This document shows, one piece after another, positions 1 through 64,000 of a stretch of 64,000 nucleotides of DNA. Every line of letters begins with the position of its first letter. The stretch's first letter is position 1. Under the pieces are notes generated by a model. The model was not told the origin of the DNA and ran no database searches. It worked only from the letters and a program-made list of their open reading frames with translations. Source of the stretch: Spinacia oleracea (taxonomy: Eukaryota; Streptophyta; Magnoliopsida; Caryophyllales; Amaranthaceae); the NCBI RefSeq assembly GCF_020520425.1, contig NC_079492.1, positions 55,365,042-55,429,041 of the forward strand, given 5' to 3'. A program made the translations under genes and the position numbers.

Positions 1-178
1 CTCACTAGAGTTGTTAATAAATGAGCCACAAAATGATAATAATTTCATTTATAACGTAATGAATTACTCAAACCGGATAAACATTACTTAGTCTAACTTA
101 TAAATCCGGGTTACAATTGTTGTTTACAACCAAAATTACAGCATTGGAATACATTTATACATATAGTCATTCATTCCT

Positions 179-1303
179 CTAAACATTGAGGCGGTCAAAA
201 GGAGAGACAAGGCTTTCAATATGACTCTCCGCGTGAATCGGATAATCGTCAAAATACACACCTTCAACTTGTCTATGCTCGGCAGAAACATAGTCAAGCA
301 CCTTTAGCGTCTCTTCATAATCTTGCACCAGGCATTTCCCAGTTGGTGAGAACGCTAGAATACGTGGGAACAACCGAGTGATTGTCATAATACATACCCA
401 AGAATTGCATTCAACGGATGGATGTTGCACCAACCTCCATAGATCTTTAGAGGGACTACGATCACTGTCAGACAACAAAGTTAGAGACCCTTCACTCACA
501 TGCAGCTTGAACCTAAGATGGTTACCCACCGGGAATTTCACATCTTTAAATTTATAATCAGACAAACAAAAACTCAGAAGGCGACTATCCTTCCAGTCCC
601 CATCAATCCAATAAAGATGATCACCACTGTAAATAGCATTAGTTACACCCGTGGGATAAAAACCAATATCCGTTGGCAAATCATTGACAGGGTTCCATTC
701 ACCACCACTAACCTTGAACACCCAAGCCTGGATTTGTGATTCAATTGGCTTCATATAAACAGATTGAAATGACGCGAATATCAAATAATCATCAATATCA
801 GAAGCATAACCAAAACCATACTTAGCTATGTGTTCCACACAAGGAGTTTCAATAAAGCGACTTGATTTGGTAGCTGGGTTCCACAAGATAAACTTACCCT
901 TAACCGACGTACCACCATCACCATAGAAGCATATCAACCCATTACAAGATCCTACGACACTTTTACGACCATATTCAAGATCCAATTGAAATTCCCTTTG
1001 AACATCCAATGGAACTAACTTATTTTCATTATTTTTTGAATAATATAGGTAGCAATACGTCGGCGCAGTCCTAATCGGAATATCTTTTGAAATCGGAAGG
1101 CCTCTTACAAAGAAACAAGTACGCGATGATAAAGACTGAAGTAGATGGGATTTCACAAAGGATGGGCTAGAAATTACACGTAACCAACTTTTGCAAACGG
1201 ATTTGAATCGAATTAGGGACCTTACCGGAAGTCGGGGAAGGATGTGATCGGAAATCAAGTCTTCAGGGATCGGAAGGTCATACTTCATCTTTGAATTCGA
1301 CAT
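179..1303 (-). CDS. F-box protein with F-box-associated (FBA) region
   Basis: Single-exon 374-residue protein. Residues about 10-50 form an F-box (LPIPEDLISDHILPRLPVRS, then the RFKSVCKSW core) that should bind Skp1/ASK in an SCF ubiquitin ligase. Residues 118-128 (GSCNGLICFYG) and 139-150 (ILWNPATKSSRF) are the usual start of the plant F-box-associated interaction domain, and the rest fits that domain's beta-rich pattern. The ATG at 1303 places the F-box at the N terminus, as usual for the family; length is also typical (350-420). The substrate cannot be told from sequence; this family is very large and fast-evolving in plants. No frame breaks are seen. No neighbour suggests a function. Confidence 0.85.
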   Translation of the reverse strand: MSNSKMKYDLPIPEDLISDHILPRLPVRSLIRFKSVCKSWLRVISSPSFVKSHLLQSLSSRTCFFVRGLPISKDIPIRTAPTYCYLYYSKNNENKLVPLDVQREFQLDLEYGRKSVVGSCNGLICFYGDGGTSVKGKFILWNPATKSSRFIETPCVEHIAKYGFGYASDIDDYLIFASFQSVYMKPIESQIQAWVFKVSGGEWNPVNDLPTDIGFYPTGVTNAIYSGDHLYWIDGDWKDSRLLSFCLSDYKFKDVKFPVGNHLRFKLHVSEGSLTLLSDSDRSPSKDLWRLVQHPSVECNSWVCIMTITRLFPRILAFSPTGKCLVQDYEETLKVLDYVSAEHRQVEGVYFDDYPIHAESHIESLVSPFDRLNV

Positions 1304-1680
1304 TTTCCCAAGGGTGTGAAGCGGCGGAATTAGAAATATGGGTTTTAGGTTATTGAATGATTCCCAATTTTAAATTCCAATAAACTCCTCTAAAGCATTG
1401 ATTATTTATAACTATAAGATTCACAGCTTGAATACTTAGTGCGAAACGTAGCCAAGATAACCAATCGACTTTTTACTATGATAGGATTATATTAAATACA
1501 CCTCGAATTTAAAAATTCCATCATTTCATTTTTATCAATATATTCAGAACTTGAACTGCTTATACGATAAATACTGTAGCGGTCGGAAATACTTTATTAT
1601 GCATATGTAATTTCTGGGATACATTCTTCATGTTAATTAAATGTTTTAAAATTTCTTACTTGAAAACGGTTAAAGGATTA
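1304..1680. other. Upstream flank of the F-box gene
   Basis: AT-rich sequence with no coding frame, clear TATA box or repeat that I can support. It presumably holds the promoter and 5' UTR of the leftward F-box gene. Confidence 0.4.
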
Positions 1681-3640
1681 GTACTGTTAGGACGTTTTTA
1701 GTATGCCAAATTTTTTACGATTATTAACCTAAACCTTAACCCTAAGCCCTAAACCCTAAACCCTAACATCGTATAAAACTTTCCAAAATTGGCCTAACCC
1801 AGAACCCTAAATTGGCCTAAACCTTAACCCAGAACCCTAAATTTGCCTAAACCATAACCCGAACCCACAAAATTCATTTCTGCTCCATCACCTACCTGTT
1901 TATCCAAACTCGCCACAAACCCATCCTATACCTGTTTTTCTTTTTAATTAGTAGGAGAGTTTTTTATTTTAAAACTCTTTTTTATGTCTTATTGGAGTAA
2001 TTGAATATATAAACAAAAAGTTAAAATGTAGGTTAGTATTAAAAATTGATATCCATAATTAATCAATTAGATGAAGGATATGCGAGCCGAGAGGGTTTAA
2101 TCTAAAATCCATCTTTGCCTTAGTGATAAATTAAAAACCCACACACTGATAATTAAACTGGCATTTCTATAAGTGGTAAATAATCCATGTTACCTTCAAT
2201 TAACTTTCGAATATACTCCCACTGAACCTTTTGAGCGCCTCATAGCAATAATTCACTTTGTTAAAATTCTATTTAAAAATTTGCACATGAGTTGATAATT
2301 AAAGTTGTCATATGAAGAGAGAGATAAAGATAGAGCAAGTGGAAAAAAATTTCGTTAAATGTATGGAGTACAGTCAATGAGTCATCCTAAAGATAAATAT
2401 AGGACAAATAAAAGGAACGGAGTGAGGATTAAATAAAAGACTTGTGGAAGAGTATGGAAGTGGTGTTCTGAGATATACTTCCCCATTTTCTTTATAGTTG
2501 GAACATACTCTTTTTTCACACTTTAAGAAAAACGAATCCAATTTAACAAATACAAGCGTAAAAATGGAAAGAAACTCTATTGTTTTATTTGGTGTTTGAG
2601 ATATTAGTAGTTAAAAAAGAGAGTAAAATGAGGGTGAAATGTCAAATCATACAAAATTTGTACGTATAAAACTTTCGTAGTATGCCCGATTCATTTACGA
2701 AAATTAACCTAAACCCTAAACCAAAACCCTAAACCCTAAACCCTAACCACTAACCCCTAAATTGTCCTAACCCATAAACCCTTAATTGCATTAATGGTAG
2801 TACTCTACTAGTATGGAACCCGTGCAATTGCATGACTTATAAAATACAAATACTAACCTCTCAAAAGTAGGAAGTTATTTTCTAAATTCAATCAATAGTA
2901 AGAGACAAAAAATTGTTTTTCCACTAGGTGAAACTTCATGTGAATAAGTTGTTTTCTAAATTCAATCATTAGTAGTAGATATGAAATTGTACGTATAAAA
3001 CTTTCTTAGTATGGACGATGAAATTAAGGGGATGAAATCATAGTTAAACCCCATCCATTTAGATAGTATATTTGAAAGGTTATTTACCCTTATTTATTTC
3101 AAACTTGCCATGGCGCAAACTTTCAATTCATAATTGTCAATTAATGTGCAATGTCTTAAATGGAACTATCAATACGGTAATAAAGTTTAAAATTAGTATG
3201 CAATTGTTTTTCCACTAGGTTAAACGTGATGTGAATAAGTTGTTTTCTAAATTCAATCATTAGTAGTAGACAAAAAGTTGTACGTATAAAACTTTCGTAG
3301 TATGCCCGATTCATTTACGAAATTTACCCTAAACCCTAAACCCTCAACCCTAAACCTTAAACCCTAAACCCTAAACCCTAAATTGGCCTAACCCATACAC
3401 CATTAATTGCATTAATGGTCTACTAGTATAGAACCCGTGCAATTGCATGACTTCTAAAATACAAATACTAACCTCTCAAAAGTAGAAAGTTATTTTCTAA
3501 ATTCAATCATTAGTAGTAGACAAGAAATTGTTTTTCCACTAGGTGAAACGTCATGTGAATAAGTTGTTTTCTAAATTCATTCATTAGTAGTAAACATAAA
3601 ATTGTACGTATAAAACTTTCTTAGTATGGACGATGATAAA
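1681..3640. repeat. Repeated modules containing telomere-like CCCTAAA tracts
   Basis: Two diverged direct copies of about 360 bp (about 2665-3025 and 3278-3635, offset about 615) share the order: 'gtacgtataaaactttcgta', a CCCTAAA tract, 'acccgtgcaattgcatgac', and 'ccactaggtgaaac'. A partial third copy lies at about 1690-1890. The CCCTAAA tracts (about 1735-1770, 2705-2760, 3330-3395) are imperfect interstitial telomeric repeats. Each full copy contains ACTAG followed by a GTGCAATTGCA(C/T) palindrome, which on the minus strand looks like a Helitron 3' end. I found no matching 5' end, so the element type is open. Confidence 0.6.
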
Positions 3641-4600
3641 TTAAATCATATCGATAACGTTGATTGTTATTATTTATTAAGATTCAATCGTATTTTGTTC
3701 GTAACCATCAGAATCAAGTAACACTTGGATATATACAATTTATGATTTGTCTAAGAATTATATACTTGAATGCTACAATTAAATTAAGGGGTGTGTAATA
3801 AGTGGTCCGGACCGGAATAATGGACCGGAAGGGACAGGACCGACCACAACCGGACCGGACTAAAGGCAATCGATATATTAAGATGTATAAATCAAATATT
3901 GACTAGCTTCAAACCCGTGTCTGAGATTGAATCTGACATTAATTATAACAGACCCTATAATTATCTGATCCGAACTTGACCCCAAGTGTAAGATAAACCC
4001 CATCGTATAAGAACCATACCCGAAGATAAAGCCGAGTCGAACATGACTCTACCCGAACTCGACTTGTACCCGATAAAAGAAACAAATCCCGACATTTCTA
4101 TATTGTGATGTAATTTAGTTACGAATCTCAAATGGAGTTTATTTAATTTTATACCACAGTTTTTTATGTAAACAAAATGGCATCTTAATACTAAAGTAAA
4201 CCAAAATTCGGCATTGATATTTTGTAAGTAAGCATAAAATTTTGTCATCTTCATACTAATATAAACCAAAATGCGTCATTTAAATTTTGATACAGCGGAT
4301 AAAATGCACAAAAATAAACAAGGTAATATCAAAATAAACAAGGTAGTGAATAGATAACTAGAAAAGCACCAATTTGACTATTTGCAAAATAACTCAATAA
4401 GAAAGATTTCATACCAAAATGTTTACACTGACCGATCACAAAACCAGAAATTGAAGTTATAAACAATTCTTCCCATAATTAATTGAACTTGACGGCATAA
4501 CAATGATATGTTCGAACAAAAGCATGAAAATTAAATAGAACATCATTCCTTGGTCAATATGCACACGGGTTCAACTAATTCCAGTAATCCACCTTTCGCA
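3641..4600. other. Intergenic, no gene seen
   Basis: AT-rich spacer. Around 3800-3860 there is a run of GGTCCGG/CCGGACC words and at about 3920-4080 several degenerate ACCCGA words resembling the repeats of the hAT-like element at 36.1 kb. The open frame at 3961-4269 (-) has no recognisable domain and looks accidental. Confidence 0.4.
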
Positions 4601-4624
4601 AACCTCTACGTTGACGAAGGCATA

Positions 4625-5845
4625 CTAGTCGTAGCTCTCAGCACCTGGAATGAGTCAACGAAATTTAAGTTAAGCATTACGCATATATATTAACATAGTA
4701 TGAAAAAGTAAAAAGATTGTTTAAAAAATCCAAATAACTAAGGGTTGTCATTGTTTACCTTGAATAACACCATGGAGGGCTCTCTGTTCCTTGCCAATTC
4801 TGATGAACGTGTAATGCAAAGAATTCCATAGGATCGCAATCCCACCACTAAATCCCAAAGCCTCGACTACGCTGACCGAATCGAATTCGGGTATATCCAT
4901 CAGGATTTCTTCAGCATTCCGTTTCGAAACTCTCGTATCTGTTAGAACCACGATATCAGGGGAGTGATCATCCATAAGTTGATCAAAGTCCCGTCTGAAC
5001 CATCTTCGAGCAACCCCCCTTGAATTCCACAACATGATAACCATAAGCCGATTCAACTTTGGGAGGCTATTAGTTTCAACCCTGGCATCGAATGAAATGT
5101 TGTCCTTTGTGACAAACCTCTCAAGGTAAGGGCTATACATCTCATAGACATTGTCCCGCAATTTCAATCCACCCATCAACTTCTCAGACCCCTTCTTCCA
5201 TCCCCAGGCACAGGAAAGGGAAATCTGTCGGTTTACCTTTTTGTCACTATGGGCACAAGTGAATAAGGTGACATTGTTACAGCTCAATTCATACTGGGCC
5301 CTAACCCAATCTTCAGTAATGAGCAACCGATAAAGTTTCCCAGGTAATACTGGTTCCGGGTCGGAGAGGAATTGAAGTTCAGCTGGTATAACAAGCCTAT
5401 CCACAGAACAAGCAGCCAACCTTTGTGTCCACCATCGCAGTACAATTCCAGCAACTTTTGACATCGAATCAACATCTTGAAGAGATGGAATGTGAGCCGG
5501 CCTCAAAGTCTTTGGACCATCGTCACCCGGCACAACCATGTACAGGTTCCACAAACTTTGAGGGACCTCCAATGGATTCATCAGAAAATCCCTCAAGGTG
5601 AAAGTGGATATTTTGTACAATTCCCCCTGATTTCTAATCCCAGAGTAAATTGTCTGGTTAATATTAACACCTGGGAAGGTAAAACTAGGCGGGGTTGTGG
5701 TGGTTACACCCGTCCAATTAGTGCTTAATATAAGAGTGTGAACGGGTTTTGTTGGGGGAACTGGTGGAGATCGAATTAGGTTCAATTGTTGTGGAAACTC
5801 AGGGAGGTTAGAACCACAAGAACTACAGGAACTATGGAAAGCCAT
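4625..5845 (-). CDS. Two-exon chimeric gene: unknown N-terminal region plus LINE endonuclease fragment
   Basis: Exon 1 (5845-4759) and exon 2 (4644-4625) are joined by an AAG/GTAAAC donor and TTCCAG acceptor; after splicing the protein ends ...VIQGAESYD at a TAG (about 368 residues). Residues 1 to about 265 match nothing I recognise. From about residue 268, MLWNSRGVARRWFRRDF, SPDIVVLTDTRVSK and ALGFSGGIAILWN are the N-terminal motifs of the apurinic-type endonuclease of plant LINE ORF2. Only about the first third of that domain remains and no reverse transcriptase follows, so it is not a working LINE. Either a LINE fragment was exonised into a host gene, or this is a hypothetical gene fused by insertion. 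Expression is unproven. Confidence 0.5.
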
Positions 5846-6297
5846 TTCTGGAAGGGGTAGAGTGGTGGAGAGTGTGGATAGATTCAGTTAATCTAGAGGG
5901 AGGGAGAGAGGCTCTATTTTGGGTTAATCTCAACTTTGTAAGTATAAATTTTATTTATAGAGGATGTTTTTGTATTCAACGGCTAGGATTAAACCGTGTG
6001 GTAAAAAACGACTGGTTGAGATTTCTCATTGAATTTGAACAATCATTATTTACTTTGGAATCTGAACAGTCAGTGTAAACTTTGGAATCAATTTTTTGTT
6101 TGTTTTAGTATTTCTTTCTTATTTCTGACAAACGTACGCCATAACATTAAGCTGCTTTAATAATTCTATAACCAACCAAGTACAAATATAGTACGGAGAC
6201 AATAATAATAGTATGCATGCAATCTAAACCCTAAACAATATACCATACCATTATCGCAAAGGATCTATCATATACCATATATCATACAACCTTAACG
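5846..6297. other. Upstream flank of the chimeric gene
   Basis: No gene is supported. It contains a weak open frame (5872-6078, +) without domain evidence and AT-rich sequence. Confidence 0.35.
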
Positions 6298-6305
6298 ATC
6301 CTAAC

Positions 6306-7143
6306 TAGGGGTGCATATGAGCTTGGGCTCGTTTAAAGCTCGTTCACGTTCGTTTATTTATCGTACGAGCCGATCTTGAACAACATTTGATGCTAGCTTA
6401 ATAAACGAGCTTGAACATGAACATAGGTATGCCGTTCATGAACAAGTCGTTCGTTTATGTTCATGAATAACTCTTTCATTTATGTTCGTGAATAAGTTCG
6501 CCTAGTTATGTTATGTATCATATTTTACCATATACTCCCTCCGTCCCGGAATACTCGCAACGGTTTGACTTTTTGCACTATTCACATAATTCACTTTGAC
6601 CCTATTTTATTTATAGTATATGAAAATAAGAGTTAGCATATAATATATTGTTGGCTTCATCTTAATATATATTTTCAAAATATTAATATTTTATAAGTTT
6701 TTATAATATATAATTGAAGATATAGATGGTCAAAGTTGTGCATTGGCAATCGTATTCAGTCAAACCGTTGCGAGTATTCCGGGACGGAGGGAGTATACTT
6801 TTTTCAAATTTAAACCAAAATCAAATTATTAACTTTTGAAATGCAGAATAGAAAAATAATATTTTGAAAAAATATTTTAATTGCTAAATTAGTGCACTTT
6901 GACTCTTTCTCAATTATTTAACACGAGGGTATGGAATAGTGCCATGAAAGTAATAAAGTTATAATCTTTAATATTAGATATGATTATAATTTGTTAGATT
7001 TTCAAGTGGTTTTACTCTAAACCTCGTTTAAGATAGGTCGTTCATGAAAAAATGGCGTTTGTAAACTCTAAACCCCGTAGCTTAAATGAACATGAACATG
7101 AACAGGGTTAATCTCGGCTCAGCTCGGCTCGTTTGCACCCCTA
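6306..7143. mobile_element. Non-autonomous hAT-like element
   Basis: Terminal inverted repeats TAGGGGTGCA and TGCACCCCTA bound an 838-bp element. The flanks are an imperfect 8-bp target duplication, ATCCTAAC (6298-6305) and ATCCTCAC (7144-7151), 7 of 8 matching. The inside is rich in GTTCATGAAC/TTCGTTTA palindromic words and codes for nothing. An 8-bp duplication and a TAGGG-type terminus are hAT hallmarks. A Stowaway MITE is nested inside. Confidence 0.75.
6535..6793. mobile_element. Stowaway MITE (Tc1/mariner) nested in the hAT-like element
   Basis: Perfect 36-bp inverted repeats beginning CTCCCTCCGTCCCGGAATAC, flanked on both sides by TA (6533-6534 and 6794-6795). Length is 259 bp with an AT-rich core. 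Identical arms suggest a fairly recent insertion, later than the surrounding hAT-like element. Confidence 0.93.
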
Positions 7144-7151
7144 ATCCTCAC

Positions 7152-8373
7152 TATACCATACACATTAAACTTTAAAGGCTAAATCAAAATAACAATCAAG
7201 TTAGTTTATATAATAAACTAGTATTCAGTGCCAGCCGAGGATTGATTCTCATGCAAAACATTTATATATTTTAAAATGAAAGGGTATTGACGTAAATTAG
7301 TTATGTAGTTATTGTACACTAACTAGAAAGTACTAATTAAGATCATTTCATTTTGTGCTCTTAGGGTAAGCGTTTTAATGCATAATTTTTTAAAATAAAT
7401 AGTTTGCTATTTGGTAAATCATTATGTTTTATGTTTTATTTTCATGATCTTAACTAACTAAAATATGATTTGATTAATTCTCTTTTACTCACGGATCAAC
7501 TTAATTTGAATGCGACGATCAACTTATATATTGGGAATAGCCGAATTACAACCTACATTGATTAGATGCCTCGAGTCCGCCAATGAAATGGATTTTCTTA
7601 TATTTGAAGCTTCCCACCATTTACTTCTTGTTACTTTATTTATTACACTTCTTACTACCAATTATGGATTACAATTCTAGTTGATTCCGAATATCTTTTG
7701 TCAAATAGATCTTAACCCCCCGTCAAAATAAATAAATTAAAATTAAGATATTAACCACTAAAACCGAGCTTGTTTATATATTTGAGCTTTTCGTTCAATT
7801 ATTGCTCGGTATCGGCAACGAGCTCGTCTACATTAATTCGATTGAACTTAAGGAAAATGTTAAATGTATTGATTGGACTTTCAATATTTCTGAATTGATC
7901 GATAAATACATGCACGTGTGCTTGTGTTTCATCCCCAAGCATTGATTGATCTCACAACCAACATTAAGTTTGAAATTAAAACTCCAACTTAACTTAACGT
8001 TCATTCATTTAGTCGATTATTGTCATAGTTAGGGTTGAATTCAATAATCTTACAAACATTGTACACAGTTACCACTTACAAAATCCAAAATTGTTTATTC
8101 TTAATTGACTATAAAAAACGGTTTGCAAAATTATTCCACTTGACTTGAATCCTTTATTGGTCATTCTTAGTCCTTGATAAAAAAATTAATTGTTCCTTCA
8201 TAAGCCTAAATTAAATCCTTATTTGTCAGGAATAATATGGAAATTAAAGCACACAAGGATTAATACATAATACGATATTACTTGTTCATTCATAAGCCTT
8301 CGAGGTTTTACATTATAATAGCGTAAGCTTAGTGATCAAAAACAGAAATTAAAATATTCATACTAAAATAGTA
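7152..8373. other. Intergenic, no gene seen
   Basis: AT-rich non-coding sequence. It presumably includes the 3' flank of the leftward gene that ends at 8374. I see no repeat or RNA gene. Confidence 0.4.
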
Positions 8374-8952
8374 CTAGACAGACGATAAGATAATAGTACC
8401 AAAATAAAAGTCATATTGCATTGTCCACCTTAATTTGGAATAAAGGGAAGTCTCATCATAATCTTCGAACTCATCATCACTTGGTTCGAGCAATTCATCA
8501 GCAATTGGGTCACCCACCTCTGTCACCGCCTCCCACAGCATACATGCGCACTTATAGCTGAGCATAGACTCCAAGCCAACACGATCTTTACTCCTTAAGT
8601 AGATGATCTGATAGTAGAGAAAATTTGCATGACGCAAACGACCTTCAAATTCCAATTCAAACGAAGGGTGGAAAAATTCGTACTTAATCTGCTTTCCCCA
8701 CTCCTTGCAAACAGCGACACAATTACGCCTGGTCATGAGATGCCGAATTTCTGGGATTGAACCAACCAAAGAAGCACTTTCCCTTGTCGGAGAAGATACA
8801 TCACTGAATTGGAGCTCGGGTTTAGGCCCGAATTTTTTATCCAAATAGGCGACATATAACTTCCTCCTTTTCTCAACCCATGCCACCTTAGTCGCCTGAA
8901 TATGATCAAATTGCAAATGGTGATTTGGGCATTCACAAGGGTATTCCGCCAT
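8374..8952 (-). CDS. Hypothetical 192-residue protein
   Basis: Single-exon frame starting MAEYPCECPNHH, with a Cys/His-rich start (C-x-C-x2-HH), a basic and aromatic centre (about 25-130) and an acidic patch at about residues 149-167 (EPSDDEFEDYDE). No domain is recognised. It is likely a real gene: the frame is long for such AT-rich DNA, composition is balanced, and a TATA box lies about 130 bp upstream in the right orientation. A soluble protein is expected; no signal peptide or membrane segment is visible. It shares strand and promoter layout with the GRF-finger gene 2.7 kb away, but no functional link can be claimed. Confidence 0.6.
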   Translation of the reverse strand: MAEYPCECPNHHLQFDHIQATKVAWVEKRRKLYVAYLDKKFGPKPELQFSDVSSPTRESASLVGSIPEIRHLMTRRNCVAVCKEWGKQIKYEFFHPSFELEFEGRLRHANFLYYQIIYLRSKDRVGLESMLSYKCACMLWEAVTEVGDPIADELLEPSDDEFEDYDETSLYSKLRWTMQYDFYFGTIILSSV

Positions 8953-9080
8953 TTTCCTTTTTTTTGGGTTTTTTAGAGAGAGAATTTATAAGAGATGGAG
9001 AGGGAAATAATAAGAGATAGAGAGGGAAAGAAACTTATTTTCTGAAAAATTAAGTGAGTAATTCTTAGTGCAGGTAAGCT

Positions 9081-9090
9081 GTATTTATAG
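9081..9090 (-). promoter_or_regulatory. TATA box of the 192-residue protein gene
   Basis: CTATAAATAC on the minus strand, about 130 bp before the ATG at 8952. The spacing allows a TSS near 9055 and a 5' UTR of about 100 nt. Purine-rich GAGA words lie in that leader. Confidence 0.55.
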
Positions 9091-9499
9091 CACCCTCATA
9101 GTGACCGTCCACATTACTCTGATTTCAAAATGTTATGCGTTTAAGGTATTAACATTTATCCTTAATTAATTAGTATGCATTAGGTATATCTATTCTATGG
9201 TTCTCTTAATATGTAGTCTGAAAAGGATTATTTTTTAGTGCATTGGGAATAGGAAACAAAAGTTATTTATTACATGGTTGATGGATTAAATTATTTTATT
9301 TTCAGCACATTTTAGTTTTAACGAGAAGTTCAGAAGAATCAATATTTTGTAGGTATACATTTATTTTAAAAGTATTTACTTTCATATCATGTTAGAGTGT
9401 AGAATCGTGTATAATAACAATTCCAATTGTATAATATCATGTTAGACTGTATAATAATAACAAAACGGGTAATTCGAGGGAACTATTGACCCCTAAAAT

Positions 9500-10570
9500 A
9501 CAAATTAAACGGGTTTTGCGAGGGGTTAGATCAAAAGATTTAACGACATAAATTTCCATTTTATTAACCATCGGGTAACAATAAAATGAAATTAACAAAA
9601 GGGACGATCCTTAAAGATCAAAATACGTACTTTGTAAGACATTCCTATATTTAAAGAAACACTATGTGAAACAAACAAATCCCTAATGACACAAAAATAA
9701 ATACATTGAGTTTTTTATGTTTGCCAAATAAAGTAGAATGTTCTAGTAAGCTTTATCTAAACTTAAAACGGGACTTTATATTTTCTATTATGACCTAAGC
9801 GTTATAATCCTGTCATAACTATATATTAGTTTGATTTAGGCTATTTCACATATCTCTCGACGGATCCGTCTAGTGTGGATGCAAAGATCAAATTGTGCTT
9901 GCGTTGGGAATAGGTAAAAATGAGCAATAATCACAGCCGACATTGATTAGATTTTTATCATGAAAAGGTGTAGAGTCTTGTAAAAGCGGGCTGTCGTTAA
10001 CAAATAATCTCGTCGTGTTTCCGTCGTAAAAATCATTTTGCTAGGGTTCTAGCTTGTTACCAACGTGGCAAAATGCTTAGATCAAAATCATATAGTGGTA
10101 ATACTCGTTTGAAGGGTTAGATCACAAGATTTAACAACTTAAATCGGAATTTTAATAGCCATCAGGCAACGATGATCGAACTAACAAAGGGTACGATCGT
10201 ACTTTGTAAGATGAGAATGTGCATTGGAACATGGTAAATTTAATTAATATAGTTACATGGGACAAAGGTATGATGGATGCGGTATGACTTTAACTTTATT
10301 TTGAAGCCCGTTGTACTTTAAATGAGAAGGTAAAAAGATTTTTTGTTTCGATCAACAAATACAGTATGCTTTAACCGCCATTAGTCTGAATTTTGAATTG
10401 TTTTCTATCCATACTTTTATTTAGTTTAACTTATACAATTTCTACTATCTCGACGGATCCGTCATGTCCCCATGCAAAGATGAAAATGTGCATTGGAATT
10501 TGGTATAAAATGTAATAATTACAGCCGACAATGATAAGATGGATGTTGTATGAAATTTAGATTTTTTCCA
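9500..10570. repeat. Diverged tandem duplication, unit about 593 bp
   Basis: The blocks 'gggttagatcaaaagattta' (9523) and 'gggttagatcacaagattta' (10114), and 'tctcgacggatccgtc' at about 9853 and about 10448, keep the same order and an offset of 591-595. Later words such as 'cacagccgac' and 'tactttaaatgagaag' also recur. There is no coding content. It could be a decayed tandem pair of an unknown element. Confidence 0.65.
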
Positions 10571-11626
10571 GGGAATAATACTTTAAATGAGAAGTTAAAT
10601 AAATTATTTTGTTTTTTATGTTTCTTAAAATAATAATAATATGTGTATGTTAGGTTATTCAAAGACACTATTAATCCTAGAATACCATGATCACGTATTC
10701 TCACACCATTTCTGATTATAACTACACAATGATTTTATAATCCTTTTCTATAAAAACGATAAAAAGTTCAAGAAAGTGATAGCACGAGTAGTGTTACAAG
10801 GGATTCGATCTTTCCCCCACCTATTTTATTTTTTTTAATCATAATTTAATAAACAATAATAATAAGCACATCAACGTTGGTAAAGGCTTATAACTACAAG
10901 CAAGCACACTGTTCAAAAGGCTCATTTTTAATATGTCTATTTTAAAATAATGTTAAATCGCCATACTAAACTCTTAAATAAAGGTTGGTAAATGATTTTT
11001 ATACCTTATTGATTTCAAAACATCGAATTACTAATATTACGTCAATAGAATAGGTGGGATAATGATTTTATCAAGAGCAAGGTATAATAAACCATTTTAT
11101 GTCCTTCATTTTGTATTCACTGTAGTTCTCAAAATATCACTTTACTTAGGTTCACAAATAATCACTTTCATTTTAACTCTCTTCTACACAAAGTTAGTAT
11201 GAAATACTATTTACTTTAACGCCCGGTCATCAGATATATACATCACAAGTTGACATGTAGTACTGGCTCCGGCCTCACGTCACAGTGGTCACTGCTAGCA
11301 CATGCGACTCTTATGGTCATGAGTTCGATCCTTCGCAACACTCTAGTGCCGAAAATACTTATTTATGGCTTCATTCCAACCTTTGTTTTCTAAATTTTTT
11401 TTAATCACTACATGAATACATTAATAACAATAAACTACCTTTTTAATCTGTGTCCCTAAATTTGATTTAATCACTTAATTAAAGCATTAATAACAATAAA
11501 CAAGTTTCATAATCTGTGTCACAAAAAAATTAAACGTAATAATAATAAACCAATTTCATTCATTTTTGCACCCAATTACCTAAAGGGAATGGATACACCA
11601 CCATAATAATAATTTCTTGAGATACT
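10571..11626. other. Intergenic with a possible tRNA-derived SINE remnant
   Basis: Mostly AT-rich and non-coding. At about 11255-11345 the words CAGTGGTCACTGCTAGCAC and GAGTTCGATCC resemble the A and B boxes of a tRNA-derived SINE, with about 30 nt between them. No cloverleaf can be drawn well enough to call a tRNA. Nothing else is supported. Confidence 0.35.
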
Positions 11627-11920
11627 TTACTTGAACAAAATTGCCAAAGTCAAAATAACAAGAAGAAAAATAATCACTAAACTCTGGACCCAAATCTTCT
11701 TCTTCTGGTTAGATGCATCTTCCTCCATCTCTTTGTTCCTCTTAATCATGTTCACCATTTCAATACTAAGCTCAATAGGATGTGGGTTATCAATCCACTC
11801 ATAAAAGGAACAACCATTAGGCTGCTTGTAATTTTGGCATATCAAGAACCTCATGAACGGATGGTGTACAGTCCTAGACACCCTCTGAAAAACCCGACGC
11901 TGACAATCACAATTAATCAT
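11627..11920 (-). CDS. Small GRF-type zinc-finger protein with C-terminal membrane segment
   Basis: 97 residues. Cys4, Cys6, Cys28 and Cys37 with GCSFYEWID around Trp42 fit a GRF zinc finger, though the usual Gly after the CxC pair is absent. A short coiled, charged stretch (about 55-75) is followed by one strong membrane segment (about 77-96, SLVIIFLLVILTLAILF). This GRF-finger/tail-anchor plan is common among small plant proteins and is often duplicated near mobile DNA. GRF fingers bind single-stranded nucleic acid in other families, but function here is unknown. The ATG at 11920 is about 125 bp after a TATA box. Confidence 0.7.
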   Translation of the reverse strand: MINCDCQRRVFQRVSRTVHHPFMRFLICQNYKQPNGCSFYEWIDNPHPIELSIEMVNMIKRNKEMEEDASNQKKKIWVQSLVIIFLLVILTLAILFK

Positions 11921-12040
11921 CTAGTATAGTCGACGTTTTTTACTACTAAAATATGAGAAAGAAAGTTAGCAAAGAAACAAACTGGCTGAAAAAGAAAGTG
12001 AGCAAAGATTAATTGTGAGCAAAGCATTATTGTTTCTAAG

Positions 12041-12053
12041 GGTTTATATAAAC
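12041..12053 (-). promoter_or_regulatory. TATA box of the GRF-finger gene
   Basis: GTTTATATAAACC on the minus strand, about 125 bp before the ATG at 11920. It is palindromic, so orientation is inferred from the gene. Confidence 0.5.
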
Positions 12054-12333
12054 AAAGAAACTGTTCCAACGGCTAAATTTTTGAAATGACTTTTTTGAAA
12101 TAACTATAATTGTCATACTAAAATTTATCCGAATCAAACTAATCATAACTTCATAGACATCACACACTCTCATGCATGAGACAAACTAAATCTAAGATGG
12201 CAAACTAATTAATATATTTCGTTCCAAACTATTTTGGAACTACATATTTAAAAAATATGAAGTTACAAACTTTTAAACACCTAGACCATTACATATTATC
12301 AATTTTAGTTACAAACTTAAATAGAAATACACA

Positions 12334-15111
12334 TTAAAAATTAAACCCAAACCAGTTAGTCAAGGGGTGACTCCACTCACAACCACTATAATCAGATTGT
12401 TGCGACATATCTTGCGGGGTGTTGAGCCGAGAGCTTCGTCGCAAGAATAAATCAAACCCGTTAGGCGGGTTGTCCTGGGACATGTTGAGCCGATACCTTT
12501 CTCTCCTAAAGACATCAGCCCCATTTGCTGGGTACTGTTGAGACAAGTGCACCTGGGAGGTTCCTGCACCGTTACCCCCATGCTCACTACCTGGGATATT
12601 TTGAGACAGGTACTCTCTGGAACTACTAGGATTGTTCGCCATACTCTTCTGGTACCAAGAAGTCGAACCGAACGTCGTACGTATTAGGGCCTGCACATTT
12701 TACACATTTTACATTCATTATCAAGGTGTACACTAACAACATATGGATTATCTAATGTTACATACCTCCTTTGTAGCTATTTCCTCGGCTACAACCCCAT
12801 CTGCCACCTTCTTACGCTTATCCCCTAACACCGATGTTCGTCTAGTCTTCGCCCTTCCCGTCCGTCGCTTATCCACAGTGGATTTAATGCATTCTTCATC
12901 TTCATCAGCAGGTTGTGCATTTCGTACAAGTTCTCGTTCATTGTTCTCCCTTGGCCGTAATCTACGACGCCCAAATACACTACGCGCTGCAGGATCCCAC
13001 CACGCTTTTGATTCATCACCAAGCTCCCCAGTCTTCCGTATTCCAACTACATCCTCAAGAGTTAGCCGAATTTTATCCGTGGCTTCCTTGTACAATGCTA
13101 ACGTAACGTCATTGTGCATAGCTAGCGTACTCAAATAGCCTTGCCTTTGACCTAGCTCTTTCGCCTTCATCGCCACTGCGGATTCTTCTGGATCATAGTA
13201 GGACACTTTTATGTTCTCATACGAACTCGCGTCTTTCTTCCAGCGATTTAAGATGTACTTCTCTGGGATAAATTCCACATCTTCAGTCGACATGGCACGG
13301 ATTATGTGTCTACATAGTATACCTCTAAACTCAAACAATTTTCACGAGCATGAAAATTCACCCTTAACCTTATCACATGTCACGTCGTAGGTCTTGAATT
13401 TTTTTCGCCAAATTACAGTGGGAAACCTTTCAACAGCTACGTAGAATACTGTTGACCCCAGTGCATAGTCCTTCTTCGTAACATTTGTGTGAAGCAAACC
13501 TTCACACTCTTTCTTCACCTCTGCAAACATAGCATTTGTGTACGACTTCTGGAAAACATACTCCGCTAGTATTGACTTGTTAAACTTGAGAGGTTTTTCC
13601 CTTGTTTTTAAATTATAATCTGCTTCCTCCGCGGCTTTAATCTTCAACGCATGCTCGTACCGTTTCACAAATGTGACCAAGCCACATTGTAAGTTAACAT
13701 GAGTTTTAAAAAACCTATTCATACCTTCGCTCCTCTACGTGGAAGACATCCCAGCCCAAAACGTCCCTCTACAGTAAGCGGGAGCCCATTGAGTCCTTGT
13801 TTCATATTGCTCCTTCATCCAACCTGCTTCCCTTAGACAATATTTGTCCATTATTATACACCAAGCTTCATCAAATTCTTCCTGATGCATCATATCATGG
13901 ACCGCTGTACGTATTAAACGGTCAATATCTTTCCAATTAGCATTGGTTCCCAGGTTCTTCGACGCATTCTGGAGGAGATGCCATAAACAAAATCTGTGCG
14001 GGACACCGGGGAACACAACCTCAACTGCTCTCCCAATTGCCCTACACTGATTTGTACAAATCCCTTTTGGTTTCTTACCCATGCACTTCACAAATTTCTC
14101 AAACACCCATACAAAAGTATCGGTGTCTTCGTGCGTGATTAATGCAGCCCCAAATATTATAGATGATCCGTGATGGTTGATACCGATAAAGGGTGCAAAG
14201 GGCATACGGAACCTACATGGGGAAACAACATTTTAGCACCGAAAAAAATCATTCTTTCATGTTATTCGTTCAAAGAAGTTAAGCAATCTACGATAAATTA
14301 ATTTAGCACAACACCTGTTCACGGAGAAGGTTGTGTCGAATGTTATTACATCTCCAAAATATTTATAGGATTCTCTGCTCCGAGCATCAGACCAAAACGC
14401 ATGCAACAACGTCCCACCGTCATCAACTCGAAGACAACTATAAAAGTCATTATTCAGTTCATGTTGCTTCTTCAAGTAGTCTTGTAGTGCCTTTGCATCT
14501 CCCAGACACCTTGACATACGTCGATCTAAATTTATTGCATTCCTCAAGTCTCGATTGTTGAAGTTCATATTATCGAATCCACCACGCTCAAGAACCTGTG
14601 CACTAAAGTTCGTATTTATGCTTATTCCCGCGTTATCATTGATGATCGCTCTCTCAAACGTTCCTTGATCAATACTTCTATAGTTAACCATTAGATAACT
14701 ACAACCAGGATTGAGATCATGGTTATGCTTCAGGTCGCAACCGAGTATCTCAAATTTTCCACCCTTCAAAACCCCATACACAAACATTTTGCAACCAGTG
14801 ACATTACATCCTTCAGTTTTTGCCGCACCCCCCCCCCCCTTACATTTAAGTCTGATACGACTCGTCATATCTGCTTTCGCCTCTTTTTCTCCTACGCCAC
14901 CTCTACGAACCCCCTTTGCCTTAAACTCTGGCAGCAATTCACTGCTTTTTATGAAAAGCTCGAACCCTTCCCTGTAAGCATATTCATGGCAAAATCTACA
15001 AAAGTCGATCCCTGGTGCAAAGCACATCCCTACTCTAGGTCTTTCTCCTTCTGGTTCACCACTTTGATTCAGGTCTATGGGTAAACTAGGATGCTCTACT
15101 ATGTTTTCCAT
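12334..15111 (-). pseudogene. FAR1/FRS-type (MULE-derived) gene with two in-frame stops
   Basis: Three exons with consistent phases: 15111-14315, 14212-12766 and 12690-12334 (introns 102 and 75 bp, both GT-AG), about 867 codons. Exon 1 encodes the FAR1 DNA-binding domain (the CRFCHEYAYREGF region, a GCNVTGCKM pair, LKHNHDL). Exons 1-2 encode the MULE transposase core (DVITFDTTFSVNR, then MPFAPFIGINHHG, FCLWHLLQN). Exon 2 then carries the SWIM finger (FRGILCRHII) and a basic tail. Two stops break it without shifting frame. TAG at 13737-13735 falls at the usual Gln of the T-Q-R-S-E-x-M-N motif (an expected CAG/CAA). TGA at 13344-13342 replaces the second Cys of the SWIM CxC pair. The family acts in light and development signalling or as transposase; this copy probably makes only truncated protein. 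An alternative upstream ATG is at 15147; a likely acceptor just before 15111 suggests a 5' UTR intron. Confidence 0.8.
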
Positions 15112-15147
15112 CCCGCTGCCACTAAACAAATATAATTTAATATGCAT

Positions 15148-16945
15148 ACTAATTTATTGATATCAATCTTAAATATTCATTTAATCATTACATGCATGCA
15201 GGTACGTCATACTAAATGTTATCTTCAGTAATTAATTAATCATACTAAAATAAAGAACGTTGTCCCCTCTAGTCTGCTATGAATGGCTTCGACAACTCCG
15301 CCACCCAAATTTCAGACATTTGTTATTCCACATTAACCTAATAAGTAATAACCACCCATGATAATTATTACAAATAACTTGAATTACCTCATACTTTATT
15401 CTTATAATAAATAAATAAAACCTAAAACTAGCAGGTCAATTACGAACGAACAAATATTACAGAATTGGAGGAAATTTACCAGCTCTAAGTTGCGGTCGCC
15501 GGATCTTTTGTTGTCGCCGGAATTTGATTGTTACCGGCTCTCAGTTGTGGTCGCCGGAATTTGATTCTCTCTGGTGTCGCGGTACTTCACTTCACAATGA
15601 TTTCCGTAGATGATGCGGTCGATTTTAGGGTTTAGAATGGCAAGAAGGATTACAATTAATTAGTGTAAAATTATAAGGTAACTAATTAGGGGAGATAATT
15701 GTGTTTGAAAATTTTAATTACATTTTTTTTATTGGATAAAGATTGGCGTCAAAGGGAAGGAGTGTGAAAATGGCGCCATTCCACTAATTTATTTCCCCCC
15801 CAAATGCACCATCTTTGCCGCTCATCCCAAATATTTTGGACCAATCAGAACTCAGGGTATGGAACTATTCCCTACCCTGAGTGTATACGTAGCCTTTTCG
15901 GTAATGATTGGGTGTAAGAAAAATGATTGTATGTAAGAGATTATAATAAAAAAAAAAAAAAGAGAAAATAATAAAGAAATAAGGTAAGAGAGAGGAGTGA
16001 TAATGATGGGTGATAAAGGAGGTGAGAGAGTGGGTATATGGGGAAGGGAAAAGAATTAAATAATAGGGGTGGGGAAATTTAGGTGGGAATATGGGTAGAA
16101 TCTTTAGGTATTTTGGTAATTAGATAGAAATGTAAGGGTATTTTAAGATAAAATGTATGTCCAAAAATAGAAACGGATACAACAAAAAGAAACGCTTAAA
16201 AAGGAAACGGATACAACTTAAAGGAACGGAGGGAGTAGAAAAATACACACTTAATTTTATTTTTTAAACAAAAAATAAAAATAATAAGGATATGGAGGGA
16301 AGAGGGTGAGTTGTTGAATACATAATTAAAATAAAAAACACAATTTTCCACGGTAGAAGCATTAGTTATTGCATACTTCGTATATTTGTAGGTAAAAGTA
16401 GGACAATTTGGATATTTAAATTGTTTGATAAGGTATGTTGGGGAAAAAAATAGATGATTACTATGTATATAGGAAAGTGTCAAAGTAGGCGCAACATTTT
16501 GGAAGATGCTAAAAAAAAAACAAGCACTATATTATGGGAAGGAGGGTGGATAATCTGTATATACTTCCACCGCAATCTTTTAGTTGAAACGTTTCTGTTT
16601 TGAGTTATTTATATGTAGTTGCAACTTGCAACCTTTCTTTTTAGTAACCCTATCCACACGACTTTGCCAAACTACCCTCATCCATATCCAACATCATACA
16701 CTTTTCTCTAACTATGTATAAAAATAGAGGCATGAATGCAATTTACTAAGTATTCATTTGCAATGCAAAGAATAGAGTGGAAAGTAAAGGTTGAAACAAA
16801 AACAGAACATAAGAAGTAAGTTTTATATTTATGTCAAAAAACTTAAAGAGGCTTCATTTAGTTCAAGACCAGTTTCGATTCTTTCGATTAGGTTTAGAAT
16901 GAATGCTAAAAACATGTGTCAATTAGTGTGGTTAATATAAGTTAA
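15148..16945. other. Upstream flank of the FRS gene; hairpin and MITE end
   Basis: At 15480-15600 TCGCCGGA words recur several times and may be the FRS 5' UTR. A perfect 10-bp inverted repeat, actcagggta (15850-15859) and taccctgagt (15873-15882), has a 13-nt loop. A lone Stowaway-type end (GGAACGGAGGGAG before TA) finishes at 16235, and its partner end is missing. No gene is supported; the AT-rich frame at 16196-16483 is accidental. Confidence 0.45.
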
Positions 16946-17324
16946 CTAGCTTCTGAGCCCGTTCAATGAAGGGGCAATTTTATAGTGGTTGTTAAATGAC
17001 ATTTTAAAGTGCTATTTTTGTTGAGGGTTTGTGATTTTAGTGGGAATATAGGATTTATATAGAGGTGAAATTTAAAAGTTGAGAAAATATATAAATTAGA
17101 TAGTGGATTAATATCGAGTTTTAAAGAGGGAGATGAGGGGGAAGAGGTTATATGAATTAAATGGTGAATTTATGTTGAATAAGGAAGATGAAGTGGAAGA
17201 GCTGTTGAAACTTAAAATATTTCGAATAACAAACAACAAAAGAAAAGGGGAAAAAAATTAATGGATGAAAGATGAGATGACACATGTCATTTAATAATCT
17301 ATGGTACGTCTTCCTTTTTATAGA
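16946..17324 (-). mobile_element. Small non-autonomous Helitron-like element
   Basis: Read on the minus strand it begins TCTATAAAAAGGAAGAC and ends GCCC-loop-GGGC hairpin, short spacer, CTAG, followed by T. The 3' end is a good match to Helitron rules. The base before the 5' TC is G rather than the usual A, so the 5' border may be slightly displaced. Confidence 0.55.
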
Positions 17325-17705
17325 CTAGGCATAGATGTTTCATTTTAAGGGATTACGTATGTCATTTTCCTTTATTTTTATTTTTATTTTTGTGTATATC
17401 CGGTTCACCCTTAGGGCTAATTTCGATTCAGGGCGAGCTATGAGTTGATAGGTTTCAATCCCCTCCCAATTGTTATTGTGGGGGATCGAACACGGGTCCT
17501 CACTACCAAGTTCAACCTAAACAAAGTCAATATCAACTTATTTGCGTGCTATTGTTGTTGATGATACTAGTTTATCGGGTGGTCTAACCTGCGAAGCTGC
17601 ACTTGACCAAAAACCTAGCGGTATAGCCTATTTTAGTTACGTTTAGCCTCCAGGACCCGAAACTTGAATCAATCGTGCCCTACCTCCTAACCCGGGCATC
17701 CCACA
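17325..17705. other. Intergenic, repeat-like, no gene
   Basis: Contains the words GATCGAACACGGGTCC and AACCCGGGCATCCC, typical of old plant dispersed repeats, but no borders can be drawn. Confidence 0.3.
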
Positions 17706-18180
17706 TCTATTACTATATACTAAAAGAGACAGCAGGAATGACACGTGTCACTTCCTGGTGAAAAATTTTCCCACCAAAAACTCTTTCCTAAAAATTTATT
17801 TTTTTTATTCTTTTTTTATTTTCTCTCCTTTTGTATAAATGTTTATATATGGAAAAAAATTTATAGGATTATGGAATATGCCATTATTAAAATTTTGGTA
17901 AAATTTTAGTCAAACTGTTATATCAATAATAGAAAATATTCTTACTCGATATTTTGGTCAAATTAACATATTAAATATATCAAATATTTTAGTCAGATCA
18001 TCATATTAAGCATATAAAATATATAATACGTAGTAAGTTAAAATATGATAAAATGAGTACATTGGAGATTATTAATTACACAATAGATTTAAGGGATAAA
18101 TAATTCAATTAAAATTTTTATAAAACAGATGATCAAATAATAATTTTTAAATATCCGTACGTGCACGGGACCTAATCTAG
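17706..18180 (+). mobile_element. Non-autonomous Helitron
   Basis: 475 bp. It begins TCTATTACTATATACTAAAA and ends with a short GC-rich hairpin (CCGT-ACGTGC-ACGG), eight bases, then CTAG. It sits between A and T, as Helitrons insert into AT. No coding capacity. Confidence 0.8.
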
Positions 18181-18427
18181 TTTTAGTCTGATACTCACTC
18201 CAATGATAAACTCTTACCAATAATAAAGGGAAACACTTTGAACACTTACAAATACGAGTATAAGCTAGATAATACTTCATCGACTCATCGTAAAGAAAAA
18301 CTACTCCAAACCAGTAATTTTTTTTTGAGGGAGTCCAAACAAGTAATTAAATTTAAATAAATGACAAATATTTATTTAGTAAAAAGACTAGCGATTCATT
18401 GCTCAACAAACAATCAATTCATCATCA
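18181..18427. other. Spacer before the foldback element
   Basis: Short AT-rich spacer, nothing supported. Confidence 0.3.
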
Positions 18428-18455
18428 TGGGGCATACTAAATCCCGCCCCACTAT

Positions 18456-18847
18456 TGTTGAAGATGGCTGCAAGATGTAAAGAAGGCCCTAAAAGTATAG
18501 CCCATTCTTGCAGCCCATCAAAGTGCAAGCAAACAGCAGCAGGTGCAAGCAAACAGCAGCAGCAAAGAATCAGTGACATCATTGTCACATGATCCCAAAT
18601 ATTTCATTCTCAGTATAATGTTGTTTTGTCTTTTCCTTAGGAAATTTCTAGGAAAGTGAGCCAATGATTAGCTGTCCTCTTGTGTGAGAATTTGGTGGCT
18701 GAAACCCTAAAGTGGCCTCACTATATAAACATGTATTGTACACACTCAAACCATGAATGAGAATGAGAGAAATATTTGGTTGAAAGAATTCTTGCATTAA
18801 CAGTTTATTGTTCACATTGTTGTTTGTTCATTTGCTGTTAATCATCA
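18456..18847 (+). repeat. 5' LTR of the Copia element
   Basis: 392 bp, TGTTGAAG...ATCATCA. A TATA box (CTATATAAAC, 18721-18730) should drive the genomic transcript. A CAGCAGCAGG-type tandem word lies near its start. Confidence 0.95.
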
Positions 18848-18859
18848 TGGTATCAGAGC
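18848..18859 (+). promoter_or_regulatory. Primer-binding site (initiator tRNA-Met)
   Basis: TGGTATCAGAGC starts directly after the 5' LTR; it is the standard Copia site complementary to the 3' end of initiator methionine tRNA. Confidence 0.93.
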
Positions 18860-18989
18860 TACGGTTCACCAAAATCCAATCTTTCAACCTATCTTGGTAA
18901 GGAAAACACAGAAATCCTCAAATACAGTGAGTTTATTCCTCAAAAATCTCATCTTTTAATTCTTTAAAGTAGAAAATTCTGGTTCAGCT

Positions 18990-21900
18990 ATGGTTACAAT
19001 AGATCCAACAAGCCATTTGTATCTTCACCCTTCTGATGGCACTCAGTTTGCAAACATAGAAAAGCTCCAAGGATCTACAAACTACAGATCTTGGAAGCGT
19101 TCTATGGAAATTGCTTTGGCTTCAAAACGAAAGCTTGGATTTGTTACAGGTGCTTATAAGAAAGATGAAGACCCAACAAAGGCTGAACATTGGGAAACTT
19201 GCAACAACACAGTTATCTCTTGGATCATTGGGACTGTATCTGAGTCCATAAAAAAGTCCATCATGTTTCTGAATAGCTCTGCACAAATATGGAAGCAGTT
19301 AGAACAAAGGTTGTCTCTGACCAATGGTTCGAGAAAATACAAGCTCAACAGGGACTTGTATGAAACCAAACAGATGGGAAAACCCATCAGCGATTACTAT
19401 ACAGTCATGAGTGGTTTGTGGGAAGAGCTGGAATCTCTCAATGATTTCCCACCTATCACTACTATGACTGCAGAGATAAACTCATTCATACAAGCCCTGT
19501 CAAGGCAACAAGAAGAGCAGAAACTCTTCCAGTTTCTAAATGGTGTAGATGAACAATATGCACCTCAGAGAAGTCAGCTTCTCATGATGACTCCATTGCC
19601 TTCTGTAGAAACATCCTGTAGCTGTCTTCAACAAGAAGAGTCACAGAGGGATATCTTGGGACACATCAAGGAAGAAGGTGAAACTCTTGCCATGTATAGC
19701 AAGGGAAATGAAATGACATGTACAGCTTGTGGGAAAACTGGACACATGAGTGACAAGTGTTGGAGTGTAGTTGGCTATCCTAGCTGGCATCCTAAAGGAA
19801 AGAAAACTGGAAAAGCACCTTACAAAGGAAAAGGGAAGATGCAAGGTGGTGGACAACAAAAATGGAACAAATGGAAGCAAGGGAATGGCATGAAACTTGC
19901 TGGAAATGCTCATGGAAATAGTGAAACTGGTTCCAGTGGAGGTAACAAATCACAGATAAACACTCAACAGTTAGAGCGGCTGCTTAGAATGCTACCTGTA
20001 CCCTCCAAGGAAGGTGGATCAGACACAGATGAGGAAATGGACATGAACTATTCAGGTATGGTGTCCTGTTATTTTGCTGACTCCTTAGGGTTAGATTGGA
20101 TAATTGATTCTGGAGCATCCAATCACATGACTGGAAACTTTAACACCTTGATTAATCCTGTTAAGAGTCAGAACAGTCCATATATTAACCTTCCTACTGG
20201 TGAAACTTCTAGTATATCTCATTTTGGAAATGTTAAACTTGAAAGTGATATAGAACTAAAAAAGGTTCTGTATGTTCCTGCATTTAAACACAACTTGTTG
20301 TCTGTGAATAAGTTGGCTGAGGATGCAAACTGTAAAGTGAATTTCTACTCTGGTTATTGTGTCATTGAGGATTCAACCAGCAAAGCTGTAAGAGGAGTTG
20401 GTAGAGCTTTGAATGGCTTATACTATCTGATAAATGAACCACTGGTAAAGACTCTTCAGAAATTGAAGAGTGGAACTGTGAATATAACAGAAATGAAATC
20501 AAATGAAAAGCTAGCTGGAAATGTGACAAGTGTGTCAAGTGTACCAACAGTGGTGAAAGATGTACCCACTTTGAGTGCACCAGTATTATGGCATCACAGA
20601 CTAGGCCATGCTCCTATGAAGAAAATTGAGAAAATTGAAGGAATTGGAGATGTAAAGGGGAATAACAGTGAAGTGTGTTTGAGCTGTCCTTTGGCAAAGT
20701 TCACCAAACTTCCCTATACACAGAGTAAATCTAGGGCTGTTGATGCATTTGATCTTGTGCACATAGACATATGGGGTTCTTACAAGGTGAACACAAGAGG
20801 AAATCACAGATACTTCATGACTATAGTTGATGACCATACCAGAGTCACATGGGTTCACCTGCTGAAAGCCAAATCAGATGCATATCAAGCCATCTCCACC
20901 TTTGTGAAAATGGCAGAAACACAGCATGAGAAGAAGGTTAAAGTCATCAGGTCAGACAATGCACTTGAATTTGATGATAGCAAGTGCAGACCATTCTTTG
21001 ATCAACTAGGTGTCATACACCAGACATCTTGTGTCAACAGACCACAACAGAATGGTCGAGTTGAGAGAAAACACAGGAACATACTTGAGATGTCTAGAGC
21101 AATAAGGTTTCACTCTGGTTTACCTTTGAAATTTTGGGGTGATTGTGTACTTGCTGCAGTTCACATTACCAACAGACTACCCTCTTCTGTGATACAGAAC
21201 AAGACTCCCTATGAGATTTTGTACAACAAAAAACCCAAGTACAAACACCTTAAAGCATTTGGGTGTCTAGCAATTGCAAGCAATCCTAACAACAACAAAG
21301 ACAAGTTTGAAGCCAGAGGAGTGCCTTGCATTTTCATTGGATATCCTATTACTCAAAAGGGATACAAGCTGTATAATCTGCTCACTCAAACAGTCTTTGT
21401 CTCCAGAGATGTGAGATTCTATGAGAGTATATTTCCCTATCACATTTTCCACTCAACCTCTGCTGATGCAAGCACATGCAGCAACACAAACAATCAACCA
21501 TCACTGTGGATAGGTGATGATCCCATACAAAGTGATGACACTGTTGATGACACACAAGCAAGCAGTACTCCCATTGTGACCTCCCCTGAACAAAGGAGAT
21601 CAACTAGATCACACAAAACACCAGCTTGGCACTCAGATTATCAAGTATCTCATGCCACAGTAACTGAGCCTTCTGTTGTGCATTCAGTGGCACAAACTAG
21701 AGCTACCCCGCAATTTTTTTGCTTCATGACACACATAATTCAACCTAAAGTGCTTGATCCTAAGCATTTTAAACATGTTGTTCACAGTGAGAAATGGAGA
21801 CATGCTATGAATGATGAGTTGGATGCTTTGGAAAGCAACAATACATGGGAAATAACTGATCTCCCCCCTGGGAAGCAAGCCATAGGATGTAAATGGCTAT

Positions 21901-23339
21901 ACAAAACTAAATATCACTCTGATGGAGGTCTTGACAGAAATAAGTCCAGATTAGTTGTGTTGGGAAATAGGCAGAGATATGGAATTGACTATGAAGGAAC
22001 ATTTGCACCAGTGGAAAAACTTTCCACTGTGAGGTCTCTTTTGGCTGTTGCATCTCTCAGTAACTGGTTCATACACCAAATGGATGTAAAGAATGCATTC
22101 TTACATGGTGATTTGAAAGAAACTGTGTACATGAAATTTCCACCAGGTTACCTAGGGTATGGCTTCAGATTCAGTGATCAGTTTAAGGGGGAGCAGTCCA
22201 CTCATCACTCTACAAAGGTATGCAAGTTGTTGAAATCCTTGTATGGTCTCAAACAAGCACCCAGGCAATGGTTTGCAAAATTAAGTTCTGCTCTGAAGGC
22301 AAATGGTTTCACTCAGTCCAAGAGTGACTACTCATTGTTCATCAAAGAAAGCACTGAAGACTTTGTTGGTATACTGGTGTATGTGGATGATTTGATTCTA
22401 GCTAGCAACAATTTGGATCTCATAGATCAAGCTAAAAAATTCCTCTCCTCTCAGTTCCATATGAAAGACATGGGTGAGTTGAGATATTTTTTGGGAATTG
22501 AAGTTGACAGGACTGCTCAAGGCATATTTCTCTCCCAAAAGAAATATGTATGTGATCTGCTAGAAGAATATGGACTCAGTCAATGTAGGGCATTGAAGCT
22601 TCCCATGGATAGTCACACCAAACTCACACCTGACAGTGGTGAACCACTCCCCAATCCTGAAGTATATCAGCAACTGGTAGGCAAACTCATCTACCTAACT
22701 CTCACAAGACCTGATATTGCATACACAGTGCACATTCTTAGCCAATTCATGCACAACCCCACTTGTGTACATCAACAAGCAGCACTGAGAGTACTCAGAT
22801 ACTTGTCTGGTTCAACTGATCAGGGCATTCTCCTTGCTAGTCACTCTGCAGCTAAGTTGACTGCTTATTGTGACAGTGACTGGGCTGGTTGTCCATCCAC
22901 CAGAAGATCCACTACTGGCTACTGCATTCTCCTTGGTGATTCTCCTATAAGTTGGAAATCCAAAAAACAATCTGTGGTTGCAAGATCTACTGCTGAAGCT
23001 GAGTATAGAGCTATGGCTATGACTGTGTGTGAAGTAATGTGGCTAACTCAACTCCTTAAAGAATTGGGACTAAAATCTCTAAAGTCTACATCAATCTTGT
23101 GTGACAATCAAGCAGCTTTGTCTATTGCAGCCAATCCAGTCCATCATGAAAAGACAAAACATATGGAGATTGACTGTCATTTCATTAGGGACAAGGTGCA
23201 TGAAGGAATCATCTCTCCAACCTATGTCTCTACTCAGAATCAGCTTGCAGATGTGTTCACTAAGATCTTATCCACTAAACAGCATCAAGATCTTCTTTCC
23301 AAGCTGGGAGTGATCAATCACTCCTCACTCTCAGCTTGA
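18990..23339 (+). CDS. Copia gag-pol polyprotein, 1449 residues
   Basis: One intact frame in Copia order. Gag occupies about residues 1-240 with a CX2CX4HX4C zinc knuckle from residue 244. The aspartic protease site DSGA starts at residue 373, and the GAG-pre-integrase HHRLGH motif follows near 535. The integrase D593, D656 and E692 show the D,D-35-E spacing. Reverse transcriptase has [10 protein letters not shown] near 1030 and YVDD with its aspartates at 1133-1134. RNase H motifs ([15 protein letters not shown]) lie near the end. It packages, reverse-transcribes and integrates the element RNA. No stops, frameshifts or lost catalytic residues are visible, so the copy could be active. The start is the first ATG after the primer site with a full Gag; the stop lies just before the polypurine tract. 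Confidence 0.96.
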
Positions 23340-23346
23340 GGGGGAG
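23337..23346 (+). promoter_or_regulatory. Polypurine tract
   Basis: TGAGGGGGAG immediately before the 3' LTR; it overlaps the polyprotein stop codon. Confidence 0.85.
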
Positions 23347-23738
23347 TGTTGAAGATGGCTGCAAGATGTAAAGAAGGCCCTAAAAGTATAGCCCATTCTT
23401 GCAGCCCATCAAAGTGCAAGCAAACAGCAGCAGGTGCAAGCAAACAACAGCAGCAAAGAATCAGTGACATCATTGTCACATGATCCCAAATATTTCATTC
23501 TCAGTACAATGTTGTTTTGTCTTTTCCTTAGGAAATTTCTAGGAAAGTGAGCCAATGATTAGCTGTCCTCTTGTGTGAGAATTTGGTGGCCGAAACCCTA
23601 AAGTGGCCTCACTATATAAACATGTATTGTACACACTCAAACCATGAATGAGAATGAGAGAAATATTTGGTTGAAAGAATTCTTGCATTAACAGTTTATT
23701 GTTCACATTGTTGTTTGTTCATTTGCTGTTAATCATCA
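23347..23738 (+). repeat. 3' LTR of the Copia element
   Basis: 392 bp, 389 identical to the 5' LTR; the three differences are all transitions. Confidence 0.95.
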
Positions 23739-24079
23739 ACTATTACTCACCCATCCTATTAAATGTCCTAACTACCCCTCCTAATATTTAACCCTTCATA
23801 TTTTTACCTTTCACTTTACTTTTACTCATCATCTTACCTCCAACCTTACAACTCACCTTCAACCTTACAATCCACCTTCAACCTTCCAACATTCCGGCAG
23901 CCACCACACTGGCCGGACCTCCGGCCAAAATTCCGGCGACCGAAATCCGGCGGCTTCCACCACTCCGACAAGCACTTTTTTCGGCGACGCAAATCTCCGG
24001 CAAAAAAATGCGTCAAAATTCTTACATGTACGAGTCATCCCGGAAATATCCACGTCATCCCAAATTTTTTTTTTTGTCC

Positions 24080-24695
24080 GTAAACTTACTGAGGCTTCTT
24101 CATTTTAAGCTTCCGCCATGGTATAGACTTCTGCAGTTTAAGCTCGTACCAGGTAGGAGCTCAAACCGCATAAGTCTCTACCATGGTGGAAGCTTAAAAT
24201 GAAGAAGCCTGCATATTAATTCGATTTTAATTATTGTTGAATTTAAAATAATTATTCTGAAAAATATTAGTTAGACTTTTTCGTTTTGAGCTCGCACCAA
24301 GGTGGAGACTTCTGTTGTTTGAGCTTCTACCACGGTGGAAGCTTAAAATGAAGAAGTCTACACCTTGGTGGAAGCTTAAAACGTAGAAGTCTCCATGCTA
24401 AAAAAATGTTATTCTATTTATTTTTATTTAATTAGTGATATTAAATACGAAATAGTTTTGGTAATTAAGTGTTGAATTGAAATAGCTATTCCGGAAATAA
24501 ATTAGTTAGACTTTTTCGTTTTAAGTTCGTACCATGGTGGAGACTTCTATTGTTTAATCTTCTACTATGGTGGAAGCTTAAAACAAAGAAGTCTCTACCA
24601 AGGGAGACTTCTGCATTTTGAGTTTCCACTATGGTGGAGACTTCTGCAGTTTGACCTCCTACCATGGTACGAGCTTAAACTGTAGAAGTCTCTAC
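24080..24695. repeat. Cluster of short inverted subrepeats in the foldback arm
   Basis: About ten variants of a palindrome-like word centred on CCATGG or CCAAGG (TACCATGGTGGAAGCTTAAA and its reverse complement), alternating with GAAGTCT/AGACTTC. Some also occur in the right arm near 26340. Extensive secondary structure is expected. No coding frame. Confidence 0.75.
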
Positions 24696-25022
24696 TAGAC
24701 CTGTTCAATGGGCTGGAGGCCTATTTAAAGCCCGGATCCAGCCCTTTTTAAAACGGGCTCAGCCCTTTATTTTTTATTAGTGGGTAAGGCTCTTAAAGGG
24801 TTAATAAATAAATGGATTCTTAAAGGGTTAGGTTGGGTTTTACCGGGTCCTTATGAGAATTTACAAACAGGGCTTTCTATTCGTACTGTAGTTCAATTCT
24901 CCCCTTTCACTTTCTCTCTCCTCAAAATTATGCATCTTCCCTCCACCACCACCACCTCTCTTCCTCAACCCCGGCGAAGGAGGCGGTGATGATGACGGCT
25001 CCTCTTCTCACATCTCCCTCTC

Positions 25023-25166
25023 ATGCCCGCTCTCATTGTCGTCCTTGCCGCCGCCTTCCTCCTCCTCCTCTACTTCGCCGTCATCTCAAAGATCTGCCGC
25101 CATCGCCGCAGAAGCAACATCAACAACGTGGTTAAACCATCTAATTTTGTTAAATCTTTGCTGTAA
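25023..25166 (+). pseudogene. Fragment of an ATL-type RING-H2 E3 ligase gene (captured)
   Basis: A 47-residue frame starting MPALIVVLAAAFLLLLYFAV with a basic CRHRRR after it, which is the N-terminal membrane-anchor region of ATL ubiquitin ligases. The upstream coding-like stretch (about 24930-25020, Ser/Pro/Asp/Gly-rich) is in another frame, so a frameshift separates the two. The RING-H2 domain is missing. GC content is far above the surrounding DNA, supporting capture from a gene. The family match rests on a short hydrophobic region and is moderate. Confidence 0.45.
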
Positions 25167-25294
25167 CTCACACACAGACGAATTGTCGAAGGAGGCGAGA
25201 TAAGATTTGAAACTAATACATAGTGATTCGATGCAAGTCAAGTAGCGTAGTTTAATTGAATTTGGTGGTCGATCATGGTGATTCATCAATCAAA

Positions 25295-25833
25295 TCTATA
25301 CTAATATATTAAAAGGCGTTGCGAAAAATGTTTATGTGTCACATAGAACTCTCTTGCTTACGCCACATCATCCACTCACCAAGGTTATGTGATGTTATTG
25401 ACAACCAAAAATCAATACAATAAGGTTCGAATACAAGACCTTAAGTTTGGAGAATAACTCTCATTACCATCTTAACCAACCACTAATTGTTGTTTATCCA
25501 TGCACGTTAATTTATAATACATGTTAACATGGAGTCTAAAACAACTAAATTTTTATGTTACTTCTTACTCCGGGACGGAGGGAGTATTTCGTATGGACTA
25601 TATTAGAATAAAAATATCCATTACAATATTAGGAAAACCGTGAATTAAACAATTAAAACATTAGGAAAATTACTTTGCATGGTGCAGGTAATGTACATGT
25701 GTAGTTGATGAACTTATAAATCTTTTCACATTTATGGTCTACACGTATTTTAGTCAAATACTGAGTTGAAAAAAAAAATCGAATTTTAATTATTCAAAGT
25801 AGCAACCGGGGCATCGCCCGGGCTACACACTAG
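25295..25833 (+). mobile_element. Non-autonomous Helitron nested in the hAT-like element
   Basis: 539 bp. It begins TCTATACTAATATATTAAAA and ends CCGGG-GCATCG-CCCGG hairpin, eight bases, CTAG. The flanking bases are A and T. A degraded Stowaway end (GACGGAGGGAGTA) lies inside near 25573-25586. Confidence 0.8.
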
Positions 25834-26653
25834 TTAATAGTTAAAAAGGGGAAAGGGGTGTTTTACATAATTATTTTGATTAATTTCAATTAGCCATTGT
25901 AATTACTGTTCATATTGGATAGTAATTAGATTAATGTTTTCCCAGTTGATAGTAATTAGATTAATATTTCCTCAATTGGCCGGCTTTATATTGTTTGGTT
26001 CATGTATATTGTTTGGTTTGTTGGAGTGAGATAATATGTTTAGAATTTTGACCATGTCCGTAAATTCTAAAAATGATTTAGGATGCCATCTATTTTCTTT
26101 TCATATTATTTAGGTGTATTATATAAAATATGATATATAAAATATGTATACATATTAAAACCAAACTCTTTCCCAAAAAAAAAACCAAACAAATTGCTCA
26201 ATCCAGCCCGATACATTTAATTTTAGCCCGGCTCGGCCCGGCCCAGCATGTTAAGATTGATGATGAAGCCCAGCCCAATCCAGCTCGTTTAACTTAGGCC
26301 CGACCCAGCCCTAACCCGGCCCAATGAACAGGTCTAGTCTCTAACATGGTAGAAGCTCAAACTGAAGAAGCCTCTGTAAGTTTTACCGGAAAAAAAAAAA
26401 AATGTATCTCTAGGGATGACGTGGATGTTCCCCCGGATGACTCGTACATGTAAGAAATTCGACGCATTTTTTCGCCGGAGTGGTGGTCGACGGAATGTTG
26501 GAAGGTTGAAGGTGGGTGGTAAGGTTGAAGGTAAGATGGTGAGTGTAAGGTGAAAGGTAAAACATAAAGGGGTAAATATAAGGAGGAGTAATTTTGACAT
26601 TTAATAGGGCGGGTGAGTATTAATAGGACAGAGTTTAGCGCTCCACATCATTA

Positions 26654-26977
26654 TTGACACTATATAGCACGCCAGAAATCTCATAAGGACAATGAATTTC
26701 CTACACTTATTCAACATCAGCAGATGCTTATTTAAACGAGGTGATCAAATTAAATTTATACAGTTAATAAAATCCCATGAATCAACAATTACATAACTTC
26801 AAGCCTTGGAGTGACGAGCAACCACACCATTACAAGATGTATGAAAAAGGATAAAATTTGACTCTGTACTACAAGAATTAACACCAAGTGTGAGACAATA
26901 AAACAATCAACCTCACACTAAACAAGTAAACAAGTTACTTTTAAAATAAGAAACTAGTAACTTTTATAAATTAGGAA
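26654..26977. other. Spacer, no feature
   Basis: AT-rich with no gene, repeat or RNA that I can support. Confidence 0.3.
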
Positions 26978-27328
26978 AATTTGGTAATATTAATCCAACC
27001 TTTGGCCGATTTTCTTTTATTAATCCCACCTACGACATATTTTTTAATAATCCCACCTTTACTACCCGACGACTTTTATTGGGCTTAAGTGGCCGGTAAT
27101 CGGTGAAAAAGTCAACGAGATGGTGATGAATTGATGATGATGACTGAATATATCGAGAGAGAGTACTGCCATGTAGAGAAATAATGCCGCTTACAACAGT
27201 TTTATGACATGTTGGGCCCAATAAAAGTTGTTGGGTAATAAATGTGGGATTATTAAAAAATATGTCGTAGGTGGGCTTAATAAAAGAAAATCGGTCAAAG
27301 GTTGGATTAATATAAATTAACCAAAATC
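26978..27328. mobile_element. MITE with about 100-bp inverted arms
   Basis: The left arm (ATTAATCCAACCTTTGG, CCCACCTACGACATATTTTT) is repeated inverted at the right end (about 27226-27328), with a shorter unmatched centre. Arms match for about 100 bp with a few differences. A target duplication is not clear, so the superfamily is open (Mutator-like possible). Confidence 0.65.
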
Positions 27329-27441
27329 GAAAACAAAAAAGAGGATAATGTTAACGAATGCTTAATTAATAATGGTCTAGTTTAATTTTAATGGCTATTC
27401 AAGTATATTAGTCAAAGTTATGATTAAAGATGTTGTCAAAT

Positions 27442-28322
27442 TTAAAAGGCTATTCAAATCTAAAGGCCAAGGATCGATATGATTTGTGATAGTTTTAATT
27501 TTTCTTTCACGTATTAAGGTCTCTTAATTTCTCTCTTATGCAACCTTATCTCCCTTCGAATTCAAGAATCATTGCTAAATATGAAAAAGATACATTGACT
27601 TAATTAATTTAAATCCATGTCTCATGAGTCATGATCTTTCTCCTATTCCTCTATCTTATCTTATGTGGCATAACAAGCTAATTATCAAATTAGCCTACCA
27701 TTAGAGATGCTCTAAGAGCAACTCCAATGGTTACATTTAGGGACTTGCTTGCAATTTTCAAAACTTCCAAGCAAGTAGCTAAACCATTGGAGCAATTTTG
27801 TTAAATTAGCTAGACAAAGCGAATTATCTCTACCAACTAATTAGCTTGGAAAAAAACAACTACTTTCCCCCTAATTATTAGATTGTAATTATGTAAGCGT
27901 AAGAATAAAATAATTTTTTTTAGAAAAGAAGTTAAACAAAAATCAAGCCACTTTTTTTTTTTTTTTGAGGGGAAAATCAAGCCACTTGCTAACCACTAGA
28001 GCAGGTTGTAACTAGAAAATATTGTTGCTTGAAAAAATGATGTGGCATACCAAACTTATATAAAGATGCTCTAACTTATATAAATTAACCAAAATTGAAA
28101 ACAAAAGGCTATTCAAATCTAAAGGCCAAGGTTATGATTTGTGACAATTTTAAATTTTCTTCACATATTAAGGTCTTTTAATTTCAGGTCTCTTAATTTC
28201 TCTCTTATGCAACCTCATCTCCCTCCGAATATAAGAGTCGTCACTAAACATGAAAAAGATACACCGACTTAATTAATTTAAAGCCATGTCTCATGATCTT
28301 TCTCCTATTCCTCTATCTTATT
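27442..28322. repeat. Direct duplication (about 220 bp) separated by a MITE-like insert
   Basis: The block at 27442-27662 (ggctattcaaatctaaagg... ctcctattcctctatctta) recurs at about 28102-28322 with roughly 85-90% match by eye. Between them, words AGAGCAACTCCAATGGTT and GATGCTCTAAC at the two ends resemble a common plant MITE. It could be two copies of one element or a local duplication. Confidence 0.55.
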
Positions 28323-29388
28323 TTGTAGTAATTCAAAACCATTGAACACGTGTCATGCTCAAGCAAATTCTGGAATGACTCATCACTAGCTAGATTTTAA
28401 CCAGAAACCTAGCTCTTATTTCGAAATTTCATTGACTCAACTACGAGACTCTAATTTTTCACTTAAGATATATAATATATCTCTATTTTTTAAGAGTTAA
28501 CTAAGAGATCCCCGTTATCTATCTACTTATCAGTAAAAAAATTGTCTCGATCCTAACAATAATTCATACTCGATCATCTTTATACGAGGATATACTTTTT
28601 ATCTATTCAAACAACTACGAGTAACTTTCTATCGAAAAACACATTCGAATAATTGTACGCCACCAAAATAGAATCCTATTTATCCCCAACCGCATCTATG
28701 GTTTATCATTCCCATCTTTCACATGGTATACTATACATCTTTTACAAAACTTATACAGTGTATCATACAAACAAATCTTGGTATTTTCTATAAGGTTAGT
28801 TTAGGCAATCTATACAATATAAAAAATGAGAGTGACTTCTCAAATAGACAAGACAAGCCCCCCAAACAATTCCAATACAAAAAAAAAACTCTCAAAACAA
28901 AATCATTATAAGCGCGTCTTTCTCTCTATCTTTTTTCTTACCTTTGATTGATTGATCAAAAAATTAAAAAAGCCGTCATTTTTCAAGGAAAATTCCCAGA
29001 CCTTTCGTTGAATGTTCTAGCCTTCCTTCCAAAAATAATAAAATCCAATCCAATAATTTAATTTCAATCTTTTCTAAAAGGTACTGCTTTTTTTCATTTT
29101 CCCGCTCTCTTTAGTTAGTATCCTGACTACTCTTATATGTTTCGCAGTGTGTGCGATTACATGTATTGTCAATTTGTCATCGAGTTTTAATAATTAGTAC
29201 TAGACGAGTTATTTTTAGGATGAGATAAGGCCATAAGGGGTTGGTTATAATTTAGTGAATCTGGGGATATATTTCTGTTTTTTTGTTTTTAAGTTGGTGA
29301 AGATTTTTATCTTTTTTTGGTTTGGTTTTTGTTCAGATCCATTTGTTTGATTTATAAAGGGAAGTGACAAAAGAAATTGAAAAAAAAA
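28323..29388 (+). promoter_or_regulatory. Presumed CBP60 promoter and 5' UTR
   Basis: No coding frame. A putative 5' UTR intron runs from AAAAG/GTACTG (29081) to TTTGTTCAG (29336), which would leave a short leader before the ATG at 29389. Pyrimidine-rich stretches around 28915-28950 fit a plant leader. No clear TATA box. The start of transcription is not determined. Confidence 0.4.
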
Positions 29389-32300
29389 ATGCAGACAAGG
29401 TATATGGAAAGATCGAATAGTATGAGTGGTGGAAGAGAGAAGAGAACTCTGGATTCGAGCTCAACTGCTGATGAAGATAGTCAACCTGATCGCAAAAGAC
29501 CTGCTTTAGCTAGGTTCTTTCCTTTTCTCTCTCTTTCTTACTCTAATTTGATTCTTGACTTTGTTTGATTTACTGGGTATTGGATGATTTTTTCTGGGTA
29601 TTTGATGAACTTCTTTTGGTATGGGATGAATTTTTCTAGGTATTTGATGAACTTTTCTGGGTATTGGATGATTTTTTCTGGGTGTCGGTTAATTTTTATC
29701 AATATTTTTTAGAAGTATTAAAAGTTGAATCTTTCCTCATGTGAGTATTTTTAATTTAAAATTTGATTTTTTTTTTGTTGAGTATTGAGCTATCTCTTGT
29801 TATTTTTGGCATACTTTTTTGGGCCTTTTGGATGTGCAAGAGTTCTGTTAGAAGTGGTCAATCTTTTTTCTTTTTTCTTTTTTCTTTTGGTGGGTTGGTG
29901 TAGTGGATATTAGTTGAAGTTTTGAGGTTCCTATAGTTACTTAAGTTCATTAGTTCTGAATAGATAGAATAGGGAGTAGTGATAATAAGGTGAATAGAAC
30001 ACGACCTCAACTCCTCAAGTGAAATAAATTTCTTAATCAACTAAAGTCTTGTTCGTCGTCGATGCGAGTTTTGAGTTCTTCAGTTAATGTGGGAACTAGA
30101 AAGAGTGGTTCTGTTGTTAGTTTTCATAATTAACACGGCTGGCGTCGAATATGACTCATTTAAATTCATCATACAACTTGTGGAATTTCTAAAATGAAAA
30201 CAAACAGCAGTATGAACAGGAATTCGTTGACAAAGCTTAAGTACCCTAATGATTTGGTGGAGACTTATGTTTTACTTTGAGTGGAGAGGTTTTGAAACAA
30301 CAGACATTATAATGGGTGCCATTTTGCAGTGTAGCATGTTTTGTAGCTAGAGAATTTTACATTGTCTTTGTTGTTAATGATTTGGTGTCGCTTCTATACG
30401 TGTGTGTGTTTTTTCTTAAGTTCACAGTACTAACTACTAAGTGATTTTTCACTCCATTACAGTGTGATTGTCGAAGCCCTGAAGGTGGATAGTCTGCAGA
30501 GACTCTGCTCATCCTTGGAACCCATTCTTCGGAGAGTTGTAAGATAATCAAACTTATGTATGATTCTTTTCTTTCTGTAAGGGACATCCTTGGATGATTA
30601 GTTTGAAATAATAAAAAAAACTCCACAAATATGATTTTAATTATGGAAATAAGCTATCTTCAATTTGATATCCTTATTCTTTCTAAGGTGGGTGGGTGCA
30701 CTGGGTAGGGTAGTGCATATTTCTTGACCTCAGTAAAACCTACCTGGTTACTTGGGTGTTCTACTTTATGGAAAATGTCGCTTCGTACTTCTCTTATGTC
30801 CGGTCTTCGTGAACAATGAACAGGTTAGTGAGGAAGTAGAACGTGCTTTGGCAAAGTTGGGGCCTGCTAGGCTTGTTGGAAATGGAAGGTAAATTTCACT
30901 TCTTTTTCTGGATGTTAAAGAGTATTTCCTCATTTTTGCTATAGTTCTTGCATTTTAGTTGTACCTTGGATATAGTTAAAGGGTTTTAAGGTGTATACCT
31001 ACCTACATTGCTGCATGAAAGATAGTTCTTTGAAAATATCAACTTCTATTGATAAGAGTCAAAGAGGTCTTTCAAGTTTTGGCATGCTTTAACACTTGCA
31101 AATGTAATGTTACGCTGTGAAATATCATCATTGATTTCGGCTTATTAAAAAGCCCACAATCTAATCAAAATTGTAGTCTGATTATTATTTGAAAGAACAG
31201 TAATTAAGAAGGCTGAACTGTGTTCTAAATGTAGTAGGTCTTCTCCCAAGCGGATAGAAGCACGTGATGGAAGAAATTTGCAGCTTCATTTTAAAACTAG
31301 GCTTTCTTTACCCCTTTTTACCGGAGGAAAAGTAGAAGGTGAGCAAGGAGCTGCGATCCACATCGTGTTACTTGATGCAAATAGTGGACAACTTGTCACA
31401 ACAGGTCCAGAATCAGCTGCAAAACTGGATATTGTTGTGCTCGAAGGTGATTTCAACGATGAAGATGATGCTGACTGGACTGAAGAAGATTTCGACAGTC
31501 ATGTAGTGAAAGAGCGTGAAGGAAAGAGGCCCCTTTTAACTGGAGATGTGCAAGTGACAATGAAAGAAGGTGTAGGAACTCTTGGAGAACTGACATTCAC
31601 TGATAATTCAAGCTGGATTAGAAGCAGACAGTTCAGATTAGGTCTGAAGGTTGTCTCAGGTTATGGTGAAGGTGTTCGTATTCGTGAAGCAAAAACAGAA
31701 GCTTTCACTGTCAAAGATCATAGAGGGGAATGTGAGTCAAATTTCTCAAACCAATGTTTTTTTTATAAGTTTTATCACATTTTTTACAAGTCATCTTATA
31801 TATCTTTGCCTTTGTGGTGTTTGTCTTCTGTAGTGTACAAAAAACATTACCCTCCTGCATTACATGATGAAGTTTGGAGATTAGAAAAGATTGGAAAAGA
31901 CGGGGCTTTTCACAAGAGACTGAATAAAGCCGGCATAGTTAGTGTTGAGGATTTCTTGCGATTTGTTGTCAGAGATCCACAACGGTTGCGAAATGTAAGA
32001 ATGTATATTTTTGCTGTTTGATTGATATATATGAGGATATCTAATCTAATGTCGGGGAATTGACTAACATATGTGAACCCTTTTATAGATACTTGGAAGT
32101 GGCATGTCAAACAAGATGTGGGATGCACTCGTGGAGCACGCAAAAACGTGTGTACTTAGTGGAAAGGTTTTTATCTACTATCCTGATGGTCCACAAGGGG
32201 TTGGTGTAATTTTCAACAGTATTTATGAGTTTAGTGGCTTATTTGCTGGTGGCCAATACTACTCAACTGATTCTCTTTCAGACACACAGAAGGTGAGTGT

Positions 32301-34024
32301 TCCTTGAAACAAACATCTCATATTAGTTTTTAAGTTGCTTTCAACTTAAGCAAAAATGTTCAAACTAGTGTAGTGAAAATTTTGTTCTTATTAATGCCTA
32401 AATGCTTGAATTCGATGCTTGATTGATCATCCGATGAGTGATAGGCTTAGAATTGGACCACAATAACAGCATGTGTAGTTTAGGAAACCCCTAGCTTTAA
32501 AAGAAGCACGACTTTTGAAAACCTTAACGGCCCGTTTGGTAGCCGGTAATAAATGGTGGGAATGAGAATAAATTGAAGTGTTATTTGACATGAAAATAAC
32601 ATCATGATGTCCATGGTAATGAAATTTAATCTAAAACTTGATGTTTTTCTTCATAAATTTGCATTCCCACCTAACACCACTCCCAAAATGGTAATGGATG
32701 GTAATACAAATTTATAAAGAAAAATAGATAATTTTGAGTGAACCATCATTATCATGGGAATGGATATTGATTTTCCTTACAAATTTATACCCAGTGACAC
32801 CATTTATGGCCGGCTACCAAACGGGCCGTAAAAGAAAATCAAGCTATGTCAGATGCATGTCAAGTATGGGTGGCTGAATATCTAGTATGTTGGCAGGTAT
32901 ACACAGACACCTTAATAAAGAAAGCATATGAGAATTGGATGCATGTTGTGGAGTACGATGGCAAATCTCTCTTAAGCTTAAAACAGAACACGATTGAAGA
33001 TTCTTCGAGGATGGAAGCACCCGTTTCCCAACCAAACCCTAATTTCTACACCCATCAACTCTCGTTACCCAATTTACCCGTTGCTCCTCCTCCTGTGGAG
33101 CAGCCCTCTGTGGTTCCTGGTCTCAAGATGGAAGGTATATATCCTGGCATTCATGAAAAGCATTTGATTTCAATTTTCACACCTACAAAAGTTGTTTCAT
33201 CTGTTTTTCCGTTTCCAGGTAGTAAAAAACAAGTTTTTTTTTTTTTTTTTTTTTACGTGGTAAAATACAAGTTTTTTTTTTAGGTGGTAAAAAACAAATT
33301 TTCAATATTTTTAGGCGGTACAAAACAAATTTTCCTTTTATTTATTTATTATTTTTTTTTTTAATTTCTGCTAACGAAAGATTTTTGTCAAAGCAAATGA
33401 TATGAACATAAAATGCAGCCATTCTAATACAAGTTTTTTTTTTTTTGGTATGTTTCAGGTTTACATGATGCAATTGGTACAAGATATTCTGCACATTCAC
33501 AAACAATGAACCATAATGGATCTGCGCATTTTGATGCCACCTCACTTTTGCCACCAAATCATTTTATTGGTGCTTCGGGTCTAAGCCAACCTAGAAACAA
33601 CAGTGAATTATCTCTTGGATCTGCACAATCGTCCTTCTCAGGAATGCAGCCTGTTGGAACCACCACCAACTTTGCAGATTACCGGGGAAGTGAGAACTTG
33701 CTATCAGAAGATGACATCCGCATGAGAAGTAATCAGATGCTTGAACATGAAGACATGCAACATTTGCTTCGCATCTTTGGTATGGGCGGTGTTCAAAATC
33801 AAGGTCAAAATCCTGTCAGTGTGGGTGAAGAAGGGTACCCATACTCAGCAGGTTATGCACCATCACCAGCAATCAACTTCAATTTTGACGAGGATAGAAG
33901 TCGCTCTTCTGGGAAAGCTGTTGTGGGATGGCTCAAGCTTAAAGCGGCTCTTAGATGGGGGATCTTTATCAGGAAGAAGGCTGCTGAGAGACGAGCTCAA
34001 CTCGTTGAGTTGGATGATTCATAG
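29389..34024 (+). CDS. CBP60: Calmodulin-binding protein 60 (CBP60 B/C/D-like) transcription factor
   Basis: Eight exons: 29389-29513, 30463-30538, 30824-30888, 31238-31731, 31834-31994, 32089-32292, 32897-33134, 33459-34024; all GT-AG, phases agree, 642 residues, typical for the family. Residues 1-41 hold the basic head ([18 protein letters not shown]). Exons 2-3 give [20 protein letters not shown] and the [15 protein letters not shown] motif. Exon 4 holds the conserved DNA-binding region ([19 protein letters not shown]); exons 5-6 the central domain ([20 protein letters not shown]). The C terminus has the basic amphipathic calmodulin site ([20 protein letters not shown]), as in CBP60a-f rather than CBP60g. 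The nuclear protein links Ca2+/calmodulin to transcription in immunity and growth. Intron 6 carries a Tourist-like MITE; coding sequence looks intact. Confidence 0.96.
32528..32828. mobile_element. Tourist-like (PIF/Harbinger) MITE in CBP60 intron 6
   Basis: 301 bp with inverted ends CGGCCCGTTTGGTAGCCGG and CCGGCTACCAAACGGGCCG, flanked by TAA on both sides (32525-32527, 32829-32831). It makes up half of the 604-bp intron. A second, inverted copy lies at 43915-44217. Confidence 0.88.
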
Positions 34025-34992
34025 AATTGAACCCCCCACCCAGTAGACCTGGTTATTGGGCGGGGTGGGTCAGGTCAGGGTCAGTGCGGGTCAGGTAATG
34101 AAAAGGGTCAATTTTAGCGGGCTTATTACCCTATGATACCAAACTCTGATTCTCGTTTCCCGGTATCCGAATCCGTATCTGTGTCCCGTGTCTGTGCAAC
34201 CTAGGAATTAAACTAAGAAGGCCTGTTTTATAACACAAGCTGCTCGTTGGATCCCGCTTTGCCAAGTATCAAAACTATGATGATGAGTATATAAATGGAA
34301 TGATGCCTGCTTTCTTTTCTTGGGTTGCTTGGTTATGGATCCTTGATTGATGATAAATGGACCTCGAGCTGAGTCGAGATGGTAGTATTGCAGAAGAGAG
34401 TTTACCGTCAGAGATATCTTCTGCGGAAAGAAGGAGAAGTTAGAGGATTCTTTCGTCTCTCCATCTTTGTCGTTGGACCTCTACACGAAGGACCTTAAAT
34501 ATAAGAGGCCTCTTCTGTTCTATCTTCAATTTTTTTTTACTTACCAGTGTTACTTTGTATTATGACTGGTTAGATGAGGTCTAACGTAACAAAATCTGTT
34601 GTATTTATTATTTTTGAAGCAATAATTAGCAGTGGTAGTTGTCTTGATTACCAGATCGAACATTATTGATGCTTGATTTAATTCTTCATTTGTTTTTCAA
34701 TCTCTGTTCAATTTATACTCAGTACAATTGGTCACTAGCTGCGTCTGATGGGGATGTTGAGTTCAATCATGTTCTCTGTAGGGAAAGAAATTACTAACGG
34801 CAACAACCGATCCTTAATCACAAAATGATTCGGTTGGGTAACATGAACAGTCATAGGGAACTGTTTGAGAAAAGTGAAGTAAACATGAAACACGAAAAAG
34901 AGGGACAAGAAAATAGATTGGCCGATTTAAAGAAGTGGTGTAAATACGTTTTGGAAAAATAGGAGGAGTTTACGAAGGAAATAGATTGAAAA
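34025..34992. other. CBP60 3' UTR and downstream flank
   Basis: Begins with the 3' UTR of CBP60. A GGGTCAGGTCAGGGTCAG-type short repeat lies at about 34060-34100. No further gene is seen. Confidence 0.4.
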
Positions 34993-35258
34993 GCGCAATT
35001 TAGAAGGCGGACCATGGTGCACATAGAGCATGTCGCACCTTAAGAACACTAGTATATAATTGAAAGAACATCTGATTACGAGAAAAGAACATGAATATTT
35101 TTTTATTTTAGGTTTTTAATAAATAGTAAAATAATATATTATTTTTATAACAAAAAAGTGAAATATTATATCGCATGTTCTTTTGTCGTAGTATCATTTC
35201 TTTTGCTTATGCACATATATTCTTTTGGTGCACCACGGTCTATAGTCCACGAATTGAA
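34993..35258. mobile_element. MITE-like element, family A copy 1
   Basis: Ends with similar inverted words (GGACCATGGTGCACATAG on the left; GGTGCACCACGGTCTATAG on the right) around an AT-rich core with repeated AAAGAACAT/ATGTTCTTTT. The same structure occurs inverted at 52021-52297 in an APC4 intron. Exact borders and target duplication are uncertain. Confidence 0.6.
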
Positions 35259-35373
35259 AAAAAAGTAAAAAGAGAAAGAGATGAAAAAAGAAGTTATGTG
35301 CCCTCAAAAAAAAGAAAGTTATGTTGAGTCGTCAAAGGAAATAAAATAAAATAATATTGTATTTCCCACTAAT

Positions 35374-35463
35374 TTGGGACACAATTTCTCGTACTAAAGA
35401 AAACTAGGATAAAAACGATTGGGACACAATTTCTCGTACTAAAGAAAACTAGGATAAAAACGA
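35374..35463. repeat. Perfect 45-bp tandem duplication
   Basis: Two back-to-back identical copies of a 45-bp unit starting ttgggacacaatttctcgta. It looks like a recent local duplication. Confidence 0.9.
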
Positions 35464-36133
35464 TTGTATAGCCTAGAATCTGTTGACATTTGAGAATCTT
35501 GACATGCAAAATGGCACTATGTTTATCCCCTTCGCCCCTTAAAAGTTATTAAGAGTTGTATTAATTGATAAATATATTTTACTTGGTCTACTTCCCCTGA
35601 TTTTTTAATGCATAACTTAAATGAGCACACAGTTTTATGAGATTCATGCAAAGATATTATTAAATGGTGTAAGTTGGCAAATAGGTAGAAGTAATTTATA
35701 CGGAATTATGTTATACGGAGTAGTAAAATAACAATGAGGACCATGATAGAAATAATAGGTGAAGGATGCTGTTTTTTTTTATTTTTTAATTTTGTAAGTG
35801 GGGACCATGAGGAAAAGAGAAACAATAAAATATTTTGAGTTGAGTTTAATGAAAGAAAGAGAAGTAATACAATATTGATAAAAATTATTAAATGTAGAAA
35901 CGACCCATTTAAAAAAAAAACACACTCATAAAAAAAAATGCAATATTTGAAGAAAGGAAGGAGAATTAGAAGAAAGGAGGTCGATTCAACAAATGAACCA
36001 CAATCAGCACATGTTATACTATCTACTTTGGTTTTGTTTGTCCGTTAATACTGTTAATGAGTATTCAATAGTTGTCGCGGTATAATGCATCGTGCAATAT
36101 ACAGTTATACACACATCACACATGACTACATGA
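35464..36133. other. Intergenic, no gene seen
   Basis: AT-rich with poly-A/T runs; no frame, RNA or element is supported. Confidence 0.35.
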
Positions 36134-36141
36134 GTCACATG

Positions 36142-37135
36142 TAGAGGTGTCAGAAGTTGACCCGACTCCGAAAAACCATCTGTTTCGAACTCTAACCGAA
36201 CTGGTTTGACCCGGAAATTTCAAGACCGAAACCCGTTCTGTAACCGATTTAACTTTACCCGACACCCGTTTCACCCGATCTGAACTCCACCCGTAACCAG
36301 TTTGATCCGACCCGATCTCCACCTGCCACTGGTTAGATTCCACCCAAACTCCACCCGACACCGATTTGACCCGACCGAACTTCACCGGATACCGATTTGA
36401 CCCGGTAAATATCTGATTTGACCCGATTTGATTTGACCCGAACTGTTGTATAACCGACACCGATTTGACCCGACCTAAACTCCACCCGAACTGTTATTAT
36501 TTAGTAAGTTGAATTTTGTGTCAACTCAAAGAGTTATATTCTACTGTAGATTTATATATATTGTGTATCTACTGTTTACATATGGTTCTCGTTATATAAT
36601 CATTAATCATCTTATAACTTAAAACAAACTCTAATTGATATAACGATGTTGTAGTTTAGTAAATTAAAAATACTCGTAAATACGTAGATTAATAACTGGA
36701 TTAATTAGAAATAGAATGAAAACATTAATCGATAATGACTTGAAAAGATCTAGAATGAAATCGATCTAACCCGAGACCTAACTGAGATGACCCGAACCGA
36801 AATCGAACTGGTGCTGAATTGACCCGAACTGAAATGACCTGAGTCAAAGTTTACCCGACCCAAAGTTACCCGACCCTAGTTTGACCCGACAAAACCTGTT
36901 TACAACCCGACACGGGATCACCGGGTTCGTTTTTTACCAGAACCGAACTTGACCCGTCCAGAAATTTACCCGGACCCGACAACAATTGACCTGAAATTGA
37001 CCCGAACTGAATAGACCTGACCCAAACCCGATCTGATCCCGAAAACTTTTAACCCGAACTTGACCCGAACCGAATAGACCCGAACTGTCATGGGTCAAAC
37101 CACAACCCATCCGGTGACCCGATTTGACACCTCTA
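36142..37135. mobile_element. hAT-like element composed of degenerate ACCCGA repeats
   Basis: TAGAGGTGTCA at the left and TGACACCTCTA at the right bound 994 bp, with a perfect 8-bp target duplication GTCACATG (36134-36141, 37136-37143). About 350 bp at each end is a run of TGACCCGA/ACCCGAAC-type words, and an AT-rich core of about 280 bp separates them. It encodes nothing. The weak minus-strand frames inside are products of the repeat. Confidence 0.88.
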
Positions 37136-37143
37136 GTCACATG

Positions 37144-38065
37144 CGCTCCATGTGCCCATAACCCATCCTATATTTTGCGCCAACATATTCATTACTTGTT
37201 CATTTCCAATTACTCCGTAAATCGATGACCATTTATCCCCTCTATTTTTTAACTAATTCTCACCGTTCCTTTTTAATTGTTACTTTTGAACCATCAATGT
37301 AGTTTTACATTGATAACTTAAATTACTGCGTTAAAATATTGATCATTAAAAGTATGAGAAAATTACAATATTTTCGAAAGAAATTAAAAAGAAATACGAA
37401 GTACTCCGTATTAACTTCAAGAGAATTTCAATAATAACATTGTATTGAGATTGATATATTTAATAATGATGTTAGTTATAACCCAATAAAACGGAAAATG
37501 ATTTTCGCACACCAAAAAGCGATATCGACACTCACTATGATAGCACATGATAATGTGCTATACTCACATACAGGTGTGCCAATATCAATAAAGTGGTGTG
37601 TCAAAACCAGTTTCCAACATAAAACAGCTATGAAGTAGTTTTTCTCTTCCTAAATTAACATAGTTTCTAAATGCAGAAAATATTTTCTTTTTGCAAAAAT
37701 AAAAAGGTCAAAACTGCCCTTTATCTTGATTAAAAAAAATAATAATAAAAAAAATCCTTAGTTTTCATTTATACTGTAGATTCCACTTGAAAGAGTAAAA
37801 ATGTGAAATCATTGACTACAGCTTGTACTAACCCTTTAATCCTTTCATGGCAACCATTAATATACCTCTCTTCTTCTACCCGAAAGGCTGAAACACCATG
37901 TCCATGGAAACCAATATCTTCTACCCTTATCCTCTCTGCCATGTTTTAACACAACAAAGACTTTCGAATTGGAAACCAGAGTTTTTCCATATGGCCAGAA
38001 TAAATTTTTTTGCAAAAAATTGAGTTGTTAAAATCAATTTCTGTTGAGGCTTATATTATATGCAA
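37144..38065. other. Intergenic with a small palindromic element
   Basis: At about 37495-37610 the ends TTTTCGCACACCA and TGGTGTGTCAAAA are near-complementary, and the centre holds a hairpin (TAGCACAT...ATGTGCTA), so it may be a short MITE. The remainder is non-coding. Confidence 0.35.
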
Positions 38066-38413
38066 CTAGTCTTATATGCACGCGATGCGTGCGAGATTAT
38101 ATGCTTATTTCAATAAAATGCATAATAACCAGCAACATTGTACTTAAGCAGCTTTCTAAATCCAAATTAAGTTCATCCTGGAAATGCACAGATCAATTCA
38201 ATTATTACCTGTTCAAAAATTTCTTTTAGTTCAGCAATCAGTACAGAATTAATTACAGTCACAAACTGATTGACCATGAAACATCAACGGATCAAGATAT
38301 ACACCAGACCTGAAGATGCCATGGCCTATTTATTCGGTTCACATTACAATCATATTTGATAGGAAATAAAACATCTCATATTCGTAATACAGGAGTCAGG
38401 AGGGTAAGTGCGT

Positions 38414-38720
38414 TTATTCGCAGGTGCATGGGTCGCAGCTGCAATCATCTCCACATCCGCACCCCGTCCTTCCATACATCCTGCAAAATGAATTCGAACT
38501 ATGTCAGACTGACATATATTAATCATGCAAATACAATATGTTTTCTAGCATAATCTAATTGTCTTAGAAGAACAATCACTATCCACAACTCAAACTTAGT
38601 AGCTAACCAAACATAGATTGTAAGCACTTTATTATGCTAGAAGAAATCTTCAAGAAGGGAATATATATGTTGCAGTTGCAGTCATCACAGCTGCAGCTGT
38701 CGCCAAATCCATAGTTCCAT
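38414..38720 (-). pseudogene. Metallothionein-like gene remnant (captured)
   Basis: The second exon (38480-38414, after TTTTGCAG) encodes GMYGRTGCGCGDDCSCDPCTCE and a stop; the CGCG-x2-CSCDPCTC pattern is the C-terminal metal-binding block of plant type 1/2 metallothioneins. An upstream exon (38720-38669) reads GDSCSCDDCNCN in one frame, but the ATG at 38720 lies in another, so one base too many separates start and cysteines. Where a GT donor is expected the sequence is ATATAT, as if a G were lost. A TATA box sits about 110 bp upstream. A captured, decayed metallothionein is most likely; an unusual transcript using another start is not excluded. Confidence 0.5.
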
Positions 38721-38830
38721 TTTCTTTCTTAGAGATTGCAGATTACAATTTGGAAAAGAGGTTGCAAGACATACATAGAATGATATAAGAGAAAGGTAGT
38801 TTAGATGATCTAGAATGATGAACATTGACA

Positions 38831-38841
38831 CCTATATATAG
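38831..38841 (-). promoter_or_regulatory. TATA box before the metallothionein-like remnant
   Basis: CTATATATAGG on the minus strand, about 110 bp before the ATG at 38720. It suggests the captured segment included a promoter. Confidence 0.45.
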
Positions 38842-39065
38842 AATGTAGGAGGTAACATAACTTGAAATCTTTCTTTCAACTGAACTAATTAAATTCAAAT
38901 TACAATTAAAAGAAAACGATATGAAGAAAACAGTAAAAGGTAAGGGGACTTACATGGGGATTAACGGTTGCTCAAACACTGATAGTGGTGTCTCCGGACT
39001 CCGGCTAAACTATCTAGTGAGAACACAACTTATTTTTTTAAATACGGTAGAGATTTATTTAGAAA

Positions 39066-39210
39066 ATGACAATGAAGAAAGCAAGAGTAGAGCATACCTG
39101 AAATTTCAAATTATTGATCGAAATAGACAATGAGGAAAGCAAGAGTAGCCGGCAACCGGCATACATACCTGAAAACCCAAATAGAAATGAGGAAAGCAAG
39201 AGTAGCCGAA
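39066..39210. repeat. Three short tandem units, about 58 bp each
   Basis: aatga(a/g)gaaagcaagagtag occurs at 39071, 39129 and 39186 with a variable remainder. Each unit also contains an AG/GTATG-like donor word on the minus strand, so they may be duplicated exon edges. Confidence 0.6.
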
Positions 39211-39692
39211 AATCCGTATTGGTGCAACCTGACGACGGTGAGAAATAAAAATGGGGAAATTAGTTCATTAAAATTGAGAAAAATGAAGCTCATTTACAGG
39301 TTTAATTCCAAAATCATTTAAGTTTAATAAATAGAAATAAAATTAAAATAAACTTCTTAATCCTCCCCAAAATAATTTATCTCTATCTGATTTAAAAAAT
39401 CAAACCTTTTGGGGCGGTGAACATGAATATAGAATCTGATTCACATTCTCCTTTTCTGTTAAATAGAAAAATAATACATTTCATCAACCTTTTTTCAGGC
39501 CAATTTATGGGTCTAAATATATACAAAACCCCAGAAAATTGATTTGGAAATTTTCTACAAAAATCAAAGAGAAACAGCTTTTCTGCTCAAACATACAAAA
39601 TCCAGAATTTCAAAAGTTGTAATTAAGCATTAATTATCCAAAAGAAAGAATATTAAGCATTAAATATCCAAAAAACCAGCTAAAGATCTCAC

Positions 39693-39742
39693 CTTTAGGA
39701 GGTTCTGACACTGAATCCACCACCTCGTTTCTACTTTTTGCT
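39693..39742 (-). other. Isolated exon-like segment inside the Helitron
   Basis: A 50-nt open segment reading AKSRNEVVDSVSEPPK lies between a perfect acceptor (TTTTTTACAG) and donor (AAAG/GTGAG) on the minus strand. The parent gene is not recognised. It may belong to the acidic fragment or to another captured gene. Confidence 0.35.
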
Positions 39743-40445
39743 CTGTAAAAAAATGCATAACAAATTTTTATCAGCAATTACACAAATCCTATAAACTCAA
39801 ATTTCTTAATTTCCACCCGAAGTTCATCTTCTTTGATAATAAATCAAAATTCATACTAAAAATGAAGGAAACTAAAACCAAAATCTGATGAAACAACTAA
39901 CCTCAGACAGAAGGCAATATCAAGTTCCATGCGCTGAGAAAATAAGAATTTAAATGTATGTCCTTCTGTTCCCTCACACATAAAATGAAGCTGAAATTAC
40001 ATACATGATGATTACGAAGCACATGGACAGTTTGGGAAGCAAGCCAATACACTCCCAAAGAGTGCCCAAATCTGGAATGAACAGCCTAAGAAACACCATA
40101 TGAGCTGCACCTGAAACCAAAATAATTTCTGTTTGATAAATGTAGAGACTTTGGATTTTACAATTCATCAAACAAACATGTCTTAAAGAAGGTGATGAGG
40201 ATCAAATTATATGACCACCTAACACAACACCACCAACAACAACAAACCATATGACCACCTAACACCAACACCAACCAACACCAAATTAATTGAATAAAAA
40301 AACATAGTTCCGAATTTAATCATACTAAATATAGTAAACAACATCCAACTAACAACATAAGCCACAAAGACAATGATCGATGTATACGGGATTTGATCTT
40401 ACTATCTTAGTCTTGGGTTCGTGAAACATCAGTAATAGTAATACA

Positions 40446-40727
40446 CGCGATGGAATAAACCCATTACAAACAGCAAGGCCAGGGAAAATTTGAAGGGATT
40501 TTCCACAAAGCTTATAACCCTGAAAAGCAGTAACAGGCATTGAGCTAACACTAACCGGAATTGACCCATTTAAATTATTTTATCACACATTAAATTGGTC
40601 CAATTGCAGCTTCAATTCTGGCATCTCACTTAGATTATTTTCAACCTACTCAAATTCCTCAAAGTACCAGGAACTTCACTACAATAATTATTGTTTGCCT
40701 AATTAAGTGGAACCAAATTCTTCAACT
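40446..40727 (-). pseudogene. LRR receptor-like kinase fragment (captured)
   Basis: Starting right after a TTTTTTTTCAG acceptor, the translation gives LKNLVPLN, then EVPGTLRNLSRLK, then SEMPELKLQLDQFNV, NNLNGSIPVSVSSMPVTAF and GYKLCGKSLQIFPGLAVCNG. This is the end of the LRR region and the F-x-G-x-x-LCGK-L cap of RLK902/RKL1-type receptor kinases. At least three stops and a frame change interrupt it, and no kinase domain follows. It is a captured and decayed fragment. Confidence 0.65.
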
Positions 40728-40917
40728 CTGAAAAAAAAAGTCAGGGATACACATTAAAGCATCATATTTTTCTATAATCAAGTCAAATTAGTCTGAAAAA
40801 TCCAGAAATTTCAAGCTAGAATAATCCAATTAAATTTCCATAAGTTCAGCAATGAGTATGGATAAGAAAATCAACTAATAAAATCAATCAACAAAATTAG
40901 AAAGAGAAAAGAGATAC

Positions 40918-41236
40918 CTACAAATTCTTGAGATAAATTTTTGGCAACCGGCGGATTAACAACTTCCACTGCCTTATCCGATGGTGGATTTGCTACCGGT
41001 GGTTTCTCCTCTTCAGTTTTAACCTCCTGATCTTTTTTTCTCCTCCTCCACCTCCGCTTTCTTCTCTTCCTCCGCCACCTTCTCCTCCTTTTCCCCCTCC
41101 TCCACCTTCTTTTCCTCCTCTACGGGCGGCGCTGGCGGATCGTCAAACCATACCTTTGATATGCGAGAAAACACTCTGCTTCTCCTCCCCTAATGTCGCA
41201 AACGCCGCACCACCAGTTTTCACCTTTTCGAGAAAA
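40918..41236 (-). pseudogene. Acidic K/E-rich gene fragment (captured)
   Basis: Three frame segments join into one sensible sequence. FLEKVKTGGAAFATLGEEKQ comes first, then VWFDDPPAPPVEEEKK with a long E/K run, then KPPVANPPSDKAVEVVNPPV, ending at a TAG/GTATC donor (40918/40917). An extra base near 41160 and an extra A in the A-run (T-run 41032-41039 on plus) shift the frame. No start codon is in frame. The protein family is not recognised. The retained donor indicates capture of genomic DNA with introns rather than a cDNA. Confidence 0.45.
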
Positions 41237-42315
41237 TTAGACCGTTTTTAGAAAATCGGGGATCGATTAAAACCCCTAGAAAAATTGAATGAACTCCGGT
41301 GAAGAAAGAAAAGGGGAAAAGAAGGAGAGCGCCGGGCTACGGATAACTCTACCGCCGGAGTTCGCGATAGAGCAATGGTTGTTCTCAGTGTTGAGAGGGT
41401 ATTCGGCCGTCAAAGTTCAAGATTCCAGTTTCCTTTCTCTCTCCTCTGCACGTTTTCATTCTCTCTTGATTTAGGGTTTTGGAACAATGGCCAGTAAGGC
41501 GTCAAAGGGACACGAAATGTGAAAGATGTGGAGGGTATTGTTGTAAATTCCAAAGGGGACACGAAAAGTGTAATTACTGAAATAACCTCAGCTGTTCCTT
41601 TATATAATAGAGATTAGGCTTAATTAGTTTGGGCTTTTGAGCTCACATTGTATTTAGAATCATGTAGCTAGTAATGCCGTGGGATTTTGTGTATAGATTT
41701 CTAGGTTGTATATAATACCTGATGATAAGAAATACAAACCGTGAAAACACATTAACCTAATTTGTCAATTTTCCAATCAACTAGGTGTCATTAAAATGAA
41801 GATCGTGTTCTACTATTCTAGCTTTATGGGTACAGCAAAGGGGCGAAGTTGATATTTTTTTTACTCCGTTATTTTCTTTTGGGCTTTTTAGTCATTTTTA
41901 ATTTTGTGTTAAGAAATTAATTTCTGCATTTAACAACACCCTAAATTAATGTGCAAATGAAAAAACAATAATTATTTAGGAACAAAGGGAGTACATCGAA
42001 AAGAAATCTTTTGTTAATAAAATTTTGTTCCTGAAAATTACTTTTAGTGTCTTTTTTCCCCATATGATTTGGAAAGAATTTATTTGTTAGGTTAATAGCA
42101 AGGAGATTTTTTTCATAAAAATTAGGGTTTCTTAAATTTTTATTTTTATTTTTTTATCCTAACTTATCGCTCATTGTTTTTAGAAAACTAACATGAAAAG
42201 TTTGAGAGTTTTGCTCAAGTTACCTCCAGAAATTCAAAAAACTAACATCAATGTCAATGTTACATGAATGATGCTCTCTCTAACTCCACCCTCAAATATG
42301 TTTTACAAGTATTAC

Positions 42316-42429
42316 CAATTTCTGGAGAGAACATCATCCATTTAACATTGACACATAGACTTGTCTTGCCAACAATTTCTGGAGAGAACATCATCCATTT
42401 AACATTGACACATAGACTTGTCTTGCCAA
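42316..42429. repeat. Perfect 57-bp tandem duplication
   Basis: Two identical adjacent copies of a 57-bp unit. A recent slippage or unequal exchange is likely. Confidence 0.9.
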
Positions 42430-42521
42430 CAGGCTAAGATCTCATTTCTGGAGGATTTTCGAGTATTCAAACATAAAGCATAGCGGCCTTGACACTTCTA
42501 TGTAAATAGCACATATATCTG

Positions 42522-42551
42522 ATAAATAAATAAATAAATAAATAAATAAAA
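42522..42551. repeat. AAAT microsatellite
   Basis: About seven perfect AAAT units. Confidence 0.95.
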
Positions 42552-42710
42552 TTCTTTACACAATTTAGTAACTGTAAAACATAATGAAGCTGCCATCACA
42601 AACAGGTTTGTCGCAGACAGCCTATTCACCTTCAATTTAGTAACAAGTACATTTTTGAGGTATCTTCTTGCTCAGAGAAGTTCATATACAGCACTTGGTG
42701 AACAAGTATT

Positions 42711-45700
42711 TTAATCCATATCTGAGGCATCTTCTTCTTCTTCTTCATCTTCGTCGAGAATGTACACTAAGGCTCGCTTTCTAGCAGCAAAAACACAGCC
42801 AACACCTCTCGATGCTGATGCAAAATCAAACATTGTAAACCGCTTATATATTAGCATTAACTAAAAGTATTTAATGCCGCTACTAAGGCTAATCTCAAGG
42901 TGGTTTCACCGCAGAAAAACATGTGACGGGAGAGAAAAGAAAAAGGGCAGTTCATCAAAAGCATCACTGTAAAAAAACAAATGTTCAAAACCATTTTATT
43001 CAAGGATAAAGACCATGTGCGTAAAGCTTAAGGCAGATTGGTTACTTACAACTAATTGCAAGTGGAGAAACCACATCGTGAGGAATACTTCGAACCTTTG
43101 CACTCTCCATTTGCAAGGGCAATATTTGATCCTGAAATTAGCAAAAATACGAGCAGTTATTATAAAATAGATATCAAGAGCTTCAACAGACAAAGTACAC
43201 ATCATACTCACAAACACCAATATTGTGAGGTTTCCGAATGTGTAAAAAATGAATCAGTGTAAGAAAGTTCAAAAGCGTTCTAATAATTAATACATCCTCT
43301 ATCAACTAGATGTTCAGAATAGATGTTAATGACAGAAAGTATATAAGCATTCAGCTTGAATTCCTGATAGCTAAAGGATCTAAATCTGGCTGCTTTTGTG
43401 AATCAATAGTCACGGGTCTTCAGAGTTCGACCTAAGACAACAGTCATCCAGAAAAAGGTACACGTTGGTTGCAAAAAGGAGTACGGCTATTCTACTTCAG
43501 CGTGAAGATAGACATATTCACTGGTTTGCCTTATCAGATAATCCGTAATTGTTCATATCAAATGCTAGCATAGGTCACACAATTTGCCCACTGTTATGTT
43601 TTCTCCACCTTTTTTCACCTGCCCGAACTAATTTTTGTCCATGACCATGACACTTTGAGACCCTTGAGCTCAGCCCTCTGCTGGCTCGCTAGTTGCAAAG
43701 ACGGAAAAATATTATTCAGTTAACCAGCCATATGCTTTCTCGTCATAAAAAGTTGTGATTTACTCCTCTGAGATTCTAATTTTCTATGAGTACTTCACTT
43801 TCACTTCTAATACTTTGTTTTTATTTAATTGTTTCCCAAAAGTCTCCAACCAGCTCTTCAATCTAGTATCATGAAAGACTAGGGAGCGTTCATCAAAGTT
43901 TTGACGGCCCGTTTGGTAGCCGATCACAAATAGTGTCAATGGGAATGATTTTATTTGTAAATTTGCAAGGAAAATCAATATCCATTCCCATAGTAGTGCT
44001 AGTTCACTCAAAATTATCTCTTTTTCTTTATAAATTTCCATTACCACTCATTACTATTTGGGGAGTGGTATTAGGTGGGAATACAAATATATGAAGAAAA
44101 ACACTAAGTTTGAGACAAATTTTCATTACCATGGACATCATGATGTTATTTTCTTGCCAAATAACACTTAGATTTATTCTCATTTCCACCATTTATTACC
44201 GGCTACCAAACATGCCGTAAATGTATTGAGGATCTAGGAAACTGTTTAGACTATCTTTTTCTAAAAAATAAAAATAAAAAACACGGTTTTAGTGGGAAAT
44301 TAACAGAGGGAGCTATATCAAGCAGAAGGTTTCTGATGACAATAGCTAAGTGAAAGACCTACCTGCAACTGATCCAAATTCCAAAAATTCATACTGGTTG
44401 ATCTTGATATAGATATAAATGGAAGGTCGGTTGTTTGCACCATCATGAGAAGAGCATTTCCACTGCTGTCAGAAGTGGCTGTCGTTTCGTTCAACAGCAA
44501 AACAATCTGACGTTCCTGTATTAAAGGGAAGAACACCGTCTTAATATCCAGAAAAAATCTTCACAATGAAGCATAAGTTGGATACAAGGAGAAAATAAGG
44601 CTCAATTGTTTAGGGAAATACTTTATACAGGGACAAATCCATGCAACTGAAATCATTCGACACAGACAGCAGCAAGGCTTCAACTCTAGAATATCTGTTT
44701 CTAATATTATCCGCTTCATTTGTAACTCCTCGTAATATGCATATACAATTTGAAACTTCTGATGAAGACCACTCAGGTATTTGGAAAGTGACATAGTCCA
44801 CAAGGTTTCCTTTACTGGTCTCACATGTTGAAACATCAGGTGCAGCATCCTATATCAGAACAACGCATTAAACACTGCACAAATGCTATTAAATGATACT
44901 ATTAAGAGGATATCGTATATCCAGTATCAGTAGAACACTCAAAGATAAAACAGGAAAGTGGTTGAATGTCTAGTTTGCACGAACATGATATCTGATCCGG
45001 GTTACACAACATTGATTACATTTCGGCATTCTGCCATTCTTTGTTCTTTAATTATGAACTAGATTTGAATGTAGCAAACATGGGTTAAAATATTATTATT
45101 TTCCTACAAGGTCTGTAATTCAGGCACTATGTAAGAGGATTTATCAAATACTCACTTGCATCGAAAACAGTTATACACCATAGCAAGATAACAATAAACC
45201 AAGAGGGATCAACATGTTATACACCACTGCGTTAGAGTTTTCCAGCAAAGATATGAGTCCTAGAGGGGTTTAAGGGATAACATGTCTTCTTATCTTCATT
45301 TAAATAGCCAAGTCAAACCCTATAAGTTTGTTTTAATCTCAAGTACAAAATATTAGTGATGGATGAACGCATCAATACAAGTCAAGCTGTGCAGTTTCCC
45401 ATATCTATTCTTTGCACTGACAGTCTTTAGAAGCATCTGTAGCACAAACCTTCAAAACATGCCTGAAGAAGCATATGACCCAGTTAGCTATTCGCAAATC
45501 ACAACAGATCTGTTTGTGTCCATAGTCAGATAAGCTATTATTTGCTTCTCAGCAACAGGATTACAAGCCGCCACTATTATTCAGCTTTCTCATCATTTAC
45601 CCCCCTTTCGGGTGAACACTCTAGAGTCATATTGCGTTTGACTAAGACAAGAATCAGTGTAGACCAGGTAAATCAAACAAATGATTTGTTAAAACAAGAA

Positions 45701-48700
45701 ACTAAGCAGACATCTATGAGCATATCTAGGGATAAACTCACTTAGTGTTTAGATGATGATGAATTGCATCAGTTGCAAGCTTGTCTGAATGTAAAGGCAA
45801 ACTAATTTCGGAGAAGAATTGTGTAAATACTTACCCAATACGATGATATTGATGTCGGAACACTGCTAGGGGTGGATGGCGGTGAGGATCGAAAGGAATA
45901 TAGAGGTAGCATCTGCTCACATATTATCTCCTTAGAAATTGTTGTATAGGGCATATTGAAAGCCTCCTTGAAACTGGAAAGTGAGACATCACATCAAACT
46001 AAAGGAAACAGGAGAATATGTTTTCGAAGAAATGAACATTCTTGCATAAATCACAGTAACAAAGACGATTTTTTATAAAATAGAGATGGTTGACCAGACT
46101 GAGGACATTCCCTTCTAAATACAGCAGAGAGAAATACATCTCATGGTTCTAACTATACATTGGGTAACATCTTTCAAGGTTATTTTACAGCAGTATACTC
46201 GATACATAAACAAGAAAGAATTTCTATTAAAAAAAGAGCACAAAAAGGTTGGTCCACAGCTAATATTAGTGTTTTCTAGGAACTTTTAGCTAAAGTACAG
46301 AAAGGGGAAGCATGAAAAACTGAAACTACTCTCATCTTAACAAAAAAATTGAAATGAAAATATGCAAAAACATTTTCCAGACTATAAAATATAGCTTCAA
46401 ATACACAGTACACTTCAAAATATTTATGATGAACATTCTCAAACCAAATACGGTAATACAAAGAGATACCTGGATTCCATATTCTGGAATTCTTTAGCTA
46501 AGGTTCTGTGTAGGCAATCAGTATCAGCAAATCCCCCTAATTTAACAAGTTCTTCAACTCGCTGTGTTGTATCCCTGAGGCATTAGCAATATGAGACAAT
46601 CAGTCCAAAGTGATCACAATCTGTTCCTTCTGGAAAGTAAATTAAATTCTTTCGCATTTCAAGGTTCACTCCCAGAAACCAATGCGAGCCTTAATAATTT
46701 TTTTTTTTTACCAATATGATTGTCACATGTTGGAGATGCCATGGTGATTAATCAGGCAAGCCTGAGCATATCATTGAGTGCCCTAATCCATAATAAGTTT
46801 CATTCTTTCTCGAACTTAAGGACGGGGGAGTGCAGGAAGGAGCTTGCACATATTTTGAGCAAATGTACATAATCACACAGTGACAAGTAGAAAAAGAGAT
46901 AGTATAGACAACACGATTAGGAAAGGCACATGCCTTTCTTATGCTTAGATGACTTACAAATTAAGTTGTACATAATGGTCAGCCACAGATTGGTCTAGGA
47001 GCAGCTTTACTGGATCCCGATCATAGAGGAACTTCAAAAACATTATCACAAGTTCACTGCAAAGTGCAAGCTAATAAACATAACTACAAGAGAGGCGTAT
47101 GACCAATCAACTGTCCAGTTTCCAAACAGCATTTGAAAATAAGTAAAGCTAATTGCTAAATACCTGTTATATGGTGGAAGCTGATCACTAGATTCTGACA
47201 TAAGTATCTTTATACACCTTAATAGCCAGCAGAAAAAATTTGAGAACTGAAAGAGATGTTAAGAGAAAAATTAAAACAGGATGAAAATGGAGACAAAGTT
47301 GATATAAATTCTTATCAGGCTGATGAATTCTTTAGTAACTTGGATATGATAAATTGATATGACTAGTTGGTTTCTGAACAAGCTGATGCAGTTTAGCGGT
47401 TTTGGTTTTAGGTGGAAAAAATAGATTAGGAGGGGCCTGTCTTCAGTTTGTTTCTCTTTGTTCTGAATCAACAGCGAAAAAATTCAAAAGCATAATAACA
47501 GATTCATTTGTTGCGATGGGTTTAGTTGGAACTTTCTAGACAAGGTGATGAAGTTTGAGACTTTTGGCTCTAGTTGGAGAAAATAGATTTGATACAGTGG
47601 TACTTGTCTTCGTCTCGTCAACATCAAGTTGCGCCGGAGTTGAACATTGACATAGGTTAAAGACTAAGATGTGAATCTAATTATAGGTTATATTGAACAA
47701 CTTGAAAGTAAATCATACAATAATACATTTTTATCTATGCAAAAGAACTTAGCCAAAAAATTATGAAAGAAAAAGGCTAAAAACAAGCTATAAAACCTAC
47801 GTACTCCCTCTGTTCTTGAATGTTAGTCCCTTTTGGAATCTAAGACAATCCAACAAAATTACAATTGTCGCATGAATTTCAATATAATATAACCCATGTG
47901 GGTGGGAGAGAGAAATACTTGAGGAGTTTAATGGGGATTAAAGTTTACTTAAGAGTAAACAAGTGGGTCATTTGGATATTTATAAGGGTATAAAAGGGCT
48001 AAAAGTTAGACAAATAAGGAGATATTCCAAAAGGGACTAATAAACAAGAACAACTCAATAAAGAAAGGGGACTAACATTCAAGAATGGAGGGAGTAGTAT
48101 TTATCATATAAAAAAAAGAACGTTTAGCAAGCATACCTGCTGGGAAGCAGACGAAAGAATCTGCACAAAGCGTACAACTTGTACAAGCAACATTCCTACT
48201 CTCTCTGTTGCATTATCTATAAGTTTTTCATCCAGGCCAATGCCCCCGTAGCGTGCCCTCCACCTTGAAAGACCTCTAAGTTCTCCCATTCTAAATCCAA
48301 TCATTTCTGCTGCTGGCTGATCAAAGCAGAGGCAATAGTGGTTAACAGTTCGCACGAGTTAGGGAAGCAGTCATGAGTCTCATGAATGACCATTTCCATA
48401 AGGCCAAAGTCAATACACTTTGACTTTTGGACTATTACGGACTACATCAAAAGGCTTATATAAATTGATTGTGCTTCGTACTTACTGTGAAGTACCGAAG
48501 GCTTGTTGCACATCTAATTAAGTTAATTAAAAACAACCTCTTTGTTATTGCAAGAATAAGGATGCATACATCCAACACCCCTAACTTCTTCTGCTAGGCA
48601 GCGTCTTTAGAGGCATTGGGTTACTATTGATGATTAGGGATGTTCATGCTGGTTATGAATAAAGGCATATAACATTATATTCGCTTTGATTTGCTTAACT

Positions 48701-51700
48701 TGCATTGAGCATTACTGGAGCGTAGATCCTTTTTTCACACTCAAAGAGAGTCTAGAACTTATGCCATACAATGTTCCGAAAAGGTTAAAGCGGTATGCAG
48801 CCAGCCAACCAATCTTTGCCAGTTGACAGTTGTGCCATTTTTTCGTGTCAGATGACCTCAATTTGCAGATACTTAAACTGCTACACTATAATGCAAAGTT
48901 CCACCATCTAAAAATTTTCTGTGGGTAAATTACATTCTCTGCAGAGAAGTGAGAAGTTATTCAGAAGTTCGATGGAGTCCAGAAGTTTTGTACAAAATAA
49001 GCCTCGTTTAGAGGCCTTTGCAAATAAGAGAAGTTGACGCTCATTCAGGTCAAAGCAATCAGGAACTTTAGCAAACACCAATAACACGAGCATGTAGCCT
49101 TACTCCCATTATACAACCTCCAACAAGATAGCTTGAGCACCTCTAGGCTACTAATTCTCACACTACGTTGCACTATCTCTCTTTAAATCATTAAATTCTC
49201 ATAGAGGCGTATATTTTTTTTTTTTTTTTTCTGGTTTACCCATTGAGGACTGAGGAGGATAGTCTTGCCCCCTTGCGTAATCTCCTTAGTGACATTACCT
49301 CTTGTTATGGAACAGATGGTAGGAACTTAGAAAATTAAAATGCATGAGAAGAGAAAGTAGAGGGAAAGAGGGGTACCTGAATATGATCAAGGAGAATGAG
49401 CTGAAGTTCATTTCCTGCATTTGAAACAGCCTTCATCACACGCTTGAGTCCCTGTCCAGAATAAACAAGAATAAGTATCTTAAAATCTGACACCCCCCCC
49501 CCCCCCTCCCCCAGATGCACAAGTACACAACACATGAAAATTGTCATACCGATTCACCAAGAGAATTGACCAGGAATTGATGAACTGGTGGACTAGTTCG
49601 AGCGCCTCCAAGAAGACTCAAAAACTCCTCTTGAGGTGTCGAGTCCAATCCTATAAACGAAACAAATGGAGTTCTGAAGTATTCAAAACTAAATGTAGAC
49701 GCTGCAGTAGTGTGGTCCCGTTAACATTACCGTTATCAACAATTAGTGTAGATAAAGAATTGAATTTGTCATGGAATATCTGCATGGCATCACACCACTG
49801 CTTATACATGATCGAAAGTGACGCTCGAATGACCTCGGTTAGATCTTCAATGCTGGAAGCTTGTTGAGCGACTTGATGAAGCTCTTGTTTCCTACAAAAG
49901 TAAGGTCTTCAGCAAAATGCTAATCCTTTTTTTAAATACAACCTCACTTAGTTATCACTGATCAGAATCTATTGTTTTTAATACATGTAAGCAGAATATA
50001 CATATCAAAGACTCCTAGTAAATAAAGAATGAACAGTTATTGTTACAATTTCAAAGGGTCAGATGAACTTTTCTCCAGAATTCTACAATCTACACAGGCA
50101 TCATGTTCACATTTATAGAGCAACTAACAGATTTAGCTGGAAAATTGCTATATACTCCGTATATGAAGTATAAGTGCTTTCAACCATTGAATAGCTACTA
50201 TGAACCATTTATTCATGCAACTATCAGGATAAGCTATTTCAATTCCTTTTCATGTTTCATTACTCATCTACAAGCAACTAATATTTGGAAATAGAAACAA
50301 TTTCAGGACCTCACGTCTGAAAGATAAAGATTTGATTGCTTAATGAAAATTCCCTCATCCAACTAGACTGAAATTATTGAAAATCTGTCGGTCAAAGGAA
50401 AGATCATATCTGCATGTGTACCGGACGTGACAATATTACAAGTTGTATTCAAGGTAATTATCAAAAAAAACTCCAGTTACAAGAGGACTCAAACAAAATG
50501 TTTTGCATGCATCACTTACACTGAAAGATATATTTCAATGACATCAAAATCATCCCGATGCCTTAAAGCACGGGAAACCATGACTCTCGAGTTCAAGGAT
50601 CAGACACTAGTACTTTTGAAGTAAGAAAGATATAAGCATAGAAACAGAAATAACGACTATCAAGTTCTATCATCATTAGGAGACAATATATAATCAGGAA
50701 GTGCTACAAAACTAGATCCCATTAACTCCAATATCTACATAGTGACTACATTACCTCTTCCGGAAAATAGAGGTATCCAGCACCAAGCAATGCATACCCT
50801 CAGTTTTATGTCCAGGCAAAGGTCCGTGATTGAAATGAGTGCTGCTGCTAGAAGTTTCTCCAGAGCAGACAATAATTAGACGACAGAAATCCTTTGACAA
50901 AGCAACCTAATGCCATAAGGAAGGAATTAGCATTCAAAATTGTAATTTACTTACATAGGAGAACGGTCCAAGTAAAAAAAAATTATAGGAAAATGTAAAA
51001 CAGAATCAGCATCAACTGTACTTTTGTCACTTTCTAGACTAACTAAATCTAGATTGAAACGGAAAAATTATCGTTTTAAACTTGACACCTAAAAAGTGAA
51101 TTCACTTTTCGGTTAAATATTTCCATGTCATCAGATGCCTCCTTAAGAAATCATTTCTTAAAATTTAAGTCAGCTCTACGAAGTTGATCAATGTGGAGCA
51201 AACAAGTATGTCAACCAGATGGAATGCTTAACATACATTAAGTATGCCACAGAAAATTCAATTAATAGAAAGGTCACATGCATATGCATACTCATCAGGC
51301 TTTAACCACAGTCATTCAAATGTAAACTTTACTTTCAGGCTGATTTATCCATCAAAGAAACTCAACGGCATCTTACTCATACTAAATTAGATGATGTTAC
51401 TTACTATCTACATTTTGGAGTCAAGAGCATGACAGTGAATATTGTATAAGGACAGATTACTATCGAAGACACTCACCTTATGAATGGAACCATCCAGAAT
51501 TTGATATGCTACTTGATTGCCTATCAGTGGAAGAGATAAATTGTGTATATTCTGGCAGAATTCCAATTGAGGTCAGGATTGGTAGAAATCAGAAAAATGA
51601 TAGATTGCAGAACAAGAGCACTGACACAAAACAAACAGAGCAACATGAAACAAATATATTAGAAAATGATCCTACTATAATATGAAATCCAACTTTTTGG

Positions 51701-54700
51701 TTCGAATCAACATAACAGGTCAATAACATCTTTTCTGCTCCTACTGTAACTCTGAAGTGGCTATAACAGACATAACAGTATCTAAATAACAAAAGTCAAA
51801 CTCTTACCTTGAAATTATGTAATAATTCAAGTTGCATATAATTTTTCCTATTCTAACCTTTCTATAACTAACCTTTGGGTTAATATAATTTTTTTGTTTG
51901 TTTCTACTTATACTCATGTACCAGAACAATGGCCAAATGGGTCAGCCCGAAAAAATGCACATCTGACCATTTATTGTAGGGTAATCCAGGCTTGCAGAAT
52001 TTCCGATTGTGGATCATAAATTTTAATCCGTGGACTATGGACCATGGTGCACATAGAATATGGTGCACCATGTGCACCAAAAGAACACATGTGCATAAAC
52101 AAAAGAACATGACACTACGACAAAAGAACATGCAATATAATGTTTTACTGTTATGTTATAAAAAATCACAATTTATTAAAAATATAAAAAAAATATGTCC
52201 ATGTTCTTTTTACGTAACCAGATGTTCTTTTAATTCTATACTAATGTTCTTAAGGTGCACCATCTATGTGCACCATGGTCCACCTTCTAAATTGCGTCAT
52301 AAATTTGGTTTCCATTCCATTTTTTTCAACCTACTTTTCATTCAGGTTTTCCATTTACAGCTCTAACCACAGTTGAAGTTCTTATACCATATGGTATCCA
52401 CAATACGAAAAGTGAATGGTACATCCACAAATCTTGCAATCAGAATCAATACATTGCGAAAAGTTTTCAAGTTACTCACAATTTTTCCTATGGGAAATAT
52501 ACCAAATATGCTAAAGAAAACACCTCCATCTTTATCAGCACTGCATAGAATGTTAAATCGTTGATGTGAAGTATTTAGTAGGTCCTGAAATGAATCTTCA
52601 GTGTTATCTGTAAGAGTGGAATCTCCTGACACTACTCCAGGCATACGTGGGACTCTTGGAGCAGGAGGGAAGAAACGCAATGTACGGTCTTCATAAGACA
52701 CAGTGGTGTCTTCGTTATCCTGGAAGAAAAAATGAAACCACATGTAGCTATAAAGCCTATAATACAAAGGACTATGTGAAGTGATATGCTTATAAATAAG
52801 TGCAAAGACAAAGAGTATCCAAGCCTACGTGAAAAAATCAGAGGGATTTGGAAGGAATTTGATAGCAGGAAAGAGTAAAGGATTGAATACATTAAAATTA
52901 AACACTATAGTCACCTGTCCAAGTTCATCATCCTCCTCCCAGTTAAGACAAATTACAGCAACACTGTGAGACTTCACACTTCTTAGTAGCTTCCCATTCT
53001 GCATAAACAGAAGCATTCAGAACGAAAGATAATAGTATATGTTATTATACAATTTAAAGACACTGTTACTGCAGAAAGTTTCTCATCCTACGAAGCACAA
53101 ATTGGTGATTTTCCTACAATAGACAAGTCAAGTGGGAGAAGCCTTGACTTGGAGAAACTGGTAAATGCTACTTTTCTTCAACTTTAGACAATAAAGTAGC
53201 TTCATTTTCTTTAGTCGACTTTTTACTAAACCTGCCCTCAAAGAAAGATTTCAGTATTTGAACACTACTTCAAGATGTCTTTAGCGATCATCTATACTTT
53301 TCTTTTAAGGATTCAACACAGATATTTGTATACACCAACATCAACATTACGGCCGTTTCCCCAATTACTCTAAAACAGTTCCTCGTCACGGATGACCTCC
53401 CACACCATCGCATTCAGCAGTATGCAAGGCATCAAGCATCGCAAGGCAACGAGGTGCACCACCAAGGGTATCAGCAAGGTCGTTGGGCACAACCGTACAA
53501 CGTGGTGCACCATTGAAAAAACGGGTCGTGTGGGTCGTCGAGGCAACATGAGTGCATCGATAAGCAGCATCGTGGACAGAAGGGGGTGCCTGGGCAGCAA
53601 CTTGGAGGAGCACCCACCCCCTGCCGAGGAATACTTTGAAGTTTGAATAGGGATAAATTTCTAGTAGTGTAATAATGGGCTGGTTGGGGACCAAATGAAG
53701 TCCAATGGAGCTGTAACTTGGGAGTCCCACCAGTTTTGGCCCAATGAAGATGATGGCCAGGTCGGATTCCCGGATTAGGCCCCAAAAGGCCCGGTTCGTA
53801 GCAGATCAGTCCGGTTTGGCCTGGAAGGTTCTAGAATGCTCTACGAGGTTCTTAGGCATTCTAGCTTGTATGCTTTTCCTTGTAAGGAATAGTGTAGAGT
53901 ATTCTAGAGTATAATGTTCTAGGGACTTGGGAGCCTATAAATAGGTTATCCCATTCACTTGTACAACCAACCAACACAGTTGCAATCATTCTCAAACAAT
54001 CTAAAAACCTTTCCCAAACACTCTTGCTTACTTACTTAGAAATTTCCTTACTAAGCCATTTCGTAGCACACTTAGCATAAAAAAATCATCGGGTAGCCTT
54101 GACTAGTGATCTGACGGGACTGTGACGCTAGTGGGCAGCGTGCTTAGGGCTTTGAAATAAGCAGCATGTGACATAATCTAATCACCGATAAGGCTCATTC
54201 TGGTTGACCCTTGTTCGACATGCAATTACCTTATGAGACTTCACAATACATAATTGTAGCCAGTTTAAAACCACTTTTTTAGTCCTTTATAATTCAAAAA
54301 TCAAAGAGTAATCGTTCACCTTGTTGAAGATAGACAGAATGAAATCTTTCTCTTAGTATTGACTATTTAGGTCATCTAGATCCTTCAAAGCTCATAATCA
54401 ATTATAATGATCTCCTACACATAATCAATGATATGGATCTCCTACTAAATATGTTTTCCTCGGGACCTCACATTCTAAATACTAAATACTAATTAATAAA
54501 TAAGGTGAAATCTTTTCCTTAAGAAATCAGTTTTTTGTAATTCTAAAGAGATAAGAGATTTTGGCGTAGAACTCTTCATGGGGTGCACTGAGGCGTGAAT
54601 ACCGATTATTATTTTTTTACTTTTTGTTTAACATGGACTCCACCGCACCATTAGGTATATATTCCGTCCGTACACCACCAGAAAATGCAAGAACAAAAAT

Positions 54701-56618
54701 TCATTGTGCAAATTGCTTTCACACATATAGATTTTTATCATTCACACCCTTCCCTTTTCAAATATCAAATTAATGAACCCATCTCTTCTTCCATTGCCTC
54801 AACGCCAAATTTAGTACCCATATATATATATATCATCCCCTCCTAGTTTTTTACTTTGACACCTCATTTTCTCGATCATCGATTAACTATAACTCTGGAA
54901 TCTCACTTTCTCTCTCATCTGATGACCCTGGTTCGACATGCAATTACATAACTTTGAAACCTCTTGTTCTAACCGACCTTTTACAGTTTTAAAACCACTT
55001 TTTTAGTCTTTTATAATAAAAAAAAAAAATGAAGAGTAGTAAATCTTTAACTCTGTTGGAGATTGACATAATTAAATCTTTATCTTAGTATTGACGATTG
55101 AGGTCATCTACATCTTCACACCTCATATTCTAAATAATAAATAATAAAGAAGGTGAAATCTTTTCTTTAAATCGGTTTTTTGGAATTCTAAAGATGTTAA
55201 GAAGGCCTTGGCGAGGAACTTTTGATGGGTGCATTGAAGCGTGAAGACTTATTACTATTTTTTTCTTATTACAATTTTTTTTACTTTTGTTTACCATGAA
55301 CTCCATCACACTATGTAGGCATATATTTTATTCATATACCACTATAAAATGCAAGAAACGAAATTCATTGTGCAAATTGCTTTCACATATAGAATTTTAG
55401 GTTTCAGTATGCCACACTAAAATAAGGTAAATGCCTCAAACCTGCACTTTCTAAGTAGGCTCTAGGACCCTGTCACCTTATTGTGACATATTCATTTTCT
55501 TGAGAAATATTTGTCATTGCAAACTAAGAAATAATGCCCACTTATCACTTACATATATGGATCTCAAACCAGCCATTCTATGCAATTGCATTTGCAACCG
55601 GGAAAAAGCACCAAAAGGTTTCATTGCCAAGCGCATTTCTGCTAAGCTTGTGTTTGTAATACATGAAAGAGAAGAATCCTTCTGATAAGGGTAGGGAAGT
55701 TGAACAACCCTAGGATGCTCGGACTCGCCACCGGCACCCACCGTACCGGTGTCGACACGACACGACACGGGTGCCGGTGCGGAATCCGGACCGGACACTT
55801 GCAACAGAAAACGGACTCGCCCTTTTTGACATCACAGACTCAGAGATCCAACCCTTATAAACGGTACGACTTCTCCCACACTACGACTCCTTCAGCATGA
55901 CCCTTCCGGTATCACTTTTCCGGTGACGTCGTCGTCCTTTGCTGCAGATTGGAAGAGACTCCATTGATGGGTTTTGGAAGAGCTCGAAAAGGGAGAAGGG
56001 AAGAAGATAAGTCGTAGCCTCCTACTCTCGTAGATCTGATTTGCTGGGCTTTTTTCAAATTTTTTGGGCCAAACCTAATTTTAATCTTCATTAAAGGATG
56101 TGTGGTCCAGATTTTGACGGCTGTCCTCCATTAAACCTAGTAAAAGTTGTATTAAATGTATTTAACTACTTATTGACTACTTGACTGATTTTTCTTTTAC
56201 TTTGCTATTCATTTTTTCTATAGCTACAGCTTACATGGTTCAATGTATTTAACTACTCCGTATTTATGATTAATTTTACTTTTACTTTATTTTGTTTTTT
56301 CCTTTTATTTAAACTGCAAATTAATTAATTTTGTAGCTGTAAACATTATTGTAACTGTACTCCACTTCACATTTTATTAAAGATCATACGGAGTAATTCA
56401 TAAGTCTAATTTATTTACTCGAATAAATCTCTTCCAAATAAATAAAATAATTTTGATTCAAATATTAGCAATGTTAGATTGCCTACCGTAAAAGTATAAA
56501 AGAAAATTGAAATATCGATACCGCATTGTTAACTTTTACAAGAATATTACGTGCATTAGTTATCAACAAAATGTTAGATGTCAATCGTATTCCGTAGTTA
56601 TATATACATACTCCTCTC

Positions 56619-56669
<51 letters not shown>

Positions 56670-58958
56670 CCTCTTTAAAAAATATTGTACAAAAATATTT
56701 ACATACGAGGGACCTATACTTGCCATATAGGTGTCACAAACAAATAAAGAATTTCGAAAAAAGAAAATACAGAGTAACAAATAGTATTTGAAATTTTATT
56801 TTATAAAGGTCTTTCGGGTTCTATTGGAGGTGGAAATGGAATAGTCTATAATTTATACAGATAACAAAGTACTATGTTTTTGTCAACTAAGAATACTTAG
56901 ACGATACTTTTTTTGTTAGAGGACAGTAAATTTTTAAATAAAATACACGTGACGGAGTTTCACTAAAATTAATTTATCAAAATTATTAATTGGTAATTTT
57001 GCATCAATAAAACCTAAAATAATATTCACGTCATTGAATTGGGTAGCTTCAAAATTGATTCATGGCGATTTTATTTTTATTTTTTTTGTAATTCTTATAA
57101 TGAATATTTCACATCAACATATTTTATACTACCTCCGTTCCTAAATGATCTTTACGGTTACTATTTGCACGGTAATTAAGGAATTTTGGTGAACATGTGA
57201 TGGTGGGGTAACAAATGGAAAATGAGTGGCTATAAATTGTCCACCAATGTGAGTGGGTGGAAACTAATATTAAAGTATTGTGAGTGGGTAAGTTATGGTG
57301 GGCCAAATAAGAGTAAAAATGGAATAAAGTAGAAGTGTAAAGAACTTTCAGGAACGGACTAAAACGGAAAGCGTAAAGAACTTTTAGGAACGGAGGTAGT
57401 ATGTTTTTAATTGATTTTTTTGTTAAGTTAAATATATTAAATGTATATTTTTAATTGATTTCTTTTATGAATTAAATATATTAAATTTATATTTGTAAGT
57501 GATTTCTTTGTTGAATTAAATATATTATATTTATATTTTAAATTCATTTTTTTGTTGAATTAAATATATTGAATTAATATTTTTAATTGATTTTTGTTGA
57601 ATTAAATATTTTATATATATATTATTTTGTTGAATTATATATATTAAATGTATAATTTTAATTGATCTTTTATGAATTAAATATATTAAATTTATGTTTT
57701 AAATTCATTTTTTTGTTGAATTAAATATATTGAATTAATATTTTTAATTGATTTCTTTTTTGAATTAAATATATTAATTGTATATTTTTAATTGATTTCT
57801 TTGTTGAATTATTTAATTAAATATATTAATTTTATATTTTTAATTCATTTTTTCGTTGAATTAAATTATATATATATATATATATTTCTTTAATTGATTA
57901 TTTTGTTGAATTAAATATATTAAATTTATTTTTTTAATTTATTTTTTTGTTGAATTAAATATATTAGGTTTAAATTTTTAGTTATTGTAATGAATTATTC
58001 ACATCAACTTTCACCCTAAATAATTAAAAATTGCTATAGATAAAAACTACTAATATAGATTTAAAAAAATACTGTAAGATTTATATGATTCGTGATTCAT
58101 AATAATTCAATTTGAGATTAACCCGGAGTATATCGTTATAACATAAAATTAATCAACTTCAAATAGTGAAAGTTACATTCATTCTACTTCCATGATCTCC
58201 GACATGTAACCATTAGGCGAAATATTGATAAGAATAATCTCAACGCTATGTAACTTATAATCATCAATCTATGGTATAAAATGTGATATTAGAACCCTAA
58301 ACCCTAAACCCTAACCCCTAACCCCTAACCCTAAACCCTAAGTTATGCACTATGAACATTCTATTGATGTAATCAAGGTAAAATTTAACTTGTATTGGTT
58401 GAACATAACTTTAATCAACCTTAATGTAACGTAAGTTTATGATCGTTCATTCATGACCTGGGATGTACATTCATTCGATGTAAGATTAACATATATAAGT
58501 ATAGCAATACATTAGTCGACGCTAGTGCATCGTAGTTATTATCATTTCAAGAGATCCACGATCTACAACCAATTGATGTAAGATTAGAACATAATTTTAG
58601 TAAACCTTAATGTAATACAAGTTATGATCATTTCTAAAGATCCACGATCCACGGTGTACAATCATTCAATGTGAGATTAACATATATCAATATTACATAA
58701 CATTACACGTAAGTTATGACCATTCCAAAAGATCAATGATCCACGATCTACAATCATCGGATGCAAGAGTAAGAATAACATATGTCACTCATAACATCAA
58801 TCGACCTTAATGTAACACATATGATCATTTTTATAGATCCATGGTCCGTGTTCCACGATTTATGATTTAGATGTACGGTTACTCTATATTATAAAATTAT
58901 TATAATTATAATCATAATTATTTATTAGATATTATACTTTAAATAAAAAGATGACAAG

Positions 58959-59018
<60 letters not shown>

Positions 59019-62000
59019 CAATGTAGCATGTCACAATTGGTCTTAGTGTGTTACACGTTACCTAACTACCTACATGCTACAACATTTTTAACTTTAATTA
59101 TTAAAAAAAAAAAAAAAAAGAAAAAGATAGAAAATGTCACGTGAAATCAGAAAGGAATCAGGTACTTTGTACCTTATAACTTATCTTTTCTATAAATTTT
59201 GTAATCAACCTCTTTCAATTACCCATGATATAATCACTTTCCCAATTCAAGAACCCTCTTTCAATACAGACTCTTCTCCTTCCTCTGGCGATTGAAAAAA
59301 AAATTCCCCCTTCAATTCCTTAATCCCCCATCTATAAAATGATGACCTTGCATCTCCAATTTCTCACACCTCAACCAAAAACTTCTTTAATTCTCATAAT
59401 CTTCCAATTTCAATGGCTTCACCAAACTCAGCCATGCTCAACCTCCAAAAAAATTCAACACCAAGAAGGCCAAGTCCTACCCAATTTTCAAGCTATGATG
59501 AAAAACCCTTATGGAACCATGTCACGGTCATCGGGAACCCGACTAGTGGTGGTAACAGAAAATGGACCTGAACTATTGTCACAAATTAGTGACAGGTTCA
59601 TACACAAAAGTGAAAAGCCATCTTTTGGGTTTATCTGGGAATGGTGTTGAAGGATGCAAGACAATCTCGGATCAAGTTAAAGCTCAACTACAAAGGGAGC
59701 ATGACAAAGCTGAGAATTTGAATGCTAGGAAAGCCATGGACACAGAGGAAGCTCGAATATGCAACACTGCCTCCTGGTTCAGATTTAAAACAACAAAAAA
59801 AGAGCAAAAAAATACATTGGAGGTATGTTTTAATGCTGCTGGCAGATATGAGTTAGATAAAGAATGTGCTCGTATGTTTTATGCCTTTGCCCTTCCATTT
59901 TCACTTGTTAAAAATCCGTATTTTCGTCAATTTGTAAGCAAATTGGCAAACAGTAAGTGTGTTGGGTATGTTCCTCCTACATACAACAGGATGAGGCTTT
60001 CTTTACTTGAGCAAGAGAAAGCACATGTGGATGCCCTTCTTCAGCCTTTTCGGGATTCTTGGAAGAAAAAGGAAGTATCTTTGTGTTCGGATGGATGGAC
60101 CGATAGGCAGAAGAGACCTCTCATCAATGTCATGGCTGCATCAGGATATGGCTCTATGTTTCTTAAATGTTTCGACGCAAGTGGGAATACGAAGGACGCG
60201 GAGTATGTAGCTAGTCTATTTCAAGAGGTCATTGATAAGGAAGGGGCTCACAATGTTGTTCAGATTATCACTGACAATGCTGGAAATTTTAAGGCAGCAG
60301 GTTTGGCACTAGAAACGAAATACCCTCATCTTTTTTGGACACCATGTGTCGTGCACTCTGTGAATTTGGCCCTCAAGGCAATATGTGAACCACCTGTGAA
60401 CTCAACCCAATATGACCAATGTAAGTGGATTTCCTCATTAATGTCTGACTGCAATGCAATTGTCAATTTTGTTTTAAACCATGGGAAAGCACTTGATATT
60501 TTCCATAGTTATTCTAAGCATATGTTGGTTAAAGTAGCTGAAACCCGATTTGCTTCACACTTTATCATGGCTGAGCGTCTATTTTTAACTAAAAGTGCTT
60601 TAGAGAAAATGGTCTTGAATCCTGATTGGAAAACGTTTAGGAAAACGGCAGTAGAGGAGAAAGCTGACCATGTTAAAGAATGTGTTATTTCCGACAGATG
60701 GTGGGACAAGGTTGAGTATGTTTTAAGTTTTACAAACCCAATTAACAATATGATTAGGAAAGGTGATTTGGATGCCCCATGTTTGCATTTGATTTATGAC
60801 ATGTGGGATTGTATGATCGAACAAGTGAGGGAGAAAGTGTTTGAACATGAGGGTTTAGATGCCATTACTGGAAAATCTTCATTTTTTGATGTGATTCAAG
60901 GGGTTTTAGAATCTAGGTGGAACAAGAGCAACACTCCACTTCACTCCACTTCACTGTATGGCTCATTACTTAGTCCCTAAATATTATAGTGAGTCGTGGC
61001 TGGAAGGTGGTTCAGGAATTGTTCCAAGGGTGGCACCCAATGTAAACCAAGAAGTCTCTTTGAATAGAGACAAATGCTTTAAGAAAATGTATACAAACCC
61101 GGACGACCTTAAGAAAATCTATGCTGAGTACGGTCAGTTTTCGGGGACCTTGGGTTTTTTTAGTGAAGCCCACGTGATGGAAGCAAGGGATACTGAAGAC
61201 CCCTTGAGTTGGTGGGCCAGTTATGGTTCTTCAACACCCTTACTGCAAGCTTTAGCATTCAAATTGCTGTCCCAACCTGCTTCTTCTTCTTGCTGTGAAA
61301 GAAATTGGAGTTCTTTCTCCAATATCCAAAGCATAAAGAGGAATAGATTGTTTTCCAGTAGAGCTGAAGCGCTTGTGTACGTCCATACCAATCTGAGAAT
61401 GATTTTTAAGAAGAAAGAGGAGTACAAAACCGGGCCATCGAGCTACTGGGATGTGGGTAAGTTTTCAGATAAATATTTTAGTTTTGTATTTTTTCTTTTT
61501 ATTTTTTAATTACTGATTCTGTTTTTATGTATTTTTAAGGTGGAGATGATCTTCTGGTTGATAATGAGTATAATGAAGCATTTGAGAATCTATTTCTGGA
61601 TGACCCTGATATTGAAGCAACCTTTTTCAATGACGAAGAAGAGGTTTGATCGTTGGAGGCTTGGTTCTGAGGTTGAAGTTGAGATGCTGACTTGCTGAGC
61701 AGTGAAGGAAGTTGGAGCAGGGAAGCTGCTTATGCTATTTTCTGAATTTTAACTCTTTATTTTATGTTTTATTTTTCTGTTGGATTGAATATTTGGGATA
61801 TTGAAGTGTTTTACTCCAAATATGGTATTTGGAGGTTTTTTTTCTAAAAGTTTGAAGGCATGTTATGGAATCCACTATTTTGATTAATATGATTGGAATA
61901 TTTTGTGACTTTTCAATTTAAAATATACTTAGTATATTTCAGTCTAATGTACTTAAATTAAAATAATGGCCCGTGTCCCCGAGTCCATATCCATATTTTG

Positions 62001-62604
62001 GACCCTTCAAAAACGAGTCCACGAGTCCTTCATTTTAGAAATGTAAGGATCCGACCCTTGGACCCGTACCCGAGTCCGAGCATCCTAGGAACAACCAACC
62101 TAGTCAAAGTAGAAACAGACCAACCATTGTACCCATCTCATCTTTGTATCTCACCTTCCCCCTCCCACCTCAAAAGAAAGGGAGTGAGAGAGACACATGC
62201 AAATACTGTCAATGGAAAACTTCATAGGACTTGTAAATCAAAGAATAACATTAAGGGAAAAGAAAATATAAGTTTTTTAAAGAAAATATAAACTATGAAG
62301 AACAAAAAAGAATATCATTGGACATAATCTCGTGAAGATAACACATATTTAAAATAGTTAACAACAGTATGAAACAGAATAGCACAGCTAGTAAAGTAAT
62401 CATGAAAAAAAAGTAGTGACATATAAATAAACATACTGCAGTAAAACAAGATGACGAAGCACAGAGTAATAAAAAGCAACTGTATAATACTTCAATATTT
62501 TAGGATACTAACTTCAACATCATGCAACGAAATGGTTCCATCTTCGAGGCCAACTGCTACTGCTTTACCATCAGGACGCCAACATAATGATGTAATACAC
62601 TTTC
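42711..62604 (-). CDS. APC4: Anaphase-promoting complex subunit 4 (5' end outside window)
   Basis: Seventeen exons: 62604-62513, 52998-52915, 52719-52480, 51551-51477, 50906-50755, 49891-49731, 49650-49550, 49451-49377, 48316-48137, 47246-47164, 47056-46958, 46574-46470, 45973-45835, 44849-44622, 44515-44363, 43131-43050, 42814-42711. All have GT-AG borders and matching phases, 2153 nt, about 717 codons; roughly 60 N-terminal residues lie beyond 64000. The first exons hold the Apc4 WD40 repeat ([40 protein letters not shown]). The middle has the Apc4 helical domain ([40 protein letters not shown]). The C terminus is acidic ([14 protein letters not shown]). APC4 is a scaffold of the APC/C ubiquitin ligase that drives mitotic exit. 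Introns hold four mobile elements. The coding sequence shows no break. Confidence 0.95.
43915..44217. mobile_element. Tourist-like MITE in an APC4 intron (second copy)
   Basis: 303 bp with ends CGGCCCGTTTGGTAGCCG and CCGGCTACCAAACATGCCG; flanks are TGA (43912-43914) and TAA (44218-44220). The interior matches the CBP60 intron copy in reverse orientation (shared GACATCATGATGTTATTTTC). Confidence 0.85.
47804..48094. mobile_element. Stowaway MITE in an APC4 intron
   Basis: CTCCCTCTGTTCTTGAATGT at the left and its near-perfect complement at the right (ACATTCAAGAATGGAGGGAG), 291 bp, flanked by TA on both sides. Confidence 0.9.
52021..52297. mobile_element. MITE-like element, family A copy 2, in an APC4 intron
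   Basis: Same family as 34993-35258 but inverted: GTGGACTATGGACCATGGTG at the left, CACCATGGTCCACCTTCTAA at the right, with repeated AAAGAACATG inside. Confidence 0.6.
53380..54200 (+). mobile_element. Probable LTR-retrotransposon remnant
   Basis: A GC-richer stretch in the APC4 intron. 53400-53520 reads as Gln/His-rich coding-like sequence broken by stops. From about 53660 the DNA looks like an LTR: promoter words, TATA box CCTATAAATAGG (53934-53945), then a leader with ACAACCAACC words. I cannot find the second LTR or a target duplication. Confidence 0.4.
54207..55405. repeat. Diverged direct duplication, offset about 718 bp
   Basis: The blocks gttcgacatgcaattac, aaaaccacttttttagtc, gtgaaatcttttc and attcattgtgcaaattgctt appear at 54212-54735 and again at 54930-55388 in the same order. 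The copies differ by several indels. No coding content. Confidence 0.7.
56622..56666. repeat. AT microsatellite
   Basis: About 22 perfect AT units. Confidence 0.95.
57129..57399. mobile_element. Stowaway MITE nested in the hAT transposon
   Basis: 271 bp with ends CTACCTCCGTTCCTAAA and TTTAGGAACGGAGGTAG, with TA at both sides (57127-57128, 57400-57401). Confidence 0.9.
57405..57970. repeat. AT-rich minisatellite
   Basis: About eleven imperfect copies of a unit of roughly 45-60 bp built on tttaattgattt, tttgttgaattaaatatatt and aatttatat. Units vary in length. No coding content. Confidence 0.85.
58293..58341. repeat. Interstitial telomere-like tract
   Basis: About seven CCCTAAA/CCCTAAC units inside the hAT element, similar to those at 1.7-3.4 kb. 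Confidence 0.85.
58360..58870. repeat. Imperfect tandem repeat, unit about 100-120 bp
   Basis: gatccacgatctacaatcat, gtaagattaacatat and accttaatgtaac recur four to five times in the same order. It probably belongs to the subterminal part of the hAT element. Confidence 0.7.
58962..59017. repeat. AT microsatellite
   Basis: About 28 perfect AT units about 400 bp upstream of the transposase start. Confidence 0.95.
59413..61649 (+). pseudogene. hAT transposase (BED finger, DUF659, hAT dimerisation), frame-broken
   Basis: The ATG at 59413 ([10 protein letters not shown]) leads into a BED finger ([12 protein letters not shown]). One base is missing at the first zinc Cys near 59569, so the frame shifts before NYCHK. 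The long second frame to 60980 holds DUF659 ([54 protein letters not shown]). Then a 10-bp tandem duplication (60934-60943 repeated at 60944-60953) shifts frame again. The third frame carries the dimerisation motif [17 protein letters not shown]. An 83-bp GT-AG intron (61457-61539) precedes a last exon of acidic residues ending at 61649. With both lesions no full transposase is possible. A start at 59562 would give a protein without the BED finger, lacking the C-terminal dimer domain too. Confidence 0.85.
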
Positions 62605-63801
62605 CTAAATGAGTTTTGAAACATCAATTAATATGTTACTCTTTCAAACTCTTTTGACAGTTTGATCCACAATAGATTGTCATGTTTAGACAAAACATAT
62701 ATAAAATTAAAAGTGTAACCAAGTTAGATTCGTACAAAGGCTGCAAGAGATACATACAAGTATATCACTAGATAGAAGTTCCATTCACCAGATATTACAA
62801 TTTCAGACATACAGAATAAAGCATCTGATCACAGCGTTTCCACCAGATCACAGCGTTTCCATCAGATCACCTATCCATAAAAGGACGGTAGTCCGAAATA
62901 AAAACAACAGAGTAAAGTTATAGCTTTTTGAGTTTTTGTAAAGCATGTAAGCACAGCAGGTCCAGAGGCAGCACATAAATAGAATAATGGTGATTGGTGA
63001 AAATGAAAGAAGCTCTAAATCTGAAGATAGAAGAAAACGCTTTGCCTCGTACAATACCAAACCAATTAAATAAGCATTGACATGATGGAGAATAGCACCA
63101 AGAGAGCAAAATGAATTATTCACGATCAGATTAGAGATTGGATTGAGGGACGGGAACTATAACCACGAGCTAGAATCAACCAATGAAATAGTGGTTTGAT
63201 AAAGAAGAAAACTTCATAAATTGCGAGATAACCTCACAACAGCATAACTCAAATTGTAAATAAACTATTCTTATTGTCAAGGGCTCAACTTGTAAAGGAT
63301 AAAAAGAACTATCGTAAAATTAACGAACATTGAAACATTTGAACCATGAAGCATTAGTTTTTCTATTGAAATGTATGAAGAACAACTATTGAGTATTGAT
63401 TGATATTAAAGATGAATAACCATGGACATTCACATGACAGTTCCAAGTTAAATCAAAACACAAATTTCATTACCATTTCTTTAATTTATTCCTTCTAGCC
63501 TCCCAAGCCTACCACATAATGTTTGCAATCGTCTTTCGATTTATCCAGCTTTCAAATCATGTTTCCATAGTCTGAGACATATTCTTTAACCATAATGATA
63601 CTCATCAGTTTTCTTTTTCTAGCTAAACCATAACATTGACACCGAACTAGCCTACATTTCTAGGCCTCTTGCCCTATCCATAAATCCAATAATTTCAAAC
63701 ATGATTAACACAACATAATCAACAACATACTCCAACAAAGTAGCGAATGCTCGAGCCAAAAGTAACGCCCACGATTTTATACTTGTACAAAGTACTTCGT
63801 A
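62605..63801. other. APC4 intron, no exon recognised
   Basis: AT-rich sequence upstream of the first visible APC4 exon. I looked for the conserved N-terminal WD40 region on the minus strand and did not find it, so the preceding exon should lie beyond 64000. The short open frames here have no domain. Confidence 0.45.
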
Positions 63802-64000
63802 CTCCCTCCGTCCCAAAATTATAGTCCTATTTTCCAAATCGGGCGCCCCAAAATTATAGTCTTGTTTCTATTTTTGGCTATTAAGGTCCACTTTCTTATG
63901 TACTATATTAATTAAAAAATACATTGAAAACCCAACAAAACAAAAAAGTACTATATTCAACTTCCCATTGTACTATATTTCCCTTTCACTTGTACTTTAT
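63802..64000. mobile_element. Stowaway MITE, cut by the window edge
   Basis: Begins CTCCCTCCGTCCCAAAATTA after TA (63800-63801). The right end lies outside the window. A copy of CCCAAAATTATAGTC recurs about 47 bp further in. Confidence 0.7.

Follow-up and report, generated by a model that had tools for sequence, protein, structure and literature searches.

The window, a stretch of 64,000 nucleotides of spinach DNA, contains on its minus strand a 3,548-bp element that is almost certainly a plant Helitron: a non-autonomous member of a large family, copied by the rolling-circle (peel-and-paste) route with the Rep/helicase of other Helitrons in the genome. Among gene-capturing Helitrons, an already known kind, it is a well-documented case. 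The original prediction had described a Helitron with both borders visible, and the element and its exact ends were confirmed, with the strand now assigned as minus. The element, its termini and the repeat in which it lies are as follows.

38066..41613, minus strand: non-autonomous Helitron of 3,548 bp, located at C6:55403107-55406654 in the assembly and defined by its ends, a second full copy and an empty site
41259..41613, minus strand: 5′-terminal region from the TC onward, common to other family members and present in two places in L024, starting at the first base
38066..38102, minus strand: 3′ terminus with hairpin and CTAG, including a 19-mer with 999 exact copies in the assembly
37659..41940, no strand assigned: inverted-arm repeat hosting the Helitron, about 734 bp without it; homology to C4 stops at the arms on both sides

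Helitrons are described as starting with TC at the 5′ end and finishing with CTRR at the 3′ end (PMC2575219, available text). Read on the minus strand, the 5′ border is TCTCTATTATATAAAGG from position 41613, opening with TC and preceded by a host A at 41614, and the 3′ border is GCACGC-ATC-GCGTGC-ATATAAGA-CTAG, with its last base at 38066 and a host T at 38065. The 3′ hairpin spans 15 nt, with a perfect 6-bp stem and a 3-nt loop, and is located 8 nt ahead of CTAG; the palindrome near the 3′ end of Helitrons is often 16–20 bp. Its fold does not stand out from shuffled sequences (z = -1.23; 24 of 200 shuffles equally or more stable). A script scan of the 64-kb window for a hairpin followed by CTRRT returned a single match, the 3′ end of this element. 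Scans of the window with Rfam at the gathering threshold and for tRNAs found nothing, and bacterial promoter and terminator models were uninformative, with 9 promoters against 11.6 expected and 2 terminators against 2.3 expected.

A second, recent full copy is found at C2:101038678-101042228, with 99.5% identity over both ends and the entire inside, the same A|TC...CTAG|T borders and unrelated flanks; at both full copies the element sits between an A and a T, with no duplication of the target. The surrounding repeat has another copy on C4 with a clean empty A^T site, GCCTAA^TTGCATA (C4:162386480|162386481); this site belongs to a repeat copy of the host assembly and not to an orthologous locus. 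These observations dispose of the reading in which the region is a run of degenerate host exons, or a pseudogene of the host, surrounded by Helitron-like ends by chance. The exons, introns and TATA box within the element are indeed genuine, but the same 3,548-bp arrangement recurs with its ends at C2 between unrelated flanks, the empty site is present on C4, and four unrelated parents are located elsewhere in the genome, so the fragments are not resident host exons. The chance-ends reading has virtually no probability left, since the second copy and the empty site refute it.

The surrounding repeat raises a different question, namely whether the mobile unit is a Pack-MULE or another inverted-repeat transposon that brought gene pieces with it. 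Its arms (37663-37719 and 41881-41937) are 57 nt long and 75% complementary, they flank the element, and homology to C4 stops at them. However, the repeat copy on C4 is without gene pieces, and the gene pieces on C2 are without repeat or arms, so the pieces move with the Helitron ends and not with the arms. The repeat was accordingly rejected as the carrier of the gene pieces, and an inverted-repeat transposon is extremely improbable. Pack-MULE and other Pack-TYPE elements likewise transport and shuffle fragments of genes, but they are bounded by terminal inverted repeats and show target duplications; the Helitron unit here has neither. No inverted pair links the two Helitron ends among the best 25 of 36 pairs, by length, and the flanking arms are not part of the element.

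The host assembly searched comprises 894.2 Mb, 98.3% of it in six large sequences. The 3′-terminal 19-mer, which includes half of the hairpin, has 999 exact matches there, against 0 for a reversed-pattern control, and in 966 of the 999 a T follows directly; the 3′-end pattern had no match in the viral and bacterial collections. This abundance is at odds with a repeat survey, the available part of which reports a Helitron cluster for beet but none for Spinacia (PMC7840529), and is in line with the 1,297 spinach Helitrons counted in a draft-genome survey, also available in part (PMC6337768). As had been claimed, the element has no Rep/helicase: a Pfam search of its six frames gave no such match up to E 1, which places it outside the autonomous Helitrons. 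Other Helitrons in this genome would supply the Rep/helicase. Helitron_like_N has 154 matches in the assembly, many within long open frames, and at one Rep locus (C1:101210777) a PIF1 helicase (E 6e-71) comes after the Rep, with a 3′ end beyond it that has two changes in the last 27 nt. The helper is assigned through end similarity alone, since one of the two Rep loci examined on the 3′ side (L040) has no matching 3′ end.

Between the termini, four gene fragments were recognised, all sense-oriented and all decayed. The earlier description of three unrelated fragments in one orientation was thus right about the orientation, but the number is four, as the TBL piece had been missed. The cargo and the stretches between the pieces are listed in the order of the element, from its 5′ end.

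40934..41248, minus strand: MCTP-like piece with deletions and frameshifts, taken from the end of the gene's first C2 domain and from its acidic linker; parent C6:118697795-118698215 (L036), pieces at 75% and 91%
40317..40748, minus strand: LRR receptor kinase, last part of exon 1 and first part of intron 1, with deletions and stops; parent C2:113551363-113551798 (L023), 81%
39866..40316, minus strand: inner stretch common to other Helitrons (L009, L011, L012, L027)
39386..39865, minus strand: captured piece of a TBL (PMR5/PC-esterase) gene that comprises exons 2 and 3 and portions of three introns; parent C1:126341647-126342113 (L017), 85.5%
39693..39742, minus strand: TBL exon 2 remnant with intact AG and GT borders, one base shorter than in the parent
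39406..39455, minus strand: TBL exon 3 remnant with intact AG and GT borders
38860..39385, minus strand: inner stretch with a threefold repeat inside, common to other Helitrons
38213..38859, minus strand: metallothionein gene, captured over a span that opens just upstream of the TATA box and reaches the 3′ UTR; L013 (C3:19073930-19074579) 85.5%, L016 79%
38833..38840, minus strand: TATATATA, metallothionein TATA box, conserved in L013, L016 and L018
38667..38720, minus strand: metallothionein exon 1 remnant, with an 8-bp gap after ATGG and loss of two Cys codons and the GT donor
38414..38480, minus strand: coding part of metallothionein exon 2, with AG acceptor and stop codon

For each of the three fragments named in the original prediction, a parent was found by search in the same assembly: metallothionein on C3 and C6, the LRR kinase on C2 and an MCTP-like gene on C6 at 118.7 Mb. 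The TBL parent lies on C1, and PMR5N and PC-Esterase domains are located directly downstream of the parent stretch there. Divergence is K = 0.088-0.125 across all four pieces, a range from which the order of capture is not readable. At L014 and L027, no Pfam gene was found; L020 holds broken GT47 pieces.

The parents also settle what the pieces are. The proposed acidic K/E-rich protein does contain an acidic stretch, but its identity is corrected through the parent to a C2-domain MCTP-like gene. A PDB search with the K/E-rich piece gave nothing up to E 1, and Pfam gave only two rows, both below the cut-off (E 5.9 and 6.7). A host splice donor considered at the end of this piece was rejected; the reading frame of the parent continues there. 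For the LRR piece, Pfam LRR models gave no match. A PDB match at E 1e-12 came from hand-bridged frames and adds up many weak repeats, of which the best single stretch has 0.13; without bridging, a sub-frame reached E 2.2e-8, and the first LRR sub-frame had one unrelated match. The metallothionein peptides of the element fall under the Pfam cut-off, and a PDB search with whole frames of the element gave no match up to E 0.1. As judged from these comparisons, the LRR kinase label is settled by the parent gene only, and protein-family searches alone are no proof of the pieces. The claim that splice sites are kept stands for both TBL exons and for the metallothionein acceptor; the metallothionein donor is lost, and the acceptor proposed in the LRR piece was rejected, as TTTTTTTTTCAG is coding (E-F-F-S) in the parent. 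The predicted TATA box is real and belongs to the metallothionein.

Several sister Helitrons contain portions of the cargo. One of them, L033 (C6:52438389-52442151), holds the LRR end, the body and the metallothionein, the latter again showing the 8-bp gap and the loss of the donor, as seen in L010 (same place). In L033, a cut inner 3′ end comes directly after the metallothionein and a complete 3′ end follows 0.4 kb further on. The read-through model of Helraiser predicts such an arrangement of inner and outer 3′ ends (PMC4778049, available text), and the broken inner end right behind the metallothionein fits read-through capture. Alternatively, the cargo might have been assembled by Helitrons nesting in each other, with inner termini lost later, as proposed for multi-terminus maize Helitrons (PMC3288121, in the part available). 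The distribution of cargo parts among several sisters suits nesting, and the cut terminus inside L033 could itself derive from nested Helitrons, but its position immediately after the metallothionein is the expected residue of one read-through step. Nesting in place of read-through is possible though doubtful, and the two can act together. No Helitron was found directly upstream of a parent in the 9.5–10 kb around the metallothionein and LRR parents. Under read-through, the pieces would have been gained in several steps, in each of which copying ran beyond the 3′ terminus as far as a new one; coding capacity may have been lost before the sisters diverged, and the 3.5-kb version, once assembled, would later have copied itself to at least two sites.

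The longest sense ORF in the element is 64 aa, a chance length, so a chimeric protein is unlikely, and the element probably makes no protein. Chimeric RNA, as suggested in the original prediction, is possible, and so are low-level or spliced RNA and siRNA. It is very improbable that the element and its sisters together give rise to small RNAs, or to chimeric transcripts joined by splicing, that feed back on all four unrelated parents simultaneously (metallothionein, LRR receptor kinase, MCTP-like C2 protein and TBL cell-wall acyltransferase-like protein), with the metallothionein TATA box as promoter.

Gene-capturing Helitrons of maize and Brassica napus share with this element the TC/CTAG ends, the 3′ hairpin, the A^T insertion and several unrelated gene pieces with introns but without transposase; it differs from them in its host and in the particular four genes. 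Capture of several genes had been described as known for Helitrons, and multi-fragment cargo is indeed common in Brassica napus, in 35.25% of gene-capturing Helitrons, where captured pieces have a mean of 230 bp and a range of 92–1270 bp (PMC11986588, available portion). At about 650 bp, nearly a whole gene, the metallothionein capture is above this mean and inside the range. The sister L033 resembles the read-through model of Helraiser and Helibat in bats in having a cut inner and a complete outer 3′ end beside captured DNA; Helraiser was tested in cells, whereas the spinach element is known here from sequence only. Both copies, the empty site, the four parents and sisters with partial cargo share one genome, and this unusually complete single case therefore lets the build-up of a multi-gene Helitron be traced.

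A non-autonomous Helitron of 3,548 bp occupies the minus strand from window position 41613 to 38066. It starts with TCTCTATTATATAAAGGAACAG directly after a host A and ends with GCACGCATCGCGTGCATATAAGACTAG directly before a host T, and reading these ends on the minus strand bears out the predicted borders (5′ TC after A; 3′ hairpin plus CTAG before T). The 3′ hairpin, 8 nt upstream of CTAG, has a 6-bp stem without mismatch and a 3-nt loop; its fold stability is not above that of shuffled sequence (z −1.23), so the case rests on the family and the insertion site. As also predicted, no Rep/helicase was matched when the six frames of the element, with X at stops, were searched against Pfam, the sole hit being to another family below the cut-off (E 0.75). 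The Helitron features tested were present, except those of autonomy.

Features of the Helitron and of the repeat around it (window positions; C1, C2, C3, C4 and C6 are large sequences of the host assembly)
41248-40934 (-): MCTP-like gene piece; parent C6:118697795-118698215
40748-40317 (-): LRR receptor kinase piece, last LRRs of exon 1 and start of intron 1; parent C2:113.55 Mb
39865-39386 (-): presumed TBL piece, exons 2 and 3 with parts of three introns; parent C1:126.34 Mb
38859-38213 (-): metallothionein gene piece, from about 20 bp above the TATA box via the intron to the 3′ UTR
37659-38065 and 41614-41940: surrounding repeat, Helitron left out; copy at C4:162386153-162388025 (L042 1654-3526)
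37663-37719 and 41881-41937: inverted arms of the surrounding repeat, 75% complementary

Across the assembly, the 3′-terminal 19-mer of the element has 999 exact copies, 503 on the forward and 496 on the reverse strand; a T follows in 966 of them, and the pattern read backwards has 0 copies. From the 150 candidates scored out of 353, the Helitron_like_N domain (PF14214) has at least 154 matches in the assembly, whereas 14 control genomes gave none. Many of these matches fall in open frames that reach roughly 1,000 aa and more (longest 1,459). Two such loci, L040 and L041, were examined on the 3′ side. L041 (C1:101211118-101217000) encodes a PIF1 helicase (E 6e-71), and its 3′ end shows 2 changes within the last 27 nt; no such 3′ end was present on the fetched 3′ side of L040. 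A sister Helitron, L033 (C6:52438389-52442151), terminates in L041-type sequence, and the transposase may be supplied by an L041-like element. At C4:148.73 Mb (L024 2001 and 4090), two family 5′ ends in opposite orientation face each other about 2.1 kb apart.

The host assembly (894,210,420 bases, 242 contigs), in which the window spans C6:55365042-55429041, contains a second complete copy at C2:101038678-101042228, which has both ends in common with the C6 copy. Between the two there are 14 substitutions, of which 8 are transitions and 6 transversions, and 3 gaps covering 5 positions. At 7e-9 substitutions per site per year, this divergence corresponds to about 0.28 million years. The 1.5-kb flanks of the two copies are unrelated, the best flank match being 29 bp (E 0.001). 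The joined flanks of each copy were used as query for an empty site. Those of the C6 copy match C4:162386180-162386487 (99% over 307 bases), where the sequence is uninterrupted at the Helitron position, GCCTAA^TTGCATA; with 40 of 2,569 candidates scored, the search gave no empty site for the C2 copy. No target duplication is seen at the A^T site of the C4 place. Since the C4 homology stops at the inverted arms on either side, the Helitron had inserted into a repeat, about 734 bp long, and the empty AT site sought by the original prediction was found in another copy of this repeat, not at the orthologous locus. Seven bp beyond the C4 empty site lies a 289-bp Stowaway-like MITE with CTCCCTC inverted ends and a TA duplication, and past it a second insertion of about 0.8 kb.

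The window holds several other features. An exact 57-bp tandem duplication, part of which recurs in inverted orientation at 42252-42280, is located near the Helitron at 42316-42429, and an exon of a calmodulin-binding protein gene, presumably CBP60-like, lies about 6 kb to the left of the Helitron at 31182-32021 (+). An apparently young Copia retrotransposon at 18456-23738 (+) has direct repeats (18456-18847 and 23347-23738; 392 bp, 99.2% identical), between which a single 1,459-aa open frame carries gag, integrase and RVT_2 domains. A hAT-like transposase at 59556-61509 (+), with DUF659 and hAT dimerisation domains in two overlapping frames, is possibly frameshifted. A MULE transposase domain at 13735-14232 (-), with more open pieces across 12748-15153, marks an interrupted Mutator-like element.

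The cargo had been described as three unrelated gene fragments in one orientation. The single orientation holds, all four pieces being oriented as the element, and the number rises to four with the TBL piece; as four pieces would all take one given direction by chance in 1 of 16 cases, the shared orientation is only suggestive. The suggested search with the fragments did yield parents for the metallothionein, LRR kinase and MCTP-like pieces. The MCTP stretch has three candidate places, namely the two Helitron copies and C6:118697795-118698215, whose open frame starts MADDSNGRKLVVEMCNAKNLMPKDGQGTASAFVMVDFDGQ and encodes a C2 domain (E 3.3e-19) and an acidic linker, and which we take to be MCTP/QUIRKY-like. 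At the parent of the LRR receptor kinase piece, presumably of 'class III' and 'RLK902' type, both the LRR exon and the kinase exon are open. The open frame directly downstream of the C1 match has PMR5N (E 4.9e-20) and PC-Esterase (E 2.3e-86) domains, and we assume this gene to be a TBL. Both metallothionein loci, C3:19.07 Mb (L013) and C6:106.86 Mb (L016), have two exons from which an intact 42-aa protein could be made, and their surroundings are duplicated. Inner stretches common to several Helitrons, 38860-39385 and 39866-40316, have splice-site-like borders and are possibly further captured exons. The kind of cargo is ordinary: in B. napus, two or more fragments are carried by 35.25% of the Helitrons that have captured genes (PMC11986588). 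No description of a Helitron with this cargo was found in the literature searched for Helitron and metallothionein; in one paper, the word occurs in a reference title on a mouse gene (PMC4528327).

The captured pieces are decayed. In the metallothionein, 8 bp are missing after ATGG, and the GT donor and two Cys codons are gone; this gap and the donor loss also occur at L010, the place of L033, and are therefore older than the split of these elements. Deletions are accompanied by frame shifts in the MCTP piece and by stops in the LRR piece. TBL exon 2 is short by one base, and exons 2 and 3 keep their AG and GT borders. The longest sense ATG ORF of the element is 64 aa, a length reached by 164 of 300 first-order random sequences.

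Distances to the parents are K 0.114 (L013) and 0.099 (L016) for metallothionein (0.171 to a remote locus, L018), 0.112 for LRR, 0.088 for TBL, and 0.125 and 0.095 for the two MCTP matches. The parent values are similar; they amount to about 6-9 million years at the above rate and give no order of captures. No clear Helitron end was detected in 9.5-10 kb around the metallothionein and LRR parents, where the best end-like matches are 20-28 bp (E 0.26 and 0.75). Other elements carry parts of the same cargo: L015 (spacer and LRR piece; K 0.113), which has a Helitron 3′ end downstream, L009 (LRR end, TBL and body; K 0.040) and L033 (K 0.049 for body and metallothionein, 0.031 for the LRR end). In L033 (C6:52.44 Mb), a cut 3′ terminus, TATAATCTCGCACGCATCGC (8223-8243), directly follows metallothionein, and a complete outer terminus (8609-8644) lies 0.4 kb past it. 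This double terminus is possibly a frozen read-through step, an arrangement that read-through past a broken terminus predicts (PMC4778049); nesting of Helitrons is able to yield the same picture (PMC3288121). The sister elements are closer than the parents, which places the assembly of most of the cargo earlier than the last few million years and the spread of the complete version in recent time.
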